A stretch of DNA of 64,000 nucleotides from Desulfuromonadaceae bacterium (GTDB taxonomy: Bacteria; Desulfobacterota; Desulfuromonadia; Geobacterales; Pseudopelobacteraceae). The stretch covers positions 38,659 to 102,658 of the forward strand of contig JAQTZV010000019.1 of the NCBI GenBank assembly GCA_028687585.1, read 5' to 3'. The translations under genes and the position numbers were made by a program. The number at the start of each line of letters is the position of its first letter. Within the stretch, counting starts at the first letter, position 1. Positions 1 to 64,000 of the stretch are shown in pieces. A model generated the notes under the pieces. The model searched no databases. It was not told where the DNA came from and saw only the letters and a list, made by a program, of their open reading frames with translations.

Positions 1-1656
1 TTGCCGGCAGCGTGAAGGTGCCGACGGTCGGCGCGGTGGCGTCGATAACTACTGTTGCCGTTCGTGCCGCCGAGACATTGCCGGCGGCATCTTTGGCCCA
101 GGCGTAGGCGGTTTTACTGCCGGCGCTGCTGAAGGTGAAGCTGGTTGGTGCGGTGGCAGACCAGCCGCTTGCACTGGCAGCCGGCGCGGTGGCACTTTCG
201 GTGATCAGGTAGCCGGTGACGCCGATGTTGTCGCTGGCGGCAAGCCCGGATACCGGTACGGTCAGTGAGGTTGCGATTGCCGGCAGCGTGAAGGTGCCGA
301 CGGTCGGCGCGGTGGCGTCGATAACTACTGTTGCCGTTCGTGCCGCCGAGACATTGCCGGCGGCATCTTTGGCCCAGGCGTAGGCGGTTTTACTGCCGGC
401 GCTGCTGAAGGTGAAGGTCGCTGGGGCGGTGGCGGACCAGCCGCTTGTATCAGCTGTTGGTGCCGTTGCACTTTCGGTGATCAGGTAGCCGGTGACGCCG
501 ATGTTGTCGCTGGCGGCAAGCCCGGATACCGGTACGGTCAGTGAGGTTGCGATTGCCGGCAGCGTGAAGGTGCCGACGGTCGGCGCGGTGGCGTCGATAA
601 CTACTGTTGCCGTTCGTGCCGCCGAGACATTGCCGGCGGCATCTTTGGCCCAGGCGTAGGCGGTTTTACTGCCGGCGCTGCTGAAGGTGAAGCTGGTTGG
701 TGCGGTGGCAGACCAGCCGCTTGCACTGGCAGCCGGCGCGGTGGCACTTTCGGTGATCAGGTAGCCGGTGACGCCGATGTTGTCGCTGGCGGCAAGCCCG
801 GATACCGGTACGGTCAGTGAGGTTGCGATTGCCGGCAGCGTGAAGGTGCCGACGGTCGGCGCGGTGGCGTCGATAACTACTGTTGCCGTTCGTGCCGCCG
901 AGACATTGCCGGCGGCATCTTTGGCCCAGGCGTAGGCGGTTTTACTGCCGGCGCTGCTGAAGGTGAAGCTGGTTGGTGCGGTGGCAGACCAGCCGCTTGC
1001 ACTGGCAGCCGGCGCGGTGGCACTTTCGGTGATCAGGTAGCCGGTGACGCCGATGTTGTCGCTGGCGGCAAGCCCGGATACCGGTACGGTCAGTGAGGTT
1101 GCGATTGCCGGCAGCGTGAAGGTGCCGACGGTCGGCGCGGTGGCGTCGATAACTACTGTTGCCGTTCGTGCCGCCGAGACATTGCCGGCGGCATCTTTGG
1201 CCCAGGCGTAGGCGGTTTTACTGCCGGCGCTGCTGAAGGTGAAGGTCGCTGGGGCGGTGGCGGACCAGCCGCTTGTATCAGCTGTTGGTGCCGTTGCACT
1301 TTCGGTGATCAGGTAGCCGGTGACGCCGATGTTGTCGCTGGCGGCAAGCCCGGATACCGGTACGGTCAGTGAGGTTGCACTTGCCGGCAGCGTGAAGGTG
1401 CCGACGGTCGGCGCGGTGGCGTCGATAACTACTGTTGCCGTTCGTGCCGCCGAGACATTGCCGGCGGCATCTTTGGCCCAGGCGTAGGCGGTTTTACTGC
1501 CGGCGCTGCTGAAGGTGAAGCTGGTTGGTGCGGTGGCAGACCAGCCGCTTGCAGTGGCAGCCGGTGCCGTTGCACTTTCGGTGATCAGGTAGCCGGTGAC
1601 GCCGATGTTGTCGCTGGCGGCAAGCCCGGATACCGGTACGGTCAGTGAGGTTGCAG
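1..1656 (-). repeat. Six tandem 276-bp in-frame repeats (92 residues each)
   Basis: Units begin at 1, 277, 553, 829, 1105 and 1381, and the array continues off the left edge. A diverged partial match begins at 1657. Each unit encodes a beta-sandwich-like repeat (start TAPTVGTFTLPA, middle DNIGVTGYLITESATAP, end AARTATVVIDA). Two sequence versions exist. Version A reads CTGGTTGGTGCGGTGGCAGA in the middle and version B reads GTCGCTGGGGCGGTGGCGGA. The order along the plus strand is A B A A B A, i.e. an 828-bp A-B-A block present twice. Near-identity at DNA level points to recent duplication or homogenisation. Confidence 0.95.
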
Positions 1657-3148
1657 TCGTTGGAAGCGTAAAGGTGCTGACGGTCGGTGCGGTCAAATCA
1701 GGAACAGGGTTGCTCACCAATACTGTCACAGATGTTGATTGTGTGCTATGACCTGCATTATCGTAGGCCTTAGCTGTTATCGAGTAAACACCATCCTGCA
1801 CACGTGTTGTATCCCAGTTGAAACGGTAAGGAGATACATTGCTGGCATACAGGAGAACACCATTGCCGTAAAATTCAACATTGGTAACTCCAACATTGTC
1901 ACTGGCGCTGGAACTGATTGTTACTGTACCGCTAAGGGAGGAATTGTTTGCCGGCGAAGTCAAAGCTACCGTCGGAGCAATAATGTCATTAACAACCGTT
2001 ACCGTTCTGCTCGACTGACCGACGTTGCCGGCGGCGTCAAACGCCTTGACCATAAGAGTATAGGTGCCGGATGCTACGGACGACGTATCCCACGAGTAGG
2101 AGTACGGCGCTCCGGTATCGGTGGCCTTCAGCACACCATTGACATAAAATTCAACCTTTGTAACCCCGACATTGTCAGCAGCGTTAACACTGATTAAAAC
2201 GGTCCCACTCACATTGACGGAGTCTGCAGGGGATGAGATGTCTACTGTTGGCGGGGACTGTTCTACAATAGAAACTATATTTGAATAGGTGCTCTCTAAT
2301 CCTGAAGTATTATAGGCGGTAACCGCAAACGAGTAGGATTTGTCAGGGTCAAGCCCGCTTATGGTTGCTGTTGTCTGATTGCTGACATCCAACGGGGTGG
2401 TGCCCTCAAGCGGGGCTGAATCGGCACTGTGATACACCTTGTACCCTGCCAGGTCGGCCTCGATGTTTGCATCCCATTTCAGCGAGACATCGGCTGCAAA
2501 ACCTGTCTCACTCATGCTGAGAGAAAGAATTGCTGCCAGCACTGAGCCGACTAACATCCTTTGCGTGCGGAAACTTCTCCTGATATGGCTGCGGCTAACG
2601 TAGCCCTCTTGAACCAGCACCTCCCCGATTTTTTTGCGGGAAATACTCTGCTTATGGAGTGCATCCTCTAACTGATTGCGAGAGATGTAGCCGGTTGCAA
2701 CGAGTAGTTCACCAAGCCGTAGAGGGCTCGGCGCAGTGGATTCTTGCTGATAAAACTGAAAATCGAGCAGTGCAGCAAGCTGCCGCTCTGTCAGCATGCC
2801 GAGGCGTATGAAAACTTCGCCAAGTTTTTCTCTGGTCCGTTTCTGCTCAGCGATGGCACGATCCAACTGTCTGCTGGTTATCCTCCCGGACCGAACCAAC
2901 AGTGAACCAAGCAGCTGTCGCCTTCCCGCTGCAATCTTTACGGCATCGTCAATGCTGGAGAGATGCTCCTGAACCAACAGCGGAGCATGTATGTCCTGCT
3001 CCTTAAGCACCCCCATTCTTACCAGTACCTGGCCCAGAAGTTCCCTCGTATACTTTTGTTCCTCAACTGCCTGGTCAAGGTCACGGCTTGATACAAACTT
3101 ACCATCCAACAATATCCGGCCGATAGGTCGTCTGATTTGATTTTCCAT
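1..3148 (-). CDS. Large MshEN-like / fibronectin III / Ig-like repeat surface protein (C-terminus beyond window)
   Basis: Open without a stop from an ATG at 3148 to the window edge (1049 residues seen). Residues 7-60, 79-131 and 144-196 form three pairs of about 24-residue motifs (x-L/I-G, hydrophobic pair, G, L, L, final Q) with 5-residue spacers. This is the layout of the c-di-GMP receptor domain MshEN; the copy at 144-167 (RLGELLVATG..., ending HKQ) fits best. Residues 198-212 are hydrophobic, followed by a possible signal-peptidase site after GFA (218). A fibronectin III domain (about 219-298), two Ig-like domains (about 300-495) and six 92-residue repeats (498 onward) follow. AAGGAG lies 7 nt before the ATG. 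Inferred role: membrane-anchored or secreted adhesin-like protein with a cytoplasmic nucleotide-sensing end. The function is not known. Because translation starts well before the hydrophobic segment, an N-in/C-out topology is likely. Confidence 0.85.
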   Translation of the reverse strand, partial: MENQIRRPIGRILLDGKFVSSRDLDQAVEEQKYTRELLGQVLVRMGVLKEQDIHAPLLVQEHLSSIDDAVKIAAGRRQLLGSLLVRSGRITSRQLDRAIAEQKRTREKLGEVFIRLGMLTERQLAALLDFQFYQQESTAPSPLRLGELLVATGYISRNQLEDALHKQSISRKKIGEVLVQEGYVSRSHIRRSFRTQRMLVGSVLAAILSLSMSETGFAADVSLKWDANIEADLAGYKVYHSADSAPLEGTTPLDVSNQTTATISGLDPDKSYSFAVTAYNTSGLESTYSNIVSIVEQSPPTVDISSPADSVNVSGTVLISVNAADNVGVTKVEFYVNGVLKATDTGAPYSYSWDTSSVASGTYTLMVKAFDAAGNVGQSSRTVTVVNDIIAPTVALTSPANNSSLSGTVTISSSASDNVGVTNVEFYGNGVLLYASNVSPYRFNWDTTRVQDGVYSITAKAYDNAGHSTQSTSVTVLVSNPVPDLTAPTVSTFTLPTTATSLTVPVSGLAASDNIGVTGYLITESATAPAATASGWSATAPTSFTFSSAGSKTAYAWAKDAAGNVSAARTATVVIDATAPTVGTFTLPASATSLTVPVSGLAASDNIGVTGYLITESATAPTADTSGWSATAPATFTFSSAGSKTAYAWAKDAAGNVSAARTATVVIDATAPTVGTFTLPAIATSLTVPVSGLAASDNIGVTGYLITESATAPAASASGWSATAPTSFTFSSAGSKTAYAWAKDAAGNVSAARTATVVIDATAPTVGTFTLPAIATSLTVPVSGLAASDNIGVTGYLITESATAPAASASGWSATAPTSFTFSSAGSKTAYAWAKDAAGNVSAARTATVVIDATAPTVGTFTLPAIATSLTVPVSGLAASDNIGVTGYLITESATAPTADTSGWSATAPATFTFSSAGSKTAYAWAKDAAGNVSAARTATVVIDATAPTVGTFTLPAIATSLTVPVSGLAASDNIGVTGYLITESATAPAASASGWSATAPTSFTFSSAGSKTAYAWAKDAAGNVSAARTATVVIDATAPTVGTFTLPA

Positions 3149-3268
3149 AGCTAAACTCCTTGTTTGCACCGGAAAACAGCACTACTGGTTAACTGATGTT
3201 TCACTCTCCAAGTCTAGAGACGCAGACAGCAAGTATCCCCCACCAGAGGGGGCGGTCCACCTATAGTA

Positions 3269-3296
3269 ATTGTATCATGCTAATCCGTATTCGCAA
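3269..3296 (-). promoter_or_regulatory. Putative sigma-70 promoter of the repeat protein gene
   Basis: On the minus strand TTGCGA (3296-3291), a 16-bp spacer and TACAAT (3274-3269). The leader to the ATG is about 115 nt and contains a CCCCC/GGGGG stem around 3236-3252. Apart from this and the ileS promoter, nothing else was seen in the 326-bp gap 3149-3474. Predicted by eye only. Confidence 0.45.
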
Positions 3297-3405
3297 GGCC
3301 ACACCTAAATATTGTTTGCTAAAAATACATTCAACTTTGATCAGAAACATCAATTTTGTCTGTTGTGAATAACTCGAATAAAGCTGAGATTCCATGCCCG
3401 AATTC

Positions 3406-3434
3406 TTGACATTCCGGCTTTATCTCTGTAGTTT
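3406..3434 (+). promoter_or_regulatory. Putative promoter of ileS
   Basis: TTGACA at 3406-3411, 17-bp spacer, weak -10 TAGTTT at 3429-3434 preceded by TG. It lies 40 bp before the ileS start. The -35 is perfect and the -10 is poor. Confidence 0.45.
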
Positions 3435-3474
3435 AGTGCAGTTTTAACGAATCAGATAACGGAGACAGCATCCC

Positions 3475-6249
3475 ATGGAATATAAAGACACCCTCAATCT
3501 GCCGCAAACCGATTTTGCCATGAAGGCCAATCTGTATCAGCGAGAACCGGAAATGCTTGCCAAATGGGAACAATTCGGGCTCTACGCCAAAATGGAAGCG
3601 AGCAGTAAAGATAAACCGCTGTACGTTCTGCACGACGGCCCCCCTTACGCCAACGGCCATATCCATATCGGCCATGCTCTCAATAAAACCCTTAAGGATA
3701 TCGTGCTTAAAGTCAAACGGATGGAAGGTTTCCACGCCCCGTACGTCCCGGGTTGGGACTGTCACGGCCTGCCGATCGAGCTGCAGGTGGAAAAGAATCT
3801 GGGGTCGAAGAAACATACCATGAGCAAACTGGAAATGCGCCGCGAATGCCGGAGCTATGCCGCCAAATTTGTTGATATCCAGAAAGCGGAATTCAAGCGC
3901 CTCGGCATCCTTGGTGACTGGGAGAATCCCTATCTGACCATGAATTACGAATACGAGGGACTGACAGCAGCCGAGCTGGCCCGCTTTGCCCACAACGGCG
4001 GACTCTATCGCGGCCGCAAACCGGTGCACTGGTGTTCCTCATGCGTCACTGCGCTGGCCGAGGCTGAAGTTGAGTATGCCGACCACACCTCCCCTTCCAT
4101 CTTTGTCCGTTTCGCCATACAGGGTGACTTGTCGGCAGAAATCCCCGCTTTGGCAGGCAAACAGGCGTACGTTGTCATCTGGACGACAACGCCCTGGACA
4201 ATTCCCGCAAACCTTGCCGTCGCGCTCCATCCGGAGTTTGACTATGTAGCGCTGGAAACGGAGAAAGGCGTGCTGATCGTTGCTGAGGGGCTTAAGGATT
4301 CGTTCCTGGCAACCGTCGGCCTGACAGGCTCCGTCATAGCATCATTCAAGGCGGGAGTACTGGAGCGCAAGCTCTGCAAGCACCCCTTTTATGAGCGAGA
4401 TTCTATTGTGCTGTTGGGGGAACATGTCACCCTGGAAGCCGGAACCGGCTGCGTTCACACCGCTCCCGGGCATGGACAGGAAGATTATGAACTGGCACTG
4501 AAAGAGGGACTGCAGATTTACAATCCGGTCGATAACCATGGCAAATATCTTGCCGATGTCGAGTTTTTCGGCGGCCAGCAGGTTTTCCCGGCCAATAAGA
4601 GCGTCATCGACAAACTGATCGAAGTTGAGGCACTGCTTTATACCTCTCCGATTGTCCATTCATACCCGCACTGCTGGCGCTGTAAAAAACCAATCATCTT
4701 CCGGGCTACCGAGCAGTGGTTCATCAGCATGAAAGCTAATGACCTGCGTGATATGGCGCTGAAAGCGATTGATCAGGTCCAGTGGATTCCGAAATGGGGG
4801 CGCGAACGGATCTACGGCATGATCGAAAATCGTCCTGATTGGTGTGTTTCCCGCCAGCGTTCCTGGGGTGTCCCAATCACCGCGTTTTCCTGTACATCAT
4901 GTGGCGAATACGTTGCAGATGGCACCATCATGGACCATATAGCGAATATTTTTAAAAAAGAGAGCTCCGATGTCTGGTTCGACTGGAGCGCCGAACAGCT
5001 GCTCCCAACCGGAACGGTCTGCCCCAAATGCGGCGCGGCGGCTTTTGAGAAGGAAAATGATATTCTGGACGTCTGGTTTGATTCGGGCGTTTCCCACGCA
5101 GCCGTGCTGGAACCAAGCTCCAACCTCCGCTCACCTGCCGATATGTATCTGGAGGGAAGTGACCAGCATCGTGGCTGGTTCCATTCATCCTTGCTGGAGA
5201 GTGTCGGCACCCGAGGAGTTGCTCCGTATAAAAGTGTCTTGACTCACGGTTTTGTGCTGGACGGCAAAGGGCACAAGATGAGTAAATCCATGGGCAACGT
5301 GGTTGCACCCGAGGATGTTATAAAGAAGTTCGGCGCCGACGTTTTGCGCCTCTGGGTTTCTGCCCAGGACTACCGCGACGATACCCGGATTTCCGAAGAA
5401 ATTCTGACCCGTGTTGCAGAAGCGTATCGCCGTATCCGCAACACCTGCCGCTACATACTCGGAAATTTGCACAACTTTGATCCGGCAACCCAGGCGGTGC
5501 CGTTCGAAAAGATGCCGGAAATCGACCGCTGGGCGTTGCACCAGCTCGAAATTCTTAAAGAACGGGTTCTCACTGCCTACCAGGACCTTGAGTTCCACGT
5601 CATCTATCAGGAAGTTAACGGTTTCTGTACAACAGAAATGAGCTCATTTTACCTCGACATTCTCAAAGACCGCATGTACACAAGTAAGGCCGATTCGCTG
5701 GAACGTCTGAGCGCCCAAACCGTCATGTTCCGCATTCTCGACACACTGGTGCGGATACTCGCACCGGTACTCTCGTTCACATCAGATGAAGTCTGGCAGT
5801 TCATGCCGGGAGAACGCGAGGAGAGCGTGCACCTTGCAGAGTTTCCCGCCTGTAATCCGGAATGGCAGGATGATGCTCTGGCCGCCCGCTGGGAGCGCAT
5901 CATCAAAGTGCGAGCAGATGTGTCAAAAGCACTGGAGCTGGCGCGCGGCGCCAAGACCATCGGGCATTCTCTGGACGCCGCCGTAGCTATCGCCGCACCG
6001 CCGGAGCTGTTCACATTTCTGCAAACCTATGCTTCCGAACTGAACAGCATTTTTATTGTATCGAAAGCAACTCTGGCAGCGGAGTTGGAGGGTGAATACT
6101 GGGCATCTGAAAACCTGGAAGGCCTTAAAGTCCAGGTGACGGCAGCTCCGGGAGTAAAATGTGAGCGCTGCTGGTATTATAGCGAAGAGTTGGGTACGAA
6201 TACTGAGCATCCGACCATCTGCCCGAAATGCACAGCTGCAGTTAGCTGA
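3475..6249 (+). CDS. ileS: Isoleucyl-tRNA synthetase
   Basis: Class I aminoacyl-tRNA synthetase that charges tRNA-Ile in the cytoplasm. 924 residues, normal for bacterial IleRS. The ATP-binding HIGH motif is at residues 62-67 (HIHIGH) and KMSKS at 601-605. The region in between is the CP1 editing domain, with WTTTPWTIPAN typical of editing by Ile/Val/Leu enzymes. The C-terminus carries a zinc site with Cys896, Cys899, Cys916 and Cys919. The ATG at 3475 follows a CGGAGA ribosome site. It precedes a GGDEF gene and lspA on the same strand; an ileS-lspA pairing is frequent in bacteria. Confidence 0.98.
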   Translation: MEYKDTLNLPQTDFAMKANLYQREPEMLAKWEQFGLYAKMEASSKDKPLYVLHDGPPYANGHIHIGHALNKTLKDIVLKVKRMEGFHAPYVPGWDCHGLPIELQVEKNLGSKKHTMSKLEMRRECRSYAAKFVDIQKAEFKRLGILGDWENPYLTMNYEYEGLTAAELARFAHNGGLYRGRKPVHWCSSCVTALAEAEVEYADHTSPSIFVRFAIQGDLSAEIPALAGKQAYVVIWTTTPWTIPANLAVALHPEFDYVALETEKGVLIVAEGLKDSFLATVGLTGSVIASFKAGVLERKLCKHPFYERDSIVLLGEHVTLEAGTGCVHTAPGHGQEDYELALKEGLQIYNPVDNHGKYLADVEFFGGQQVFPANKSVIDKLIEVEALLYTSPIVHSYPHCWRCKKPIIFRATEQWFISMKANDLRDMALKAIDQVQWIPKWGRERIYGMIENRPDWCVSRQRSWGVPITAFSCTSCGEYVADGTIMDHIANIFKKESSDVWFDWSAEQLLPTGTVCPKCGAAAFEKENDILDVWFDSGVSHAAVLEPSSNLRSPADMYLEGSDQHRGWFHSSLLESVGTRGVAPYKSVLTHGFVLDGKGHKMSKSMGNVVAPEDVIKKFGADVLRLWVSAQDYRDDTRISEEILTRVAEAYRRIRNTCRYILGNLHNFDPATQAVPFEKMPEIDRWALHQLEILKERVLTAYQDLEFHVIYQEVNGFCTTEMSSFYLDILKDRMYTSKADSLERLSAQTVMFRILDTLVRILAPVLSFTSDEVWQFMPGEREESVHLAEFPACNPEWQDDALAARWERIIKVRADVSKALELARGAKTIGHSLDAAVAIAAPPELFTFLQTYASELNSIFIVSKATLAAELEGEYWASENLEGLKVQVTAAPGVKCERCWYYSEELGTNTEHPTICPKCTAAVS

Positions 6250-6300
6250 TTTATACCGTCGGATTCAAATAATTAATCGCTTTCTCAGTGGAGAGTGAGT

Positions 6301-7332
6301 ATGCACGCTGATATCTTAGTTTCATCGCTCATGGCCACACATGTCATCAGCACGGCCGCAGAGGCCAAACTGGCCGACACCATTCAGTGCATGATCGACA
6401 ATCAATACTCCTGCATGATTGTTGTTGAGAATGACCGGCCGATCGGGATTATTACCGAACGGGATATCGTCCGCCTGATGGGGCTGTTTATCACTAATAT
6501 GCCGCAATGTCCGATTCTGGTAGCGGACGTCATGTCTGTTCCGGTGGCGACGATATCTGGGGATGCAACACTGTTCGAGGCCCTGGTCATATCAACAGCC
6601 CAGAAAATTCGTCACCTGCCGGTTGTTGACACTGACGGTCGAATGATCGGACTGGTCACACAGTCCGATCTCGCCAAAGCCCATTTCAAGATTTATGATA
6701 ATCAGCGGGAGGTCATCGAGCACTCCGTGTCTCAGCGCACAAAGGAATTGATGGAGGCAAACGAAGAGCTCAAATCACTTTCCCTCGTTGATGCGTTAAC
6801 CGGTCTCGGGAATCGTCGTGCCATGGAAGTAGATCTTGAACATACCCACAGTCAAGCGTTGCGTTATAATCGGTCGTACACCGTGGCGCTTTTCGACGTT
6901 GACCATTTCAAGCTCTACAATGACTGCTACGGCCACAAAGCCGGAGACGACGCCCTGCGGTGTATTTCCCGTCATCTACAGGGGAGCATTCGCACCTGTG
7001 ACCGCCTCTACCGTTACGGCGGCGAAGAAATTCTGCTTATCATGCCGGAAACGACCCTTCATGGCGCTCTGATTCTGGCTGATCGCATTCTTGCCAGTCT
7101 GGTTGAACTGAAGGTGCTGCACGAAAAAAGTTCAGACGGGGTTCTTACCCTCAGTTGTGGTGTTGCCAGTCAGGTTGAAGTAAATGGCTATGAAAGTTGG
7201 GAAGGGCTGGTTGATCTGGCTGATCGAGGTCTGTACGCCTCCAAAAACAATGGTCGCAATCGCACAACCATCATACCCCCGGAAGATGCCGTAGACAGCA
7301 GTGTTCCCCGGATGCACGGAATTTATCAATGA
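6301..7332 (+). CDS. CBS-pair diguanylate cyclase (GGDEF)
   Basis: Two CBS domains (about residues 8-62 and 70-130), a short coiled linker and a GGDEF domain (about 165-335). The active-site motif is GGEEI at 240-244, so the usual final Phe is Ile; the metal and substrate acidic residues remain. An RTCD inhibitory-site motif (231-234) lies five residues before it, so product feedback by c-di-GMP is likely. No membrane segment is seen. CBS pairs usually bind adenine nucleotides, so the cyclase may respond to energy state (inference). The ATG at 6301 has GGAGAG five bases upstream; a GTG at 6295 would overlap that ribosome site. Its stop overlaps the lspA start (ATGA). Confidence 0.9.
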   Translation: MHADILVSSLMATHVISTAAEAKLADTIQCMIDNQYSCMIVVENDRPIGIITERDIVRLMGLFITNMPQCPILVADVMSVPVATISGDATLFEALVISTAQKIRHLPVVDTDGRMIGLVTQSDLAKAHFKIYDNQREVIEHSVSQRTKELMEANEELKSLSLVDALTGLGNRRAMEVDLEHTHSQALRYNRSYTVALFDVDHFKLYNDCYGHKAGDDALRCISRHLQGSIRTCDRLYRYGGEEILLIMPETTLHGALILADRILASLVELKVLHEKSSDGVLTLSCGVASQVEVNGYESWEGLVDLADRGLYASKNNGRNRTTIIPPEDAVDSSVPRMHGIYQ

Positions 7333-7814
7333 AATCTCGCTATACCTTGTTCGCAGTCATTGCCCTCTGTGGCATAATTATTGATCAGATCACCAAAATT
7401 GTCGTTGATCGCAGCATGCAGCTGTTCGACTCAATTCCGATTATTGAACACTTCTTCCATCTCACCTACGTTAGAAACAAAGGGGCCGCTTTCAGCTTCC
7501 TCTCTAATGCATCGTGGCGTCTGCCGTTTTTCATCTCCGTATCAATCATAGCAGCGATTGTTATCCTGGTCGCCTTTCAAAAAATGCGGGACGACCAGAA
7601 GTTGGCGCACACGTCGCTGGCATTGATTTTTTCCGGGGCTGTCGGCAATCTGATCGACCGCATCCGTTTGGGAGAAGTAATTGATTTTCTCGACGCACAT
7701 TGGTACCGGCACCATTGGCCGGCCTTCAACGTGGCGGATTCTCTCATCTGCGTCGGGGTTTTTCTACTGGCAATTGACATGCTTCTGGAGGAAAAGCGAC
7801 TGAAAAAGGAGTAA
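7329..7814 (+). CDS. lspA: Lipoprotein signal peptidase (signal peptidase II)
   Basis: Inner-membrane aspartyl protease that cleaves the signal peptide of prolipoproteins after lipid attachment. 161 residues with four hydrophobic segments, the usual size. Family motifs are DQITK near the N-terminus, NKGAAFSF, GNLIDRIRLGEVIDF with catalytic Asp110, and FNVADS with catalytic Asp137. The start codon overlaps the stop of the preceding GGDEF gene by four bases, so the two are translationally coupled. Confidence 0.97.
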   Translation: MKSRYTLFAVIALCGIIIDQITKIVVDRSMQLFDSIPIIEHFFHLTYVRNKGAAFSFLSNASWRLPFFISVSIIAAIVILVAFQKMRDDQKLAHTSLALIFSGAVGNLIDRIRLGEVIDFLDAHWYRHHWPAFNVADSLICVGVFLLAIDMLLEEKRLKKE

Positions 7815-7871
7815 GGCAAACGGCAATAAACAAACATTTCCCAAAACTTAACTACAAAAAGCAATTCATTT

Positions 7872-7988
7872 ACCGCAAAGACGCAAAGCTCGCAAAGGAA
7901 GTCAACACCAAGTGATTTAAGTCTATGTTTTTAAACCAATAATTTGTTTTGTACTTGATTCTATTTGCGTTCTTTGCGTCTTTGCGGT
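7872..7988. repeat. Dispersed inverted-repeat element with perfect 17-bp ends
   Basis: ACCGCAAAGACGCAAAG at 7872-7888 is repeated exactly inverted at 7972-7988, and the AT-rich middle is non-coding. Elements built on this GCAAAGACGCAAAG motif are frequent between genes in Geobacter-type genomes (recalled, not searched). It lies between the convergent ends of lspA and the amidohydrolase gene and may also stop transcription. No gene was seen in 7815-8069. Confidence 0.8.
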
Positions 7989-8069
7989 TCAAGTGCATTT
8001 GGTTTGATTAGCATAAGATTTGACCTATTTATCTTTGCCTTTTGCCTAAACTGATTTTTTTAATTAACG

Positions 8070-9335
8070 CTATGTTGTGGTATTTCCGCGATAGCGTTCC
8101 CCGCCAACAAAAACTTCATGAACTCTTCCGTCTCGAATGATCCGTTCTACTATCAAGCTTTCGTTGCTGCCGAAATCCCCGACCACCTGAAAATCAGCCC
8201 GCTTGCCTGACTCCAGCGAACCACAGGCTGCTGAGATACCGAGAGCCGCCGCCCCTCCAATCGTAACCATATTAAGTAAATCTTGCTCGACAAAATCGTC
8301 AGGAAATGCCTCCAGAGTAAAGCGCAGTTCATCCCACAATGACAGAGAGTTGTTACTGGCCAGGGAATCCGTGCCGAGCGCCAGGGGAATGCCGAGTTTC
8401 TTGAAAACAGCAACCGGGGCGCGGCCGACATCAAGAAGATCATTACTACGGGGACAGAGCGCGATATGCGCCCCGCTCCTTTTTAATATGTCGGCATCGG
8501 ACTCTGAAACGTGAACGCAATGCACCGCTAATGTCGATGGCGTCAACAGTCCGTGGCGCTGCAGGAGTTCTGTGGAGCTACAGCGGGGAGGATTACCCAG
8601 ATATTGTTCCCAACCGACAAATGGATAAAAGGACGATGCGAACTCTCCACTTCCATCAAACATAAACTCCGCCTCGGAACCGGATTCCGCGAGATGAATG
8701 GCAAGTGGCAGGGTGTGCAAGAGTGACGCATCTTTAATCGCTGCCAGATTTTTTTCTGCAATGGTATAGGGAGAATGGGGCGAAAGACCGTAAGCAAGCA
8801 CCTGGTCATGCTCACGCGGCACTGAGGCCAATGCAGCGGCAAGCCTGCTCTGAAAAAAACCCGTTTCCTGCCCCAGCAACTCAAAGTAGAGGCGACCGGC
8901 AAGTGGAGAACGGGAGTAGTGTTCCACCAGCGACGGATTGGTGACAATCTCTCCAATAGCCGTTGTTCCTGATTCCACACACATCCGTATCCCCTCCCTG
9001 ATTGAGGGTGCATAATCATCAGCTGACAGGCCGTGCAAGACTTTTATCAGCTGTATTATCCAGTCGGTAAAGCGACGCGGCGCATAATCAACCATCGACT
9101 TGTGCAGCCAGGAGGGAAAGTGGCTTAGTTCAAGATGGGTATGTGCGTTGACAAACCCGGGGAGCAGTGCGCAGCCGGGGTAATCTATAACCGGTGCGGA
9201 GTGTCTTTTGCTGAGAGTGTTCACTGCGCCGGCATCGACGACAGTGCCATTGCAAACGAGCAATGCCCCGCCGGCAAGCGGCGGGGCATTGGGATTGATC
9301 AACCAGGAAGCAGAGTAGATGATCTCGTCAGACAT
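8070..9335 (-). CDS. Metal-dependent amidohydrolase, cytosine deaminase-like (possible aminodeoxyfutalosine deaminase)
   Basis: 421-residue amidohydrolase-superfamily enzyme of the ATZ/TRZ-SsnA type. Metal-binding motifs are visible: NAHTHLELSHF (HxH), HLAESGSE, HCVHVS and the catalytic LGTDSLASNN. Enzymes of this subgroup deaminate aminated purine-type or related substrates. Some act on 6-amino-6-deoxyfutalosine in the alternative menaquinone pathway, and HTHLELS is compatible with that, but no mqn gene lies nearby to support it. It starts 46 bp after the lon stop on the same strand and is probably read through from lon. Confidence 0.8.
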   Translation of the reverse strand: MSDEIIYSASWLINPNAPPLAGGALLVCNGTVVDAGAVNTLSKRHSAPVIDYPGCALLPGFVNAHTHLELSHFPSWLHKSMVDYAPRRFTDWIIQLIKVLHGLSADDYAPSIREGIRMCVESGTTAIGEIVTNPSLVEHYSRSPLAGRLYFELLGQETGFFQSRLAAALASVPREHDQVLAYGLSPHSPYTIAEKNLAAIKDASLLHTLPLAIHLAESGSEAEFMFDGSGEFASSFYPFVGWEQYLGNPPRCSSTELLQRHGLLTPSTLAVHCVHVSESDADILKRSGAHIALCPRSNDLLDVGRAPVAVFKKLGIPLALGTDSLASNNSLSLWDELRFTLEAFPDDFVEQDLLNMVTIGGAAALGISAACGSLESGKRADFQVVGDFGSNESLIVERIIRDGRVHEVFVGGERYRGNTTT

Positions 9336-9381
9336 GAATCACCTCAAAAATGGCAAAAAAGCAAAGGTAACAGCACACTGT

Positions 9382-11838
9382 TCAGGCTGACGCAACCACT
9401 CCGGAACGTGCGTTACGACCCTGAGCAGCAATCACCTGACCGGTCTTTCCCGGCTTTTTGCCTGCAACAGGAGCGGGTGGTGGATACTTTTCCAACGCAA
9501 GTTTAAGGGCATCTTCAACTTCTGAGACCGCCACAATTTTCACTTTTTTCAAAATAGTAGCGGGGATATCCTCAAGATCCTTTTTGTTCTGCTCGGGGAT
9601 GATTACCAACCGCATCCGTGAGCGGACAGCAGCCAGAATTTTTTCTTTCAGACCGCCAATCGGAAGCACCTTCCCCCGCAGTGTCACTTCTCCGGTCATG
9701 GCGACATCTTTTTTTACCGGGATATGACACAGTATCGAGACCAGCGCCACGGTCATGGCAACACCAGCCGAAGGCCCATCTTTCGGTATGCCGCCAGCCG
9801 GAACATGCACGTGAATTTCATTGTCCTGAAATATTTCCGGTTTAAGATGTAGCGCCGCTGCATGAGCTCGAATGTAGGAATGGGCCGCCTGCACTGACTC
9901 CTTCATCACATCGCCAAGCTGTCCGGTCAACGTCAATGCCGGCTTGCCGGCCATCAAACTGGCCTCAATATGAAGCACTTCGCCACCCACCGGTGTCCAT
10001 GCAAGGCCGTTAACTACACCTATCTCATTTTTATCCAGATCTTCCTCACGGATATATTTTTCGGCGCCCAGATACGTGTGCAACATCTTGGCGCTCACCT
10101 TGACAATCCGGGTGTTACCCTCCGCGACTTTTCGTGCAACCTTGCGGCACACTTTGCCGATTTCCCGTTCCAGGTTACGCAAGCCGGCTTCACGAGTGTA
10201 TTTTGAGATAATTTCACTGATCGCTTCATCATCAAAACTGATTTGTTTTGCTTTGAGACCGTTTTCCTTGATCTGGCGCGGAACCAGATAGCGCTTGGCA
10301 ATCTCCAGCTTTTCCTCTTCGGTATAACCGGATAAGTTGATAACCTCCATCCTGTCTCGCAGGGCTGAAGGAATCGGATCCATCTGGTTGGCAGTCGCCA
10401 CAAACATTACGTTGGAGAGGTCGAATGGCTGGTTGATATAATGATCAGAGAATGAGTTGTTCTGCTCCGGGTCAAGAACCTCTAGCAGAGCTGACGATGG
10501 ATCACCCTTGTAGTCGTAACCCAGTTTATCCAACTCATCCAGCATGAATACCGGGTTATTAGCGCCGGCCTGCTTCAGACCCTGCAGAATCCGCCCCGGG
10601 AGAGCACCGATGTACGTACGGCGATGTCCGCGAATTTCGGCTTCATCGCGTACCCCGCCCAAAGAAATACGGACAAATTTGCGATTCATGGCGCGGGCTA
10701 TTGATTTGCCCAGCGAGGTTTTACCTACACCGGGAGGACCGACAAAACAGAGGATCGGACCCTTCATTTTCTTCTTCAGCTTGCGTACCGCCAGAAACTC
10801 AAGAATGCGCTCCTTGATCTTTTCCAAGTAAAAATGGTCATCATCAAGAATTTTTTTGGCCCGGATAATATCAAGGCTGTCACGGGTGGCCTTGCCCCAG
10901 GGAAGCTCAACCATCCAGTCCAGATATGTCCTGACAATACTGGCCTCTCCGCCATCCGGATGCATGTTTTCAAGACGTCCCAGCTGTTTAAGAGCCTCCT
11001 TCTTAACCGGTTCAGGCATTTTGGCCGCTTCAATAGCCTTCCTGATGTCGGCCAGATCCTCTTTTCCTTCGTTATCACCCAGTTCGCTCTGAATAGCCTT
11101 CATCTGCTCACGCAGATAATATTCCTTGTGGTTTTTGCCCATCTCCTCACGTGCAGCGCTCTGTATCTTGGCCTGCACACTCAGCAGCTCAACCTCACGG
11201 TTCAATAATTCATTAACCTTTGTCAAGCGGACAATAGGATCATTGATTTCCAGCAACGTCTGAGCATCGGCAACCTTCAAACCGATATTGCTGGAGACCA
11301 GATCAGCCATGCTGCCCGGATCCTGGACATTTTCGAGAATAACCATCACTTCCGGCGAGACCTGTTTGCCAAGCTCCATAACTTTGGCCAGCTGTTCACG
11401 GACAGTGCGTATCAACGCCTCAGTTTCGAGTGATATGTCAGCAACCACGGTATCATGTTGACGCTCTACCCGAACCATATAGAACGGTTTATCTGAAACA
11501 TACTCAGTGATACGGGCTTTAGCCAGACCTTGCACAAGGATTTTAACGCGGCCGTCCGGCAGTTTGAGCATCCGCATGATCATGGCAACCGTGCCGACCT
11601 CATAGATTTTATCGGCAGGCGGGTCCTCGTCACCAACATCATGCTGCGTAGACAGCAAAATCATGCGATCACCCGCCAGCGCACTGTCAACAGCCTTTAC
11701 CGACATTTCCCGACCGACAAAGAGCGGTATGATCATAAACGGATACACAACCACATCCCTGATCGGCAGCAGTGGCAGTACCTCAGGAATTTTCAATTCT
11801 TCAGAATTTTCTACAATATCATTCACTATATCTATCAA
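9382..11838 (-). CDS. lon: ATP-dependent Lon protease
   Basis: Cytoplasmic AAA+ serine protease that removes misfolded and regulatory proteins. 818 residues, close to the usual 780-820. The N-terminal LON substrate domain covers about residues 18-215. Walker A GPPGVGKT is at 367-374, Walker B reads VFMLDELDK, and the proteolytic dyad is Ser690 (DGPSAG) and Lys733 (KEKILAA), 43 residues apart as in other Lon enzymes. The start is a TTG at 11838 with AGGAG seven bases upstream; no ATG fits. The C-terminal tail (about 785-818) is basic and of low complexity. The hsp20 gene ends 45 bp upstream on the same strand, so a protein-quality-control operon is likely. Confidence 0.97.
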   Translation of the reverse strand: MIDIVNDIVENSEELKIPEVLPLLPIRDVVVYPFMIIPLFVGREMSVKAVDSALAGDRMILLSTQHDVGDEDPPADKIYEVGTVAMIMRMLKLPDGRVKILVQGLAKARITEYVSDKPFYMVRVERQHDTVVADISLETEALIRTVREQLAKVMELGKQVSPEVMVILENVQDPGSMADLVSSNIGLKVADAQTLLEINDPIVRLTKVNELLNREVELLSVQAKIQSAAREEMGKNHKEYYLREQMKAIQSELGDNEGKEDLADIRKAIEAAKMPEPVKKEALKQLGRLENMHPDGGEASIVRTYLDWMVELPWGKATRDSLDIIRAKKILDDDHFYLEKIKERILEFLAVRKLKKKMKGPILCFVGPPGVGKTSLGKSIARAMNRKFVRISLGGVRDEAEIRGHRRTYIGALPGRILQGLKQAGANNPVFMLDELDKLGYDYKGDPSSALLEVLDPEQNNSFSDHYINQPFDLSNVMFVATANQMDPIPSALRDRMEVINLSGYTEEEKLEIAKRYLVPRQIKENGLKAKQISFDDEAISEIISKYTREAGLRNLEREIGKVCRKVARKVAEGNTRIVKVSAKMLHTYLGAEKYIREEDLDKNEIGVVNGLAWTPVGGEVLHIEASLMAGKPALTLTGQLGDVMKESVQAAHSYIRAHAAALHLKPEIFQDNEIHVHVPAGGIPKDGPSAGVAMTVALVSILCHIPVKKDVAMTGEVTLRGKVLPIGGLKEKILAAVRSRMRLVIIPEQNKKDLEDIPATILKKVKIVAVSEVEDALKLALEKYPPPAPVAGKKPGKTGQVIAAQGRNARSGVVASA

Positions 11839-11883
11839 TCTAAATCTCCTTTGGAGCTGTACATGAATGTAACGGTCATAACT

Positions 11884-12318
11884 TTATTTGAGAAGCTCTT
11901 GTATCGGCACCGAGCGCTCGCAGCTTTTCGGACAGATAACCCGCAGTACTCCGCGGCGATACTCCGCTCGAATCATACCAGGGTCAACATTCCCCGGAAT
12001 ATGGACGGTATGGTTAAAGTGACCATGACTCCGTTCCACGCAGATGAATGTGCCTTCGTTCGTATCTCTCGGTTTGCTTGCATCAAGAATCAATGTCAAA
12101 CCGCTGATCTTCAAAGAAATTGCGTCCAGAGCAAAACCGGGCAGGTCAAATTCAATGATAATATCCTGACCGGTTTCATAAATATCCATCTTCGGACGGG
12201 TTTCATCAACTTCAAAAGAGTCCCGTAACTCAAGTGCATGCAGCAGACTGCGCATCTCGTCGACATGCCGATTGAAAATATCCTGAGTAAATGGTTTCCT
12301 GCCTGAAAAACGGGGCAT
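11884..12318 (-). CDS. hsp20: Small heat shock protein, Hsp20/alpha-crystallin family
   Basis: Holdase chaperone, 144 residues from the ATG at 12318. The alpha-crystallin domain runs from about residue 40 (PKMDIYETGQDIIIEFDLPG) to the family motif GVLRV, followed by a short tail. An in-frame ATG at 12378 would add 20 residues, but it has no ribosome site and sits on a promoter-like sequence. The ATG at 12318 has AGGTG six bases upstream and gives the usual family length. It is transcribed toward lon, 45 bp away, and diverges from speA. Confidence 0.88.
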   Translation of the reverse strand: MPRFSGRKPFTQDIFNRHVDEMRSLLHALELRDSFEVDETRPKMDIYETGQDIIIEFDLPGFALDAISLKISGLTLILDASKPRDTNEGTFICVERSHGHFNHTVHIPGNVDPGMIRAEYRRGVLRVICPKSCERSVPIQELLK

Positions 12319-12367
12319 ATCGGCACCTGTAAATGAGGTAATGTACCGGAGTGTCTGAATTAGTCCG

Positions 12368-12396
12368 AAGGTAACCATTCATTTCATCAAAGTCAA
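12368..12396 (-). promoter_or_regulatory. Putative promoter of hsp20-lon
   Basis: Minus-strand TTGACT (12396-12391), 17-bp spacer, TACCTT (12373-12368). It overlaps the upstream in-frame ATG at 12378, which favours translation from 12318. No sigma-32 heat-shock consensus was recognised. Confidence 0.4.
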
Positions 12397-12444
12397 GGCA
12401 GACATTCGGCAGAGGAATGATTCCGTGTGATAGATAAATAGAAT

Positions 12445-12473
12445 TTGACTTTAATCAGGCTATGCAATAAATA
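12445..12473 (+). promoter_or_regulatory. Putative promoter of the polyamine operon
   Basis: TTGACT at 12445-12450, 17-bp spacer, TAAATA at 12468-12473. It lies 48 bp before the speA ATG at 12521 and diverges from the hsp20 promoter. Confidence 0.45.
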
Positions 12474-12520
12474 AAGAAGTTTATTTGAATGAGACTAACC
12501 GAAACTTTGGGAGACAGGTC

Positions 12521-14428
12521 ATGGAAAAATGGTCTATTGGTGAATCTGCCAAGATTTACAATATCGACAATTGGGGTGCTGACCTCTTCTCTATCAACAA
12601 GAAGGGAAACATCTGCGTCCATCCGTCGTCGAATTCCAAGCATGCCATCGACCTGCGAGCGCTGGTTGACGATCTCATCAAACGCAAAATAAAACCTCCG
12701 ATCCTGCTTCGTTTCATGGATGTACTGCAGGGGCGAATTGCCTCAATCAATCGGGTCTTTAAAAACGCCATTCAGGAGAATGATTATCCGGCAAAATACC
12801 AGACCTTCTACCCGATAAAGGTGAACCAGCAACGTCAGGTTGTCGAAGCAATCGCCGGTTACGGAAAACGCTATAACATCGGACTCGAAGTCGGCTCAAA
12901 ACCGGAACTGGTTGCCGGAATTTCCATTTCCAGCGGCAACAATCTGCCGATTATCTGCAATGGCTACAAAGATGCCGAATATATTGAAACTGTCCTGTAT
13001 GCTACAAAAGTAGGCTTTGACATTACGATGGTTGTCGAGAAACTCTTCGAGCTGGAAAAAATTATCGAGATTTCCAAGAATACCGGCATAACCCCGAAAC
13101 TGGGGATCCGCGTCAAACTCTCCTCCAAGGGGACCGGCAAATGGGCCACATCCGGCGGTGAAGACGCCAAATTCGGGCTGCGCATGTCGGAAATAATTGC
13201 AGCAATCCGGATGCTTGAAGCCCAGGGAATGCTGGACTCGGTCAAGCTGCTGCACTCGCATATCGGCAGCCAGATAACCAAGATCGACAAGATCAAAACA
13301 GCACTGATTGAAGTCGCCCGCGTCTATACCGAGATGCGTAAATTGGGCGTAGGCATCGAATTTTTGGACATCGGGGGCGGATTGGGAGTCGATTACGACG
13401 GTTCCAAATCGAGCTATTTTTCCAGCGTCAACTACACCATCGAAGAGTATGCCAACGATGTCATCTACCAGATCAAAAATATCTGTGACGAAGCGGGGGT
13501 TGAATGTCCCAACATTATCTCCGAATCTGGCCGGGCAACCGTCGCTCATTATTCAGTGCTGATTACCAACGTCCTCAACACAAATACCCAGCATTTAATG
13601 CCCGACTTTGAAGAAATTCTGGCACAATCGGAAAAAGTAGCCCCTACCGTTAAAAAACTGATGGATATTTACAAAAGCATCGACCGCTACTCCCTCAGAG
13701 AGGATTACCATGACACCCTGCAGCTGATTAATGAGGCGGTCAGTCTCTTCAATCTGGGTTACCTGAATCTCAATGATCGGGCTATTGCCGAGTGGCTCTA
13801 CTCTAAAATAATTAAAAAGATTAACAGCATCGTCGAGAAGATCAGACCGATTCCGGAGGAGCTGCAAAACTTCCAGCTCTCCATGCGCCAGACCTATTTT
13901 GCCAATTTCTCTCTGTTCCAGTCAATTCCCGACTCCTGGGCAATCGACCAGCTCTTTCCGATCATGCCGCTGCAGCGCCTCAACCAGAAACCGGATGTGA
14001 TTGCCTCCATCGCTGACATCACCTGCGATTCTGACGGTGAGATAACGAGCTTTGTCGGCGAAAACGGCAGGGCCAAGTACCTGCCGCTTCACAAGATCAA
14101 GAAGGACGAGGACTATTACATCGGCTTCTTCCTGATCGGCGCGTACCAGGAAATTCTGGGAGATCTGCACAACCTGTTTGGCGACACCAACGCCGTCCAT
14201 ATCACCTTTAACAAAAAAACCGGGTATATGATCGATACTGTAATCAACGGCGATGCCACCTGGGAAACGTTGAAATACGTACAGTATAAGGGTCCGGAAA
14301 TCCTGAAACGAGTCAGGGACAATCTTGAAAAAAGTGTTGTAATGAAGAAAATTTCCATCGAAGAGAGCAGTCATTTTATCGAACTGCTCGACAGAACACT
14401 GCTGGGCTATACCTATCTGGGAGAATAA
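12521..14428 (+). CDS. speA: Biosynthetic arginine decarboxylase
   Basis: PLP enzyme of fold III that converts arginine to agmatine, the first step of this polyamine route. 635 residues from the ATG at 12521, which has GGGAG seven bases upstream; a TTG at 12485 would add 12 residues without a ribosome site. PLP Lys100 lies in FYPIKVNQQ, and the glycine-rich phosphate loop LDIGGGLGVDYDG is present. The length matches the long biosynthetic SpeA family and not the inducible AdiA type. The next genes convert diamine to triamine, so the operon probably makes spermidine or norspermidine. No agmatinase or agmatine deiminase gene is in the window. Confidence 0.96.
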   Translation: MEKWSIGESAKIYNIDNWGADLFSINKKGNICVHPSSNSKHAIDLRALVDDLIKRKIKPPILLRFMDVLQGRIASINRVFKNAIQENDYPAKYQTFYPIKVNQQRQVVEAIAGYGKRYNIGLEVGSKPELVAGISISSGNNLPIICNGYKDAEYIETVLYATKVGFDITMVVEKLFELEKIIEISKNTGITPKLGIRVKLSSKGTGKWATSGGEDAKFGLRMSEIIAAIRMLEAQGMLDSVKLLHSHIGSQITKIDKIKTALIEVARVYTEMRKLGVGIEFLDIGGGLGVDYDGSKSSYFSSVNYTIEEYANDVIYQIKNICDEAGVECPNIISESGRATVAHYSVLITNVLNTNTQHLMPDFEEILAQSEKVAPTVKKLMDIYKSIDRYSLREDYHDTLQLINEAVSLFNLGYLNLNDRAIAEWLYSKIIKKINSIVEKIRPIPEELQNFQLSMRQTYFANFSLFQSIPDSWAIDQLFPIMPLQRLNQKPDVIASIADITCDSDGEITSFVGENGRAKYLPLHKIKKDEDYYIGFFLIGAYQEILGDLHNLFGDTNAVHITFNKKTGYMIDTVINGDATWETLKYVQYKGPEILKRVRDNLEKSVVMKKISIEESSHFIELLDRTLLGYTYLGE

Positions 14429-14432
14429 TACT

Positions 14433-15629
14433 ATGAGCAAAGTTCTAATTATCGGAGCAGGCGGCGTCGGCCAAGTTGTAACCCACAAATGTGCCCAGCG
14501 GCGCGACATCTTCAGCGAAATCACGCTGGCTTCACGCACCAAATCCAAGTGCGATGTCATTGCCGCCCAACTCGGCAACTCCATCAACACCGCCCAGGTG
14601 GATGCCGACAATGTTCCGGAGCTGGTGGCGCTGATCAAAAAATTGCAGCCAAAACTGGTGATCAATGTAGCGCTCCCGTATCAGGATCTGCACATCATGG
14701 ATGCCTGTCTGGAGACCGGTGTCGACTACCTGGACACCGCCAACTACGAACCGCTCGACACCGCCAAGTTCGAATACTCATGGCAATGGGCCTATCAGGA
14801 GCGCTTCAAGGAGAAGGGGCTGATGGCACTGCTCGGTTCCGGCTTCGATCCGGGTGTGACCAACGTTTACACCGCGCTTGCGGCCAAAAAATATCTGGAT
14901 GTGGTGGAAGAGATCGACATCATTGACGCCAACGCCGGCAGTCATGGACAACCGTTCGCCACCAACTTCAACCCGGAGATCAATATTCGCGAAGTGACCG
15001 CTACCTGCCGTCACTGGGAAAACGACCAGTTCGTGGAATCGCCGGCTCTCTCCACGAAACGGGTGTTTGACTTTCCCGATGGAATCGGGCCGATGAACTG
15101 CTACCGCCTCTACCACGAGGAGATGGAATCGCTGGTAAAACATATTCCGACCATCAAAAAGGCGCAGTTCTGGATGACCTTCTCCGACAACTACCTCAAA
15201 CATCTTGAAGTGTTACAGAATGTCGGCATGACCCGCATCGACGAAGTCGAGTTTAACGGCCAGAAAATCGTGCCGATCCAGTTTTTGAAAGCGCTGCTCC
15301 CCGACCCCGGTTCTCTCGGGCCTCTGACAAAAGGCAAAACCTGCATCGGCGTTATCGCCCGAGGGATGAAAAACGGCCAGCGCAGACAAGTATACATCTA
15401 TAACATCTGCGACCATGAGGCCTGCTACAAGGAAGTGCAGTCTCAGGCGATCAGCTACACCACCGGTGTCCCAGCGGTGGTAGGTGCCATCATGATGCTG
15501 ACCGACAAATGGCGCGGCGCTGGCGTTTTCAACATGGAGCAGTTTGACCCGGAGCTGTTTCTGGATGTTCTTGGGCCGATGGGATTGCCAACTGTTGTCG
15601 TTGACGGCGGCGAATGGCCGGAGTTATAA
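14433..15629 (+). CDS. Carboxynorspermidine/carboxyspermidine synthase (saccharopine dehydrogenase family)
   Basis: NADPH-dependent enzyme that joins aspartate semialdehyde to a diamine (putrescine or diaminopropane) to give carboxy(nor)spermidine. 398 residues, the family size. The Rossmann motif GAGGVGQVVTHKCAQ opens the protein. Later motifs include NVALPYQDL and LGSGFDPGVTNVYTA, characteristic of the saccharopine-dehydrogenase-like Lys1 family. The function is set by the flanking speA and nspC genes. It starts four bases after speA and ends four bases before the preferred nspC start. Some genomes call this gene lys1 or nspD; the substrate cannot be told from sequence alone. Confidence 0.92.
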   Translation: MSKVLIIGAGGVGQVVTHKCAQRRDIFSEITLASRTKSKCDVIAAQLGNSINTAQVDADNVPELVALIKKLQPKLVINVALPYQDLHIMDACLETGVDYLDTANYEPLDTAKFEYSWQWAYQERFKEKGLMALLGSGFDPGVTNVYTALAAKKYLDVVEEIDIIDANAGSHGQPFATNFNPEINIREVTATCRHWENDQFVESPALSTKRVFDFPDGIGPMNCYRLYHEEMESLVKHIPTIKKAQFWMTFSDNYLKHLEVLQNVGMTRIDEVEFNGQKIVPIQFLKALLPDPGSLGPLTKGKTCIGVIARGMKNGQRRQVYIYNICDHEACYKEVQSQAISYTTGVPAVVGAIMMLTDKWRGAGVFNMEQFDPELFLDVLGPMGLPTVVVDGGEWPEL

Positions 15630-15633
15630 GCCG

Positions 15634-16827
15634 TTGACCGGCATCGATATCGACAAAATTCTCGCACTCGCCCCCTCCCCTGCCTATGTGGTGGATCTGG
15701 GCAGAGTACGCCACAACCTGGCGATCCTTGACCAAGTGCAGCAGAAGAGCGGTGCCAAGATTCTGATGGCCATGAAAGCCTTCTCCATGTGGTCACTCTT
15801 CCCGCTCATCAGCCAGACACTGCAGGGGGTTTGTGCCAGCTCCCCCTGGGAGGCGCGTCTGGGGCGCGAGGAGTTCGGCGGCGAGGTGCACTCCTTTGCC
15901 GCCGCCTTCAAGGAGAGCGACGTTGTTGAACTCCTCGGCATTTCCAATCATTTGATATTCAACTCCTTTGGTCAACTGGAGCGCTTCCGGCCACTGTGGG
16001 AAAAAGAAGCAGGACGTGTCTCCATTGGCCTGCGGGTAAATCCTGAGCATTCCGAAGGGCATACGGAGATGTATGACCCCTGCGCGGTTAATTCACGCCT
16101 CGGCATCCCGCATGCAGAGTTTGCCCTTCGACTTCGCTCAGGGAACGGACAAATTGACACCAAAGGGCCTGCCCTGAGCGGAGTCGAAGGGCTGCATTTT
16201 CATACCCTCTGCGAGCAGTTTTTTGAGCCTCTGGAGCGAACAGCCAAGGTCTTTGAAGAAAAGTTTGGCGAGTTTCTGCCGCAGATGAAATGGATCAACT
16301 TTGGTGGCGGGCACCACATCACCCGGGACGGATATGATATTGACGGTCTGGTGGAACTGGTGAAGTATTTCAAGGGGAAATATGATCTGGAAGTCTACCT
16401 TGAGCCGGGTGAAGCGGTCGCCATCGGCACAGGCATTCTGGTGAGTGAGGTATTGGACATTGTCAACAACGGCATGGATATCGCCATTCTTGATGTTTCG
16501 GCCACCTGCCATATGCCGGATATTCTGGAGATGCCCTACCGGCCGGATATCACGTACGGTTTTGACGCGGACGAAAAAAACAACACCTACCGCCTGGGAG
16601 GGCCTTCATGTCTCGCCGGTGATATCATCGGCGACTGGTCGTTTGAAAAGCCTCTTTACCCCGGCAGCAGAGTTGTATTTGAAGACATGGCTCACTATAC
16701 GATGGTCAAAACCACTACATTCAACGGCATACAGCACCCGCACATCTGCACCTTTGAACCTGAAACCGGGAAATTGAAGGTTGTGCGCAGCTTTGGCTAT
16801 GCAGACTTCAAACAACGACTTTCATAA
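15634..16827 (+). CDS. nspC: Carboxynorspermidine/carboxyspermidine decarboxylase, with in-frame palindromic insert
   Basis: PLP-dependent decarboxylase that completes triamine synthesis by removing the carboxyl of carboxy(nor)spermidine. PLP Lys48 is in LMAMKAFSMW. Other family motifs are NPEHSEGHTEMYDPC, HFHTLCEQ, WINFGGGHHIT, YLEPGEAV and CHMPDILEMPYRPD. The TTG at 15634 has GGAG ten bases upstream and follows the previous stop by four bases. The open frame continues upstream to 15544, but that part overlaps the preceding gene. Between SRLGIPHAEF and HFHTLCEQ the protein carries about 16-20 extra residues (LRLRSGNGQIDTKGPALSG) encoded by a 68-bp inverted repeat. The insert lies where family members have a short loop. 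Confidence 0.93.
   Translation: MTGIDIDKILALAPSPAYVVDLGRVRHNLAILDQVQQKSGAKILMAMKAFSMWSLFPLISQTLQGVCASSPWEARLGREEFGGEVHSFAAAFKESDVVELLGISNHLIFNSFGQLERFRPLWEKEAGRVSIGLRVNPEHSEGHTEMYDPCAVNSRLGIPHAEFALRLRSGNGQIDTKGPALSGVEGLHFHTLCEQFFEPLERTAKVFEEKFGEFLPQMKWINFGGGHHITRDGYDIDGLVELVKYFKGKYDLEVYLEPGEAVAIGTGILVSEVLDIVNNGMDIAILDVSATCHMPDILEMPYRPDITYGFDADEKNNTYRLGGPSCLAGDIIGDWSFEKPLYPGSRVVFEDMAHYTMVKTTTFNGIQHPHICTFEPETGKLKVVRSFGYADFKQRLS
16124..16191. repeat. 68-bp palindromic element inserted inside nspC
   Basis: Left arm CCCTTCGACTTCGCTCAGGG (16124-16143) and right arm CCCTGAGCGGAGTCGAAGGG (16172-16191) are inverted copies with one mismatch, separated by 28 bp. The same palindrome type is common between genes in many bacteria (recalled). 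Here it is read as protein and keeps the frame open. Confidence 0.85.
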
Positions 16828-16838
16828 GGACGGATGCG

Positions 16839-17048
16839 ATGTCAATTAACACAAGAATCTGGATGACCGGTTCGCTGGAATGGTTCGGCTATATTGGAGA
16901 AGTGGAAATGTTTCTGGGTCAGCGTTCTTTCCCCAATCCGCCGGAAGAAGGTGACGCCTGGACGACTGAGGCTGGTGATATGTTCAAAATTATCAATGGA
17001 GAGATTACGCATCTCGGCACAACAGAACCGCCGAAAAAACATTGGTAG
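16839..17048 (+). CDS. Small protein of unknown function at the end of the polyamine operon
   Basis: 69 residues, not recognised. The ATG at 16839 has AAGGACGG upstream and lies 11 bases after the nspC stop. The protein is acidic and rich in Trp, Gly and Phe, without signal peptide or membrane segment. Its C-terminal half (GDMFKIINGEITHLG) looks like a small beta-strand protein. Close spacing suggests co-transcription with nspC. Coding status is likely but not certain; conservation in relatives would decide it. Confidence 0.55.
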   Translation: MSINTRIWMTGSLEWFGYIGEVEMFLGQRSFPNPPEEGDAWTTEAGDMFKIINGEITHLGTTEPPKKHW

Positions 17049-17063
17049 CATTTACATCTCCGG

Positions 17064-18302
17064 TTACCCGAGGATCTGCACCGCCCGGTCACGCCCATCA
17101 GCCTTTGCCTGGTACATCGCCGCATCCGCCCGCTTGAGAACATCGTTCAGGCACGTATCAGTTTCACTTGACCCGGTAACCCCCAGACTGACGGTTATAA
17201 AAAGCTTATTACCTTCAGCCTCAATCGCTTCAGCACGAACAGTTTCCCTGATGCGGGCGGCGACGACAAGACATTGCTCCACTGATGTATCTGGCAGCAT
17301 CACAACAAACTCCTCACCACCGTAGCGCCCGATGACATCATAGGGACGGATACTCATTGACAGGCGCCGGGCGACCTCCTTCAAAACTTCATCACCGGCA
17401 AGATGACCACAGGCATCGTTTACCTTTTTGAAATGGTCGATATCGATCATGATGCAGCCCATATCCTCCGGACGCTGACTTTTAAGACGATTACGCCTGA
17501 TCCGCTCGAACTCCTCTTCTCCACGCAAAAGGAGGTGTCCCCGGTTGGCGATAGCTGTCAACACATCGGTAGCGGCCATTGTTTCAAGCTTAATCTGCGC
17601 TTCTTTAAGCTGGCCGGCACCTCCGCGAATCAGCAGATACGAAAAGCCGAAAGCAGCGATCATCACGGTGGCCAGAAGGGAAGTCATCATGATGGCTCCC
17701 TCACGAATCTGCTCACGATAACCGGTTATATTAATATAGATCTCAAAGCTGCCAATGACCTTCTTATCCGGGCCTAAAATCGGCACATATGTTTCTACGA
17801 CGTCTACATTCCTGAGCTCTTCATCAGCAAGATCGACCGCTTTATCCTTGGTGACCATCTTGGCGTCAACTTTTCCCGCCAGGGCATTATTCAGGCGCTG
17901 GTTCTTTTCATCAACCTGTCCAATTAGAATGGGGTCAGTGCTATAGACAATCCGCTTCGCAGCATTATAGATTTTGACCTTAATAATAGAAAAAGGGTAC
18001 AGATAGTCCCGCACGCTGAAATCAAACGCAAACATTTCAGTCCCATGGAGACCCAGTTCCAAAGCTTTCCCCGGCGCGGCAACAAACAGGTATTTTTTCT
18101 GCTGGTCGATAAGCAGATTGCACAACTGTACCGAATTGTTCTCCGCATTTTTGATGACAAAGCCTGAGAATAAACGATAAAAGCCGTAGCCGCTCATGAC
18201 AATGACAATGACAATGGATATGACTGCCGTTCTTACCAACAGATTCATCAGCCGGGACGGATCGTATCCGACTTTTATGTTGAAGAGTTCGTTCAAGTTC
18301 AT
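17064..18302 (-). CDS. Membrane-bound diguanylate cyclase (GGDEF) with extracytoplasmic sensor
   Basis: 412 residues from the ATG at 18302, chosen because GGAG lies eight bases upstream; the frame stays open to 18389. A first membrane segment (about residues 20-42, LLVRTAVISIVIVIV) is followed by a periplasmic region of about 150 residues. A second segment (about 200-225) leads to the GGDEF domain. The active site is intact, GGEEF at 328-332, with an RPYD inhibitory-site motif five residues before it. The enzyme should make c-di-GMP in response to an unknown periplasmic signal. It ends 15 bases from the small polyamine-operon gene (convergent) and is divergent from priA. Confidence 0.9.
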   Translation of the reverse strand: MNLNELFNIKVGYDPSRLMNLLVRTAVISIVIVIVMSGYGFYRLFSGFVIKNAENNSVQLCNLLIDQQKKYLFVAAPGKALELGLHGTEMFAFDFSVRDYLYPFSIIKVKIYNAAKRIVYSTDPILIGQVDEKNQRLNNALAGKVDAKMVTKDKAVDLADEELRNVDVVETYVPILGPDKKVIGSFEIYINITGYREQIREGAIMMTSLLATVMIAAFGFSYLLIRGGAGQLKEAQIKLETMAATDVLTAIANRGHLLLRGEEEFERIRRNRLKSQRPEDMGCIMIDIDHFKKVNDACGHLAGDEVLKEVARRLSMSIRPYDVIGRYGGEEFVVMLPDTSVEQCLVVAARIRETVRAEAIEAEGNKLFITVSLGVTGSSETDTCLNDVLKRADAAMYQAKADGRDRAVQILG

Positions 18303-18413
18303 ACCATTTTCTCCGTACCGATATCTGCTATGCAACTTAAAATATAGACTGTTTTTACTATACACGATATTTACGGCTATGCTATCCAACAGTGACTATT
18401 AAATGCGAAACAA

Positions 18414-20675
18414 ATGGATCGAACCGTGAAACAGGGATACACCGGCCCCATAATAATCGAGATCGCCATTCCACTCTACCTGGAAAGAACTTTCCATTAT
18501 CTCGTACCAGAAGTATTACGCGAACAGGCTCTTACCGGCCGACGGGCCCTCGTCCCCTTTGGCAACCGTAAGCTGACCGGTTACATTTTGGGGATTGCCT
18601 CCGGATCCGCGATTACCAATCTGAAAGAAATCATTGCTGTACTCGATACTGAACTGCTCTGGACAGCGAAAGAGCTTGATTTTTTCCGCTGGATCGCCTC
18701 CTATTACCAGCATCCGCTCGGTGAAGTCGTGCGCACAGCCCTCCCGGCCGGCATCAATATTCAAACCCGCAAAGGCACTTCCGGTGAACAGGAGTCATTT
18801 ACCGGAGGGAAAACTGCCCGCAGTGAAAAGTTTTACCTGCCGGGAGGGGTGACTACTGTCACCGTCCGCCAACCCGGCGCCAAAGCGCTCGAAATTCTGG
18901 CCGTAATTCGTGAGTCCGGTGCTATTTCTGCGGCGGAGCTTCGCAAACGCTTCGGCGCCTGCACTCCACAGCTCAAACGCTTGACAGAGCTTGGGCTGAG
19001 CAGGGTAGAGGAGCGCGAAGTGTATCGCGATCCGTTTAAAAGCCACATAGTTCCGCGTGATGAGTCACGCCTGCTGCACACCCATCAAAAAGCTGCTTTG
19101 GATGCAATTTCTGCCTGCCTCGACGGAGATCATTTTACCCCTTTTTTACTCTATGGCGTAACCGGCAGCGGCAAAACCGAGGTCTATCTCCAGGCAATCT
19201 CGCATGCCCTTGCACTCGGCAGAAATGCCTTGGTGCTGGTCCCGGAGATTGCTCTCACTCCCCAACTGACCGGACGTTTCCAAGCCCGGTTTGACGGCGG
19301 CATTGCCATTCTGCATAGCGGACTTTCAGATGGGGAACGCTATGACGAATGGCGCCGCATCAGGCGCGGATTGGCACGAATCGTTATCGGAGCCCGCTCG
19401 GCAATTTTTGCTCCGCTGGAGAAGATCGGTATTATCATTGTTGATGAAGAACATGAAGCGTCATTTAAACAATCAGACGGGCTTCGCTACAATGCCCGCG
19501 ATCTGGCACTGGTTCGTGGCCAAATGGAGCGGGCCGCAGTTGTTCTCGGCTCAGCAACACCATTGGTGACCTCTGTCCACGCGGCAGAAGAAGGCCGCCT
19601 GACGCTGCTCGAATTGCCGGAGCGGGTCGAAGGACGCCCGATGCCGCTCGTTGAACTGGTCGGGATGAAGGGGAATAAAGAAACCCTCTCAACAGCCCTG
19701 TCAGCCAAATTAACTGAAACCTATGACCAGAGACGACAGGCTATTGTGTTCCTTAACCGGCGCGGCTTTGCTACTTTTTTGGTCTGCTCAGATTGCGGGA
19801 AGCCACTGACCTGCCCAAACTGTTCGGTAACCCTGACCTATCACCGCCAGCGCGGGCAGAGTCTTTGTCACTACTGTGACTATGCCGTTCCCGCACCCGG
19901 CATCTGTCCGGCATGCGCAGGAACAACACTCAGCGAATTGGGAGCAGGGACAGAAAAGTTGGAACACGACCTGAAAGATTTGCTGCCGACAGCACGCATT
20001 CTCCGGATGGACAGCGACACGACCTCCGGGAAAGGGAGCCATGAACGCCTGCTGTCACGCATGAACAACGGCAGCGCCGACATTCTTGTCGGTACCCAGA
20101 TGATTGCCAAGGGGCACGACTTTCCGGAAGTGACACTGGTCGGAGTAGTGAACGCTGAAGCAAGCCTCGGCATGCCCGATTTTCGGGCCGCTGAACGCAC
20201 CTTCCAATTGTTGTCGCAAGTCATCGGTCGAGCCGGACGCGGCGATAATCCCGGAAGAGTGGTTGTGCAGGCGCATGACACCGAGCATTACGCAATCCGG
20301 TCTGCTGTCGAACATGATGCCGCCGGTTTTTATCGGCAGGAGCTGGAGTTTCGCCGCGAAGCAGGCTATCCCCCCTTTGCGTTTCTGGCGGCGTTCGCCA
20401 TTTCCGGGTTGTCGGAACAGACCGTGGCTGAGCAGGCTGAGGTGGCGGCCCGGTTGCTGGCGCGACTCAAATCAGAGTTGAAAGTCCGGGTTGAAATACT
20501 TGGCCCTGCCCCCTCTCCGATCTACCGTCTTCGCAATCGCTTTCGCCGCCAGATACTGCTCAAATCTGCAAACAGGAGTGACCTCCATCGTTTGCTTGCC
20601 TCCTGGAGGCAGCAGGCGACGGTCGGTTCGACTATCCGCATTTCAGTTGATATTGATCCGGTTGACATGATGTAA
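18414..20675 (+). CDS. priA: Primosomal protein N' (replication restart helicase PriA)
   Basis: Superfamily 2 helicase that reloads the replisome at stalled forks. 753 residues, typical. The N-terminal DNA-binding region covers about 1-200. Walker A GVTGSGKTE starts at 248, the DEEH box is in VDEEHEASF, and QVIGRAGRGD is motif VI. Eight paired cysteines of the zinc-binding insert are visible (CSDCGKPLTCPNC, CHYCDY, CPAC). The ATG at 18414 is the only good start. It stands alone and is divergent from the GGDEF gene. Confidence 0.97.
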   Translation: MDRTVKQGYTGPIIIEIAIPLYLERTFHYLVPEVLREQALTGRRALVPFGNRKLTGYILGIASGSAITNLKEIIAVLDTELLWTAKELDFFRWIASYYQHPLGEVVRTALPAGINIQTRKGTSGEQESFTGGKTARSEKFYLPGGVTTVTVRQPGAKALEILAVIRESGAISAAELRKRFGACTPQLKRLTELGLSRVEEREVYRDPFKSHIVPRDESRLLHTHQKAALDAISACLDGDHFTPFLLYGVTGSGKTEVYLQAISHALALGRNALVLVPEIALTPQLTGRFQARFDGGIAILHSGLSDGERYDEWRRIRRGLARIVIGARSAIFAPLEKIGIIIVDEEHEASFKQSDGLRYNARDLALVRGQMERAAVVLGSATPLVTSVHAAEEGRLTLLELPERVEGRPMPLVELVGMKGNKETLSTALSAKLTETYDQRRQAIVFLNRRGFATFLVCSDCGKPLTCPNCSVTLTYHRQRGQSLCHYCDYAVPAPGICPACAGTTLSELGAGTEKLEHDLKDLLPTARILRMDSDTTSGKGSHERLLSRMNNGSADILVGTQMIAKGHDFPEVTLVGVVNAEASLGMPDFRAAERTFQLLSQVIGRAGRGDNPGRVVVQAHDTEHYAIRSAVEHDAAGFYRQELEFRREAGYPPFAFLAAFAISGLSEQTVAEQAEVAARLLARLKSELKVRVEILGPAPSPIYRLRNRFRRQILLKSANRSDLHRLLASWRQQATVGSTIRISVDIDPVDMM

Positions 20676-20676
20676 G

Positions 20677-20716
20677 ACAGAGCAAGGCCCGCATAAATCT
20701 GCCGACCTCGCTCTGT
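20677..20716 (+). terminator. Hairpin after priA
   Basis: ACAGAGCAAGG pairs with CCTCGCTCTGT (one mismatch) around a 18-nt loop, followed by TTTAAATGTTTCTTT. The stem starts two bases after the priA stop and lies between convergent genes, so it may act in both directions. Confidence 0.55.
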
Positions 20717-20779
20717 TTAAATGTTTCTTTGCGCTTCCATGCACTGGAAACGTGCGTTACGAAGAGCACAAAGCTGCTT

Positions 20780-22294
20780 CTAGAATGCCGTACTCAGGCC
20801 AAACTCAACTCTGGCTTCGAGTGGTACAGATTTATTATCGTACCTGCCCTTGTCAGTGGCAACAGCGCCATTGACATCGAAGCGGAAATACTGGGGACCA
20901 AGGGAAAGACCGGCGGTAATAACCGGTTTGCTGCCATCTTCGCCTATATTCTTATACGCACCGGCGCGCAGTGCAAGCCAGAGAGCATACCAGCCGTCAA
21001 AGTGAGCCTCAAGACCACCACCGATAAGCTGGCTGTCACGACTGGGAAGAGCGGTTTTGTTCTTGGTCAGATCCATATCGGCGACAATCGACAACCAGCT
21101 GAGCGGATCAAGACCAACACCAAGGCGCGCCTGCGGTTGAACCTTGACCGAGAAACCGTCCGGACCGTCAAATTTTGGCGAATTCAGGTTTTTGAGGGCA
21201 AGACCCACATTGATCGGACCGACATATTTCACTTCTTCGAGGCGCCACAGGGCGCCAAGGTCAAGGCCAAACTGATTGGATTCCGTGTGATTATCTTTTA
21301 CTTTATCAACGATATCATTTGAATCTTTCAGACTCATAATCTCAACATCACTCGAATAGACGGTGCCCCGCATAACCTTGACAGCAGCACCAACCCCAAG
21401 TTTCCCGTAGTTCCCTAAGTCAATCTTGTGACCATAAGCCAGTGGGATTTCAGCAAGAAGAATTCCGCGCAGCAGAACTGTCGTGGTGTTATTGTCTATA
21501 GAATTTGCCGCGCTGGCGTTCAAGGATGGAACGATCACCTGGAGACCTTGTGCAATTTGGTCAGCGGCCATGCCGGTCGTATTTCCGTTAGCCTTGAGTT
21601 CAGTTTCCAGCTTGGTTACGATAGCCTGGGCTTGCGCCTGGGTTGTAGCTCCGACTGCCAGCAGGGACGTCACTATCTTGTCGTAATCGGCCTGACTAAA
21701 ATACGTTGCCTGTCCTGTGGAAGTAGTTGCGCCAATATCTGTATAGAGAGTGCTGACCGAAGTTGTCGCAGTCGCATTACCGGCACGGATGTTTACAAGG
21801 TCAACATTTCCGATTCCGGCTCCAACCTCGCTCCTCCCGATAATACCGAAACCATAGTTACGAAACTGGAAGCCCAGGGAAAGATCCACGCCCACGGCAA
21901 GGTCACCCTTCTTGTCATTAATATCGACAAGCACTCCGGCAAACTGGGCGGCTTTGGTTGTGGCAGAAGCTGCAGCCGCAGCATCGGCGACAGCATTACC
22001 AGTAAGGGTATATGTCATGTTGTTTGTATCCAGATCCAGCTTGCCGACCTTATCCACATTATCTGCCAGAGAAGAACTGATCACAACACCGGCAGCGCCG
22101 CCAAGTTTCATACTGAACGCCTTGTCAGAAAAAGCCAGCCCTGCCGGGTTCATGAACGTGGCATTCGCATCTGTCGTACGAGCCACACCGGCACGCCCCA
22201 CCCCCAATGTGCCAGGGGACTGAAACTCAATCGCCTGCGACGCAACCGGCAGCGACAAGCCCAGCAGCACAACTGCTGCCATCATTTTTTTCAT
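20780..22294 (-). CDS. Outer-membrane beta-barrel protein, OmpP1/FadL or TraF_2-like
   Basis: 504 residues from the ATG at 22294 (AAGGAG seven bases upstream). A signal peptide covers residues 1-20 (MKKMMAAVVLLGLSLPVASQ, then AIEFQ). The mature start (GTLGVGRAGVARTTDANATFMNPAGLAF) has the Gly-rich, NPAGLA pattern shared by FadL-type barrels and the family named after conjugal TraF. Alternating polar/hydrophobic strands and a C-terminal aromatic residue (STAF) support an outer-membrane barrel. An Ala/Thr-rich stretch in the middle may be an extracellular or periplasmic insert. The substrate is unknown. No conjugation genes are nearby, so a transfer role is unlikely. Confidence 0.75.
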   Translation of the reverse strand: MKKMMAAVVLLGLSLPVASQAIEFQSPGTLGVGRAGVARTTDANATFMNPAGLAFSDKAFSMKLGGAAGVVISSSLADNVDKVGKLDLDTNNMTYTLTGNAVADAAAAASATTKAAQFAGVLVDINDKKGDLAVGVDLSLGFQFRNYGFGIIGRSEVGAGIGNVDLVNIRAGNATATTSVSTLYTDIGATTSTGQATYFSQADYDKIVTSLLAVGATTQAQAQAIVTKLETELKANGNTTGMAADQIAQGLQVIVPSLNASAANSIDNNTTTVLLRGILLAEIPLAYGHKIDLGNYGKLGVGAAVKVMRGTVYSSDVEIMSLKDSNDIVDKVKDNHTESNQFGLDLGALWRLEEVKYVGPINVGLALKNLNSPKFDGPDGFSVKVQPQARLGVGLDPLSWLSIVADMDLTKNKTALPSRDSQLIGGGLEAHFDGWYALWLALRAGAYKNIGEDGSKPVITAGLSLGPQYFRFDVNGAVATDKGRYDNKSVPLEARVEFGLSTAF

Positions 22295-22346
22295 ACACCC
22301 ACTCCTTTTCAATATAAATTTAACAGCCGAAACCACATGTGCAGAC

Positions 22347-22374
22347 ACTATAATTCAATAATTGCCACAGTCAA
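22347..22374 (-). promoter_or_regulatory. Putative promoter of the outer-membrane protein gene
   Basis: Minus-strand TTGACT (22374-22369), 16-bp spacer, TATAGT (22352-22347). The strongest sigma-70-like match in the window, 53 bp before the ATG. Confidence 0.6.
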
Positions 22375-22474
22375 GGCACTAGAAAACGTTTTGAATATAA
22401 CAGGGGTTCACTCCCGCCTGGAAACCTGATACAGTACGCCGCTATACTATCCTACCCAAATATGGACCCACACT

Positions 22475-24295
22475 ATGCATCACGGCGGAATTTACGAAGA
22501 AGAAATAGCCGGAAAGGCCTACGACAGAGCCCTATTGCGGCGTTTTGCCCGCTATGTGGCTCCCTACCGGCTGGCGATTACGGTCGTAGTGTTGATACTG
22601 CCGCTTGTTGCGGCCTGCCGACTGGCGCAGCCCTGGATTATCAAGCTCGCCATTGACAACCACATTATTTCCGGAAAACTCGCCGGGCTTGAAGTTATTG
22701 CCCTCGGCTTTCTCGGCATTCTAGTTGTCGAATCACTTCTCTCTTTTTTGGAGGTATATCTGCTGCAGTCGGTCGGACAACGGGTCATGTCCGACATGCG
22801 TGCGGAGCTGTACCGCCACGTCATGCATCTCCCGGTCACCTGGTTCGACCGTGTACCAACCGGGAGCGCGGTCACCCGACTGACCAGCGATATCGAAGTC
22901 CTGGGGGAGATGTTTGCTTCCGGCATCATCACGATCATCGGCGACATCCTGCTGTTAATCGGAATAGTCTCCGTAATGCTCTGGATGAATCTGAAGCTGT
23001 CGCTGGTGACCTTTTCTGTCCTGCCGGTTCTGCTCTACGTTGCCTACACCTTCCGGCGGCGCATGAGAAAATCATTTCGGGAGGTCCGAGCGCGCCTCGG
23101 GAGTATGAACGCTTTCCTCAATGAATGTATTTCCGGCATCAGCATCATCCAGATCTTTAACCGCGAACGTGATGAGGAGCGCCGTTTCAGCCTGCTGAAC
23201 GCATCGTATCGTGACGCCAACATGCCGGTCATCTTCTGGGATGCATCACTGTATGCCATGGTTGAGGCGCTTTCATCAATTGCGGTAGCCCTGATCATCT
23301 GGTACGGCGGCGGTGAGATTATGCAGGGAGCCCTGACCTTCGGCGTGCTGGTTGCCTTTATTCAGTATATTGAAAAATTCTTCGGGCCGATCCGCGACCT
23401 TTCAGCTAAATACTCGGTCATGCAGGGGGCGATGGCGTCACTGGAGCGGATTTTTGCACTGCTGGATACGGAAATCAGAAGGCAGGGAGCAGGAGACGGG
23501 AGACAGGAAATTCTAGGCCGGAATAAGAATCCGGACTCATCCCTATACCCGGTACCCAGCGCCCTGAACCCTTTAATAGAATTCCGCGATGTCTCATTTT
23601 CCTACGAGCACGGCAACGACATACTGAGCGGCTTCAGCCTTGCAGTTCATCGCGGGGAACGGATCGCAATCGTAGGAGAAAGCGGCGGCGGCAAGACGAC
23701 CATAACCCGGCTTTTGACACGGCTGTATGAAATTGAGCGCGGCAGTATTCTCTTACAAGGAATCGACATCAGTGAACTTGATCTGGCAGAGGTTCGCAGC
23801 AGGGTCGGCGTGGTTCTCCAGGATCCCTGCCTGTTCGCCGGCAGTATCGAATTTAATATCTGCCTGGGGAATGAACAGGCCCGAGAGCGTGTCCGTCAGG
23901 CGGCGGCGGCGGTTGGCGCCGACCGTTTTATCGAAAGACTGCCTCGCGGTTATGACGAAGAGGTTCGGGAGCGTGGCAGCAACTTCTCTGTCGGAGAAAA
24001 ACAATTGATATCTTTTGCCCGGGCTGTTGCCTTTGATCCGGAGATACTTGTACTTGACGAAGCGACCGCCAGCATTGACAGCGCTTCCGAGCAGATGATT
24101 CAGGAAGGTATCAAGGGGATGATGCAGGGGCGCACTTCATTGGTGATCGCCCATCGACTCTCCACAATTCAGGATGCAGACCGGATCATCACCATTCAGA
24201 ACGGCGTCAAGGCCGAAGAGGGTACACACGAAGAGCTGCTGCGCGCCGGCGGGATATATGCCCGGCTGTATCAGCTGCAGTTCAGTGAAAGATAA
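22475..24295 (+). CDS. ABC transporter, fused permease and ATPase (MdlB/MsbA-like exporter)
   Basis: 606-residue half-transporter. Six membrane helices occupy about residues 28-315 and the nucleotide-binding domain about 365-606. Walker A is GESGGGKTT, the signature is the unusual FSVGEKQL instead of LSGGQ, Walker B is EILVLDEATASID, and the switch His is in IAHRLST. Such proteins work as homo- or heterodimers exporting lipids, peptides or drugs; FSVGEKQ-type signatures are known in MdlB/SmdB-like subunits. The linker at about 335-365 (RRQGAGDGRQEILG) is long and of low complexity. No partner subunit is adjacent. No ribosome site is evident before the ATG. Confidence 0.9.
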   Translation: MHHGGIYEEEIAGKAYDRALLRRFARYVAPYRLAITVVVLILPLVAACRLAQPWIIKLAIDNHIISGKLAGLEVIALGFLGILVVESLLSFLEVYLLQSVGQRVMSDMRAELYRHVMHLPVTWFDRVPTGSAVTRLTSDIEVLGEMFASGIITIIGDILLLIGIVSVMLWMNLKLSLVTFSVLPVLLYVAYTFRRRMRKSFREVRARLGSMNAFLNECISGISIIQIFNRERDEERRFSLLNASYRDANMPVIFWDASLYAMVEALSSIAVALIIWYGGGEIMQGALTFGVLVAFIQYIEKFFGPIRDLSAKYSVMQGAMASLERIFALLDTEIRRQGAGDGRQEILGRNKNPDSSLYPVPSALNPLIEFRDVSFSYEHGNDILSGFSLAVHRGERIAIVGESGGGKTTITRLLTRLYEIERGSILLQGIDISELDLAEVRSRVGVVLQDPCLFAGSIEFNICLGNEQARERVRQAAAAVGADRFIERLPRGYDEEVRERGSNFSVGEKQLISFARAVAFDPEILVLDEATASIDSASEQMIQEGIKGMMQGRTSLVIAHRLSTIQDADRIITIQNGVKAEEGTHEELLRAGGIYARLYQLQFSER

Positions 24296-24304
24296 TAATT
24301 ATTA

Positions 24305-24422
24305 ACAGGGATAAAGGGGATACAAGGGATAACGGCAAAAACAAGATAAATTCTTTTTGTTATAAAAAATATTTTTTCCCGATTTTAAAAGGTTTTATCC
24401 CCTTTATCCCTTTCATCCCTGT
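24305..24422. repeat. Inverted-repeat element upstream of hypB
   Basis: 27-bp arms at 24305-24331 (ACAGGGATAAAGGGGATACA...) and 24396-24422 are inverted copies with four mismatches, around an AT-rich centre. It resembles the dispersed AGGGATAAAGGGGATA elements of Geobacter-type genomes. No gene was seen in 24296-24504. Confidence 0.7.
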
Positions 24423-24504
24423 AAAAATGCCTTTGGTTTTCGTGTGTTATTTGATATGGCTGAAGTGAAAAAGCAATTCAGACACTACGTTTCAGGAGCT
24501 ACTT

Positions 24505-25293
24505 ATGTGCACAACCTGCGGGTGCCCTTCAACCGATCATGATCATGATCATGACCACCAGCACAGACACGACAGAGATCACAGTCATTCACACGGCCGC
24601 AACGGCAAACATGCACACCATCATGGCGCGGAAACGGGTAAGCGAACAACCATTGCTATTGAAGAGGATATTCTGGGCAAAAACAATCGTCTGGCCGGAT
24701 TTAATCGCGCATTGTTCAAAGATAAGGGAATTTTTGTTTTGAACCTGGTCAGCTCGCCCGGATCCGGCAAGACGACCCTTCTCGAGCGAACCTTGCGCGA
24801 CCTGTCGCAGAGACTTCGCTGTGCCGTCATAGAAGGAGACCAGCAGACCGACAATGATGCCAGGCGCATCGCCGCCACCGGAGTTCCGGTACGGCAGATA
24901 AACACCGGAGCCGGATGCCATCTGGACGCCCATATGATCATGCATGGCACCGATGGTTTTGATATGGACAACCTGGATCTGCTTCTGATTGAAAATGTCG
25001 GCAACCTGGTCTGTCCGGCCGCTTTCGATCTGGGAGAACATCACAAAGTCGCCGTTCTCTCTGTTACCGAAGGAGAAGACAAGCCGCTCAAGTATCCCCA
25101 GATGTTCCGCAACTCGACCGTCATGCTGCTCAACAAAACCGACCTGCTGCCGCACCTTGATTTTGATGTGGAGAAATGCAAGGAGTATGCACGGCGCGTC
25201 AGCCCCGGTATCATTATTTTTGAAGTATCGGCAAAGAGTGGTGAAGGAATGGATGCGTGGTATCAGTGGTTGACTACAGGGTCACAGCACTGA
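24505..25293 (+). CDS. hypB: Hydrogenase nickel incorporation GTPase HypB
   Basis: SIMIBI-class GTPase that delivers nickel to the large subunit of NiFe hydrogenases together with HypA. 262 residues. The N-terminus has the CxxCGC nickel site (CTTCGC), then a His/Asp-rich stretch (about residues 10-48) that can store nickel. The P-loop SSPGSGKTT starts at about residue 83, and EGDQQTDNDA, the metal-binding GAGCHLD and the NKTDLL guanine motif follow. It heads a hypB-hypF-hypC-hypD run. hypA and hypE are not in the window. Confidence 0.97.
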   Translation: MCTTCGCPSTDHDHDHDHQHRHDRDHSHSHGRNGKHAHHHGAETGKRTTIAIEEDILGKNNRLAGFNRALFKDKGIFVLNLVSSPGSGKTTLLERTLRDLSQRLRCAVIEGDQQTDNDARRIAATGVPVRQINTGAGCHLDAHMIMHGTDGFDMDNLDLLLIENVGNLVCPAAFDLGEHHKVAVLSVTEGEDKPLKYPQMFRNSTVMLLNKTDLLPHLDFDVEKCKEYARRVSPGIIIFEVSAKSGEGMDAWYQWLTTGSQH

Positions 25294-27587
25294 TTCTACG
25301 ACAACAACACACTATTCAGGGCATCGTCCAGGGGGTCGGTTTTCGACCGTTCGTGTACCGACTCGCATACGAACTGAGTCTGAGCGGCTGGGTTCGCAAT
25401 ACACCCGCAGGCGTCGAACTTGAGGTTCAGGGCGGTGTTGACCGGCTTAATGATTTTGTAAACGCACTTCAAAACAGACTGCCGCCCCTGGCAGTCATAA
25501 CATCCCAAACCACTGCAGACATTCCTGCCATTGACGGAGATAGTTCTTTTGCCATTCTCCCAAGTGGTACCGGCGAAGCCGATATCCGGATTGCCCCCGA
25601 TACGGCAATCTGCCCTGACTGCCTGAGAGAAATGAGCGACCCGACCGACCGCCGCTATCGCTACCCGTTCATAACCTGCACCAACTGCGGCCCCCGCTAC
25701 AGCATCATCACCGGTATCCCGTACGACCGGCCCAAAACAACCATGGCCGGCTTTTCACTCTGCCCGGATTGCCGGAGTGAATACGAAAATCCGCTCGATC
25801 GGCGCTTTCATGCCCAGCCGATCGCCTGTCACTCCTGTGGACCTCAGGTGAGCCTGCTGAGCTCTGCCGGTGAGATAATTGCCGCACGCGATGAAGCGGT
25901 CACCAGAGCAGTCGAGTTACTAAACAGCGGCGCCATCCTCGCGGTCAAGGGGATCGGCGGCTACCATCTCGCCGTAGATGCCTGTAATCACGAAGCGGTG
26001 CAGCGCTTGCGCGTGCGTAAGAAGCGTGATGAAAAACCGTTCGCCGTCATGGCGGCAGACCTGGAAACAGCCCGCACTCTGACACGGATGGACGGCATGG
26101 AGGAGCGGCTGCTCTGTTCTCCCGAGGCCCCGATCGTCATTGCTAAAAAACGGGACTCCACACCACTTTCGCCGTTGATCGCTCCGGATAACGGCTGGCT
26201 CGGCCTGATGCTGCCGTATGCGCCGCTGCATCATCTGCTGTATGCCCCTCACACCCCTCATCCTGCTTTCACCGCCCTCGTCATGACCAGCGGCAATATC
26301 TCCGACGAACCGGTCGCCTTTGAGGATGACGACGCGTTAGATCGGCTGGTAGGAATCGCTGATTATTTTTTGACCCATGACCGCCTCATCCACATACGCA
26401 GTGATGACTCGGTGCTGCGCGTGTTCCAGAGCAAGCCGATCTTATACCGTCGCGCCCGAGGATATGCCCCGCGCGCTGTCCAGCTCCCCTTTGCCGTCCC
26501 GCCACTGCTTGCGGCAGGGGCGGAGTTGAAGAGCGCCATCTGCCTTGCGGACGGCAGCCACGCCGTGCTCAGCCAGCACATCGGCGACCTGCAAAACCGC
26601 GCCACCCTCGATTCGTTCGAGCATTCCGTCACCCACTTATCCACCCTGCTGGAGATCAAACCGGTACTGATCGCCTGCGACCTGCACCCCGACTACCTGT
26701 CATCCCGTTATGCCGAAGACACCGGCCTGCCATTGGTGCGGGTGCAGCACCATCATGCTCATATGGCCTCCTGCATGGCTGAGAATAATCTGGATGGTGA
26801 CGTAATCGGCATCATTTTCGACGGCACCGGCTACGGCCCTGACGGCACGATCTGGGGTGGCGAATTTTTGGTGGGTGGCTATGACGGCTTTCACCGCGCG
26901 GGCCATTTCCGGCCAGTACCAATGCCGGGCGGAGATGCCGCTGTGCGTGAGCCGTGGCGTATGGCAATGTCCTACCTATATCAGACATACGGAGATGCCG
27001 CCTTTCTGTTCAGCCATACGGTTGCCAGATTTCTTCCGGAGAAAGATCAAGCGCTGTTTGAGCAGATGCTGAAACGCATGATCAACTCGCCTCTGACCTC
27101 CAGCTGCGGTCGGCTGTTTGATGCCGTTGCCGCTCTGCTGAATATACGGCATATAGTGTCGTATGACGGCCAGGGGGCGATCGAACTTGAGTCGGCAGCG
27201 GAATCGGCAGAGAATGCACAAGCCGCTCCCTATCGATACGCAGTTATAGCCAATGGTGATGCACCGCTGCAGCTCGATTTTTCACTGATGTTCACAGACA
27301 TTTTGGCCGATATTGAAACGGGTATTCCAGCATCGGCATCTGCGTATTGTTTTCACCGGACCGTTGCTGCTGCCGCAACTGACATCTGCCTGCGTATAGC
27401 CACTACTACCGCCCTGGAGCGCGTAATTCTCTCCGGTGGGGTTTTTCAGAATCGCCTTTTATGCGAAATGATATATACTGCCTTGACGAACCAGGGTCTT
27501 CACGTGTTTACCCATCGCCTGGTACCGCCGAACGACGGCGGCATCGCCCTGGGACAGGCTGCTATCGCAGGAAGGAGAAACAACTGA
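25257..27587 (+). CDS. hypF: Carbamoyltransferase HypF
   Basis: Makes the carbamoyl group that becomes the cyanide ligands of the NiFe active site, using carbamoyl phosphate and HypE. 776 residues with an N-terminal acylphosphatase domain (GIVQGVGFRPFVYR, about 20-100). A zinc-finger region has paired cysteines (CPDC, CTNCG, CPDC, CHSCG, about 115-195), followed by a YrdC-like domain (about 210-385) and a Kae1-like carbamoyltransferase domain with the VQHHHAHMASCM metal motif. The GTG at 25257 overlaps hypB by 37 bases, with AAGGA eight bases upstream; a second GTG at 25266 is possible. Confidence 0.97.
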   Translation: MVSVVDYRVTALILRQQHTIQGIVQGVGFRPFVYRLAYELSLSGWVRNTPAGVELEVQGGVDRLNDFVNALQNRLPPLAVITSQTTADIPAIDGDSSFAILPSGTGEADIRIAPDTAICPDCLREMSDPTDRRYRYPFITCTNCGPRYSIITGIPYDRPKTTMAGFSLCPDCRSEYENPLDRRFHAQPIACHSCGPQVSLLSSAGEIIAARDEAVTRAVELLNSGAILAVKGIGGYHLAVDACNHEAVQRLRVRKKRDEKPFAVMAADLETARTLTRMDGMEERLLCSPEAPIVIAKKRDSTPLSPLIAPDNGWLGLMLPYAPLHHLLYAPHTPHPAFTALVMTSGNISDEPVAFEDDDALDRLVGIADYFLTHDRLIHIRSDDSVLRVFQSKPILYRRARGYAPRAVQLPFAVPPLLAAGAELKSAICLADGSHAVLSQHIGDLQNRATLDSFEHSVTHLSTLLEIKPVLIACDLHPDYLSSRYAEDTGLPLVRVQHHHAHMASCMAENNLDGDVIGIIFDGTGYGPDGTIWGGEFLVGGYDGFHRAGHFRPVPMPGGDAAVREPWRMAMSYLYQTYGDAAFLFSHTVARFLPEKDQALFEQMLKRMINSPLTSSCGRLFDAVAALLNIRHIVSYDGQGAIELESAAESAENAQAAPYRYAVIANGDAPLQLDFSLMFTDILADIETGIPASASAYCFHRTVAAAATDICLRIATTTALERVILSGGVFQNRLLCEMIYTALTNQGLHVFTHRLVPPNDGGIALGQAAIAGRRNN

Positions 27588-27588
27588 T

Positions 27589-27819
27589 ATGTGTCTTGGC
27601 GTACCGATGAAGATAGTAAGCAGAGAGGGAGACAGCGTTATCGCCGAAGTTGATGGCGTGCAGAAAGAAGCCAGTGTCATGCTGCTCGGCGAAGAGGTCG
27701 CGGTTGGCGATTATGTCATCGTCCATGCCGGCTTTGCCATATCCCGGCTGGATGAGGAATATGCCGAGGAGACTCTGCGCCTGATGCGGGAAATATATTC
27801 AGACGAGGACATGGCATGA
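27589..27819 (+). CDS. hypC: Hydrogenase maturation chaperone HypC
   Basis: 76-residue HypC/HupF chaperone that carries the Fe(CN)2CO unit with HypD to the hydrogenase large subunit. The essential Cys2 is at the N-terminus (MCLGVPMKIV), and the OB-fold pattern ends in the family's acidic tail. It starts directly after hypF, and its stop overlaps the hypD start (ATGA). Confidence 0.97.
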   Translation: MCLGVPMKIVSREGDSVIAEVDGVQKEASVMLLGEEVAVGDYVIVHAGFAISRLDEEYAEETLRLMREIYSDEDMA

Positions 27820-28907
27820 GGTTCCAAGATGAGTTCCGCGACCGTGAACTGGTGCAGAACATGGCAGGCAATATCCGTCACATGGCCGGAAAGCTATCCT
27901 CTCCGGTCAACTTCATGGAGGTCTGCGGCACCCATACCATGTCGATCTACCAGTATGGCATCCGCTCGCTGCTCCCCGAAAATGTCCGACTGGTATCTGG
28001 TCCCGGCTGTCCGGTCTGTGTCACTCCGATCGGTTACGTCGATAAAGCACTTGCCTGCGCAGCCGATCCAACCAACATTGTCGCCACCTTCGGCGACATG
28101 CTGCGTGTTCCGGGGAGCCATTCATCATTGATGGAGCAGCGAGCCGGCGGCGCCGATATCCGTATCGTCTACTCACCGCTTGACGCCGTTGCCTTGGCGA
28201 AAAACAATCCGGAACGACGCGTTGTCTTTCTGGGAGTCGGTTTTGAAACGACCGCACCGACAATCGCGGTCACTGTTCTCGAAGCCGCCCGCCTCGGCCT
28301 GAAAAACTACTGTGTGCTGGCATCACACAAAACCATGCCGGTGCCGATGGACATTCTTACCGGCGACCCGGAACTGAACCTCAAGGGCTACCTCTGCCCC
28401 GCGCATGTCAGCACCGTTATCGGTGGCAACGCCTACAAACCACTGGCGGAAAAGTACCGCATCCCCTGTGTTGTTACCGGTTTTGAACCTGCTGACGTCA
28501 TGCAGGGAATCGAGATGCTGCTTGCCCAGACACTTCGCGGAGAAAGCAGAGTCGAGATTCAGTACAGCCGCGCCGTGACATGGGAAGGCAACCCAAAGGC
28601 ACAGTCGATTCTCAGTCAGCTCTTTGAACCGTGTGATGCCGTCTGGCGCGGTCTGGGCGTATTACCCGGCAGCGGTCTGGCCATCAGGGCTGAGTATGCG
28701 GCGTTTGATGCGGAACGGGTTATGGAGCTTGACGTCCCGGAAGCGGTTGAAAACCGGGCCTGTCTCTGCGGAGAAGTCCTTAAAGGGAAGCTGGCGCCAT
28801 TCGGCTGCCCGCTCTTTGCCACCGTCTGCACTCCTGAATCACCAGTCGGCGCCTGTATGGTTTCCAGCGAAGGGACGTGCGCCGCAGCCTACAAGTACGG
28901 GAGATAA
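27816..28907 (+). CDS. hypD: Hydrogenase maturation protein HypD
   Basis: Iron-sulfur scaffold on which the Fe(CN)2CO unit is built. 363 residues, normal. Conserved motifs are FMEVCGTHT, SGPGCPVCVTP, TFGDMLRVPG, GFETTAPTIA and the C-terminal cysteines (ENRACLCGEVLKGKLAPFGCPLF) that hold the 4Fe-4S cluster; all catalytic Cys residues appear present. It overlaps hypC by four bases. hypE, usually next, is replaced here by a HAD-type protein gene. Confidence 0.97.
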   Translation: MRFQDEFRDRELVQNMAGNIRHMAGKLSSPVNFMEVCGTHTMSIYQYGIRSLLPENVRLVSGPGCPVCVTPIGYVDKALACAADPTNIVATFGDMLRVPGSHSSLMEQRAGGADIRIVYSPLDAVALAKNNPERRVVFLGVGFETTAPTIAVTVLEAARLGLKNYCVLASHKTMPVPMDILTGDPELNLKGYLCPAHVSTVIGGNAYKPLAEKYRIPCVVTGFEPADVMQGIEMLLAQTLRGESRVEIQYSRAVTWEGNPKAQSILSQLFEPCDAVWRGLGVLPGSGLAIRAEYAAFDAERVMELDVPEAVENRACLCGEVLKGKLAPFGCPLFATVCTPESPVGACMVSSEGTCAAAYKYGR

Positions 28908-28911
28908 CCGG

Positions 28912-29505
28912 ATGCCCTTTTCTGCCCACATCCTGGCCGGGTTTTCGCTCGGCTTTCACCATCGCCGCGCATTGCGGAAGCTGCTTGACAGTACTCCAAT
29001 GAATACTGACATTCTGCAACTTGATCCCATGAAATTACAATTATCAGGAATATCTGCAGTGGCGCTCGATTTTGACGGCGTTCTTGCGGCGCATGGAGAA
29101 CCGACGCCACTCCCTGAGGCAATCGCGTGGATGGAGCGCTGCGAAAGGGTCTTTGGTGGTGACAAGATTTTCATCCTCTCAAACAAGCCGACTGACGAAC
29201 GCAGGCAATGGTTTGCCAAATACTTTCCCGCTATACGTTTCATTTCCGGTGTGCGCAAGAAACCGTACCCGGACGGCCTCAACAAAACCGGGGAACTCGC
29301 CGGAGTCCCCCTCTCTGCCATCCTGATGGTCGATGACCGCCTGCTGACCGGCTGTCTGGCCGCACTGACTGCCGGTGCCCACCCCTGCTATATCAGACGT
29401 CCCTCTGTCGCGTTTAATAATCGACCTGTTGCCGAACTGTTTTTCCGTCTGCTCCGCATGGGGGAACGGCTGTTTGTACGGGTGATTACCTTGAATAATT
29501 CTTAG
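28912..29505 (+). CDS. HAD-superfamily (YqeG-like, subfamily IIIA) phosphatase
   Basis: 197 residues from the ATG at 28912 (GGGAG nine bases upstream). HAD motif I is DFDGV, motif II is the SNKPTDERRQ region, and the acidic motif is MVDDRLLTGCLAA. This matches YqeG/PGP-type small phosphatases. The first 40 residues (HILAGFSLGFHHRRALRKLL) are extra and basic. Four bases separate it from hypD, so it is probably co-transcribed. A role in hydrogenase maturation is only suggested by position. It converges with yoeB, the stops overlapping by four bases. Confidence 0.8.
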   Translation: MPFSAHILAGFSLGFHHRRALRKLLDSTPMNTDILQLDPMKLQLSGISAVALDFDGVLAAHGEPTPLPEAIAWMERCERVFGGDKIFILSNKPTDERRQWFAKYFPAIRFISGVRKKPYPDGLNKTGELAGVPLSAILMVDDRLLTGCLAALTAGAHPCYIRRPSVAFNNRPVAELFFRLLRMGERLFVRVITLNNS

Positions 29506-29774
29506 CCGTAATGATACCGTGCCTGAAGAAAATCGATTCTGTCATCACGGACAAGATAGACAATTCTGTGTTCTTGGGTGAGTCGTCTCGACCAAGTGCC
29601 GGCTAAAAGGTATTTGAGCGGCTCTGGCTTGCCGATTCCAGTGAATGGATCGCGCATGATCGCTTCAATCAAATCAAATGCCCGCAATGCGACTTTTCGG
29701 TCAGTCTGCACCCAATAACGCAAGTCTTCACGGAACTCCGCCTGAAAGACAGTATCTCGTTGCTTACTCTTCAA
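29502..29774 (-). CDS. yoeB: YoeB-family mRNA interferase toxin
   Basis: RelE-superfamily ribosome-dependent endoribonuclease, 90 residues from the TTG at 29774, which has GAGG six bases upstream; a TTG at 29780 is too close to it. Family motifs are KPEPLKYLLAGTWSRRL, EHRIVY with the catalytic Glu/Arg region, and the C-terminal ARYHYG containing the catalytic His. It overlaps the antitoxin gene by 11 bases, so translation is coupled. Confidence 0.93.
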   Translation of the reverse strand: MKSKQRDTVFQAEFREDLRYWVQTDRKVALRAFDLIEAIMRDPFTGIGKPEPLKYLLAGTWSRRLTQEHRIVYLVRDDRIDFLQARYHYG

Positions 29775-30042
29775 GACCAACCTCGGAACGAAGCGATTCC
29801 ACTGAAGATACTGTTCCGCTCCCTTTCAGAGCTCGTTCCAACGCAGAAAGAAGCCTTTCGGCATTCTTGGGGGAACGCATCAGGTGAGAGCTTTCCACCA
29901 AACTTTGTAGTTCATCAGCAGCAATCATAGCGACATTGCTTCCCTTGCGGCGACGTATGAGAACAATCTCTCGATTTTCTGTTACCTCGTCACAGAGTCC
30001 GGCAAAATTAGCTCTGGCATTGGTATAGGTTGTTTGCAGCAT
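29764..30042 (-). CDS. yefM: YefM/Phd-family antitoxin
   Basis: 92 residues from the ATG at 30042, with AAGGAGG nine bases upstream; an in-frame TTG at 30048 is too close to the ribosome site. The N-terminal Phd/YefM DNA-binding fold is visible (TTYTNARANFAGLCDEV, VLIRRRKGSNVAMIAADEL). The C-terminal tail, which normally wraps the toxin, is unusually Ser/Glu-rich. It should neutralise YoeB and repress its own operon. Confidence 0.92.
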   Translation of the reverse strand: MLQTTYTNARANFAGLCDEVTENREIVLIRRRKGSNVAMIAADELQSLVESSHLMRSPKNAERLLSALERALKGSGTVSSVESLRSEVGLEE

Positions 30043-30063
30043 GTTCAATTACCTCCTTTTTAC

Positions 30064-30102
30064 GTACAGGAATACTGTACAACATGACGTATTTTCCGTC
30101 AA
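30064..30102 (-). promoter_or_regulatory. Promoter and operator of yefM-yoeB
   Basis: Minus-strand TTGACG (30102-30097), 17-bp spacer, TACAGT (30079-30074). A perfect inverted repeat GTACAG-N5-CTGTAC (30064-30080) covers the -10 and includes the TGTACA hexamer known as the core of the E. coli YefM operator. Autorepression is therefore expected. Confidence 0.7.
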
Positions 30103-30106
30103 CAAA

Positions 30107-30802
30107 CTAACCTGACTTGATTCCCCACGTCAGATATTGCGCCCCAAAAGGAACCGCACGCAAAACCGGTTCAAAGTTTCTGAGCGGTCCCAGCCAGGTT
30201 GGAAAAAATGCGTAGTAATACGGGCAACACACCTGCAGTCCCGAATCTTTAAGCAGACGCTGCGTATCTGCGGCTGCAATGGCAACCACCCCTTCGTCAA
30301 ACGGATTGTCCCGCATTGCCTTCATCATCAGTGGATTACGAGGATTATTCTCGAATACAAACAGGTTTCCGGCCGTCTTCAGCGACGTCCCGAGAGCCGA
30401 TATTACACGTGGAAGCGCGGCAAGGCCAATGTGATGGAAGGTCCCGTTGGTATATATCAGGTCGTATGCAGATGCCCCGATATCAGTGTCATCAGGAGAT
30501 ATGCAGTGAAATTCCGCATTAATTATACCCAGCCCAGCTGCTGCGACAATTGATTCCGGAGATGTATCAAGGCCGACAATCCGGGCTTCCGGGAAAAAGC
30601 TTCTCAAGATGCGCGCGGTAGCACCGATACCGCACCCGTAGTCAAGGATAGACAGCGGTGCGGCAATTGACCGTGTCGATAACATGCGTGTGACCAGATT
30701 CAGCCTCAGCCTGACAAAGTACTCATAGTTGCCCCCGCTCAATCGTGAAACGCGGTTGATAATGTCGCAATACTCACCGGTATACCGATCAAAATCACTC
30801 AT
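30107..30802 (-). CDS. SAM-dependent class I methyltransferase
   Basis: 231 residues from the ATG at 30802, which overlaps the end of the glycosyltransferase gene by eight bases (coupled translation). The SAM-binding motif is LDYGCGIGATARIL, followed by the acidic strand end VGLDTSPES and the post-motif YTNGTFHHI. This type is found in surface-polysaccharide and lipid-modification clusters; the substrate is unknown. The neighbouring glycosyltransferases suggest a role in glycan or glycolipid modification. Confidence 0.85.
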   Translation of the reverse strand: MSDFDRYTGEYCDIINRVSRLSGGNYEYFVRLRLNLVTRMLSTRSIAAPLSILDYGCGIGATARILRSFFPEARIVGLDTSPESIVAAAGLGIINAEFHCISPDDTDIGASAYDLIYTNGTFHHIGLAALPRVISALGTSLKTAGNLFVFENNPRNPLMMKAMRDNPFDEGVVAIAAADTQRLLKDSGLQVCCPYYYAFFPTWLGPLRNFEPVLRAVPFGAQYLTWGIKSG

Positions 30803-31946
30803 CGACACACGGCTTCGGCGGATTTGTTTTGAGAAACAGGATGGATAACATGAATCCGTTAAATGCACTCTGAATGGCCACAGTGATAGCGGTAAAGGAT
30901 AGAATCATACTGTTTTGTGCCGGGCCGCCCGCCGTTGCACCGCCACATGATGCCGCAATTGCTCCTGCCACTCCGGCTGTCAGCAGCATTATTGACGCAA
31001 TGAGAAGCTTCTCAAGTGTCAGGCGTCTGATTGAAGTCCGGAATGACCCATCCGCCGGCAGGATACCGTTGAGGTGGCTGTACAGCGTGGCAAAGAGCCC
31101 TGAAAACAGAATCTGGGTTCCCAACACAACCAGGCAGGACATGACCAACTGCCTTGAAACGTCGTATGCAGGAAGCGTCTGCGCCTGTGTAAGGATCAAT
31201 ACGTAGAGACTACCCAGAGTGCCTGCTCCCAGCAGTACCGTGCCGGGCACGATAAAGAGCCAGAAGGGGGAGTGCAGGAGCATAAAGCGCAAATGCCGCC
31301 AGCCGTCACGCCAGCGTCTGAGATGCGGCGGGCGGTTGCGACCGTCCTTGAACAGAGTGATCGGTACTTCGGTTATTTTTAAACCGGAAAGGCCGGCTTT
31401 AATGACCATTTCCGTCGCCCATTCCATGCCGGTGGTTACCAGGCCAAGTGCTAAGATCTTTTCCCGATCAAAGGCGCGCATGCCGCAATGAAAATCACTG
31501 ATACCGGTACGGAACAGCAATTTACCAATACCGGTTAAGACCGGATTCCCCAGATACCGGTTCAGTGTCGGCATGGCGCCCGGCATGATCGTGCCTTTGA
31601 GACGGGTACCCATGCAGACATCAAAACCTTCCTTCAAGCGTTCAATAAGCGGAAGTGCGGTGTCAAAATGATAGCTGTCATCGCTATCACCCATAAGCAC
31701 ATATGTTCCGTGGGCGTGTTGAATGCCGTACTGGAGCGCAGCGCCATACCCGCGCAACGGACATTCAACAACCCGTGCCCCAAGGTTACGGGCAATTTCC
31801 TGGCTGCCGTCATTGGAACCATTATCAGAGATTAGCACTTCCCCCGTTATGCCACTCAGCGCCAGCAGTCGCTGAGCCCTGCCGATGCAGACAGCCAGTG
31901 TTTCCGCTTCATTCAGACAGGGCATGAGAATAGTTAATTCAATCAA
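30795..31946 (-). CDS. Family 2 glycosyltransferase with C-terminal membrane segments (dolichyl-phosphate-mannose synthase-like)
   Basis: 383 residues from the TTG at 31946, which has GGAG seven bases upstream; the ATG at 31958 that contains this GGAG has no ribosome site of its own. The GT-A domain (about 1-225) opens with LTILMPCLNEAETL, and the metal-binding DSDDSYHF and GMRAFDREKILAL motifs follow. At least four membrane helices fill about 230-380. Such enzymes transfer sugars from nucleotides to polyprenyl phosphate. The next gene is a lipid-linked-sugar-dependent transferase, so the two may act in sequence. Confidence 0.9.
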   Translation of the reverse strand: MIELTILMPCLNEAETLAVCIGRAQRLLALSGITGEVLISDNGSNDGSQEIARNLGARVVECPLRGYGAALQYGIQHAHGTYVLMGDSDDSYHFDTALPLIERLKEGFDVCMGTRLKGTIMPGAMPTLNRYLGNPVLTGIGKLLFRTGISDFHCGMRAFDREKILALGLVTTGMEWATEMVIKAGLSGLKITEVPITLFKDGRNRPPHLRRWRDGWRHLRFMLLHSPFWLFIVPGTVLLGAGTLGSLYVLILTQAQTLPAYDVSRQLVMSCLVVLGTQILFSGLFATLYSHLNGILPADGSFRTSIRRLTLEKLLIASIMLLTAGVAGAIAASCGGATAGGPAQNSMILSFTAITVAIQSAFNGFMLSILFLKTNPPKPCVDE

Positions 31947-31979
31947 GAAGGACTCCATCTGTTAGATAATTTGATCGAG

Positions 31980-33617
31980 TCAACGAACGTACTGGTAAAC
32001 CACACAGCCGCTATCATCATTGTAATAAACGGCTATCAGCTTCAACCCGTAGTCAGGACGAACAGGTTTACCCAAAAGCGGGTCCAGCAGCTCAACCAAT
32101 TCCTGGCGACGGGAAAACACGGACATTGAATCAATTACCAGAAAACTGACACCATGCGTGCGGCCGTAATTCACCACATCGGCCACCTCCCCTTTTGGCA
32201 GCGTTATTACCGGCCGATCAGCAAAGTAACCTACCAGCCCCCAGCGCGTCATGATGACTTGGTCGGGCCGGGAGTTCATCTTGATCAACTCGCCGGCATT
32301 TCTGAATAACCTACCGGACATTTCCGCCTGTTCAACAAGCCCCGGAGAGCGGTAATTGGCGTCAGCCTGGATATATCCAAAAAACAGGAGTAACAGTACC
32401 GGAGAGGCCGCAACACCGTAGGAAACAACAACTACCGGACCTCGCCACCTAACCGGGCCGATCTTCAACAGAAGCCGCCGCAACGCTTCACACCCGGCGG
32501 CGACACAGATGAACGTCAGCGGGAAAAGCGGATAATTGTACGAGTTACCCTTGCTTATGTTGACGATATAGTTGGGGAACGTTACGACAACGAGCGGAGA
32601 CAAACAGATAAGTTCAGTGAAACGCCGCTCCCACAGAAGTGCCAGCAGGCCAAACAGCGACAACAGATGCGCCCAACGTGGCAATATTTGGAGGTAAGCT
32701 TCTGAAAACTGGACTACATTTGACAGACTGGACTGCACAAATACAGAAATCGAACCGTAATGTTCTTTCCAAAGTGCGAGGCCCTCAGGCATTGAAGCCA
32801 GTTCACCCTGTGCATTAAGTTTAAGAACTCCATCCTGGGTTTTGACCGCTGCTGCAGACTTATTGGTCAGAGCCCAATATCCGGTCTGATAGCGGTATGC
32901 CGCCAGAAAAGGTCCTGCCAGGAGCATGAAGCCGAGCACCAAAACGAGCAGTTCTTTGATTATGAGCGTAAACGAGGGGGAGTTGTATAGCAGTCGTACC
33001 ACCACTATCATCGCAGTCATGTACAAAAACACCACGATCCCTTCGGGACGTGTCAGAAAAGCCCCACCAATGCTCACTCCCCCAAGAAACGTTAGCAGGG
33101 GAGACCCCGAACTGGTGAGAGAGCGGTGTACCAGCGCAACAGCGGTCAGCAGAAAGAACAGGAACGTTGACTGGGTGAGCGGCGAGGTGGAAAACGCAAG
33201 GGCAAAACCGAAAAATGCCCACAATGCGGCAGCAGCAATTGAAGCAGCACGGGGCAACAGGCGATAACTCAATACATACAACGGAATGGTAACCATGGCA
33301 TCCATGAAAATTGAGGCAAGCCGGGCCGCAAATTCCACTCCGACCGGCAACAAAGCGAACAGGGCAATAATAAACGGATATCCGGGAGGACGCCCGGTTA
33401 CGGTGAGCGGATACCAGTTGAGCATCTCCTTGGCAACAGCAATATACCCGACAGCATCCTGTTCGTGGATCATCATCGGGTAGTTGTAGGTAGTGAGAAA
33501 ATGATAGCGCACAAAAAAAGCAACCAGAAAGATCACAAGCAGCGGCAAATACAACTTCCACGTTCCGCTCTTACCGAATTCCGGCAGCAAAATCCTGATC
33601 ACCTGCACCTCCTCCAT
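31980..33617 (-). CDS. ArnT/PMT-like integral membrane glycosyltransferase (GT39/GT83 type)
   Basis: 545 residues with about 11 membrane helices. The first extracytoplasmic loop has the MMIHEQDAVGYIAVAKEML region, which corresponds to the conserved acidic catalytic loop of this superfamily; GRPPGYPFIIALFALLP follows as in many bacterial members. The C-terminal 110 residues form a soluble domain. It likely uses a polyprenyl-phosphate sugar made by the adjacent glycosyltransferase. The acceptor is unknown. The start at 33617 is the first ATG; no ribosome site stands out. Confidence 0.85.
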   Translation of the reverse strand: MEEVQVIRILLPEFGKSGTWKLYLPLLVIFLVAFFVRYHFLTTYNYPMMIHEQDAVGYIAVAKEMLNWYPLTVTGRPPGYPFIIALFALLPVGVEFAARLASIFMDAMVTIPLYVLSYRLLPRAASIAAAALWAFFGFALAFSTSPLTQSTFLFFLLTAVALVHRSLTSSGSPLLTFLGGVSIGGAFLTRPEGIVVFLYMTAMIVVVRLLYNSPSFTLIIKELLVLVLGFMLLAGPFLAAYRYQTGYWALTNKSAAAVKTQDGVLKLNAQGELASMPEGLALWKEHYGSISVFVQSSLSNVVQFSEAYLQILPRWAHLLSLFGLLALLWERRFTELICLSPLVVVTFPNYIVNISKGNSYNYPLFPLTFICVAAGCEALRRLLLKIGPVRWRGPVVVVSYGVAASPVLLLLFFGYIQADANYRSPGLVEQAEMSGRLFRNAGELIKMNSRPDQVIMTRWGLVGYFADRPVITLPKGEVADVVNYGRTHGVSFLVIDSMSVFSRRQELVELLDPLLGKPVRPDYGLKLIAVYYNDDSGCVVYQYVR

Positions 33618-33649
33618 CTACCATAACCGTCCGCCAGCAGTGGACTGTC

Positions 33650-35134
33650 CTATCGTTCCAGCGCCATCTCGATTCGCTCGCACAGCGTCTTCAGCACCTT
33701 GATCCGGGCATAATATTTATCATTGGCCTCAACCAGCGTCCAAGGGGCAATATCGGTACTGGTACGGTCTATCATGTCGCAGACCGCCAATTCGTATTCA
33801 TCCCATTTATCGCGATTGCGCCAATCTTCATCGGTAATCTTGTAGCGCTTAAAGCCTATTTTCTCCCGTTCCTTGAAGCGCCGGAGCTGCTCTTCCTTGG
33901 TAATGGAAAGCCAGAATTTTACCACAACCGTGTTGTTCCTGACCATCTGCTCTTCGAAATCATTGATTTCACCATAGGCCCGCATCCAGTCGTTGTGTTC
34001 GCAAAACCCTTCGACACGTTCAACCAAAACACGTCCGTACCAGGTGCGGTCAAAGATGGCAAAACGGCTTTTACGGGGAATGTTGCGCCAGAAACGCCAC
34101 ATATAAGGCTGGGCGCGTTCTTCCTCCGTCGGTGCGGCAACCGGGATAACCCGGTACTGCCGGGCATCGAGCGCCTGAATGATGCGGCGTATACTGCCGC
34201 CTTTTCCGGCAGCATCGTTCCCTTCGAAAGCCACCACAACCGACAGTTTCTTGAAATTTTTGTGACGGGTCAGGAGATTGAGCGTGCCCTGATATTTTTC
34301 CAGTTCACTTTCAAATTCTGCTTTTTTCAGTTTTTTTGACATATCAAGCGTCTGGAGAATCATCAGGTTGTCAATGCTTGGTAAAATCGGGGGAATCGGT
34401 TCTTCGTGACGTGGCGCTTCCGGAGCGTCAAGACGCTGACGCATGGCGTTAAGGATCGCCTTGCCGATGGTAAGATAGCGATAGCTCGGATCAGTCCCTT
34501 CAACAATTGTCCAAGGGGATTCGGCGGTGCTGGTTGAGCGCAGCATACGCTCGGAGACCTTGCGGAACTTATCATACTGTTTGTAGTGATCCCAGTCGGT
34601 GTCGGTAACCCGCCAGCGCGTCTTGGGGTCTTTTTCTAACAGTTTGAGACGTTTTTTCTGTTCGTTCTGAGAAAGATGCAACCAGAATTTGAGAACCAGC
34701 GCTCCTTCGTCACAGAGCATCTTCTCAAAACGGCTAATCCGCTCCAACCGTTGATCAAGCTCGGCATTTTTGATCGTTCCATAGACGTTTTCCACCAACG
34801 GGGCAGAATACCAGGTGCCAATAAAAACACCAACCTTGCCTCTGGGGGGAAGTACTCGCCAGTAGCGCCACATCTGCGGTCGTTCCAGCTCTTCATCGGT
34901 CAGGTCCCGCACCGCATGAGTCTCAATATGGCGCGGATCCATCCATTCATTGAGAAGGTTGACCGTTTCACCTTTGCCGGCACAATCCACACCGGCCACC
35001 AGAATAATCACCGGAAACTTTTTCGATTGCGCCAAATCGAGCTGGGCATCCAAAAGCCCTTCACGTAAGCCGGGGATCTCCTTCTTCCACACCTCTTTGC
35101 TGATTTTGTGCCCCAACTCTGCGGATTCAAACAT
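33650..35134 (-). CDS. pap: Polyphosphate:AMP phosphotransferase (two-domain PPK2)
   Basis: Uses polyphosphate to phosphorylate AMP to ADP. 494 residues from the ATG at 35134 with GGGGG upstream. The frame is open further, but that part runs into proC. Two tandem PPK2 domains are visible, each with a Walker A (GVDCAGKGE and GNDAAGKGG), a lid segment (ERPQMWRYWRVLPPRG; ERAQPYMWRFWRNIP) and a GTWYSAP/DRTWYGRV block. Two-domain PPK2 proteins are typically the AMP-specific type. The proC stop lies 53 bp upstream, so proC-pap is probably one transcript. Confidence 0.93.
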   Translation of the reverse strand: MFESAELGHKISKEVWKKEIPGLREGLLDAQLDLAQSKKFPVIILVAGVDCAGKGETVNLLNEWMDPRHIETHAVRDLTDEELERPQMWRYWRVLPPRGKVGVFIGTWYSAPLVENVYGTIKNAELDQRLERISRFEKMLCDEGALVLKFWLHLSQNEQKKRLKLLEKDPKTRWRVTDTDWDHYKQYDKFRKVSERMLRSTSTAESPWTIVEGTDPSYRYLTIGKAILNAMRQRLDAPEAPRHEEPIPPILPSIDNLMILQTLDMSKKLKKAEFESELEKYQGTLNLLTRHKNFKKLSVVVAFEGNDAAGKGGSIRRIIQALDARQYRVIPVAAPTEEERAQPYMWRFWRNIPRKSRFAIFDRTWYGRVLVERVEGFCEHNDWMRAYGEINDFEEQMVRNNTVVVKFWLSITKEEQLRRFKEREKIGFKRYKITDEDWRNRDKWDEYELAVCDMIDRTSTDIAPWTLVEANDKYYARIKVLKTLCERIEMALER

Positions 35135-35186
35135 GATGACCCCCGGCATTACTTGGAAGTGGATGCATCTGTTTTCAAGACGGGAT

Positions 35187-35999
35187 CTATTTTCCGGCCA
35201 GTTCTTTTGATTTTCGGCAGGCCGCCTCAACCGCATTCATGACAACGCCGCGAAAACTTCCGTTTTCAAGCGCGTGCAAACCTGCGATAGTGGTTCCCCC
35301 CGGCGATGTAACTTTTTCCTTCAGAAGAGTCGGATGTTCACCGGTTTCGACGATCATCCGTGCCGCACCAAACACCGTCTGGGCTGCCAATTGCGCGGCG
35401 ACATCACGGGGCAGACCGTTCTTGACTCCGGCATCTGCCAGCGCCTCAATGAAGGTAAATACATACGCCGGCCCGCTGCCGGAAAGCCCGGTAACCGCGT
35501 CCATCAGCTTTTCATCCACGGAGACAGCAACCCCGACCATGGCAAATATCTGTCGAGCACAATCCAGGTCGTCCGACGTTGCCTTCCGTCCGCAGCAAAC
35601 GGCTGTTGCCCCCGCTCCAATCAGAGCCGGCGTATTCGGCATTGCCCGGACAACGCGGCAGCCGGGTAACAGGTTGGCTTCGATCTTCACACTCGGAATG
35701 CCGGCCATAATTGAGATAACCAGTTTATCCGTGGAGATAACCGACTCAACGAGATCGAGTACCGCTTCCGCCTGCTGCGGCTTAACCGCAAGTATAACGA
35801 CTTCGCCCCACTGCGCCGCTTCAGCGGCATCACCGACAACCCGCACATGCGGGAACTGTGCGGTCAGCATATCCCGACGTTTGGGGCTTATTTCTGCGAC
35901 ACAGATCCCAACGCCAACATCCTCACGCAACAGGCCGCGTATAATGGCTTCAGCCATGTTGCCGCCGCCGATAAACGCAATTTTTCGTATATTCAGCAT
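35187..35999 (-). CDS. proC: Pyrroline-5-carboxylate reductase
   Basis: Last step of proline synthesis, NADPH-dependent, cytoplasmic. 270 residues from the ATG at 35999 (GGAGG seven bases upstream). The nucleotide-binding motif IAFIGGGNMAEAII is at the N-terminus. Family motifs VVRAMPNTPALIGAGATA, LSGSGPAYVF and the C-terminal TSPGGTTIAGLHALE are intact. Upstream is a promoter with a perfect palindrome in the spacer. Confidence 0.97.
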   Translation of the reverse strand: MLNIRKIAFIGGGNMAEAIIRGLLREDVGVGICVAEISPKRRDMLTAQFPHVRVVGDAAEAAQWGEVVILAVKPQQAEAVLDLVESVISTDKLVISIMAGIPSVKIEANLLPGCRVVRAMPNTPALIGAGATAVCCGRKATSDDLDCARQIFAMVGVAVSVDEKLMDAVTGLSGSGPAYVFTFIEALADAGVKNGLPRDVAAQLAAQTVFGAARMIVETGEHPTLLKEKVTSPGGTTIAGLHALENGSFRGVVMNAVEAACRKSKELAGK

Positions 36000-36064
36000 A
36001 TCCGATCCTCCGTACCCTTTGTCTATCAAAAAATCCAGTTTACTTACACCAGAAAGGTAGCCCA

Positions 36065-36094
36065 CGAATAGCAGGTATACCTGCGTAGAGTCAA
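36065..36094 (-). promoter_or_regulatory. Putative proC promoter with 14-bp palindrome in the spacer
   Basis: Minus-strand TTGACT (36094-36089), 18-bp spacer, TATTCG (36070-36065). The spacer contains the perfect palindrome GCAGGTATACCTGC (36071-36084) directly beside the -10, a good repressor site. GCGTAGAGT occurs twice as a direct repeat (36083-36091, 36100-36108). Confidence 0.5.
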
Positions 36095-36172
36095 GGGTTG
36101 CGTAGAGTTACACGAAAACGGAGCTCCAAAACTGGATACCCCGTATAGCGACATGATATGAGACTTTCCGTA

Positions 36173-36583
36173 CTATTTCTTTATGTGTTTTGCGATAATC
36201 AGATCTTTAACCTGTTCATAAACAATTGTCGGCAGGATCTTTCTTGATTTTAGTTGCGCTTTATTGGCGTATGGTCGGCCGGCGATAATTTTTCCGCAAT
36301 ACGCATCACCAATTCCTGATATTGCCTTCAGTTCGGCAGATGTAGCGGTATTGATATCAACGATTCTGGCCTTGGCAGCTGTTTTAGCATCCGTTGCTTT
36401 ACCCTTTGCATCCTGTTTTACCGTTGCAGCTTCAGCTTTTGCATCGACTTTTGCACTGTTTCCCGCAGACTTGGCTGCGCCCTTTCTTTCTATTGCAGAG
36501 GCAGGTGCCTCAGCAGCAAAACAGAGACCGGCAGATAAAAGTAGGATGACAGCGATCAAAGCGGATTTAGCACTAATGTTCAT
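36173..36583 (-). CDS. Exported helix-hairpin-helix protein, ComEA-like
   Basis: 136 residues with a signal peptide (about 1-23, ending CFAAEA). An Ala/Lys-rich low-complexity stretch (about 35-70) leads to a helix-hairpin-helix domain (VDINTATSAELKAISGIGDAYCGKI). The last part resembles ComEA DNA-binding repeats but has degenerate spacing (RPYANKAQLKSRKILP). ComEA proteins bind incoming DNA in the periplasm, so a DNA-binding role outside the membrane is plausible. GAGGAGG precedes the ATG. It lies between proC and an exported protein on the same strand. Confidence 0.8.
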   Translation of the reverse strand: MNISAKSALIAVILLLSAGLCFAAEAPASAIERKGAAKSAGNSAKVDAKAEAATVKQDAKGKATDAKTAAKARIVDINTATSAELKAISGIGDAYCGKIIAGRPYANKAQLKSRKILPTIVYEQVKDLIIAKHIKK

Positions 36584-36654
36584 CGGAAAACCTCCTCAAT
36601 TTTTTATTGTGTGGCTGTTCTACAAACAACATAACACGGTGTCAATAAAGCTTT

Positions 36655-37416
36655 TTATCGCCCCGCCAGCCATCCGGCGAGGTTATCTGCCAGCCTGCGG
36701 TTGTTGTCGTCAAGATAGCGATTCTGGAAAATTGCGTCATCTCCAAAGACAATAAAACTGCCGCTGCCAAGCTCCCCTGAGACAACGACCGCAAACGCGC
36801 CGACGGCATCTCCTGTTGACAGGACCTTGTCACCATTCAAATCCACCCAGGCTTCAGAGGATGACTGTGCCAGCGCAGTCCCGGCTTTGCCCGGATCAAG
36901 CGCCCAGGAACCGTAAACAGAAAATTGCGGCAATCCGGCAAACAGGGGCGAGCCTGACAATCCGGTGAGCCGGAAAGTCGTGTCAATATCGATAACATTA
37001 TTGCGCTCGTGCAGAACGCCATTGGAATGATATACATCAAGTCTGGCAAGCAATCCGGACAGAGGCGGCCCGATATGGAGCATCGCCGCAAGCCGACCAC
37101 CCCGCTCAATAAAACGCACAACCGCATCTACCTCTTCAGTTCGCAGCGATGCAAAAGGGCCTGAAATAACCAGGGCCGTCACATTTTTCAAGGCATCACC
37201 ATCTAATATCTTTGTGGTTGAAGTAACGATGGCACCTTTGCTTCGCATAATTTCAGCAAAACCTGACAGGTGTAACATTCCCATTTCTTCAATTATAAAG
37301 CGCTGATTATGCCCCTGATCAAACAGAATTTGCGCACGGCTTCCGCCTGCCATGGCAGTCGCTGTTGAGAAAAGCAGCGTTATAGCGACCATCAGTAGAG
37401 CAGTTCTACGATACAT
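36655..37416 (-). CDS. Exported DUF4350-like protein
   Basis: 253 residues from the ATG at 37416 (GGAGG upstream). A signal peptide covers about 1-23 (ending ATAMAGG). The body looks like a class I glutamine-amidotransferase-like fold as in DUF4350: ILFDQGHNQRF at the start, VISGPFASL, then RFIERGGRLAAML. Late in the protein DLNGDKVLSTGDAVG resembles a single calcium-binding loop. The function is unknown; it probably acts in the periplasm. Confidence 0.75.
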   Translation of the reverse strand: MYRRTALLMVAITLLFSTATAMAGGSRAQILFDQGHNQRFIIEEMGMLHLSGFAEIMRSKGAIVTSTTKILDGDALKNVTALVISGPFASLRTEEVDAVVRFIERGGRLAAMLHIGPPLSGLLARLDVYHSNGVLHERNNVIDIDTTFRLTGLSGSPLFAGLPQFSVYGSWALDPGKAGTALAQSSSEAWVDLNGDKVLSTGDAVGAFAVVVSGELGSGSFIVFGDDAIFQNRYLDDNNRRLADNLAGWLAGR

Positions 37417-37589
37417 AGTAATAATACCTCCTTCAAATACAAGACCTTTTTTATCCTTTATAGCGAGTGACACTCCGGATTACAAGAAATTCTTTTCCTT
37501 GCCCTGTCGAATGTGGTAGGTAATAAAGGAAATTTAAACTCAAGTAGCGCCACAACCAATCAAAGCGCCACACCAAAGGAGAAATATCA

Positions 37590-37964
37590 ATGAGCAGTAA
37601 AAAACCCGAATTAACCTTCAAGTATGTGTTTAATTACAGCTACAATCCTTCCTACGTTAACGGCGCCCAGGGCGGTTTTTCTCCGCGCGGCGAAATGGTA
37701 ATCAACTTTTATCTTGAACGTCAGCCATTACCGAATGAAATTACCCATGAAATCACACCCGAAGGTGCAATCGGCCGTGAAACCGAAGTAGATCCCAAAG
37801 ATCTGGCCAGCAGTATGGTGCGTTTCATTGATACCGGTGTCGTCATGAGCTACGAAAATGCCAAAGTATTCCATGGCTGGATGGGTGAAAAACTTCGGGA
37901 AGTCGAAGAGATGTACAAGGCGCGCGCTGAGTTTGAACAGTCTCAAGCAGTCGGTCAGGCATAA
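37590..37964 (+). CDS. DUF3467-like protein
   Basis: 124-residue soluble protein, start at 37590 with AAGGAG. The centre (INFYLERQPLPNEITHEI, then SMVRFIDTGVVMSYENAKVFHGWMG) fits the small DUF3467 family found in many bacteria and archaea. No known activity. It is a separate transcription unit ended by a strong hairpin. Confidence 0.75.
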   Translation: MSSKKPELTFKYVFNYSYNPSYVNGAQGGFSPRGEMVINFYLERQPLPNEITHEITPEGAIGRETEVDPKDLASSMVRFIDTGVVMSYENAKVFHGWMGEKLREVEEMYKARAEFEQSQAVGQA

Positions 37965-37985
37965 CAAGAGTGAAGGGTGAAGAAG

Positions 37986-38008
37986 GGGCGAACCGTGTTC
38001 GCCCGTCT
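37986..38008 (+). terminator. Rho-independent terminator after the DUF3467 gene
   Basis: Perfect 8-bp stem GGGCGAAC/GTTCGCCC (37986-37993, 37997-38004) with a 3-nt loop followed by GTCTTT. It lies 22 bp after the stop and before the DUF3108 gene. Confidence 0.65.
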
Positions 38009-38030
38009 TTAGCAACTCAAGGAACAATGA

Positions 38031-38795
38031 ATGAAACACCTTCATATCGCAGCAGCAAGTTTGATAGCGGGACTCGTCCTGAGCACCTTCGCCGCCACTG
38101 CGACTGCATTTCCGATTCCGGAACGCTTGGAGTTCGAGCTTTCCTATACCGGCATTACTGCGGGTCGTGCCGTCCAGGAAGTCAAGCTGGTTGACAATGG
38201 AATCCATATCGTTTCCACGGCACGTTCCGCGGATTGGTTGCGCTTCATTTTCCCCGTTGATGATCGCATAGAATCATTTTTGACATCAGAAACTCCCGCA
38301 CAGTTTATCGGCACTCCCCGCCTCTATCAAGAACGGAAGCATGAAGGCAAAACCATCACAAACCGGGAAGCCCGTTTTGATCGCCAAAAACTTGAAGTAA
38401 CAACCATTGATCACCGCAATAAGAATGAGAAAAAGCATGTCATCACCAAACGGACATACGACACTCTCTCCAGCTTTTTCTACTTTCGAACTGTGCCTCT
38501 GCAGGTCGGCACTTCATATTACATTGATATCTTTGACTGCAAAAGATTGTGGAACACCGAAGTAAAAGTGCTGCGCCGCGAAGAACTTACGACCCCGCTG
38601 GGGCGGTTTAAAACCATTGTGATTCAGCCACTCTTAAAATCCGAGGGGATTTTTGCCCGGACGGGAGAGATGTTTATCTGGCTGACCGATGATGACCGCC
38701 GGATACCGGTACAGATGAAATCAAAGGTAATTGTGGGAAGTATCACAGCCACCTTGACGGGGGGCAGTTACTGGTCGGCTCGACCGGTGAATTGA
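38031..38795 (+). CDS. Exported DUF3108 protein
   Basis: 254 residues. A signal peptide of about 26 residues (ending ATATAFPIP) is followed by a beta-rich DUF3108 domain: LEFELSYTGITAGRAV, STARSADWLRFIFPVDDRIESF, and TPLGRFKTIVIQP near the C-terminus. Members are periplasmic proteins of unknown function. Start at 38031 after CAAGGAACA. Confidence 0.82.
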   Translation: MKHLHIAAASLIAGLVLSTFAATATAFPIPERLEFELSYTGITAGRAVQEVKLVDNGIHIVSTARSADWLRFIFPVDDRIESFLTSETPAQFIGTPRLYQERKHEGKTITNREARFDRQKLEVTTIDHRNKNEKKHVITKRTYDTLSSFFYFRTVPLQVGTSYYIDIFDCKRLWNTEVKVLRREELTTPLGRFKTIVIQPLLKSEGIFARTGEMFIWLTDDDRRIPVQMKSKVIVGSITATLTGGSYWSARPVN

Positions 38796-38875
38796 AAACC
38801 CTTCCCTTTCTCGCTTCCGCGTGATAAAAAAGATTTCATGCTAACGTTGTTTTAACCAGACTCGGGAGTGTCCTT

Positions 38876-39616
38876 ATGATTATTTTCAAAGGCGTGCACA
38901 AGTGGTTCAAGACGCTGCACGTACTTAACAATATCGACCTGCATGTCACCCCCGGAGAAGTGCTGGTAGTCTGCGGCCCCTCAGGATCCGGCAAATCCAC
39001 CTTGATCCGTACCATCAATCAATTGGAGCCGATCAACGAAGGGACTCTTATTGTTGACGGCATGGATCTTTCCGATAAAAAAACCGACATCAACAAACTT
39101 CGCGCAGAGATAGGCTTTGTTTTTCAGCAGTTCAACCTCTATCCCCACCTTTCCGTTATCAACAACATAACCCTGGCACCGATTAAAATACGTAACATCC
39201 CGAAAAAAGAGGCTGAAGAGCAGGCAATGGAGCTGCTTACCCGAGTCGGTCTTGCAGAAAAACGCGATGCCTACCCGTTACAGTTATCCGGCGGTCAGCA
39301 GCAACGGGTAGCAATTGCCCGTGGCCTGGCGATGAAGCCCCGCATCATGCTGTTCGACGAACCGACCTCAGCCCTTGACCCCGAGATGATCGGCGAAGTA
39401 CTTGAAGTCATGAAAGATTTGGCTCGAAGCGGCATGACAATGGTTGTGGTTACCCATGAGATGGGCTTTGCCCGTGAAGTGGCGCACCGGGTTGTCTTCA
39501 TGGATTATGGCGTTATTCTGGAAGAAGCCCCCCCCGAAGATTTCTTTATGCGTCCGCAACATGAACGGGCACAACAGTTTCTCCGCCAATTATTAACTCC
39601 GATGCAGAGTCAGTAA
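38876..39616 (+). CDS. glnQ: Polar amino acid ABC transporter, ATP-binding subunit
   Basis: 246-residue cytoplasmic ATPase of the PAAT family. Walker A is GPSGSGKST, the signature [14 protein letters not shown], Walker [15 protein letters not shown], and the switch His lies in [10 protein letters not shown]. It begins a four-gene run (ATPase, binding protein, two permeases), the full set for an importer of glutamate, glutamine or a similar amino acid. The symbol is by family and not by proven substrate. Confidence 0.93.
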
Positions 39617-39670
39617 CCGTATTCCGGAAACCCGGAAATCTACACCACTCAAAAAACAGGAGGATGCACA

Positions 39671-40486
39671 ATGAAAAAACTCGTAACGTTGTTCATGATC
39701 ATGGCCCTTGCAACAATTACCGTTAAAGCCGCTCAGGCCGGAGACACCCTGGCCGATGTAAAGAAAAAAGGAGTATTGACGGTCGGATGCAAGGATTCAC
39801 TCCCGCCATTCGGTTATATTGATGAGACCAGCCGCCGTATCGTCGGCTATGATATCGATTTCGTCAACGCCATCGCCAAAAAACTGGGTGTAAAAGTTGA
39901 ACTTAAACCGGTCACTTCCGCTAGCCGTATGCCGCAACTGCAGGAAGGACACATCGACATCATTGCCGCTACCATGACAAAAAATGCCGAGCGGGCCAAG
40001 GTCATCGATTTCAGTCATGCCTATTTCCTTACCGGACAGAAGTTCATTACGAAAAAAGGGAGCGTAAAAAGTCTGAAAGACCTGGAAGGGAAGCGGATCG
40101 GAACTGCTAAAGGTTCAACTTCGGAAAAAAACGTAGCTGCGGCGATTCCTTCTGCAACCGTACTCTCGTTTGATGACTACCCCCAGGCTTTTCTCGCGTT
40201 GATGCAGGGCAAGGTTTCTGCGGTAACAACCGATGAAGCAATTTTGGCAGGCATTCTCGCCAAATCCCCCACCAAAGGTCAGTTTGAAATCCCTAACATT
40301 CAGATTTCAGACGAGCCATACGGTCTCGGTATGCGTAAAGGGGACACGAATTTTGTCAACTTTGTCAACAAAACCATTCTTGAGATGGAAAAGAATGGCG
40401 AAGCAAAAGCCATCTTTGATAAATGGTTCGGACCAACGACACCGTTCCACCTCGAACGCACATTCAAAATCAGTGCAGACAAGTAA
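39671..40486 (+). CDS. Polar amino acid ABC transporter, periplasmic binding protein
   Basis: 271 residues with a signal peptide (about 1-24, VKAAQAGDT). Type II periplasmic binding fold: LTVGCKDSLPPFGYID, VGYDIDFVNAIAKKLGVKVEL, RMPQLQEGHIDII and KDLEGKRIGTAKGSTSE follow the glutamine/glutamate-binding family pattern. AGGAGG precedes the ATG. It is separated from the first permease by a 107-bp gap containing a long hairpin, a common way to raise expression of the binding protein over the membrane subunits. Confidence 0.92.
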   Translation: MKKLVTLFMIMALATITVKAAQAGDTLADVKKKGVLTVGCKDSLPPFGYIDETSRRIVGYDIDFVNAIAKKLGVKVELKPVTSASRMPQLQEGHIDIIAATMTKNAERAKVIDFSHAYFLTGQKFITKKGSVKSLKDLEGKRIGTAKGSTSEKNVAAAIPSATVLSFDDYPQAFLALMQGKVSAVTTDEAILAGILAKSPTKGQFEIPNIQISDEPYGLGMRKGDTNFVNFVNKTILEMEKNGEAKAIFDKWFGPTTPFHLERTFKISADK

Positions 40487-40492
40487 CAAACC

Positions 40493-40549
40493 GTGGGGCA
40501 AGGGTTAAGAAGATGCAGCAGATCAGCAACGTTCCCAACCCTTGCCCAC
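40493..40549 (+). promoter_or_regulatory. Intercistronic hairpin after the binding-protein gene
   Basis: GTGGGGCAAGGGTT (40493-40506) pairs with AACCCTTGCCCAC (40537-40549) with one bulged G. No T run follows, so it more likely protects or pauses the transcript than ends it. Confidence 0.6.
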
Positions 40550-40593
40550 ATTGCCCCTTAGTCCTTTGACACATAACGTTTAAAAGGCTTCCC

Positions 40594-41301
40594 GTGCTCA
40601 ACTACACTTTCGACTGGTCAATCATTACCTCCGGACAGTATTTCGACTGGCTGCTTTCCGGGCTGATCACGACGCTCAAGCTGTCGGCCATCTCTATTGT
40701 GCTGGCCTTCCTTCTGGGGTTGCTGATTGCGGTAATGCGTATGGCACACAGCAAAACGGTGCGGTGGTTTGCGCTCGCCTACCTTGAATTTTTCCGCAAC
40801 ACCCCGCTGCTGGTGCAGATATTTTTCTGGTATTTCGGCTCCTATAAGATTTTACCTACCTTCATAAATGACTGGCTTAATGAAACAGGCTTCGAATTTG
40901 CTGCGGCTGCTATTGCCCTGACCATCTACACGTCTGCCTTTATTGCCGAAGACATTCGATCAGGTGTACTTTCAATCCCGAAAGAGCAGATGGAGGCAGC
41001 GCGGAGCGCCGGCTTTTCCTATCTCCGTTCGATGCAGTACATTATCCTGCCCCAGGCGGTACGCATCACTATTCCGCCACTGGTCAACCAGTTTCTCAAC
41101 GTGGCCAAGAACTCGTCACTGGCCATGACAATCGGCGTCATGGAGATGACGTACCAGGCTCGCCAGGTCGAAAGTTACACGTTCAAAGGTTTTGAGGCGT
41201 TTACTGCAGCAACGGTCGTCTACCTGGCGCTCTCGATTATCATTACCGCTCTGGTTAACCTCTATAACGAAAAAGTTCTCAACGTTCACAAGGCGGCCTG
41301 A
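40594..41301 (+). CDS. Polar amino acid ABC transporter, permease 1
   Basis: 235-residue inner-membrane subunit, HisM/GlnP type, with about five helices. The conserved ATPase-contact EAA loop reads EQMEAARSAGFSYLRSMQYIILPQA. LEFFRNTPLLVQIFFWYF is the typical first-loop motif of the family. GTG start at 40594. It forms a heterodimer with the next gene product, whose start lies one base after this stop. Confidence 0.93.
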   Translation: MLNYTFDWSIITSGQYFDWLLSGLITTLKLSAISIVLAFLLGLLIAVMRMAHSKTVRWFALAYLEFFRNTPLLVQIFFWYFGSYKILPTFINDWLNETGFEFAAAAIALTIYTSAFIAEDIRSGVLSIPKEQMEAARSAGFSYLRSMQYIILPQAVRITIPPLVNQFLNVAKNSSLAMTIGVMEMTYQARQVESYTFKGFEAFTAATVVYLALSIIITALVNLYNEKVLNVHKAA

Positions 41302-41302
41302 T

Positions 41303-42001
41303 ATGGAACATTTTTTTAACATATCGGTCATTACCGACAACTTCACCTATTTCATGATTGGCCGTTTTCCTCACGGTCCACTCGGCGGAGTCGGATTGAC
41401 GCTTTATCTGGCGGTTGTTTCCTGTATTCTCTCCTTTTTTGGCGGGTTGATACTGGGACTCCTAAGTGTTTCGCGTTTTCCTGCCGTGCGCTACCCCGCT
41501 CTTGCCTTTATAAATCTGGTGCGCGGTATGCCGCTCCTGATGGTTATTTTCTGGATGTATTTCCTGCTGCCGGCCCTGTTCGGGAAAATTGCCGAAAACA
41601 ACACCGTCATCATGGCGCTCTCACTGTTCACTTCTGCCTACATGTCACGCATTATTGTCGCCGGAATCGACGGCATCCCGAAAGGACAAACCGAAGCCGC
41701 AACCTCAACCGGTCTAAAATCCTGGCAGGTAATGTATTATATCGTCCTGCCGCAAGCCCTGCGCAACATGATCCCATCATTTGTCAACCAGTTCGTCTCA
41801 CTGATCAAGGACACCTCTCTGGCCTTTATCGTCGGCGTATCAGAACTGACTCATGTTGCCACCCAGATCAACAACCGTACCATGGCCTTCCCAACCGAAA
41901 TATTTGCCTTCATTGCCATAGTTTACTTCATCCTCTGCTTTGCCTTCACCAGTCTTTCCCGCTGGCTTGAGCGGCGCCTGTCATGGTCCAAAGCAATTTA
42001 A
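41303..42001 (+). CDS. Polar amino acid ABC transporter, permease 2
   Basis: 232 residues from the ATG at 41303 (AAGGCGG upstream); the open frame extends upstream into permease 1 but has no reason to start there. Family motifs are INLVRGMPLLMVIFWMYF and the EAA loop KGQTEAATSTGLKSWQVM followed by VLPQALRN. It ends six bases before the TauE/SafE gene and is probably co-transcribed with it. Confidence 0.93.
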   Translation: MEHFFNISVITDNFTYFMIGRFPHGPLGGVGLTLYLAVVSCILSFFGGLILGLLSVSRFPAVRYPALAFINLVRGMPLLMVIFWMYFLLPALFGKIAENNTVIMALSLFTSAYMSRIIVAGIDGIPKGQTEAATSTGLKSWQVMYYIVLPQALRNMIPSFVNQFVSLIKDTSLAFIVGVSELTHVATQINNRTMAFPTEIFAFIAIVYFILCFAFTSLSRWLERRLSWSKAI

Positions 42002-42007
42002 TCCTGC

Positions 42008-42763
42008 ATGCCTACTGAAATCCTCCTGCCACTGCTCTTCGGAGCCGCTTTCATCGCCGGCCTGGTTGATTCTATTGCCGGCGGCGGCGGCCTCATCACC
42101 GTCCCGGTACTGATGGGCATCGGTCTCCCTCCGCAGGTAGCGCTCGGCACCAACAAACTCCAGGCATCATTCGGCTCCGGCAGCGCCATGCTCCATTTTG
42201 TACGTGCCGGCACGGTAAAATTGAGTGACTGCTGGTCCGGCATTCTCTGGACGACGGTCGGGGCGGCACTTGGTGTCGGGGCGGTACAACTGCTCGACGC
42301 AACCATCCTCAAACAGCTTATTCCCTGGCTGCTTGCCCTTATTGCCGTTTATACCCTGCTTTCGCCACGCTTAGGGGCTGAGGACTCGCACGCCCGGATG
42401 AAATCCGGCCTATTCTATCTGCTGTTCGGACTGACAATCGGCTTTTATGACGGATTTTTCGGCCCCGGGACCGGTTCATTCTGGACGATGGCACTTATGA
42501 TGCTGCTCGGTTATTCGATGATGCGCGCCACCGCCACCACCAAGGTTATGAACTTTACCAGCAACATAGTGGCACTGGTCTTCTTTTTATCGGTCGGGCA
42601 GGTGCGGTTTCTGGAAGGGATAATAATGGGGGTCGGGCAGTTTCTTGGAGCCCGGGTCGGATCTAAGCTGGTCATCACGCGCGGCACCGCCTTTATCAGA
42701 CCGGTATTCATCACGATGGTGCTGGCGCTGGTCGGACGTTTGATCTATCAGAACTTCAAGTAG
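42008..42763 (+). CDS. TauE/SafE family anion permease (YfcA-like)
   Basis: 251-residue inner-membrane protein with about eight helices. The family repeats are visible: AGLVDSIAGGGGLITVPVL (first half) and GFYDGFFGPGTGSFW (second half). Members export sulfonates, sulfite or related organic anions; the substrate is unknown here. It follows the amino acid permease by six bases. Its last eight bases overlap the convergent HNH gene. Confidence 0.92.
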   Translation: MPTEILLPLLFGAAFIAGLVDSIAGGGGLITVPVLMGIGLPPQVALGTNKLQASFGSGSAMLHFVRAGTVKLSDCWSGILWTTVGAALGVGAVQLLDATILKQLIPWLLALIAVYTLLSPRLGAEDSHARMKSGLFYLLFGLTIGFYDGFFGPGTGSFWTMALMMLLGYSMMRATATTKVMNFTSNIVALVFFLSVGQVRFLEGIIMGVGQFLGARVGSKLVITRGTAFIRPVFITMVLALVGRLIYQNFK

Positions 42764-43073
42764 TCTTCGAAAAATATTCTCCCAACTCTCCCCGCGAATG
42801 CTCATCGTCATGGCAATGAGTGCAGAGATTTTCCCAGTTTGATCCATCGGGCGGATTGTTGTGATGATTGCCGTCTTTGTGGTGAACCGTTAACAGGCTC
42901 AGGTTGCCCTGATCAAATTCACGACCACATTTAGCGCAAATTGCGCCATTAATTCTGAGTGATTTTGAGCGATAGTTTTCATTGCTGTCAACTTCACCAC
43001 GCATCTTTTTTACAAGGGCAGCAGCAGCTGCGGCACTGGGAAGTTTGACTGTTCGTGGGCCTTGAGATCTCAT
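42756..43073 (-). CDS. YajD-like HNH endonuclease-fold protein
   Basis: 105 residues. The HNH zinc-binding pattern is complete: CAKCGREF, LTVHHKDGNHHNNPPDGSNWENL and CTHCHDDEH. It matches the YajD family of small HNH proteins, whose cellular role is unknown. A GAGGTACC site precedes the ATG at 43073. The length is typical. Confidence 0.9.
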   Translation of the reverse strand: MRSQGPRTVKLPSAAAAAALVKKMRGEVDSNENYRSKSLRINGAICAKCGREFDQGNLSLLTVHHKDGNHHNNPPDGSNWENLCTHCHDDEHSRGELGEYFSKTT

Positions 43074-43340
43074 GGGGTACCTCCGTATGCAGTAACAAGT
43101 AAATGTTCCGTACCATACATTACCTCAAAATAAAAGAATTCCTCCTTAAACCACCCGTTGCACCATACCGTAAGACCATTTCTACCCCCCCCTTATTGAC
43201 TTTACCTTGCCCGGTGGTACGCTTCGACTAATAAGCAGAGTTTCACCAATTCTCATTATCAAGACAGTCACTCATCTTCCGGTTTCGGCTCTTCCCTCCC
43301 TCCGACAACCGCAACGATGAGAAGCAGAAGGAGGAACACA

Positions 43341-45101
43341 ATGTTAGAGAAAATATCATTCCGGAAGAGTGTCAGGAAGAATGCGTTGGCAATTGGAGTG
43401 GTTGTTTTGACAACGTTCGGAGCAGGCTGCGGCTCGTCCGGCAGCAAGACGTCGGCCAGCGGCAATGACGGCGGTAACACCAATACACTTCCGCAAAAGG
43501 TGCAGACGGCTTTAAGTAACGCCACCGACCCGGTTAAAACTTTTCCCCTCATCGCAGGCACCGGCAGCATGAAAGCCCTGCGCGCTCTGATGCCGGTCCG
43601 GTTTCCGGAATTCGCCGACCTGGCAAGTGGCGCGAGCCAGTCGCGGGATGCCATGCTGAGCAGCTTCACCGGAACTCCGGCATTCGGCGATGATGTAAAA
43701 CTTGCCATATTCGCCCGGTCCCTGGAACAGATGGGGGACAGAACGAGCCTGCCGGTACTTACCACCTTCCTGCGAAACAACATCGCCGGAGATCTCTGGT
43801 TCACCCCCAACTTCATCGCCACCGCCATCAGGTCCCTTTCCAATCAACCGGTCAAGAACGATACTCTCTTTTATACACCGATCGAGATGCAAGAAATAAT
43901 CTCCCAGGTCTCCGGAGCCACTTCTCTTCTCAAGTTGGTGACCAGCTCTCCGGCACGCCCGTTGAACTGTTACCGGCAGTATATCCTTCTGGATAGGGAC
44001 GGAAAGGAGATCACCTACGTCGATCCGGCCAGTTCGACGCCGAAGAAGGCGCTTGCCACAGGTATCGAATATGCGAGCCCAACCGTCCCCGATGAAACCA
44101 GACAGATGTTCATTGCTGACGTGTCTGCAGGCGGGGGGACCTATGTAACTGATGACCCGGTATATTCGGGAACCCCCTCGAAACAGTTCAACTGCGCCGG
44201 ATACGCCTTCAGGATTCTCAACGGAAACAGGAAGTGGAACGCCGATCCGGGAAATCTCTATTCGATCCTCGTGGAAAAGACCGGTGCTCTGGTTCAGGTA
44301 AGTGACAACCAGGCCCAGCCGGGAGACAAGGTTTTCTACTTCAGCCCGCTAAGCTCCACTCCGTTCCATGTGGCCGAAGTGCGCAGCGTGTCAGGACTCC
44401 TGATCAAGAACATCACGATCCGCAATGCCGACGGTCAGTCCGGCCTCTGGGATGCGCCGATCGACGCTCCCTATTTTGCCAATAAAGACCTCCTCGTGCA
44501 CAAGATCTTCCGCTGGGCAAACGACACAGCCCCAGCCGTGAGAGTAGATCCGGCCACTGACCGCAATCCGGCATACTGCGACTCCTCCTGGGACAGCGCG
44601 TCCTTTGTTGCCGATATCAGCATCGGGGGCACCCCCATCTCCTTCATTCCCGCTACAGTAGCTGGTTCAAACCAGGGAACCTACGACGGCGCAATCTCGC
44701 TGACCGGCATCCCCGGAATCATGGCGTTGAGCGGTTCTGGAGCCAGTACATCTGCCGTGACGCTGCTTCTGGACAAGCGTCAGATTTTCGCTTCGGGTGT
44801 TTATGGTTTTGGCCAGACAAACAAGGTCTTTGAGCAATACATTGGCTCTGCATCCCTGCAATTTTTCGGCCCGCAGAATCTGAACGCCGATGACGGCACT
44901 CAGGTGGTTTTCGAGTCGACCGGAGGTTCGGTAACACTCACCACATTTGGCACGGCAAACGGGGATCATATCATCGGGAGTTATCTGGCAACTGTCTCAG
45001 GCGCCCGTGACACCGGCCAGACCGACGGGAACGGCAGCCATATCACCGAGACCATAACCGGTACAATCAGCGGTCATTTCGACGTGGAGATCACCCAGTG
45101 A
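43341..45101 (+). CDS. Exported protein with possible NlpC/P60-CHAP-like Cys-His domain
   Basis: 586 residues from the ATG at 43341 (AAGGAGG upstream). The N-terminus is a signal peptide ending FGAGCGSSGS. It looks like a lipoprotein signal, but Gly at -3 is atypical. A helical region follows (about 30-190). The central part has FNCAGYAFRILNG (Cys near residue 290), QPGDKVFYF and FHVAEVRSV, the Cys...GD...H order of papain-like NlpC/P60 or CHAP amidases. The C-terminal third is beta-rich and Gly/Thr-rich (TSAVTLLLDKRQIFASGVYG). The family was not recognised. Any peptidoglycan- or amide-cleaving role is inference. Confidence 0.7.
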   Translation: MLEKISFRKSVRKNALAIGVVVLTTFGAGCGSSGSKTSASGNDGGNTNTLPQKVQTALSNATDPVKTFPLIAGTGSMKALRALMPVRFPEFADLASGASQSRDAMLSSFTGTPAFGDDVKLAIFARSLEQMGDRTSLPVLTTFLRNNIAGDLWFTPNFIATAIRSLSNQPVKNDTLFYTPIEMQEIISQVSGATSLLKLVTSSPARPLNCYRQYILLDRDGKEITYVDPASSTPKKALATGIEYASPTVPDETRQMFIADVSAGGGTYVTDDPVYSGTPSKQFNCAGYAFRILNGNRKWNADPGNLYSILVEKTGALVQVSDNQAQPGDKVFYFSPLSSTPFHVAEVRSVSGLLIKNITIRNADGQSGLWDAPIDAPYFANKDLLVHKIFRWANDTAPAVRVDPATDRNPAYCDSSWDSASFVADISIGGTPISFIPATVAGSNQGTYDGAISLTGIPGIMALSGSGASTSAVTLLLDKRQIFASGVYGFGQTNKVFEQYIGSASLQFFGPQNLNADDGTQVVFESTGGSVTLTTFGTANGDHIIGSYLATVSGARDTGQTDGNGSHITETITGTISGHFDVEITQ

Positions 45102-45202
45102 GGCGAGTGTAAAAGATACAGTGTAAGCATCTTAGACCAATACTCAATAAGAATCCGGCATTGGCAAACTGGACGCCAATCAGAAAGAACTGGTTGCAGG
45201 TA

Positions 45203-45316
45203 CATAAAGCCCCCTTTGACCGAATGCTCATTGCACAGGCACTTTCTGAACCGCTCCATTTACTGACAGCTGATTCGGTTCTTACCTGCTATTCGGCGCT
45301 TGTTATTTCCGTTTAG
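45203..45316 (+). pseudogene. Remnant of a VapC/PIN-domain toxin gene
   Basis: The frame from 45203 to the stop at 45314-45316 reads HKAPFDRMLIAQALSEPLHL, then LTADSVLTCYSA. This is the C-terminal quarter of a PIN-domain toxin, including the PFDRML acidic motif and the TADS acidic motif. No start, ribosome site or N-terminal PIN sequence lies upstream, and no antitoxin gene. The rest of the gap 45102-45497 holds only a possible promoter. Confidence 0.7.
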
Positions 45317-45425
45317 CCGTTTTTGTTAGCAGAAGCTCATAGATAATATCGCCCCCATTGCCCTGGAAGAGAAATTGGGTATTCCGCCGTTTGCGTGACG
45401 ATATGTTTTTCTCACATATTTTTTC

Positions 45426-45453
45426 TTGATCTCAGAATTATTTACGTTACCAT
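45426..45453 (+). promoter_or_regulatory. Putative promoter of the SPFH gene
   Basis: TTGATC (45426-45431), 16-bp spacer, TACCAT (45448-45453), 45 bp before the ATG at 45498. Confidence 0.35.
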
Positions 45454-45497
45454 GCCTTCAAATCACCACTATGATTTAGAAGAAGGAGGGGACAACC

Positions 45498-46586
45498 ATG
45501 TCCTTATGGGAAAAATCCGTTGCGGAGTTGCTGGACATTATCGAGTGGAGCGACGATTCGAGCGATACGATGGTGTGGCGGTTTCCGAGATTTGACAATG
45601 AAATCAAGTATGGGGCACAACTTATCGTGCGGCAGGCACAGGCCGCCGTATTCGTCGACAGGGGGAAAATTGCCGACGTGTTCACCTCCGGTCAGCATAG
45701 CCTGACGACCAAAAATCTTCCAATTCTGACGACCTTTATGGGATGGAAATATGGTTTTCACAGCCCGTTCAAAGCAGAAGTCTATTTTGTCAGCACGCGG
45801 AATTTCACCAATCTCAAATGGGGAACGAAGAACCCGGTTATACTCCGCGACCAGGAATTCGGCCCGGTACGCCTTCGATCATTCGGAACGTACGTCGTAC
45901 GGGTAAACGATCCGGCAACATTTATACAGGAAATAGTCGGCACCGGCGGACATTTCACCCTTGATGACATCAGTGAGCAGCTGCGTAATCTCATAGTGAG
46001 CCGGTTTGCCGATACAGTCGCCGAGAGCGGTATACCGCTTCTCGATCTGGCGGCCAACTACACGGAACTATCAGCGCTGTTGACGAAGCAGATCGCACCG
46101 GAATTTCTGGAGTACGGGCTTGAAGTCACCAAACTCCTCATCGAAAACATTTCGCTCCCGCTTGAAGTTGAAGCAGCGCTGGACAAGAAGAGCAGCATGG
46201 GAATCATCGGAAATCTGGATAATTTTGCCAAGTTTCAGGCCGCCAACGCCATGGAAGCTGCGGCAAAAAATCCTGGCGGCGATGCCTCGGCAGGCGTAGG
46301 GATGGGCATGGGTTTTGCGATGGCAAATCAACTGGGAAAAATACTGGCAAACCCGCAGGAACCGATTCCCGGAACGCCGCCACCACTGCCGGGAGAAACC
46401 TATTTTATCGCTGACAATGGCACGAAAACCGGCCCGTTTGACCGGCAGAGTATCAGCGCAGAGATCTCTGCGGGAACGGTAACCAGAGAAACCCTCGTAT
46501 GGAAGCGAGGAATGCCCAACTGGGAAAAGGCCGACTCCTTCGGTGAATTCAAGCCGCTATTTCAGGTAACGCCGCCACCGCTTTAG
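45498..46586 (+). CDS. SPFH-domain protein with C-terminal GYF_2 domain (YdjI-like)
   Basis: 362 residues. The N-terminal 250 residues form a YdjI-type SPFH/band 7-like domain (QAAVFVDRGKIADVF, LRSFGTYVVRVNDPATFI). A Gly/Ala/Met-rich linker (about 260-290) and a Pro-rich stretch (about 293-302) lead to a GYF_2 domain (about 303-355: TYFIADNGTKTGPFD ... VWKRGMPNWEKA). No membrane helix is visible. Such proteins are often paired with a zinc-ribbon protein, as here. A scaffolding role at membranes or protein complexes is inferred. A strong AAGGAGG site precedes the ATG. Confidence 0.85.
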   Translation: MSLWEKSVAELLDIIEWSDDSSDTMVWRFPRFDNEIKYGAQLIVRQAQAAVFVDRGKIADVFTSGQHSLTTKNLPILTTFMGWKYGFHSPFKAEVYFVSTRNFTNLKWGTKNPVILRDQEFGPVRLRSFGTYVVRVNDPATFIQEIVGTGGHFTLDDISEQLRNLIVSRFADTVAESGIPLLDLAANYTELSALLTKQIAPEFLEYGLEVTKLLIENISLPLEVEAALDKKSSMGIIGNLDNFAKFQAANAMEAAAKNPGGDASAGVGMGMGFAMANQLGKILANPQEPIPGTPPPLPGETYFIADNGTKTGPFDRQSISAEISAGTVTRETLVWKRGMPNWEKADSFGEFKPLFQVTPPPL

Positions 46587-46606
46587 CATAGTGCTTTTGA
46601 AGTAAA

Positions 46607-46680
46607 AATCCTGAGTAATCGTAGTAATCACGAGGCTAAAACGGTTTAGCTTCAGGATTCCTCTGGATTACTCGGGATTA
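46607..46680. repeat. Imperfect inverted-repeat element between the SPFH and zinc-ribbon genes
   Basis: Arms at 46607-46640 (AATCCTGAGTAATC..., ending GAGGCTAAA) and 46645-46680 are inverted copies; the outer 14 bases match 13/14. It could form a long hairpin in the transcript. REP-like, not coding. Confidence 0.6.
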
Positions 46681-46782
46681 AACCTTGAAAGACTGTAACC
46701 GCAACCAAAAGTAGGTGCCTCCAGGCAATGTACGCAGTCAAAAGTATTACGGGATGTTGTTATTTATTCTCAAGGAGTCTCA

Positions 46783-47487
46783 ATGGCAAACTGTACCAAC
46801 TGCTCCGCTCCCCTTCCACAGGATTCAATGCAATGCACGTATTGCGGCAGCCGCAATGACGTTGACCTTGCGGGTGTTCACTACTATACGATCCATGAAC
46901 TTGAATCAGAGCGCATCTGCCCTCGCTGCAACATTGGTCTCAAAACCATCGACCTGAACGTAAACGGCCGCTTTCTTGTCGAACGCTGTGACCAATGCCT
47001 GGGTCTCTTCTTCGATTTAAATGAGCTGGAAACTTTACTTGACGCAACTGTTGCCAATGTGTTCACCATCAACAGGGGACAACTGGAGAACATCAGCGCC
47101 CTGAAGAAAAGCAACTTCGGTGTTTCGTACATCAAATGTCCCGTCTGCAGCAGCATCATGAACCGGGTCAATTTCGGCGTCAAAAGCGGCGTTATTATTG
47201 ATCGTTGCCGGGAACATGGTGTCTGGCTCGATGGCGGAGAACTGCGGCATCTTTTTGAATGGATGAAGGCAGGCGGCAAACTGCTGCAGCAGGAACGGGA
47301 GGAAGAGCAGAGGAGAATTGAAACACGGGAACTGGAGCGGGAAAAACGGAAACTTCAGACAGAGGCTGCATCGGGTGGTTCATATCCTGATAATCCGAGT
47401 TTTGACCTGTTCGGCGGAACGTTACGGAATTCAGACCCGGGTCTCTTTACTATTGTGACTAAAGCATTCAGATTTTTTACGAAATAG
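46783..47487 (+). CDS. Zinc-ribbon protein with TFIIB-like zinc fingers
   Basis: 234 residues. A first ribbon is at the N-terminus (CTNCSAPLPQDSMQCTYCG). Two zf-TFIIB-type fingers follow: CPRCNIGLKTIDL ... ERCDQCLGLFFD, and CPVCSSIMNRVNF ... DRCREHGVWLD, the last with His replacing a Cys. A charged coiled coil (about 165-200, Glu/Arg-rich) leads to the C-terminus. No catalytic domain. It probably works with the upstream SPFH-GYF protein; the function is unknown. Confidence 0.85.
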   Translation: MANCTNCSAPLPQDSMQCTYCGSRNDVDLAGVHYYTIHELESERICPRCNIGLKTIDLNVNGRFLVERCDQCLGLFFDLNELETLLDATVANVFTINRGQLENISALKKSNFGVSYIKCPVCSSIMNRVNFGVKSGVIIDRCREHGVWLDGGELRHLFEWMKAGGKLLQQEREEEQRRIETRELEREKRKLQTEAASGGSYPDNPSFDLFGGTLRNSDPGLFTIVTKAFRFFTK

Positions 47488-47496
47488 CCGGTAATA

Positions 47497-47615
47497 CCAA
47501 TTTCAAATCAAAGATGAAATCAAGGCGGTGAGGATTGAGGTGCCGAGGCGTACTGATCAGTACGTCGAGGTGCCGAAGACGAGCCAACGATGATGGCGCT
47601 TTGATTTGGAATTGG
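47497..47615. repeat. 119-bp dispersed inverted-repeat element
   Basis: CCAATTTCAAATCAAAG (47497-47513) and CTTTGATTTGGAATTGG (47599-47615) are inverted with one mismatch. Inside lie the palindrome CGTACTGATCAGTACG (47549-47564) and two copies of GAGGTGCCGA. It recalls a dispersed element seen between Geobacter genes. It sits between convergent genes and may help end transcription. Confidence 0.75.
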
Positions 47616-47625
47616 AATAACTGCA

Positions 47626-48228
47626 TCATCCATTCAACAATTTCACCGTCGCCTTCCCATCAGCATAATAATCAATGATATTCAGGCAGCCGTAACTCTG
47701 CTCGATATTGAACAATCCCGCTAGTGGTGCGCCAATGGCATTGAGCAGCACGATACGGTTGACTCCGCCATGCGCTACCACCAGCACCTCCTCTCCCGAA
47801 TGCCGTTCCACAATATCAGAGATGATCGGCATCACCCGTGCCTCCAGATCAAGCAGGTTTTCTCCCTGCGGTACCCGATAGTTAACCAGGTCATCCAGTC
47901 GCGCCTGCCAACCGTCCGGCCACTTATCCTGTATCTCCTGCCAGGCAAGCCCTTCCCAGACACCGATATTCAACTCACGCAGTTCACGGTGTGCAGTCGG
48001 CTCAATGCCGAGTGCCTCACAGATAATTCCCGCACCGGTCGTACAACGACTCAGGTCGCTCGTATAACAGGCGGAAATATTCTTATCTGCGAGGCGCTCT
48101 TTAAGAAGGTGGTATTGCTCAATTCCGAACTCCGTCAGTGCAACATCGGCCTGCCCGTTATAACGAGGCTGATCAAAACCGGCCACCTGGCCGTGGCGAA
48201 TGAGGTAGATGCGGGTATGGGGTGTCAT
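47626..48228 (-). CDS. cobC: Alpha-ribazole-5'-phosphate phosphatase
   Basis: Histidine-phosphatase-family enzyme that removes the phosphate from alpha-ribazole phosphate (or from the cobamide phosphate) in nucleotide-loop assembly. 200 residues. The phospho-His motif is LIRHGQV and the second His is in VVAHGGVNR. The sequence also fits general phosphoglycerate-mutase-like phosphatases; the position at the end of the cobU-cobT-cobS operon makes CobC the best reading. Confidence 0.9.
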   Translation of the reverse strand: MTPHTRIYLIRHGQVAGFDQPRYNGQADVALTEFGIEQYHLLKERLADKNISACYTSDLSRCTTGAGIICEALGIEPTAHRELRELNIGVWEGLAWQEIQDKWPDGWQARLDDLVNYRVPQGENLLDLEARVMPIISDIVERHSGEEVLVVAHGGVNRIVLLNAIGAPLAGLFNIEQSYGCLNIIDYYADGKATVKLLNG

Positions 48229-48250
48229 ATTTTTCTCCGGAATGTATTGC

Positions 48251-48985
48251 CTATATTATCGCAGAAATAACCAGCAATGCCATGATTTCATTCAGTTCAC
48301 TGATGCAGCCGATGGTGTCGCCGGTCAGACCGCCCAGTTTGCGCTGGAAAAATATCCTTCCAATAAGAGTAAGTACGCATACCGCCGCCAGAGCAACGAG
48401 GCCTTTAAGCGCCAGCAGGTAATAGCCGCCAACGGCGACTATGGCAAAAGCCAGCAGTAATGGCACTTTACCGGAGCCTTGAATAAAAGCCGCTCCCAGC
48501 CCGTCCTGCCGCGCATGGCGTGCACCGGTTAATGTCAACACCTGACCAAAGCGGGCCAGGGCGGGAAAGAGCAGCAATGCCTGCCATTTAAGTTCCATTG
48601 GCACCGCCACCAGCGCCTGCCATTTGAGCAGTAACCCCAGCACCAATCCGACCGCCCCAATCGCCCCAACCTGGGAATCCTTCATAACCGTCAGAATACG
48701 CTCCCGGCTGCCACGCGCCGCCAGCCCATCACAGACATCAGCCAGACCATCCAGGTGCAGCGCACCGGTAATCAGAGTTAACAGTGTTATCAGCAGAGCA
48801 TCGCAGAGAGGACGGGGGAGACTGGGAGCCAGCAGCCAGTTGGCTGCCACCAGCAGCCCGCCGATAGCACATCCAACTAGCGGGAAAAAGACAGTGGAAC
48901 GCCCCAGATCCTCCTTTTCACAGCGAACAGTGAAGGGAAGAGGGATGATGGTCAAAAACTGAAAAGCGATCAAAAGTAGTCGCAT
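48251..48985 (-). CDS. cobS: Adenosylcobinamide-GDP ribazoletransferase (cobalamin synthase)
   Basis: Inner-membrane enzyme that joins the activated lower ligand to adenosylcobinamide-GDP. 244 residues, polytopic. Family motifs are FFPLVGCAIG near the N-terminus and the acidic HLDGLADVCDGLAARGSRER. GLTGDTIGCISEL near the C-terminus is the second conserved block. It starts two bases before the bzaF stop, in one operon with cobU, cobT and cobC. Confidence 0.96.
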   Translation of the reverse strand: MRLLLIAFQFLTIIPLPFTVRCEKEDLGRSTVFFPLVGCAIGGLLVAANWLLAPSLPRPLCDALLITLLTLITGALHLDGLADVCDGLAARGSRERILTVMKDSQVGAIGAVGLVLGLLLKWQALVAVPMELKWQALLLFPALARFGQVLTLTGARHARQDGLGAAFIQGSGKVPLLLAFAIVAVGGYYLLALKGLVALAAVCVLTLIGRIFFQRKLGGLTGDTIGCISELNEIMALLVISAII

Positions 48986-48987
48986 AT

Positions 48988-50298
48988 CTAAATCTTGTCT
49001 CCCTTTAAATCACAGGCAAACAGCTTCCCCGCTCCGCGCGACGCACAGAAATCACCGCACATGGTGCAGGTATTCTCGTCTTCCGGAGTGCGGCTGGCAC
49101 GGACGGCGCGGGCATCCTCCGGATAGAGCGCCAACTGGAACTGTTTCTCCCAATTCAGATCCCGCCGTGCCTTGGACATCTCCTTATCCCGCTGACGCCC
49201 CTTTTCCGGATACTTGTTCATATCGCCGATGTACGCCGCAATTTTGGCCGTTTTAACACCGGTGCGCACATCTTCCTCGTTGGGGAGCGCAAGATGCTCC
49301 GCCGGGGTGATGTAGCAGATCAGGTCGGCCCCGAAACGACTTGACTGGGCGGCACCGATTGCGGCGGTAATATGGTCGAAGCCGGGAGCGACGTCAGTGG
49401 CTATGGGCCCCAGCATGTAATAAGGCGCGCCGCCACTCATCCGTTTCTGCAGCTGAATATTTCCCTCGATCTCGTCCAGCGGCACATGCCCCGGACCTTC
49501 CACGAGCATCTGACACCCCATGTCCCGGCCGATTTCTGCCAGTTCACAGTTGAAGATCAGCTCCTGAATCTGAGCCCGGTCGGAAGAATCGTGTATCGCT
49601 CCGGCACGCAGGCCGTTACCGAGCGAGAGGACGGTGTCGTATTTTTTCAGGATCGAAACCACCCGGTCAAACTTTTCGTACAGCGGATTTTCGCGGTTAT
49701 TAGCAATCATCCAGGCCACCATCGACACCCCCCCTTTGGAGACCAGACCACCATAGCGGTACCCCTGTTTGCGCAGTCGCTCAATGGTGCAGAGGTTGAT
49801 ACCGCAGTGGACTGCCATGAACGCCATGCCATCAGCGCACTGTCGCTCTATTATGTCGAAAAGCATCTCCTCGTCCAGTTTGTTCGGGTCACCGTACTTG
49901 CGGGCTGCCTCGCAGAACGCCTGGTAGAGCGGAACATTGCCGACCGGCAGGTCAACGGCGGCAATCACCTCACGACGGACGCGGTCGAGATCGCCGCCCA
50001 CCGAGAGTTCCATCAGCGTATCGGCACCCGCTTCCTGAGCCGCCAACGCTTTCCGTCTCTCGGCATCGTAGTCGACAATGTCCGAAGAGGTGCCGATGGA
50101 GGCGTTGACCTTGGTGGAGAGCCCCTTGCCGATCCCGGCAACGCGGGACGGTTTGCGGTTGTGGTTCCAGGGGATAACAATCTTCCCTTCCGCAACCATA
50201 CTGCGGATGTACTCTGCTTCATATTGCTCAATATTTGCAACTGCCTGCATCTGATGGGTGATGTTGCCCTGACGGGCGAATTCGATCTGAGTCAGCAT
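48988..50298 (-). CDS. bzaF: ThiC-family radical SAM enzyme, probably 5-hydroxybenzimidazole synthase BzaF
   Basis: 436 residues from the ATG at 50298 (AAGGAG nine bases upstream). Strong ThiC-family signature (AGADTLMELSVGGDLD, EGPGHVPLDEI, SRFGADLICYITPAEHL, CTMCGDFC at the C-terminus). The cluster motif is CX2CX3C, one residue shorter than in E. coli-type ThiC. ThiC makes the thiamine pyrimidine from aminoimidazole ribotide. Its paralogue BzaF makes 5-hydroxybenzimidazole from the same substrate in anaerobes. Location between cobS and cobT behind a cobalamin riboswitch, with no thiamine gene nearby, favours BzaF. Sequence alone does not exclude ThiC. Confidence 0.85.
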   Translation of the reverse strand: MLTQIEFARQGNITHQMQAVANIEQYEAEYIRSMVAEGKIVIPWNHNRKPSRVAGIGKGLSTKVNASIGTSSDIVDYDAERRKALAAQEAGADTLMELSVGGDLDRVRREVIAAVDLPVGNVPLYQAFCEAARKYGDPNKLDEEMLFDIIERQCADGMAFMAVHCGINLCTIERLRKQGYRYGGLVSKGGVSMVAWMIANNRENPLYEKFDRVVSILKKYDTVLSLGNGLRAGAIHDSSDRAQIQELIFNCELAEIGRDMGCQMLVEGPGHVPLDEIEGNIQLQKRMSGGAPYYMLGPIATDVAPGFDHITAAIGAAQSSRFGADLICYITPAEHLALPNEEDVRTGVKTAKIAAYIGDMNKYPEKGRQRDKEMSKARRDLNWEKQFQLALYPEDARAVRASRTPEDENTCTMCGDFCASRGAGKLFACDLKGDKI

Positions 50299-50299
50299 T

Positions 50300-52096
50300 T
50301 CAAGTTTCTCCTTGATATTTTTGCATAATGGTACATTGCCGCCAACCACGCACCGAGTTGACCAGCCAGACCGTATCAGCAGCCTGCAGGTCGTTCAGCG
50401 TCAGAACCGTCTCGCGGACGGCGCCGACCTCGATCAATTCTTCCCGCAGCACCCCCGGCAGCAAGCCGCAATCAAGCGCCGGAGTCAGCAGTTCACCATT
50501 CAGGGCCAAAATGATCGTCGTGTAACTACCCTCGGTTAACTCGCCACGTTCATTGCGGAAAAGCACATCGTAACACCCCGGATGGGCTCTCAATTGGTCA
50601 TCATACAGGTGCCGACGGGTTGTTTTGTGGTACAGGAACGGATCAGCAGAATTGACCCGTTGCAGTGACAGCGCAAATTTTGCGGCATGTGTGGTGTCAT
50701 TCGAGGCACTGATCGGCTGTGATACAACGGTGATGCTGCCGTCAGAGGCGAGCTGGACGCGCACTTTATGGACTCCCGAAAGTCCGTGTCCAATGTGTTG
50801 AAGCTGCTCGCGCACAGCAGCGGCGTCGAAGGGGAAGCCAAAATAGGCCGCAGAACCGGCCAGGCGCTGCAGGTGGCGCTCCAGCAGAAGATACCCCTGA
50901 TGGTCGAAACGCACTGACTCAATCAGACTGAATTCGCTGCAGTCACGAGTCAAAAAGGCACTCTTGTCAAGACATTCGCTCAGTTCATTCGCCCCACGAG
51001 AATCCCAGGTGATGCCGCTGCCGACACCGATCGTGGACTCACCGGTGACCGCATTTACCACGGCAGTGCGAATGGCAACACTGAAGACCGCATCCCGCCC
51101 GGGAGAGAGATAACCGATGGCGCCGCAATAGATGCCTCGCGCCCCCCCTTCCAACTCGTTGATAATCTCCATAGTGCGCCGCTTGGGAGCCCCGGTGACC
51201 GAACCGCAGGGAAACAGCGCCCGAAAGATGTCTGTCAGCCCGGTCTCTGGCCTGATCCTGGCGGTGACCGTAGAGGTCATCTGATGAACGGTCGGAAAAG
51301 TTCCTACTTGAAAGAGCGCCGGCACCTCGACGCTCCCGGTTTCGGCGATCCGGGCAAGATCGTTTCTCACCAGATCGACGATCATCAAGTTTTCAGCCCG
51401 GTCCTTGGCGCTGGCGGCCAAAAGGTCCCGTTGCCGCCGGTCGTCATCCGCACGCGGCAGACGCGGAGCGGTACCTTTCATCGGTTTCATGGTCAACAGG
51501 CCATCGTCCAGGGAAAAGAACAACTCCGGAGAGGCTGAGAGGATGCGGTGCGTTCCGATGTCGAGCCAGGCACAAAAAGGCGCCTGCTGGTTGCGGCACA
51601 TTCTGCGGTAAAGCACAAAAGGATCGCCGCTGATGCTGAAGCGCTGCCGGGTCGTAAAATTGACCTGATACGTGTCGCCCCGCGCGATAGCCTCACGGAT
51701 GTTGTCCAACGCGTTCAGGTACTCCGGTTCACTGATGGCCAGTTCGGGCGTCGAAACCCGGCAGTCATTGGCCGTGATAGAGATTGATTCACCGGTACAG
51801 TCAATTCGTTCGGCAAAAACACCGAACCAGACAAGAGGCAGATCAGTCTTTCCGCTGGCAGGCAAATCAGGATTCAGCCCGGAGGCTGCTTCGTAGGCGA
51901 CGAAACCGGCGGCGTGTCTGCCGCAGGCAACAGCCTGTTCAACCTCTGTCAATGCTGTGGCAACCTGATCAGGAGTTTCCGCCCGTATCACTGCTTCAAG
52001 ACCGCAGAAGCGGTATGAGCGGGAGTTTGAACCTTTGGTAAAGGATTCCAGCAGCACGTCCGACCGATCCGGAGATGATTGTTGTGGCTTTGCCAA
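50300..52096 (-). CDS. pabB: Fused aminodeoxychorismate synthase component I / aminodeoxychorismate lyase (PabB-PabC)
   Basis: 598 residues. Residues about 1-375 are the chorismate-binding PabB domain (ITANDCRVSTPELAISEPEYL, GVGSGITWDSRGANEL, GSVTGAPKRRTMEII). Residues about 385-598 are a class IV aminotransferase-like PabC domain that releases p-aminobenzoate (KTTRRHLYDDQ, ELTEGSYTTII, CGLLPGVLREELI). It makes p-aminobenzoate for folate. TTG start, six bases after cobT and one base before bzaF, so it is an internal member of the cobamide operon. Some family enzymes use different ring products. Confidence 0.92.
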   Translation of the reverse strand: MAKPQQSSPDRSDVLLESFTKGSNSRSYRFCGLEAVIRAETPDQVATALTEVEQAVACGRHAAGFVAYEAASGLNPDLPASGKTDLPLVWFGVFAERIDCTGESISITANDCRVSTPELAISEPEYLNALDNIREAIARGDTYQVNFTTRQRFSISGDPFVLYRRMCRNQQAPFCAWLDIGTHRILSASPELFFSLDDGLLTMKPMKGTAPRLPRADDDRRQRDLLAASAKDRAENLMIVDLVRNDLARIAETGSVEVPALFQVGTFPTVHQMTSTVTARIRPETGLTDIFRALFPCGSVTGAPKRRTMEIINELEGGARGIYCGAIGYLSPGRDAVFSVAIRTAVVNAVTGESTIGVGSGITWDSRGANELSECLDKSAFLTRDCSEFSLIESVRFDHQGYLLLERHLQRLAGSAAYFGFPFDAAAVREQLQHIGHGLSGVHKVRVQLASDGSITVVSQPISASNDTTHAAKFALSLQRVNSADPFLYHKTTRRHLYDDQLRAHPGCYDVLFRNERGELTEGSYTTIILALNGELLTPALDCGLLPGVLREELIEVGAVRETVLTLNDLQAADTVWLVNSVRGWRQCTIMQKYQGET

Positions 52097-52101
52097 TTTT
52101 T

Positions 52102-53154
52102 TTACCCTTGCGCCACTCCAGCCTGTTCAAAGGTCGCCATTTCCTTCAGCACTTTCACTCCCGCCTCGATCAGTGTCATGGCCAATGCGGCACCGGTCCC
52201 TTCACCCAAACGGAACCTGAGATCAAGGATCGGCTCAACTCCGATCCGCTCAAGCATGAAATTATGGCCGATTTCAACCGATTCATGGGCGGCAAAGATA
52301 TAATCACGCACGTTGGGATGAAGCTCCGAGGCGACCAAAGCACCGGCAGTGGAAATAAAGCCGTCGATCACTACCGGTATTGAATTGGCCGCGCACCCCA
52401 GCACCAGGCCGGCGATTGCCGCTATTTCCAGCCCCCCGACTTTTGTCAGGACATCAAGAGGATCACGCGGGTCCGGCTTATTGAGTGCCAATCCCTGCTC
52501 GATAACACGTATTTTGTTGGTCAGCGCCTCGTCGCCGATGCCGGTGCCCCGATGGGTAACGTCTGCTACCGACTTACCGGAAATTGCCGCAATTATGGCT
52601 GACGACGGCGTCGTATTACCGATGCCCATTTCACCGGTTCCTACCAGCCCTATTCCTTCGGCACGGCACTGTTCAGCCAGTTCGATACCGACGGCCAATG
52701 CGGCGAGTGTCTCGTCACGAGTCATGGCCGGGCCTTTGGCAAAATTCTTTGTACCACGAGCAACTTTTTTATGGACCAATCCGGCGATGCCTTTGAAGTC
52801 ATAGTCAACGCCGACATCAACAACCCGAACATCAGCCCCGACATGACGCGCCAGGACGTTTATCCCGGCGCCGCCGGAGAGAAAGTTCAGCACCATTTGC
52901 GGGGTTACCTCACGCGGAAACAGTGACACCCCCTCCTCCGTGACGCCATGATCTCCCGCAAAAGTAAATACGACCTTCTTCGACACATCCGGATTCGGAT
53001 TGCCGCTGATTGCAACAATGCGCCGGGCAAATTCTTCCAGCCGCCCCAGAGACCCCTGCGGCTTGGTCTTGTTGTCCAGCCGCGCCTGCGCCTGCTGCTG
53101 CAACTCCTCACTAACCGGTTTAATACGGGAAAGCGTGTCTTTAATAATGTCCAT
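52102..53154 (-). CDS. cobT: Nicotinate-nucleotide:dimethylbenzimidazole phosphoribosyltransferase
   Basis: Activates the lower-ligand base to an alpha-ribotide for cobamide assembly. 350 residues. Family blocks are [38 protein letters not shown] and the C-terminal [13 protein letters not shown] with the catalytic Glu. It probably accepts 5-hydroxybenzimidazole from the adjacent BzaF. It lies 23 bp after cobU. Confidence 0.97.
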
Positions 53155-53176
53155 GTAACACTCCTTTATGATGCTA

Positions 53177-53710
53177 TTATTTCAATTTCAGCGGAATCCC
53201 GCTGATAACTACATGCACCTCATCCGCCGCCGCAGCCAGGACCTGATTCGCCGTTCCGGCAATATCTCGAAACAGCCGGGCCAGGTGATTATCCGGCACA
53301 ATCCCCTGACCTACCTCATTGCTGACCAGAACCACCGGGGTGACCATGCCATGCAGCGTACTTTTCAAACGCTGGACATCTTCCTGAATCCGCTCTTCAC
53401 AATCATCCCCACTCTCTTCATACTTGAACAGCAGATTAGATAGCCACAGCGTCACGCAATCCACCAAAATCGCCTGATACCGGCCATCAGAGCGTGCCAG
53501 TGCCTGTGACAGACGAATCGGCTCTTCTATCGTATGCCACTCATTTCCACGTCGCTCCTGATGCCGCCTGACCCGTTCATTCATCTCGTCATCAAGCATC
53601 TGTGCCGTTGCCAGATACCCGAGTGGCTCCCCGAAATCCAACGCCAGTTTTTCAGCGAAACTGCTTTTACCGCTCCGCGCACCGCCGGTAATGAAGATTG
53701 TTTGTGCCAT
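53177..53710 (-). CDS. cobU: Adenosylcobinamide kinase / adenosylcobinamide-phosphate guanylyltransferase
   Basis: 177-residue bifunctional enzyme that phosphorylates and then guanylates adenosylcobinamide. P-loop [12 protein letters not shown] at the N-terminus; [24 protein letters not shown] and [11 protein letters not shown] are conserved family blocks. The catalytic His lies in EWHTIEEP. First gene of the operon, behind a terminator and a cobalamin riboswitch. Confidence 0.96.
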
Positions 53711-53751
53711 GCCGACCTCCCAACCCTGATAAACAGGATAAGTGCGTTAAC

Positions 53752-53790
53752 GAAGTTATTTTCTGCCTGAAAAGCGCAGAAAATAACTTC
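53752..53790 (-). promoter_or_regulatory. Perfect 15-bp inverted repeat in the cobU leader
   Basis: GAAGTTATTTTCTGC (53752-53766) and GCAGAAAATAACTTC (53776-53790) are exact inverted copies around a 9-nt loop. It lies between the riboswitch terminator and the cobU ribosome site. No T run follows on either strand, so it is not a standard terminator. Confidence 0.7.
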
Positions 53791-53800
53791 TAACTTACTA

Positions 53801-53837
53801 AATGTAAAAAGCCTCTGTCCGTGAAATGGGCAGAGGC
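53801..53837 (-). terminator. Riboswitch-controlled terminator before cobU
   Basis: On the minus strand GCCTCTGCCC (53837-53828), 7-nt loop, GGACAGAGGC (53820-53811), then TTTTTACATTT. A 10-bp stem with one G-U pair. It lies directly downstream of the cobalamin riboswitch and is probably its expression platform. Confidence 0.8.
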
Positions 53838-53904
53838 TCGAAAACCATGAATTCAGATACGCTCAGGCTTCGGCCCCTCGTTCCACGGAGGTCCCAAAAC
53901 ATAA

Positions 53905-54089
53905 ACGGAGTGGCAGGTTTCCTGGCTTCAGGGTCATCTTACTAGCCGCTCCTTCCCGGAAATATCCAGTGGCTCATTGCGGCGTTCATCACCTGATACA
54001 GTTGCGGGACAGCGAGGGATTCACACCCTCTTCCCTTTTACCCGTGCCAGCTACGGCACGGCACCAAAACCGTGTGGTGAAACAATTGT
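53905..54089 (-). promoter_or_regulatory. Cobalamin riboswitch
   Basis: Read on the minus strand the leader contains the B12 box GCCAGGAAACCTGCCAC near 53911-53927. It also has the GAATCCCTCGCTGTCCCGCA core and the GTGCCGTAGCTGGCACGGG stem near its 5' end. These are the known elements of AdoCbl riboswitches. It should shut off the cobU-cobC operon when cobamide is plentiful. Boundaries are approximate. Confidence 0.93.
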
Positions 54090-54096
54090 GTCGAGG

Positions 54097-54126
54097 TTTG
54101 TAGCAGAGTGTGTGGAGGAAAGTCAA
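54097..54126 (-). promoter_or_regulatory. Putative promoter of the cobamide operon
   Basis: Minus-strand TTGACT (54126-54121), 18-bp spacer, TACAAA (54102-54097). Transcription would begin near 54089, just before the first riboswitch stem. In 54127-54325, ahead of cheW, I see no clear promoter. Confidence 0.5.
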
Positions 54127-54325
54127 AGAGAAATTTATGCTGCCCCCTATTGAATGCAACGCCCGATATTCTTGCACTTACGCCAGAGGACGGTCATCAG
54201 TTATTCCCGATGCTAAACTTTTGTATGAAGAAATCAACATTGAATATTGCATCTGATGTTAGGAAGTGCTAAACAGAGCTCTGCCGTTGCTTTTACTCCG
54301 CTCCAATTACTAAATGGAGGGTCTT

Positions 54326-54754
54326 TTGAGCACACCTACTTTATGTACGAGCATTCAACTGGCCACATTTCTTCTCAATGGAGAAGAATATGGCATTGAT
54401 GTCATGCGGGTTAGAGAAATAACCAGTATGACGGAAATAACCAAGACAGCAAATTCCCCTCCTTACGTCAAGGGTGTCATCAACCTGCGTGGCTCCATTG
54501 TTCCCATCATATCCCTGCGGAACCGCTTCGGGTTTCCCGACATTGACGATGACAGCATGTGTTGTATTGCCGTTATGGACCTGAACAGTGAACTGACCGG
54601 ATTTATCATCGATGAAATCTCAGACGTCGTTCGCGTCAACAAAAGCGATATCCAACCACCCCCCATAGATACAGCCTTGCAACCGTGGATCGAAGGCATT
54701 CTTGATATTAATAAAAAACTGGTAGTCTACTTAAATCTCGAACATCTTGTATAG
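54326..54754 (+). CDS. cheW: CheW-type chemotaxis coupling protein
   Basis: 142 residues from the TTG at 54326, which has GGAGG five bases upstream; an ATG at 54314 contains that ribosome site and has none of its own. CheW fold: LATFLLNGEEYGIDVMRVREI, PYVKGVINLRGSIVPIISLRNRFG, GFIIDEISDVV and the ending WIEGILDINKKLVVYLNLEHL. It links chemoreceptors to CheA. No cheA is in the window. It opens an operon with hydrogenase genes and a soluble chemoreceptor, 13 bases before the next gene. Confidence 0.95.
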   Translation: MSTPTLCTSIQLATFLLNGEEYGIDVMRVREITSMTEITKTANSPPYVKGVINLRGSIVPIISLRNRFGFPDIDDDSMCCIAVMDLNSELTGFIIDEISDVVRVNKSDIQPPPIDTALQPWIEGILDINKKLVVYLNLEHLV

Positions 54755-54767
54755 AAGGGAGTTGTCA

Positions 54768-55262
54768 ATGGAGACAAGCCAGCAAAGGCTAGCCTTACAG
54801 GACGCCATGGTATTTCTGGGTGCAATTGCATCCGGCACGGAGCAGGCTATTGGTGAATCGGCCAACAGCATATCCTATCTGGCCGGGGTAAATCTTGGCA
54901 AAAAGATGTCCGCTGGAGTGCCTCAGACCAGCGATATCCTGGAGGCTCTTGATTCAACCAGAAAAGTTTTGGAAAAGAACGATTATCTCTGGCTGTTCGA
55001 AGCATTCAAAACCCATGATCAGGAAACAGTCGTCCAGGAAGATGATGAGGGCACTCATGTCATGCTTGTCTTTCGGGACTGTATGATCCGCCAGTCACTA
55101 TTCCGTTTTGGCCATACCCAGAAAGGTTCCCTCTGTAACATGATGTACGGCTTTTTTGCCGGCGCTCTGCAAAATATCATGGGCCAGGAGTCATCACTGG
55201 AAATCGTCCACGCCGGCGAGAACGCCTGCTATAAAAAGCTGACAATCAGGAGGGCGTCATGA
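54768..55262 (+). CDS. Hydrogenase-operon small protein A (V4R-like, Cys-containing)
   Basis: 164 residues from the ATG at 54768 (GGGAG upstream). Not firmly assigned. The second half has FRDCMIRQSLFRFG, KGSLCNMMYGFFAG and GENACYKKL, a pattern of spaced cysteines ending in a G-x-x-x-C block as in 4-vinyl-reductase (V4R) small-molecule-binding domains. It is clearly related to the protein encoded at 57875-58330. No signal peptide or membrane segment. It overlaps the hydrogenase small-subunit gene by four bases, so it probably acts with the hydrogenase, perhaps as ligand- or metal-binding sensor (inference). Confidence 0.75.
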   Translation: METSQQRLALQDAMVFLGAIASGTEQAIGESANSISYLAGVNLGKKMSAGVPQTSDILEALDSTRKVLEKNDYLWLFEAFKTHDQETVVQEDDEGTHVMLVFRDCMIRQSLFRFGHTQKGSLCNMMYGFFAGALQNIMGQESSLEIVHAGENACYKKLTIRRAS

Positions 55263-56209
55263 GCGAAGTCACCATCAACACCGAGTGGCTCAGTGATTGC
55301 TCCGGCTGCCATATCGCGATTGTCGATCTGCACGAAAAAATCCTCAATGTTCTGCAGGCGGTGAAAATTCAGCGCTGCCCGGTACTTACCGACATTAAGG
55401 ATTATCCACACGCGACCGTCGGCTTGGTATCGGGTGCTATCCGTAATGAGCATGACCGCCACGCAGCCATCGAGATGCGCAAATCATGCGATATCGTCAT
55501 CGCCTGGGGATCGTGTGCTGTTTTTGGCGGCCCGGCAGGAGCAGGCAATATCCACACCCCTGCTGAAATTGGTCGGGCGGTGTATCTTGAGAACAAAACC
55601 ACCACATCTGCCAATCCCCCCAGCAGTCAGGTTTCACCACTAGAGTCCGTTGTCTCCACTCTTGATTCTGTTATCGATGTTGATCTCTACCTGCCCGGAT
55701 GCCCCCCGCACCCGGCCTTTGTCTTTGAAGCCCTTTCTGCACTGGTTGAAGGTCGTCAACCGGAGGTTAACCGGCGCTCGGTCTGCGCAAAATGCAAACG
55801 GAGCATGGAAAAAACTGATGTAAGCGAGATACGGACAAACTCGGAAGGATTTCCGAATGCCGAGCAATGTTTTTTAAGCCAGGGGTATACCTGCATGGGT
55901 TCGGTTACCATTGACCGCTGCCTGGCCCCGTGCCCTGCCAACGGAATCCCCTGTACGGGTTGTGCCGGGGCAACAATGCAGATTCTGACGGAACCGAACA
56001 GGGATATCAGGACGGAAATTGCCGATCGCATGTCTCGTTTAACCAAAATCGATCATGATAAAATAGTGGTATCACTGGAACGAGCGGCCAAATCCCATTA
56101 TTCATACACCATGGCAACGACGATGATCGGCAGTAAGCCGACGTTTCATATCCGGAAATGGATTGATGATGAAAATGAAGATTATGAAGCCGGGAGGACG
56201 TCGGCATGA
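55259..56209 (+). CDS. NiFe hydrogenase small subunit (cytoplasmic, MvhG/HoxY-like)
   Basis: 316 residues, no Tat signal, so cytoplasmic. Proximal 4Fe-4S ligands are CSGC (residues 14-17), GSCAVFGG and LPGCPPHP. The C-terminal half supplies further cysteines for additional clusters (CAKC, ECF/YTC region, CLAPCPANGIPCTGC). The pattern follows group 3 and related cytoplasmic hydrogenases. AGGAGGG precedes the ATG. It overlaps the large-subunit gene by four bases. It passes electrons between the NiFe site and a partner; the nearby two-cluster ferredoxin is the obvious candidate. Confidence 0.92.
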   Translation: MSEVTINTEWLSDCSGCHIAIVDLHEKILNVLQAVKIQRCPVLTDIKDYPHATVGLVSGAIRNEHDRHAAIEMRKSCDIVIAWGSCAVFGGPAGAGNIHTPAEIGRAVYLENKTTTSANPPSSQVSPLESVVSTLDSVIDVDLYLPGCPPHPAFVFEALSALVEGRQPEVNRRSVCAKCKRSMEKTDVSEIRTNSEGFPNAEQCFLSQGYTCMGSVTIDRCLAPCPANGIPCTGCAGATMQILTEPNRDIRTEIADRMSRLTKIDHDKIVVSLERAAKSHYSYTMATTMIGSKPTFHIRKWIDDENEDYEAGRTSA

Positions 56210-57618
56210 ACAAGACCATTAAAATAGATCCGGTCACCAGGATAGAGGGACATGCCAAGGTATTCATCAATCTGGATGACAACGGCAATCTCGAAAACGC
56301 CGGGCTTGTCGTTAACGAACTGCGCGGATTTGAAAAGATTCTTATCGGCATGGAAGCTGACCGTATGCCGCATATTACCGCCCGTATCTGCGGCGTCTGT
56401 CCGACGGCTCATCATATTGCTGCATCTAATGCGCTTGACTATGCTGCTGGTGTTAAAGCTCCGCCTGCCGCCATGCTGCTGCGTGAACTTATGTATATGG
56501 GGCATATCATCCACTCGCACAGTCTTTCCATCTTTGTTTTGCAAGGGCCTGATCTTGTTATGGGGCTAGATGCGGATCCGGCTGTCAGAAATGTTGTCGG
56601 CATCGTTCAGGCGAATCCGGAACTTGCCAAAATCGCTCTGCGCCTCCGTACTATAGGGCAAAAGATTAACGAGATGGTTGGCGGTCGTGGGACGCATCCG
56701 GTTACTTCCGTTGCCGGAGGCATTACTTTTGTCCTGGACCAGGAGAAGAAAAAAATTATCCAGGAATGGATTACAGAAGCCCGCTCAATGCTTCCTGCGG
56801 TAGTACCCGCAGTCAAGGGACTGCTGCTCAATGCTCTGGACAAACATCCCGCGATGCTCAACGACTGGATCGCACCGTCATGGGGCCTGGGTACGGTCAT
56901 GAATGACCGGGTTTCCTTGATTGAAGGGCAATTGCGGGCGATTGACGAAACCGGCACGACAATGATCGAATTCGGAGTCGAAGATTACGACAAATATCTG
57001 GTGGAATCTGTCGTTGACTGGTCATACATGAAGAAAGTGCACATTAATCTTGATGGCATGCACGAATACCGTGTCGGTCCCATGGCGAGAATGAATGCTA
57101 TGAGAAGTTTTGGCACTGAAATGGCTGATGCAGAATATGGTGAATTTGCCAAACTCGGCGGCAGTCCCTGTCACCTGACCGTGTTCCAGACCTATGCCAA
57201 GCTGGTTGAAACCATCTGGGCGATCGAGCGTGCTGATGAAATCCTCAATGATGCGGCAATCTGGGGCGAAACTCGCGTACCGGTAACATTCAAAGGCGGA
57301 AGAGGCGTCGGACATGTTGAAGCACCGCGAGGCACACTGATTCATGACTACGAGATAGACGAGAATGGAATCATCCGCGCTGCCAATCTCATTGTGGCTA
57401 CCCAGCAGAATTATGCCATCATAAACCGATCCATTGAACAGGCGGCGCAATCACATGTCATTGGCAAGAGTGACGACACTGCACTGTTGAATGCCGTGGA
57501 ATTCAGCATTCGCTGCTATGACCCGTGCCTCTCCTGCGCCACACACGCCGTCGGCAGGATGCCATTGGAAATTGCCATCACCAGAGGCGGCGAACCCGTC
57601 AAGACCATTCGGAGGTAA
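56206..57618 (+). CDS. NiFe hydrogenase large (catalytic) subunit
   Basis: 470 residues with all four active-site cysteines: RICGVCPTAHH (N-terminal L1 motif, about residues 63-73) and DPCLSCATH (C-terminal L2 motif). After the L2 His there are about 23 residues (from AVGRMPLE), the peptide normally removed by a maturation protease, which is encoded three genes downstream. The enzyme should therefore be catalytically competent for H2. No Tat signal in the small subunit, no cytochrome b, NAD-diaphorase or Hdr-type gene adjacent. The hyp genes at 24505-28907 can mature it. Confidence 0.95.
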   Translation: MNKTIKIDPVTRIEGHAKVFINLDDNGNLENAGLVVNELRGFEKILIGMEADRMPHITARICGVCPTAHHIAASNALDYAAGVKAPPAAMLLRELMYMGHIIHSHSLSIFVLQGPDLVMGLDADPAVRNVVGIVQANPELAKIALRLRTIGQKINEMVGGRGTHPVTSVAGGITFVLDQEKKKIIQEWITEARSMLPAVVPAVKGLLLNALDKHPAMLNDWIAPSWGLGTVMNDRVSLIEGQLRAIDETGTTMIEFGVEDYDKYLVESVVDWSYMKKVHINLDGMHEYRVGPMARMNAMRSFGTEMADAEYGEFAKLGGSPCHLTVFQTYAKLVETIWAIERADEILNDAAIWGETRVPVTFKGGRGVGHVEAPRGTLIHDYEIDENGIIRAANLIVATQQNYAIINRSIEQAAQSHVIGKSDDTALLNAVEFSIRCYDPCLSCATHAVGRMPLEIAITRGGEPVKTIRR

Positions 57619-57623
57619 GCGCA

Positions 57624-57878
57624 ATGTCACTTGAAATAGCTATTCACGAACAATCGTGTCGTGGGTGTGAACTGTGTATCGACATCTGTCCTACCAAAGT
57701 TTTTGAACTGGATGAGGAAAAGCGGCTCTGCGCAGTCAAACACGCCGATGACTGCATTGCCTGCCTTTCCTGTGCTTATATCTGCCCGTCAAATGCCATT
57801 ACCCATACGGACTATCATGCGGTAAAAAATTTTTACCGTGATGCCGAATTCTGCCAAAGGATGGGTAAATTCCTATGA
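57624..57878 (+). CDS. Two-cluster (2x 4Fe-4S) ferredoxin
   Basis: 84 residues from the ATG at 57624 (GGAGG upstream). Two cluster motifs, CRGCELCIDICP and CIACLSCAYICP, are complete. The C-terminal 20 residues (YHAVKNFYRDAEFCQRMG) are extra. Five bases after the large subunit and overlapping the next gene by four bases. Likely electron partner of the hydrogenase or an added electron-transfer subunit. Confidence 0.93.
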   Translation: MSLEIAIHEQSCRGCELCIDICPTKVFELDEEKRLCAVKHADDCIACLSCAYICPSNAITHTDYHAVKNFYRDAEFCQRMGKFL

Positions 57879-58330
57879 ACACGACAGACTCCCAATATAT
57901 CCTCAATCTTACGCAAGAAGATTACCAAAAGGCTACGGTTGAAGTTGCCTTTCTGCTGGATGCCTTTGCCAGTACAATTGACAACATCATGGGTGGCAAT
58001 ACCGCTCCGGTCGGCAGGATTGCCGGGCGTGATACCGCAAGCAAGCTCCCTGTCCACCTGACGGATCCGACACTGGATGATATTATCAAACTGTTGGCTG
58101 AACAGATGCATGCCGGGTTTGATTTTACCCTCGACGGCACCGATCTGCTGTTCAAATCGTGCATCATCAGGGATATGTGTGCGGTTCGCAAGATTGAAAC
58201 CGGAGGGGCGCTCTGCCGTCTGTTCCACTCGTATTTTGATGGCATCATCAACGGACTTCTCTGTCGCCCGGTTAAATCAACCATTAATTCTGTTGGTGAC
58301 CTGTGTCGACTTCAGACCACTGTACAATAG
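57875..58330 (+). CDS. Hydrogenase-operon small protein B (V4R-like, related to 54768-55262)
   Basis: 151 residues, not firmly assigned. Shares with protein A the order F-x-x-C-x-I-R (LFKSCIIRD), G-x-L-C (GGALCRLFHSYFDG) and a final G-D-x-C (VGDLCRL); the first halves also align (AFASTIDNIMGG with AIASGTEQAIGE). Soluble, no signal. It overlaps ferredoxin by four bases and the protease gene by 28 bases. A duplicated pair on either side of one hydrogenase suggests both bind the enzyme or a common ligand. Confidence 0.72.
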   Translation: MNTTDSQYILNLTQEDYQKATVEVAFLLDAFASTIDNIMGGNTAPVGRIAGRDTASKLPVHLTDPTLDDIIKLLAEQMHAGFDFTLDGTDLLFKSCIIRDMCAVRKIETGGALCRLFHSYFDGIINGLLCRPVKSTINSVGDLCRLQTTVQ

Positions 58331-58767
58331 TCATCTGTATAGGCAATGAGCTGGTTGCTGATGACGCTGTCGGGTTTGAAATTTTCAATAGGCTTGCCGG
58401 ATGCGAGGCACGACTCGAATATTGCAGTGTAGGGGGGATCGATCTCTTGCCGATGCTTGAAGGTGAAACCGATCTTGTTGTTGTTGATGCCGTTCAACTT
58501 GGGGCGCTACCAGGAACTATTCACGTACTACCGTGGGACGCACTGCCACGAGACAGTAGCACCATATCCTCACACGGACTTGGCTTGCGTGAGACAATTG
58601 AGATCGGCACGACCCTGTATCCGGGAACTATGCCGGAGTGGATTACCTTGGTTGGCATTGAGGGGCGCTGTTTCAACCGCACCAGAGAATTTATGACCGA
58701 AGCGGTTCAGGCCGCTATAGATACAGCAGTTACTATCATTAAAGAACTTGTCGCAAGGGGGCACTAA
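58303..58767 (+). CDS. Hydrogenase maturation protease (HyaD/HybD/HycI family)
   Basis: 154 residues. Nickel-dependent endopeptidase that trims the large-subunit C-terminus. Conserved blocks are CIGNELVADDAVGFEIF with the first metal acid, VVVDAVQLGALPG with the second, and SSHGLGLRETIEIG with the His. GTG start at 58303 inside the previous gene. Its presence, together with the uncleaved tail on the large subunit, argues for a functional NiFe site. Confidence 0.93.
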   Translation: MSTSDHCTIVICIGNELVADDAVGFEIFNRLAGCEARLEYCSVGGIDLLPMLEGETDLVVVDAVQLGALPGTIHVLPWDALPRDSSTISSHGLGLRETIEIGTTLYPGTMPEWITLVGIEGRCFNRTREFMTEAVQAAIDTAVTIIKELVARGH

Positions 58768-60296
58768 TGAGCGCGTCTGTGTATGAGGTTGTCAAACAGT
58801 TATCCGAGTCGATGATTGCAGGGCAGTTGGATTCCAGAGGAGATGCTGCGGAATTGAAAGGAAAAGATGCCGAAACAATCAAGCTGATCAATAATATGAT
58901 CGACTCGTTGGTCTCACCAATGCGCCTCGCAGGAAATGCTCTTGATGAAATCGCTCATGGCAAGCTTCCCCCGTTTGTAATTGATGATTATCAGGGTGAA
59001 TTCAACAAGATTAAACAAAATATCAACACGCTGCTTGCTATCCTCTACGGCATGCATGGGGAGACGGAACACCTGATCAATAGTGTCAACCAGGGCAAAT
59101 TGAAAACTCGCGGCAATGATTGGGATTATGAGGGGATCTGGAAAGATTTGATCGGAGGTATGAACTCTACGCTTGACGCGGTCATTGCTCCTATAAACGA
59201 GGCTGGAGCTGTGTTAGACAAGCTGGCACACTATGATCTAAAAGCGCGTATGAACGGCAAATATCGGGGTGATCACGCCGTAATCAGAAAAGCAATGAAC
59301 GCGACTGCCGGATCGCTACATGAAGCGATCTCCCAGGTATCCGAGACAGTTGGACTTGTCTCTGAGGTTGGCCGGCAGATTACCCGTGTCAGTTCGGTCG
59401 TCACGAAAGGGGCAGAAGAGCAGAGTGTCCAGCTGAACGAGACCTCCATGAGCCTTGCATCGCTTTCGGAGAGTGCTTCCCACAGTGCTCAAAGTACTGC
59501 CGCTGCGCATGCCGACGCAAAAAATGCAACAGACTCCATACTGAAGGCGAAAGAATCCATGAACCGCATGGTTATCTCCATGGGAGACATTAGTTGCGCA
59601 GCAGAAAAAACAACTTTTATTGCACATGAGATTGACGGTATTGCCAAAGAAACCGGGACATTGGCCGGTAGCGCGGTAGAGAAGGCGGTGAGAATGCGTA
59701 TTTCTGCGGGAGGGTTTGGAGTCGTTGCCCAGGAGATCCGCAAGTTGTCGCGGCAATGCACTGAGACAGCACATGCCATGAAAGCATTTGAAAAGAAAAT
59801 GGGTGAAGAACAACAGGAGGAGTTTGGTGAGCTTATTGCCAATCTGATGAGTATTGCCCGATTTTCCAACCTTCTCGGAGTCAACGCCGCCATTGAAGCC
59901 GCTCATGTTGAGGGGGCGGGCAACGAGTTCAAGGACATGACGGATGAAATTCACAGTTTGGCAGTCAGGTCCGCTGATGCCGCCAACAAGACCAGTGATC
60001 TTACCAGAACGTCGGCATCTCTTTCTAAAAGCGGAGTACAACTTTCGGATGAGATTGATAAGCAACTTGAAGGTGCCGTAAAGGGAGCGCATGCGCTCAG
60101 TTCATTTGCAGACGATATATCCGCAAATATTCATGAGCAGACCACAGGTCTTGAACAGATAAGTAAAACGGCTGCGCAGATAAGTGAAGTAACAGATAAG
60201 AATGCTGAGGGAGCTGCCGAGTCACTTGGTGCTGCGAAAAATCTGGAAAACCAGGTCGGAAAACTGACTAAAATGGTGAATCGATTCAGCTTCTAA
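58767..60296 (+). CDS. Soluble methyl-accepting chemotaxis-type receptor with tandem HAMP-like region
   Basis: 509 residues without any membrane helix. Residues about 35-185 hold tandem HAMP-like units (AGNALDEIAHGKLPPFV; LDKLAHYDLKARMNGKY). The receptor coiled coil follows. The tip is odd: one tip-like block at about 287-325 (IDGIAKETGTLAG, GFGVVAQEIRKLS) has lost the usual LLALNAAIEAARAGE core. A second at about 365-395 (SNLLGVNAAIEAAHVEGAG, DEIHSLAVRSA) keeps it with changes. The start overlaps the protease stop by one base. It is the last gene of the hydrogenase operon, and cheW is the first. Probably it senses hydrogenase state through protein contact (inference). Confidence 0.9.
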   Translation: MSASVYEVVKQLSESMIAGQLDSRGDAAELKGKDAETIKLINNMIDSLVSPMRLAGNALDEIAHGKLPPFVIDDYQGEFNKIKQNINTLLAILYGMHGETEHLINSVNQGKLKTRGNDWDYEGIWKDLIGGMNSTLDAVIAPINEAGAVLDKLAHYDLKARMNGKYRGDHAVIRKAMNATAGSLHEAISQVSETVGLVSEVGRQITRVSSVVTKGAEEQSVQLNETSMSLASLSESASHSAQSTAAAHADAKNATDSILKAKESMNRMVISMGDISCAAEKTTFIAHEIDGIAKETGTLAGSAVEKAVRMRISAGGFGVVAQEIRKLSRQCTETAHAMKAFEKKMGEEQQEEFGELIANLMSIARFSNLLGVNAAIEAAHVEGAGNEFKDMTDEIHSLAVRSADAANKTSDLTRTSASLSKSGVQLSDEIDKQLEGAVKGAHALSSFADDISANIHEQTTGLEQISKTAAQISEVTDKNAEGAAESLGAAKNLENQVGKLTKMVNRFSF

Positions 60297-60444
60297 GCGC
60301 TTTACGTTTACATATGGTCTCAATCTTATAATTATTATAATTACATAATATTACATAATTTTATTTATTTTGAACGGTCCAGTAATTAGCTTGAGTACGC
60401 CAAATCAGCCCCACTGGTTCGCGAAACAGCAAAAATGCTCATTA

Positions 60445-60645
60445 TCAATAATGCGGCGGGACCTCCTGATCAGCGTCGCGTGATACGGACGGCGACATGA
60501 CGAGAAACTGCTCCTTTAATGCCGCAAAATCACGTTGCAACCGCTCCAGAACCAGAGCCTGACGGCAGATAATTTCATTCAGCTCTCCAATAGTCCTCTC
60601 CTGCTGCATGTAGCGCATTTCCAGTTCGTTAATTCGCTCTTCCAT
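60445..60645 (-). CDS. slyX: SlyX-like small coiled-coil protein
   Basis: 66 residues from the ATG at 60645. Almost entirely a coiled coil (RINELEMRYMQQERTIGELN), ending in the PPHY tail that marks SlyX. Function unknown. AT-rich non-coding DNA (60297-60444) separates it from the preceding chemoreceptor gene, with which it converges. Confidence 0.85.
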   Translation of the reverse strand: MEERINELEMRYMQQERTIGELNEIICRQALVLERLQRDFAALKEQFLVMSPSVSRDADQEVPPHY

Positions 60646-60684
60646 ACGTAGTATGACCTCTCTAAATTTAATTAAAATTGATCC

Positions 60685-60712
60685 TTGATTCTTATATGTA
60701 TTGTGGTACACT
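60685..60712 (+). promoter_or_regulatory. Putative promoter of the membrane chemoreceptor gene
   Basis: TTGATT (60685-60690), 16-bp spacer, TACACT (60707-60712), 64 bp before the ATG at 60776. Confidence 0.4.
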
Positions 60713-60775
60713 TCCGCCTGCTCTCATACTGGTTACCATCGCTAACATACTCCTGTTTTTTTTAAAAGGTATTAA

Positions 60776-63226
60776 ATGACGATAAAAACCAAGCTCATAC
60801 TCAACATGGTTATCGGTGCCGTCGCAATCTGGTCGATAGTTATTACCAGCGTATTCGGCTTGACTTTTATCAAAAACAAACTCTCCTACCTGACCCAGAA
60901 AAGTACCCCATACCAAATTCGAACGATAGAATTTCAGAAAGATCTGCAGGGAGTCATTACTGATCTGATAAAAGTTAACGCTGCGCGCACTCCGGAAGAA
61001 TATAAGCAGTTTAAAGCCGAGGCCGATAAATCACTGGCCACGGTAAAGAGTGCCCAACTGGCACTTGAGGAGATGAGCAGCAGCAAGTTAGGCGCAGCAG
61101 AAGAGCTGGCTCTGACTGCAGAGGAACTGTGTGCCGCTGCACTTGCACGGATAACCACCGACAAGGATGCCGCAGATTCAAACAGCAGAATTGCCCTGAA
61201 GATGAAAGAGTCCTCGGCCCGCCTTAAAGAACTGGATAAACGGATCCGCATCCTTCAGACCGGGCGTTCCAACTCCTTTGCTGCCGCTATGAAAGATACC
61301 GGAAGTTTTTCATCCCGCCTCCGCAGCGTAGAAGAGCTGCGAAACCTGATTAAAGACATTCAGCTGATCTTCGTCACCGTCCAGAATGCCCAGAAGAGCA
61401 CCGCTGTGCTGATCGCAAAAGGAAAGGTCAACTCAGTGCTTGGGCGCGTAGCCAAGAATAATTACCATAATGAGAACGAAGCGATTGAAAAAGACACCAA
61501 GGTTGTGTTCGATAAACTGACGGAGTACATAAAGCTCCAAACGGCGGCACTTGCAGCAAAAGATGAAGAATCAAAAGCAAAAACTGTTGAAGCCGGCAAA
61601 GATCTTTCTGAAAAACTGAATGCTCTCTACCTGACTCTTGATCAGGAAGCCACTCTGGCGGGAGAAAAAGTCAACGTTGAAACCCAGAAGCAGGCGAGTA
61701 TCTACGGGCAGTCCAATGCAGCCAATTCTATTTTGCTCGATAACTCGGAGTTGGTGGCACTCGGCTTGATGATAGAGGGACAGACAAACCGCTTGTTTAC
61801 ACTGGAATCGAGCGCTGAGATCGACACGCTTGATTTGGAAATTCGCACTCTCTTCACCAGAATGACCGACCGCGCAGCCGCTGTTGAAAAGGCATTGATC
61901 AAACTCGGTGCAAAAGAAGAGCTTAAAAATCTCAGGGGGGCATCTACTGCATTGGCAGGAGTTCGAACAGACCTGCATGCCTCAAACGGGATTATTACTG
62001 CCCTAAAAAAGCACCTGACCGCTATCGATCAAGCGACAAAGGCAGGCGATAAACTGCGGGCGGTGGTACTCAAGCAGGCCGAGAAGGGCAAGGAGAGCGT
62101 CAATACGGCAAAGGGAGAGCAGGAAAAAGCGATCGGTTCCGTAAATAAAATGGTCAAGAACAGCATCATTCTGTTGATTGCCATCGGCTCTGTCGCTGCA
62201 ATCATCGGCATCTTTTTCGGTATATGGAGTTTCAGATCAGTTATCCGTCCTCTAAATTCTCTTGTTGAGGTTGCTGAGAGTGTTGCCGAGGGCAATCTCC
62301 ACGTTCGCGACATGAAAAAGAGCAATGACGAGTTTGGCTTGATACAGGGCGCCATGGCCAAGATGGTACACAACCTGCGTGATATGGTGGGACGTATCAG
62401 TAGCACCACTTCAACCGTTGCCAGCAGCTCCGAAGAGTTGGCCTCTACCGCCAATGAACTGGAACGAAACTCCCAGACTCAAACCAATGGCATTGAGACA
62501 ACAGTAACCGCCATGACCGAAATGGTACAGACTATTCAGGATGTATCGGGCAACGCTATAAACACTTCTGATTCCGCCGGCCGCATGAAACAGATCGCAC
62601 TGGAAGGCCAGAAGGCACTCGATGTCACATCAAAGGAGATGTACGCTTTTGCTGACATCGTCCGCCAGTCGGCAGAAAAAACCGAGGCACTCGGGACTAA
62701 ATCAGAAGCGATCAACGAGATTGTCGAAATGATCAAAGATATTGCCGACCAGACCAACCTGCTGGCGCTTAATGCCTCCATCGAAGCGGCCCGCGCCGGT
62801 GAAATGGGGCGAGGTTTTGCCGTTGTCGCCGACAGTGTCCGTCAACTGGCTCACCGTACTATCGAATCATCAGGGGAGATCAGTCGTACTGTCAAAGATA
62901 TGCACGATGAGGTTGATTCAACGGTCAGCATTATGAACAAACAGCGCAAGGCAATAGAAAGCATCATCCAGCATGTAGATGGTACGCTCAAATCGATGGG
63001 TGACATTGTCAACCATGTCGAGCAGGTATTCGGTATGGTGCAGACCATTGCCACCGCAACCGAAGAACAATCCGCAACTGCAGAGGATGTCAACCGCACC
63101 ATGGTAGGTATTCATGACGTAACCCGCCAGTTGACCCTGTCGGTTGTGGAGATTAAAGGAACTTCTGAAAACTTCGCCAAACTGGCCACTGATCTGCAGC
63201 AGATGGTTGGCTGGTTCAGGTTATAA
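60776..63226 (+). CDS. Transmembrane methyl-accepting chemotaxis protein
   Basis: 816 residues. First membrane helix about 8-30, a long helical periplasmic region (about 31-455), second helix about 458-482 (SIILLIAIGSVAAIIGIFFG), HAMP (about 483-535), then the cytoplasmic signalling domain. The tip is canonical: DIADQTNLLALNASIEAARA followed by GRGFAVVADSVRQLA. It ends WFRL without a CheR-binding pentapeptide. The periplasmic part is far larger than a four-helix bundle and all-helical, similar in size to helical bimodular sensors doubled. The ligand is unknown. The next gene begins 25 bases downstream. Confidence 0.94.
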   Translation: MTIKTKLILNMVIGAVAIWSIVITSVFGLTFIKNKLSYLTQKSTPYQIRTIEFQKDLQGVITDLIKVNAARTPEEYKQFKAEADKSLATVKSAQLALEEMSSSKLGAAEELALTAEELCAAALARITTDKDAADSNSRIALKMKESSARLKELDKRIRILQTGRSNSFAAAMKDTGSFSSRLRSVEELRNLIKDIQLIFVTVQNAQKSTAVLIAKGKVNSVLGRVAKNNYHNENEAIEKDTKVVFDKLTEYIKLQTAALAAKDEESKAKTVEAGKDLSEKLNALYLTLDQEATLAGEKVNVETQKQASIYGQSNAANSILLDNSELVALGLMIEGQTNRLFTLESSAEIDTLDLEIRTLFTRMTDRAAAVEKALIKLGAKEELKNLRGASTALAGVRTDLHASNGIITALKKHLTAIDQATKAGDKLRAVVLKQAEKGKESVNTAKGEQEKAIGSVNKMVKNSIILLIAIGSVAAIIGIFFGIWSFRSVIRPLNSLVEVAESVAEGNLHVRDMKKSNDEFGLIQGAMAKMVHNLRDMVGRISSTTSTVASSSEELASTANELERNSQTQTNGIETTVTAMTEMVQTIQDVSGNAINTSDSAGRMKQIALEGQKALDVTSKEMYAFADIVRQSAEKTEALGTKSEAINEIVEMIKDIADQTNLLALNASIEAARAGEMGRGFAVVADSVRQLAHRTIESSGEISRTVKDMHDEVDSTVSIMNKQRKAIESIIQHVDGTLKSMGDIVNHVEQVFGMVQTIATATEEQSATAEDVNRTMVGIHDVTRQLTLSVVEIKGTSENFAKLATDLQQMVGWFRL

Positions 63227-63251
63227 ATAAATCTGTTACAAGGAGTCGTAC

Positions 63252-63989
63252 ATGTTCAACAAAATCGCTCTCTGTTCGCTGCTATTTTCTCTTTGCACAA
63301 CACAAGTAATGGCAGAAGTGCTGAAAATCGGAGCGGGAGCAGCCCCTACCGAAAATGTATTAAAACCGGCGAAATTGGCCTTTGAAAAGGCGACTGCCCT
63401 GGATTTGTCTATTCTTTCAAGCGGTCCAAAACAGGCGTTTATTGACCTTGAGCGGGGTTCCGTAGATGCTGCCGCAGCAGGGCTTTCCTTCGACGACTGG
63501 ATGGCACTTTTAAAAAGAGAAGGCATTACCGTTGCCGATCCAACCATTTACCAGCAGGCTATCATCGGTAAAGACAAGGTTATCGTTATTGTGCACAAAG
63601 ACAATCCGATTCAGAAACTGACCAAAGAACAATTGACCGGCATTTTTTCCGGCAAGAGTACCAACTGGAAAGATGTTGGTGGCAAGGATGCACCTATTCT
63701 CGTTGTGTGGGGTGGCTTAACCCAGGGAACCAATTCAATGTTTGTCAAACATATTATGGATGGAACCAAGCCTACCAGTGAAGTTATACCAGCGACAACC
63801 GCTGAGGATATCCGTCATAATGTCGCATCAAACCCTGAAGCGATTGGAATCGGTCCGCAGGCGGTTGTAAACCAGACGGTGCGATCGCCAGAGACACCTG
63901 AGCTCGCACGGCCCATAACGCTGATAACAAAAGGTGCGCCTTCAGCAAAGGTTAAAAAGCTTCTTGATTTTATTGCAGGGCAAAAGTAG
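63252..63989 (+). CDS. Periplasmic phosphate-binding-protein-like (PstS-type) protein
   Basis: 245 residues with a signal peptide (about 1-21, TTQVMAEV). PstS/PBP-like 2 fold: LKIGAGAAPTENVL, VIVHKDNPIQKLTKEQLTGIF with the SGKSTNWKDVGGKDAP block typical of the family, then GTNSMFVKHIM. Shorter than transport PstS and lacking the full TGAGAT-like phosphate loop at the N-terminus. No pstABC genes are visible. AAGGAG precedes the ATG. It follows the chemoreceptor by 25 bases and may present a ligand to it (inference). Confidence 0.85.
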   Translation: MFNKIALCSLLFSLCTTQVMAEVLKIGAGAAPTENVLKPAKLAFEKATALDLSILSSGPKQAFIDLERGSVDAAAAGLSFDDWMALLKREGITVADPTIYQQAIIGKDKVIVIVHKDNPIQKLTKEQLTGIFSGKSTNWKDVGGKDAPILVVWGGLTQGTNSMFVKHIMDGTKPTSEVIPATTAEDIRHNVASNPEAIGIGPQAVVNQTVRSPETPELARPITLITKGAPSAKVKKLLDFIAGQK

Positions 63990-64000
63990 TCAAATCCACG

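Follow-up and report, generated by a model that had tools for sequence, protein, structure and literature searches.

Sequence comparison suggests that an Mvh-type [NiFe] hydrogenase acts as a sensor of H2 or redox state that feeds behavioural signalling, because the hydrogenase and a soluble chemoreceptor nearly always occur together within the class Desulfuromonadia. The genes were found in a 64,000-nucleotide stretch of DNA (the window) from a sediment Desulfuromonadaceae bacterium, in which the list of open reading frames contains eight co-directional genes at 54314-60296 of the + strand. Their order is cheW, A, [NiFe] small subunit, large subunit, ferredoxin, B, protease and soluble MCP. 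The first gene codes for a CheW adaptor of 146 aa (54314..54754, Pfam CheW 2.4e-35) and the second for protein A, 164 aa (54768..55262). They are followed by a [NiFe]-hydrogenase small subunit of the MvhG/VhuG type (55259..56209), a large subunit of the MvhA/VhuA type (56206..57618), a 2x[4Fe-4S] ferredoxin of 84 aa (57624..57878, Pfam Fer4_7 1.6e-11), protein B, 151 aa, a homologue of A (57875..58330), a hydrogenase maturation protease (58303..58767, NCBIfam TIGR00072 1.3e-27, over the cut-off) and a soluble MvhV-type chemoreceptor of 509 aa (58767..60296, Pfam HAMP_2 and MCPsignal). The original prediction had described this single-strand layout with gaps of at most 14 bases; all reading frames were found in place and the largest gap is 13 bases. 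As it had also claimed, the operon and its immediate surroundings showed no recognisable gene for a diaphorase, cytochrome b or Hdr (upstream reading frames were judged by eye), nor did one turn up among the annotated flanking genes in a selection of relatives. Genes for cofactor supply lie outside the operon at 24505..28907 of the + strand and comprise hypB-like, hypF, a hypC-like reading frame recognised by eye (27589-27819) and hypD, while hypE of the host genome is on a different contig.

Conservation of the hydrogenase-MCP order beyond this strain was checked and the order was found to recur in two phyla. The MCP lies directly 3' of the core for 35/36 distinct large subunits of MCP-bearing lineages. 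In the sole miss (L007/L131) the contig ends within the operon, and the same genome has a further contig (L132) that begins in the ferredoxin and carries B, the protease and the MCP. Co-occurrence was then evaluated in 277 genomes of the class. The receptor was called in 33/277 genomes at E 3.1e-38 or better, the next best match being 8.8e-11, with at most 13 first-look candidates scored per genome. In counts that ignore shared descent, the MvhV-type receptor was present in 31/31 genomes with a strong A match, and the core genes in 32/33 genomes carrying the receptor. Two extra receptor genomes lack a strong A match: in G042 the small subunit through the MCP are present on a cut contig, and in G072 A is nowhere in the genome and the core is absent from the contig of the receptor. 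The distribution of core and receptor in the class is patchy. A search for a conserved cheW-hydrogenase-MCP order had been proposed as a check; the core plus MCP proved stable in the class, but cheW accompanies it only in part of the operons (18/32, that is 17/32 in the survey plus the window itself), and was not found in 14/32, one of them cut by a contig end. The proposed functional link of the MCP with the hydrogenase has good support in the order that recurs in two phyla and in the co-occurrence of receptor subtype and core within the class, to which one exception is known.

The same six-gene core is found without an MCP in all 18 Desulfobulbales-type operons (18/18), and the MvhV-type receptor was absent from 12/12 of the genomes tested among these 18. 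Since these genomes keep the core without the receptor, the core does not need an MvhV-type receptor. Response-regulator/DUF4388, Roadblock or kinase genes were observed near 3/4 divergent cores.

In Pfam and NCBIfam searches, the small subunit is Oxidored_q6/VhuG-like, the large subunit NiFeSe_Hases/VhuA-like and the protease HycI/hydrog_prot. The matches to NCBIfam VhuG (3.9e-71) and VhuA (6.9e-105) are both under the cut-offs of the models. The best PDB match of the small subunit is MvhG (5odc, 7e-70) and the large subunit matches 7t2r, then 5odc. The active-site cysteines and C-terminal tail are indeed intact, as had been stated for this large subunit: the motifs RICGVCPTAH and DPCLSCATH are both present, the latter followed by an intact tail of 23 residues. 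All 75 large-subunit copies (58 distinct), each read at a coverage of at least 85%, retain the four Cys, and their tails measure 23-28 residues. The small subunit has 12 Cys that are invariant in the main lineages (56/56 sequences), so that three iron-sulfur clusters are expected; the 8 Cys of the ferredoxin are invariant in 53/53 sequences.

Proteins A and B are homologous (hhalign probability 97.3, E 2.3e-11) and gave no Pfam match at E 0.001. A models in the Bet3/MopR/H-NOX fold, a ligand-binding fold of NO signalling and Golgi transport; its model resembles the phenol-sensing domains of MopR/PoxR/DmpR, the V4R protein MJ1460 and H-NOX, and is as near to TRAPP Bet3, an assembly protein. The model thus points to a ligand-sensing type of fold, which is no proof of sensing because TRAPP assembly proteins share it. 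With 14.1 bits against Pfam V4R, the window protein is below the gathering cut-off of 31. In contrast to the known proteins of this fold, A and B form a pair of homologous stand-alone proteins next to a hydrogenase. Residues C105, H116, C123 and C154 of A are invariant in the main lineages, and C96, C102, C114 and C144 of B are invariant in 54/54 sequences. A weak ATC_hydrolase match was detected in 12/16 members of the B family and not in the window's own B.

The receptor consists of two HAMP_2 stretches followed by an MCP signalling domain (MCPsignal, 80 bits vs a cut-off of 34.6), which places it by domain in the MCP superfamily. No sensor domain was recognised by domain search, and hydropathy analysis gave no membrane helix (best 19-residue mean 1.13 vs 2.75 in the neighbouring MCP), confirming that the MCP is membrane-free. 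The hairpin tip is duplicated in tandem (residues about 279-345 and 349-410); when aligned to Tsr, or to the neighbouring MCP in the window, both copies fall on one and the same tip. These two copies rule out an ordinary single-tip MCP. In the structural model, whose pTM is only 0.35, a single turn at 343-346 lies between them. Copy 2 has H380 vs Arg in Tsr and copy 1 has K306 vs Glu, and the altered positions of both copies are fixed in 35 aligned receptor sequences. The motifs NAAIEAA of copy 2 and GGFGVVAQEIRKLS of copy 1 are for the most part conserved across two phyla. Because the tip departs from the canonical sequence at positions that are constant in the family, coupling of the receptor to CheA/CheW cannot be assumed. 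The host genome contains 4 CheA-type matches, 21 CheW domains, FliM and hyp genes. DosM of the Vibrio cholerae F9 array, according to the available part of its description a rod that carries a signalling domain at either end (PMC7534058), is likewise a cytoplasmic receptor with two signalling tips, whereas the tip copies of MvhV stand in tandem after the N-terminal HAMPs.

By NCBIfam and PDB, the nearest large and small subunits are those of [NiFe] group 3c (MvhAG/VhuAG). The partner genes of Mvh/Vhu in this group are MvhD and HdrABC. They are absent from the window operon and from the neighbours annotated, and the receptor stands in their stead; hence the name Mvh-type, and not member of an Mvh-Hdr complex. 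Sensory hydrogenases of [NiFe] group 2b (HoxBC/HupUV) have no C-terminal extension and do not need a protease. The likeness to them is that of a soluble hydrogenase serving as H2 sensor; the window enzyme belongs to another hydrogenase group, keeps a C-terminal tail and is encoded together with a protease and an MCP. In the available part of HydDB, group 2b regulatory hydrogenases are histidine kinase-linked, and membership is excluded by the MCP and CheW instead of a histidine kinase, the 23-residue tail and the protease gene. The same source lists [FeFe] group C2 as 'Chemotactic (putative)' (HydDB, PMC5037454), for which H2 sensing and action through methyl-accepting chemotaxis proteins have been proposed. 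An MCP is linked to the hydrogenase here too (in the 35/36 distinct operons of MCP-bearing lineages), whereas the window encodes a [NiFe] Mvh-type heterodimer with a ferredoxin and the A/B pair. Membership of group C2 is excluded, the catalytic subunits being [NiFe], and the best reading is that an Mvh-type hydrogenase has been taken over to give input to a cytoplasmic chemoreceptor, which makes the system a [NiFe] counterpart of this putative class.

We consider it fairly probable that the Mvh-type hydrogenase is a cytoplasmic H2 or redox sensor wired to the chemoreceptor. The hydrogenase would oxidise H2, or equilibrate with the low-potential electron pool of the cell, and electrons could pass through the iron-sulfur clusters of the small subunit and then via the small ferredoxin to A/B, where the invariant Cys are candidate ligands of a metal or a cluster. 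A/B, or the complex as a whole, would change and act by contact on the HAMPs chained at the N-terminus of MvhV, and MvhV might then alter CheA kinase activity via the operon's CheW where present, or else via a CheW in trans. The contact, the electron route, H2 as the stimulus, the CheA output and the choice between taxis and gene control are what we infer. In line with a sensor, the receptor combines HAMPs with the lack of any recognised input domain or membrane helix, the annotated neighbours include no recognisable electron-acceptor enzyme, signalling genes lie near 3/4 divergent cores, and CheA-type matches, CheW, FliM and hyp are found in the host genome. The Desulfobulbales-type core without receptor, the altered tip and the G072 receptor without A count against it, as do the processed tail, the protease and the full relay, which are kept as in a metabolic enzyme.

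These last features, with the intact catalytic site, would also suit a metabolic, bidirectional, cytoplasmic hydrogenase that produces or uses H2 with the ferredoxin pool, the MCP being a stable operon passenger or sensing something else. The core kept without any MCP in Desulfobulbales-type operons also favours this, and Hya, Hox and Mvh have been suggested to act in H2 production (PMC7894505, in the part available). We regard it as unlikely, since a private receptor subtype accompanies the core almost without exception across a patchy distribution in the class, the operon encodes a pair of proteins from a fold family of the sensor type, and no adjoining acceptor enzyme was recognised. Somewhat less probable still, A/B might sense a small molecule or a metal to which the hydrogenase adds or removes electrons, the stimulus then being redox-related or chemical instead of H2 itself. 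The likeness of A to phenol-sensing domains, MJ1460 and H-NOX and the conserved Cys/His of A and B agree with this idea; its equal nearness to Bet3 does not, and the pair is not known to bind a ligand. The fixed changes at H380 and K306 and the operons in which cheW was not found would be explained by a receptor that does not drive CheA and is a doubled-tip scaffold holding the hydrogenase complex; the largely unchanged tip motifs and the cheW gene within 18/32 operons make this improbable.

The operon itself appears to be already known. The available parts of three papers describe a [NiFe] hydrogenase cluster of G. sulfurreducens, Mvh, that includes a methyl-accepting chemotaxis transducer (PMC8691401, PMC7894505), consists of the eight loci GSU2416-2423 (PMC8691401), has its hydrogenase subunits at GSU2418/2419 (PMC4667449) and an MCP named MvhV (PMC7894505, PMC8691401). 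Judging from names and locus numbers, this cluster and the window operon are probably the same operon. Those parts mention no sensor role, A/B fold, duplicated tip or co-occurrence, and no functional test of the operon was found in the literature searched. Likewise, a chemotactic [FeFe] class had been proposed, and the literature searched gave no demonstration of H2 sensing through a chemoreceptor beyond the suggestion made for putative group C2. The present analysis adds the A-B homology, the modelled fold of A, the receptor with HAMPs and without a recognised sensor domain, its duplicated tip, the co-occurrence counts and the variation of the operon in cheW and MCP content. G. sulfurreducens is genetically tractable, is not a pathogen and is reported to carry the Mvh cluster, so the question is directly testable. 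If true, the sensor function would connect the energy metabolism of syntrophic and metal-reducing sediments with behaviour, and would give a role to the Geobacter Mvh hydrogenase and an unusual chemoreceptor architecture.

More tentatively, and with some doubt, the Mvh-type [NiFe] hydrogenase and the Bet3/H-NOX-fold pair may form the input of a modular class of gas sensors with exchangeable outputs, in which MvhV would be a new structural class, possibly with its own array, and serve H2-directed behaviour. The tandem tip is what would make it a new structural receptor class. In one lineage the output would be the private double-tip chemoreceptor, which may or may not come with a CheW of its own; in another it would be response-regulator/DUF4388 and kinase genes.

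The original prediction of eight ORFs in one plus-strand run (54314-60296) was confirmed, in the order CheW, A, hydrogenase small subunit, large subunit, ferredoxin, B, protease and MCP, with adjacent genes overlapping or separated by at most 13 bases. A cobalamin riboswitch (minus strand, 53896-54083) lies upstream and, behind it, minus-strand ORFs judged by eye to be cobalamin- and folate-like genes. Because the riboswitch and these ORFs run on the minus strand, the operon begins after a divergent intergenic stretch. Downstream of the operon, an ordinary membrane MCP (60776-63226) and a PBP-like binding protein (63252-63989) are encoded; elsewhere, this MCP adjoins the operon only in one close relative (L004/L130).

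The large subunit is nearest to the NCBIfam model VhuA (6.9e-105) and, in the PDB, to the large subunits 7t2r and 5odc (MvhA), while the nearest matches of the small subunit are VhuG and MvhG. The active-site cysteines and C-terminal tail are intact as predicted: RxCGVCP.AH and DPCL.C.TH, together with a tail 23-28 residues long, were present in 75/75 large-subunit copies covered over at least 85%. These copies comprise 58 different sequences, and the window itself accounts for at least three of the 75. Invariant in the main lineages are 12 small-subunit Cys (56/56) and 8 ferredoxin Cys (53/53). A hypB-like gene, hypF, a hypC-like ORF and hypD were located at 24505-28907 with no hypE alongside, the sole hypE above cut-off in the genome being on another contig (C26). 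The genome encodes one other [NiFe] large subunit.

Domain search of the soluble receptor, MvhV, identified two HAMP_2 stretches and an MCP signalling domain and recognised no sensor domain; hydropathy revealed no membrane helix, in agreement with the prediction of a membrane-free MCP. The receptor carries a doubled tip: Tsr, which has one tip, aligns there two times, and residues 279-345 and 349-410 both align to one stretch of the neighbouring ordinary MCP (643-709 and 642-703, respectively). In an alignment of 35 MvhV sequences, of which one is truncated, conservation is strictest in the second half of copy 1 (SAGGFGVVAQEIRKLS) and the first half of copy 2 (NLLGVNAAIEAAHVE), and the sole internal insertion follows residue 345. 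The predicted model turns at the same place (343-346), with fairly good local confidence (pLDDT) but only a low pTM. A double-tip receptor, DosM of Vibrio cholerae, is treated in passages of PMC7534058.

Within the class, conservation of the cheW-hydrogenase-MCP order was borne out for the core and MCP but only in part for cheW. With each distinct large subunit counted once, 31/32 operons of the class have the MCP directly downstream, the single miss being a contig end, whereas CheW is upstream in only 18/32 (17 by locus survey plus the window, whose CheW lies outside locus L001 and was counted separately); one of the 14 operons without CheW (L124) is truncated where its contig stops. The A profile matches 32/277 class genomes, one of them (G058) with a divergent copy only. 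In a search that scored up to 13 first-look candidates in each genome, the doubled-tip segment was found in 33 of the 277 at 3.1e-38 or better, the next match being 8.8e-11. These 33 receptor genomes include every one of the 31 that have a strong A match. In G042, a receptor genome without a strong A match, small subunit to MCP are on a cut contig. In G072 the receptor (L125, 6759-7838) is preceded by a 1319-residue ORF and the contig stops within it; no core gene was found on this contig and no A anywhere in the genome. A second MvhV-like fragment on a separate contig of G035 (L126) is either a second copy or an assembly effect. Presence is patchy inside genera, which suggests, uncorrected for kinship, that A and receptor were gained or lost together.

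On the same count, the MCP is directly downstream in one of one Syntrophobacterales MAG and 3/3 Ignavibacteriota MAGs, all four outside the class, and in 0/18 Desulfobulbales-type operons and 0/4 divergent cores. The receptor search matches all four MCP-bearing outsiders, none of which has CheW upstream. These cases are MAGs only and binning error is possible; the three Ignavibacteriota copies are distinct from those of the class and share one branch. This receptor type was detected in none of the 12 Desulfobulbales-type genomes searched (of 18; best 9.9e-8). A or its divergent form occurs in 6 of 395 genomes sampled from the whole phylum.

The link between hydrogenase and MCP is thus genuine, and the class conserves it. 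That the hydrogenase serves as sensory input of MvhV, with H2 and CheA as presumed ends, is the most likely reading and a rather probable one; the probabilities of the readings overlap because its rivals do not fully exclude it.

The operon seems already known by name. The Geobacter sulfurreducens Mvh cluster is GSU2416-2423 in passages of PMC8691401, where Mvh, among others, is stated to reach higher abundance in Syntrophobacter coculture than in pure culture; in figure legends there and in PMC7894505, the Mvh protein is given as MvhV, which is a methyl-accepting chemotaxis transducer. Parts of PMC2669807 and PMC4667449 give GSU2417-2420 and subunits GSU2418/2419. In passages on HydDB (PMC5037454), a chemotactic role is proposed for [FeFe] C2 and a sensory one for [NiFe] 2b and 2c, and no [NiFe] class is linked there to chemotaxis. 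In a Geobacter chemotaxis survey (PMC2577667), the main text contains no word starting with "hydrogen". Among the papers listed in literature searches, none dealt with a [NiFe] hydrogenase-chemoreceptor sensor; Coppi 2005 may hold an earlier proposal. New here are the fold pair formed by A and B, the doubling of the tip and the joint occurrence of receptor and core.

Other outputs may exist. Four divergent cores (L073, L074, L122, L123) contain A, small subunit, large subunit and ferredoxin, with B in 3/4 and no protease match. Neighbours were annotated for L073, L074 and L123, the ORFs of L122 being listed without domain search. L073 and L074 adjoin histidine kinases and response regulators with DUF4388, Roadblock being fused to the DUF4388 regulator in L074 and a separate gene in L073; in L123 a DUF4388 gene is adjacent and a Roadblock gene more distant. 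In the Syntrophobacterales MAG (L018), the MCP gene runs at its end into a GGDEF ORF (12217-13305) that overlaps it, and a REC-GGDEF gene lies downstream, past other genes, in some Desulfobulbales-type loci (L040, L041). These few regulator, kinase and GGDEF neighbours would fit a sensor module with exchangeable outputs. Ferredoxin and B form a single 239-residue ORF in L074, and the ferredoxin ORF of L073 has 240 residues. The six-gene core without receptor occurs in Desulfobulbales-type genomes (L022-L037, L039-L042), where its neighbours in annotated loci are HSP90, PCMT and YaaA genes or a kinase/sigma-54 regulator pair.
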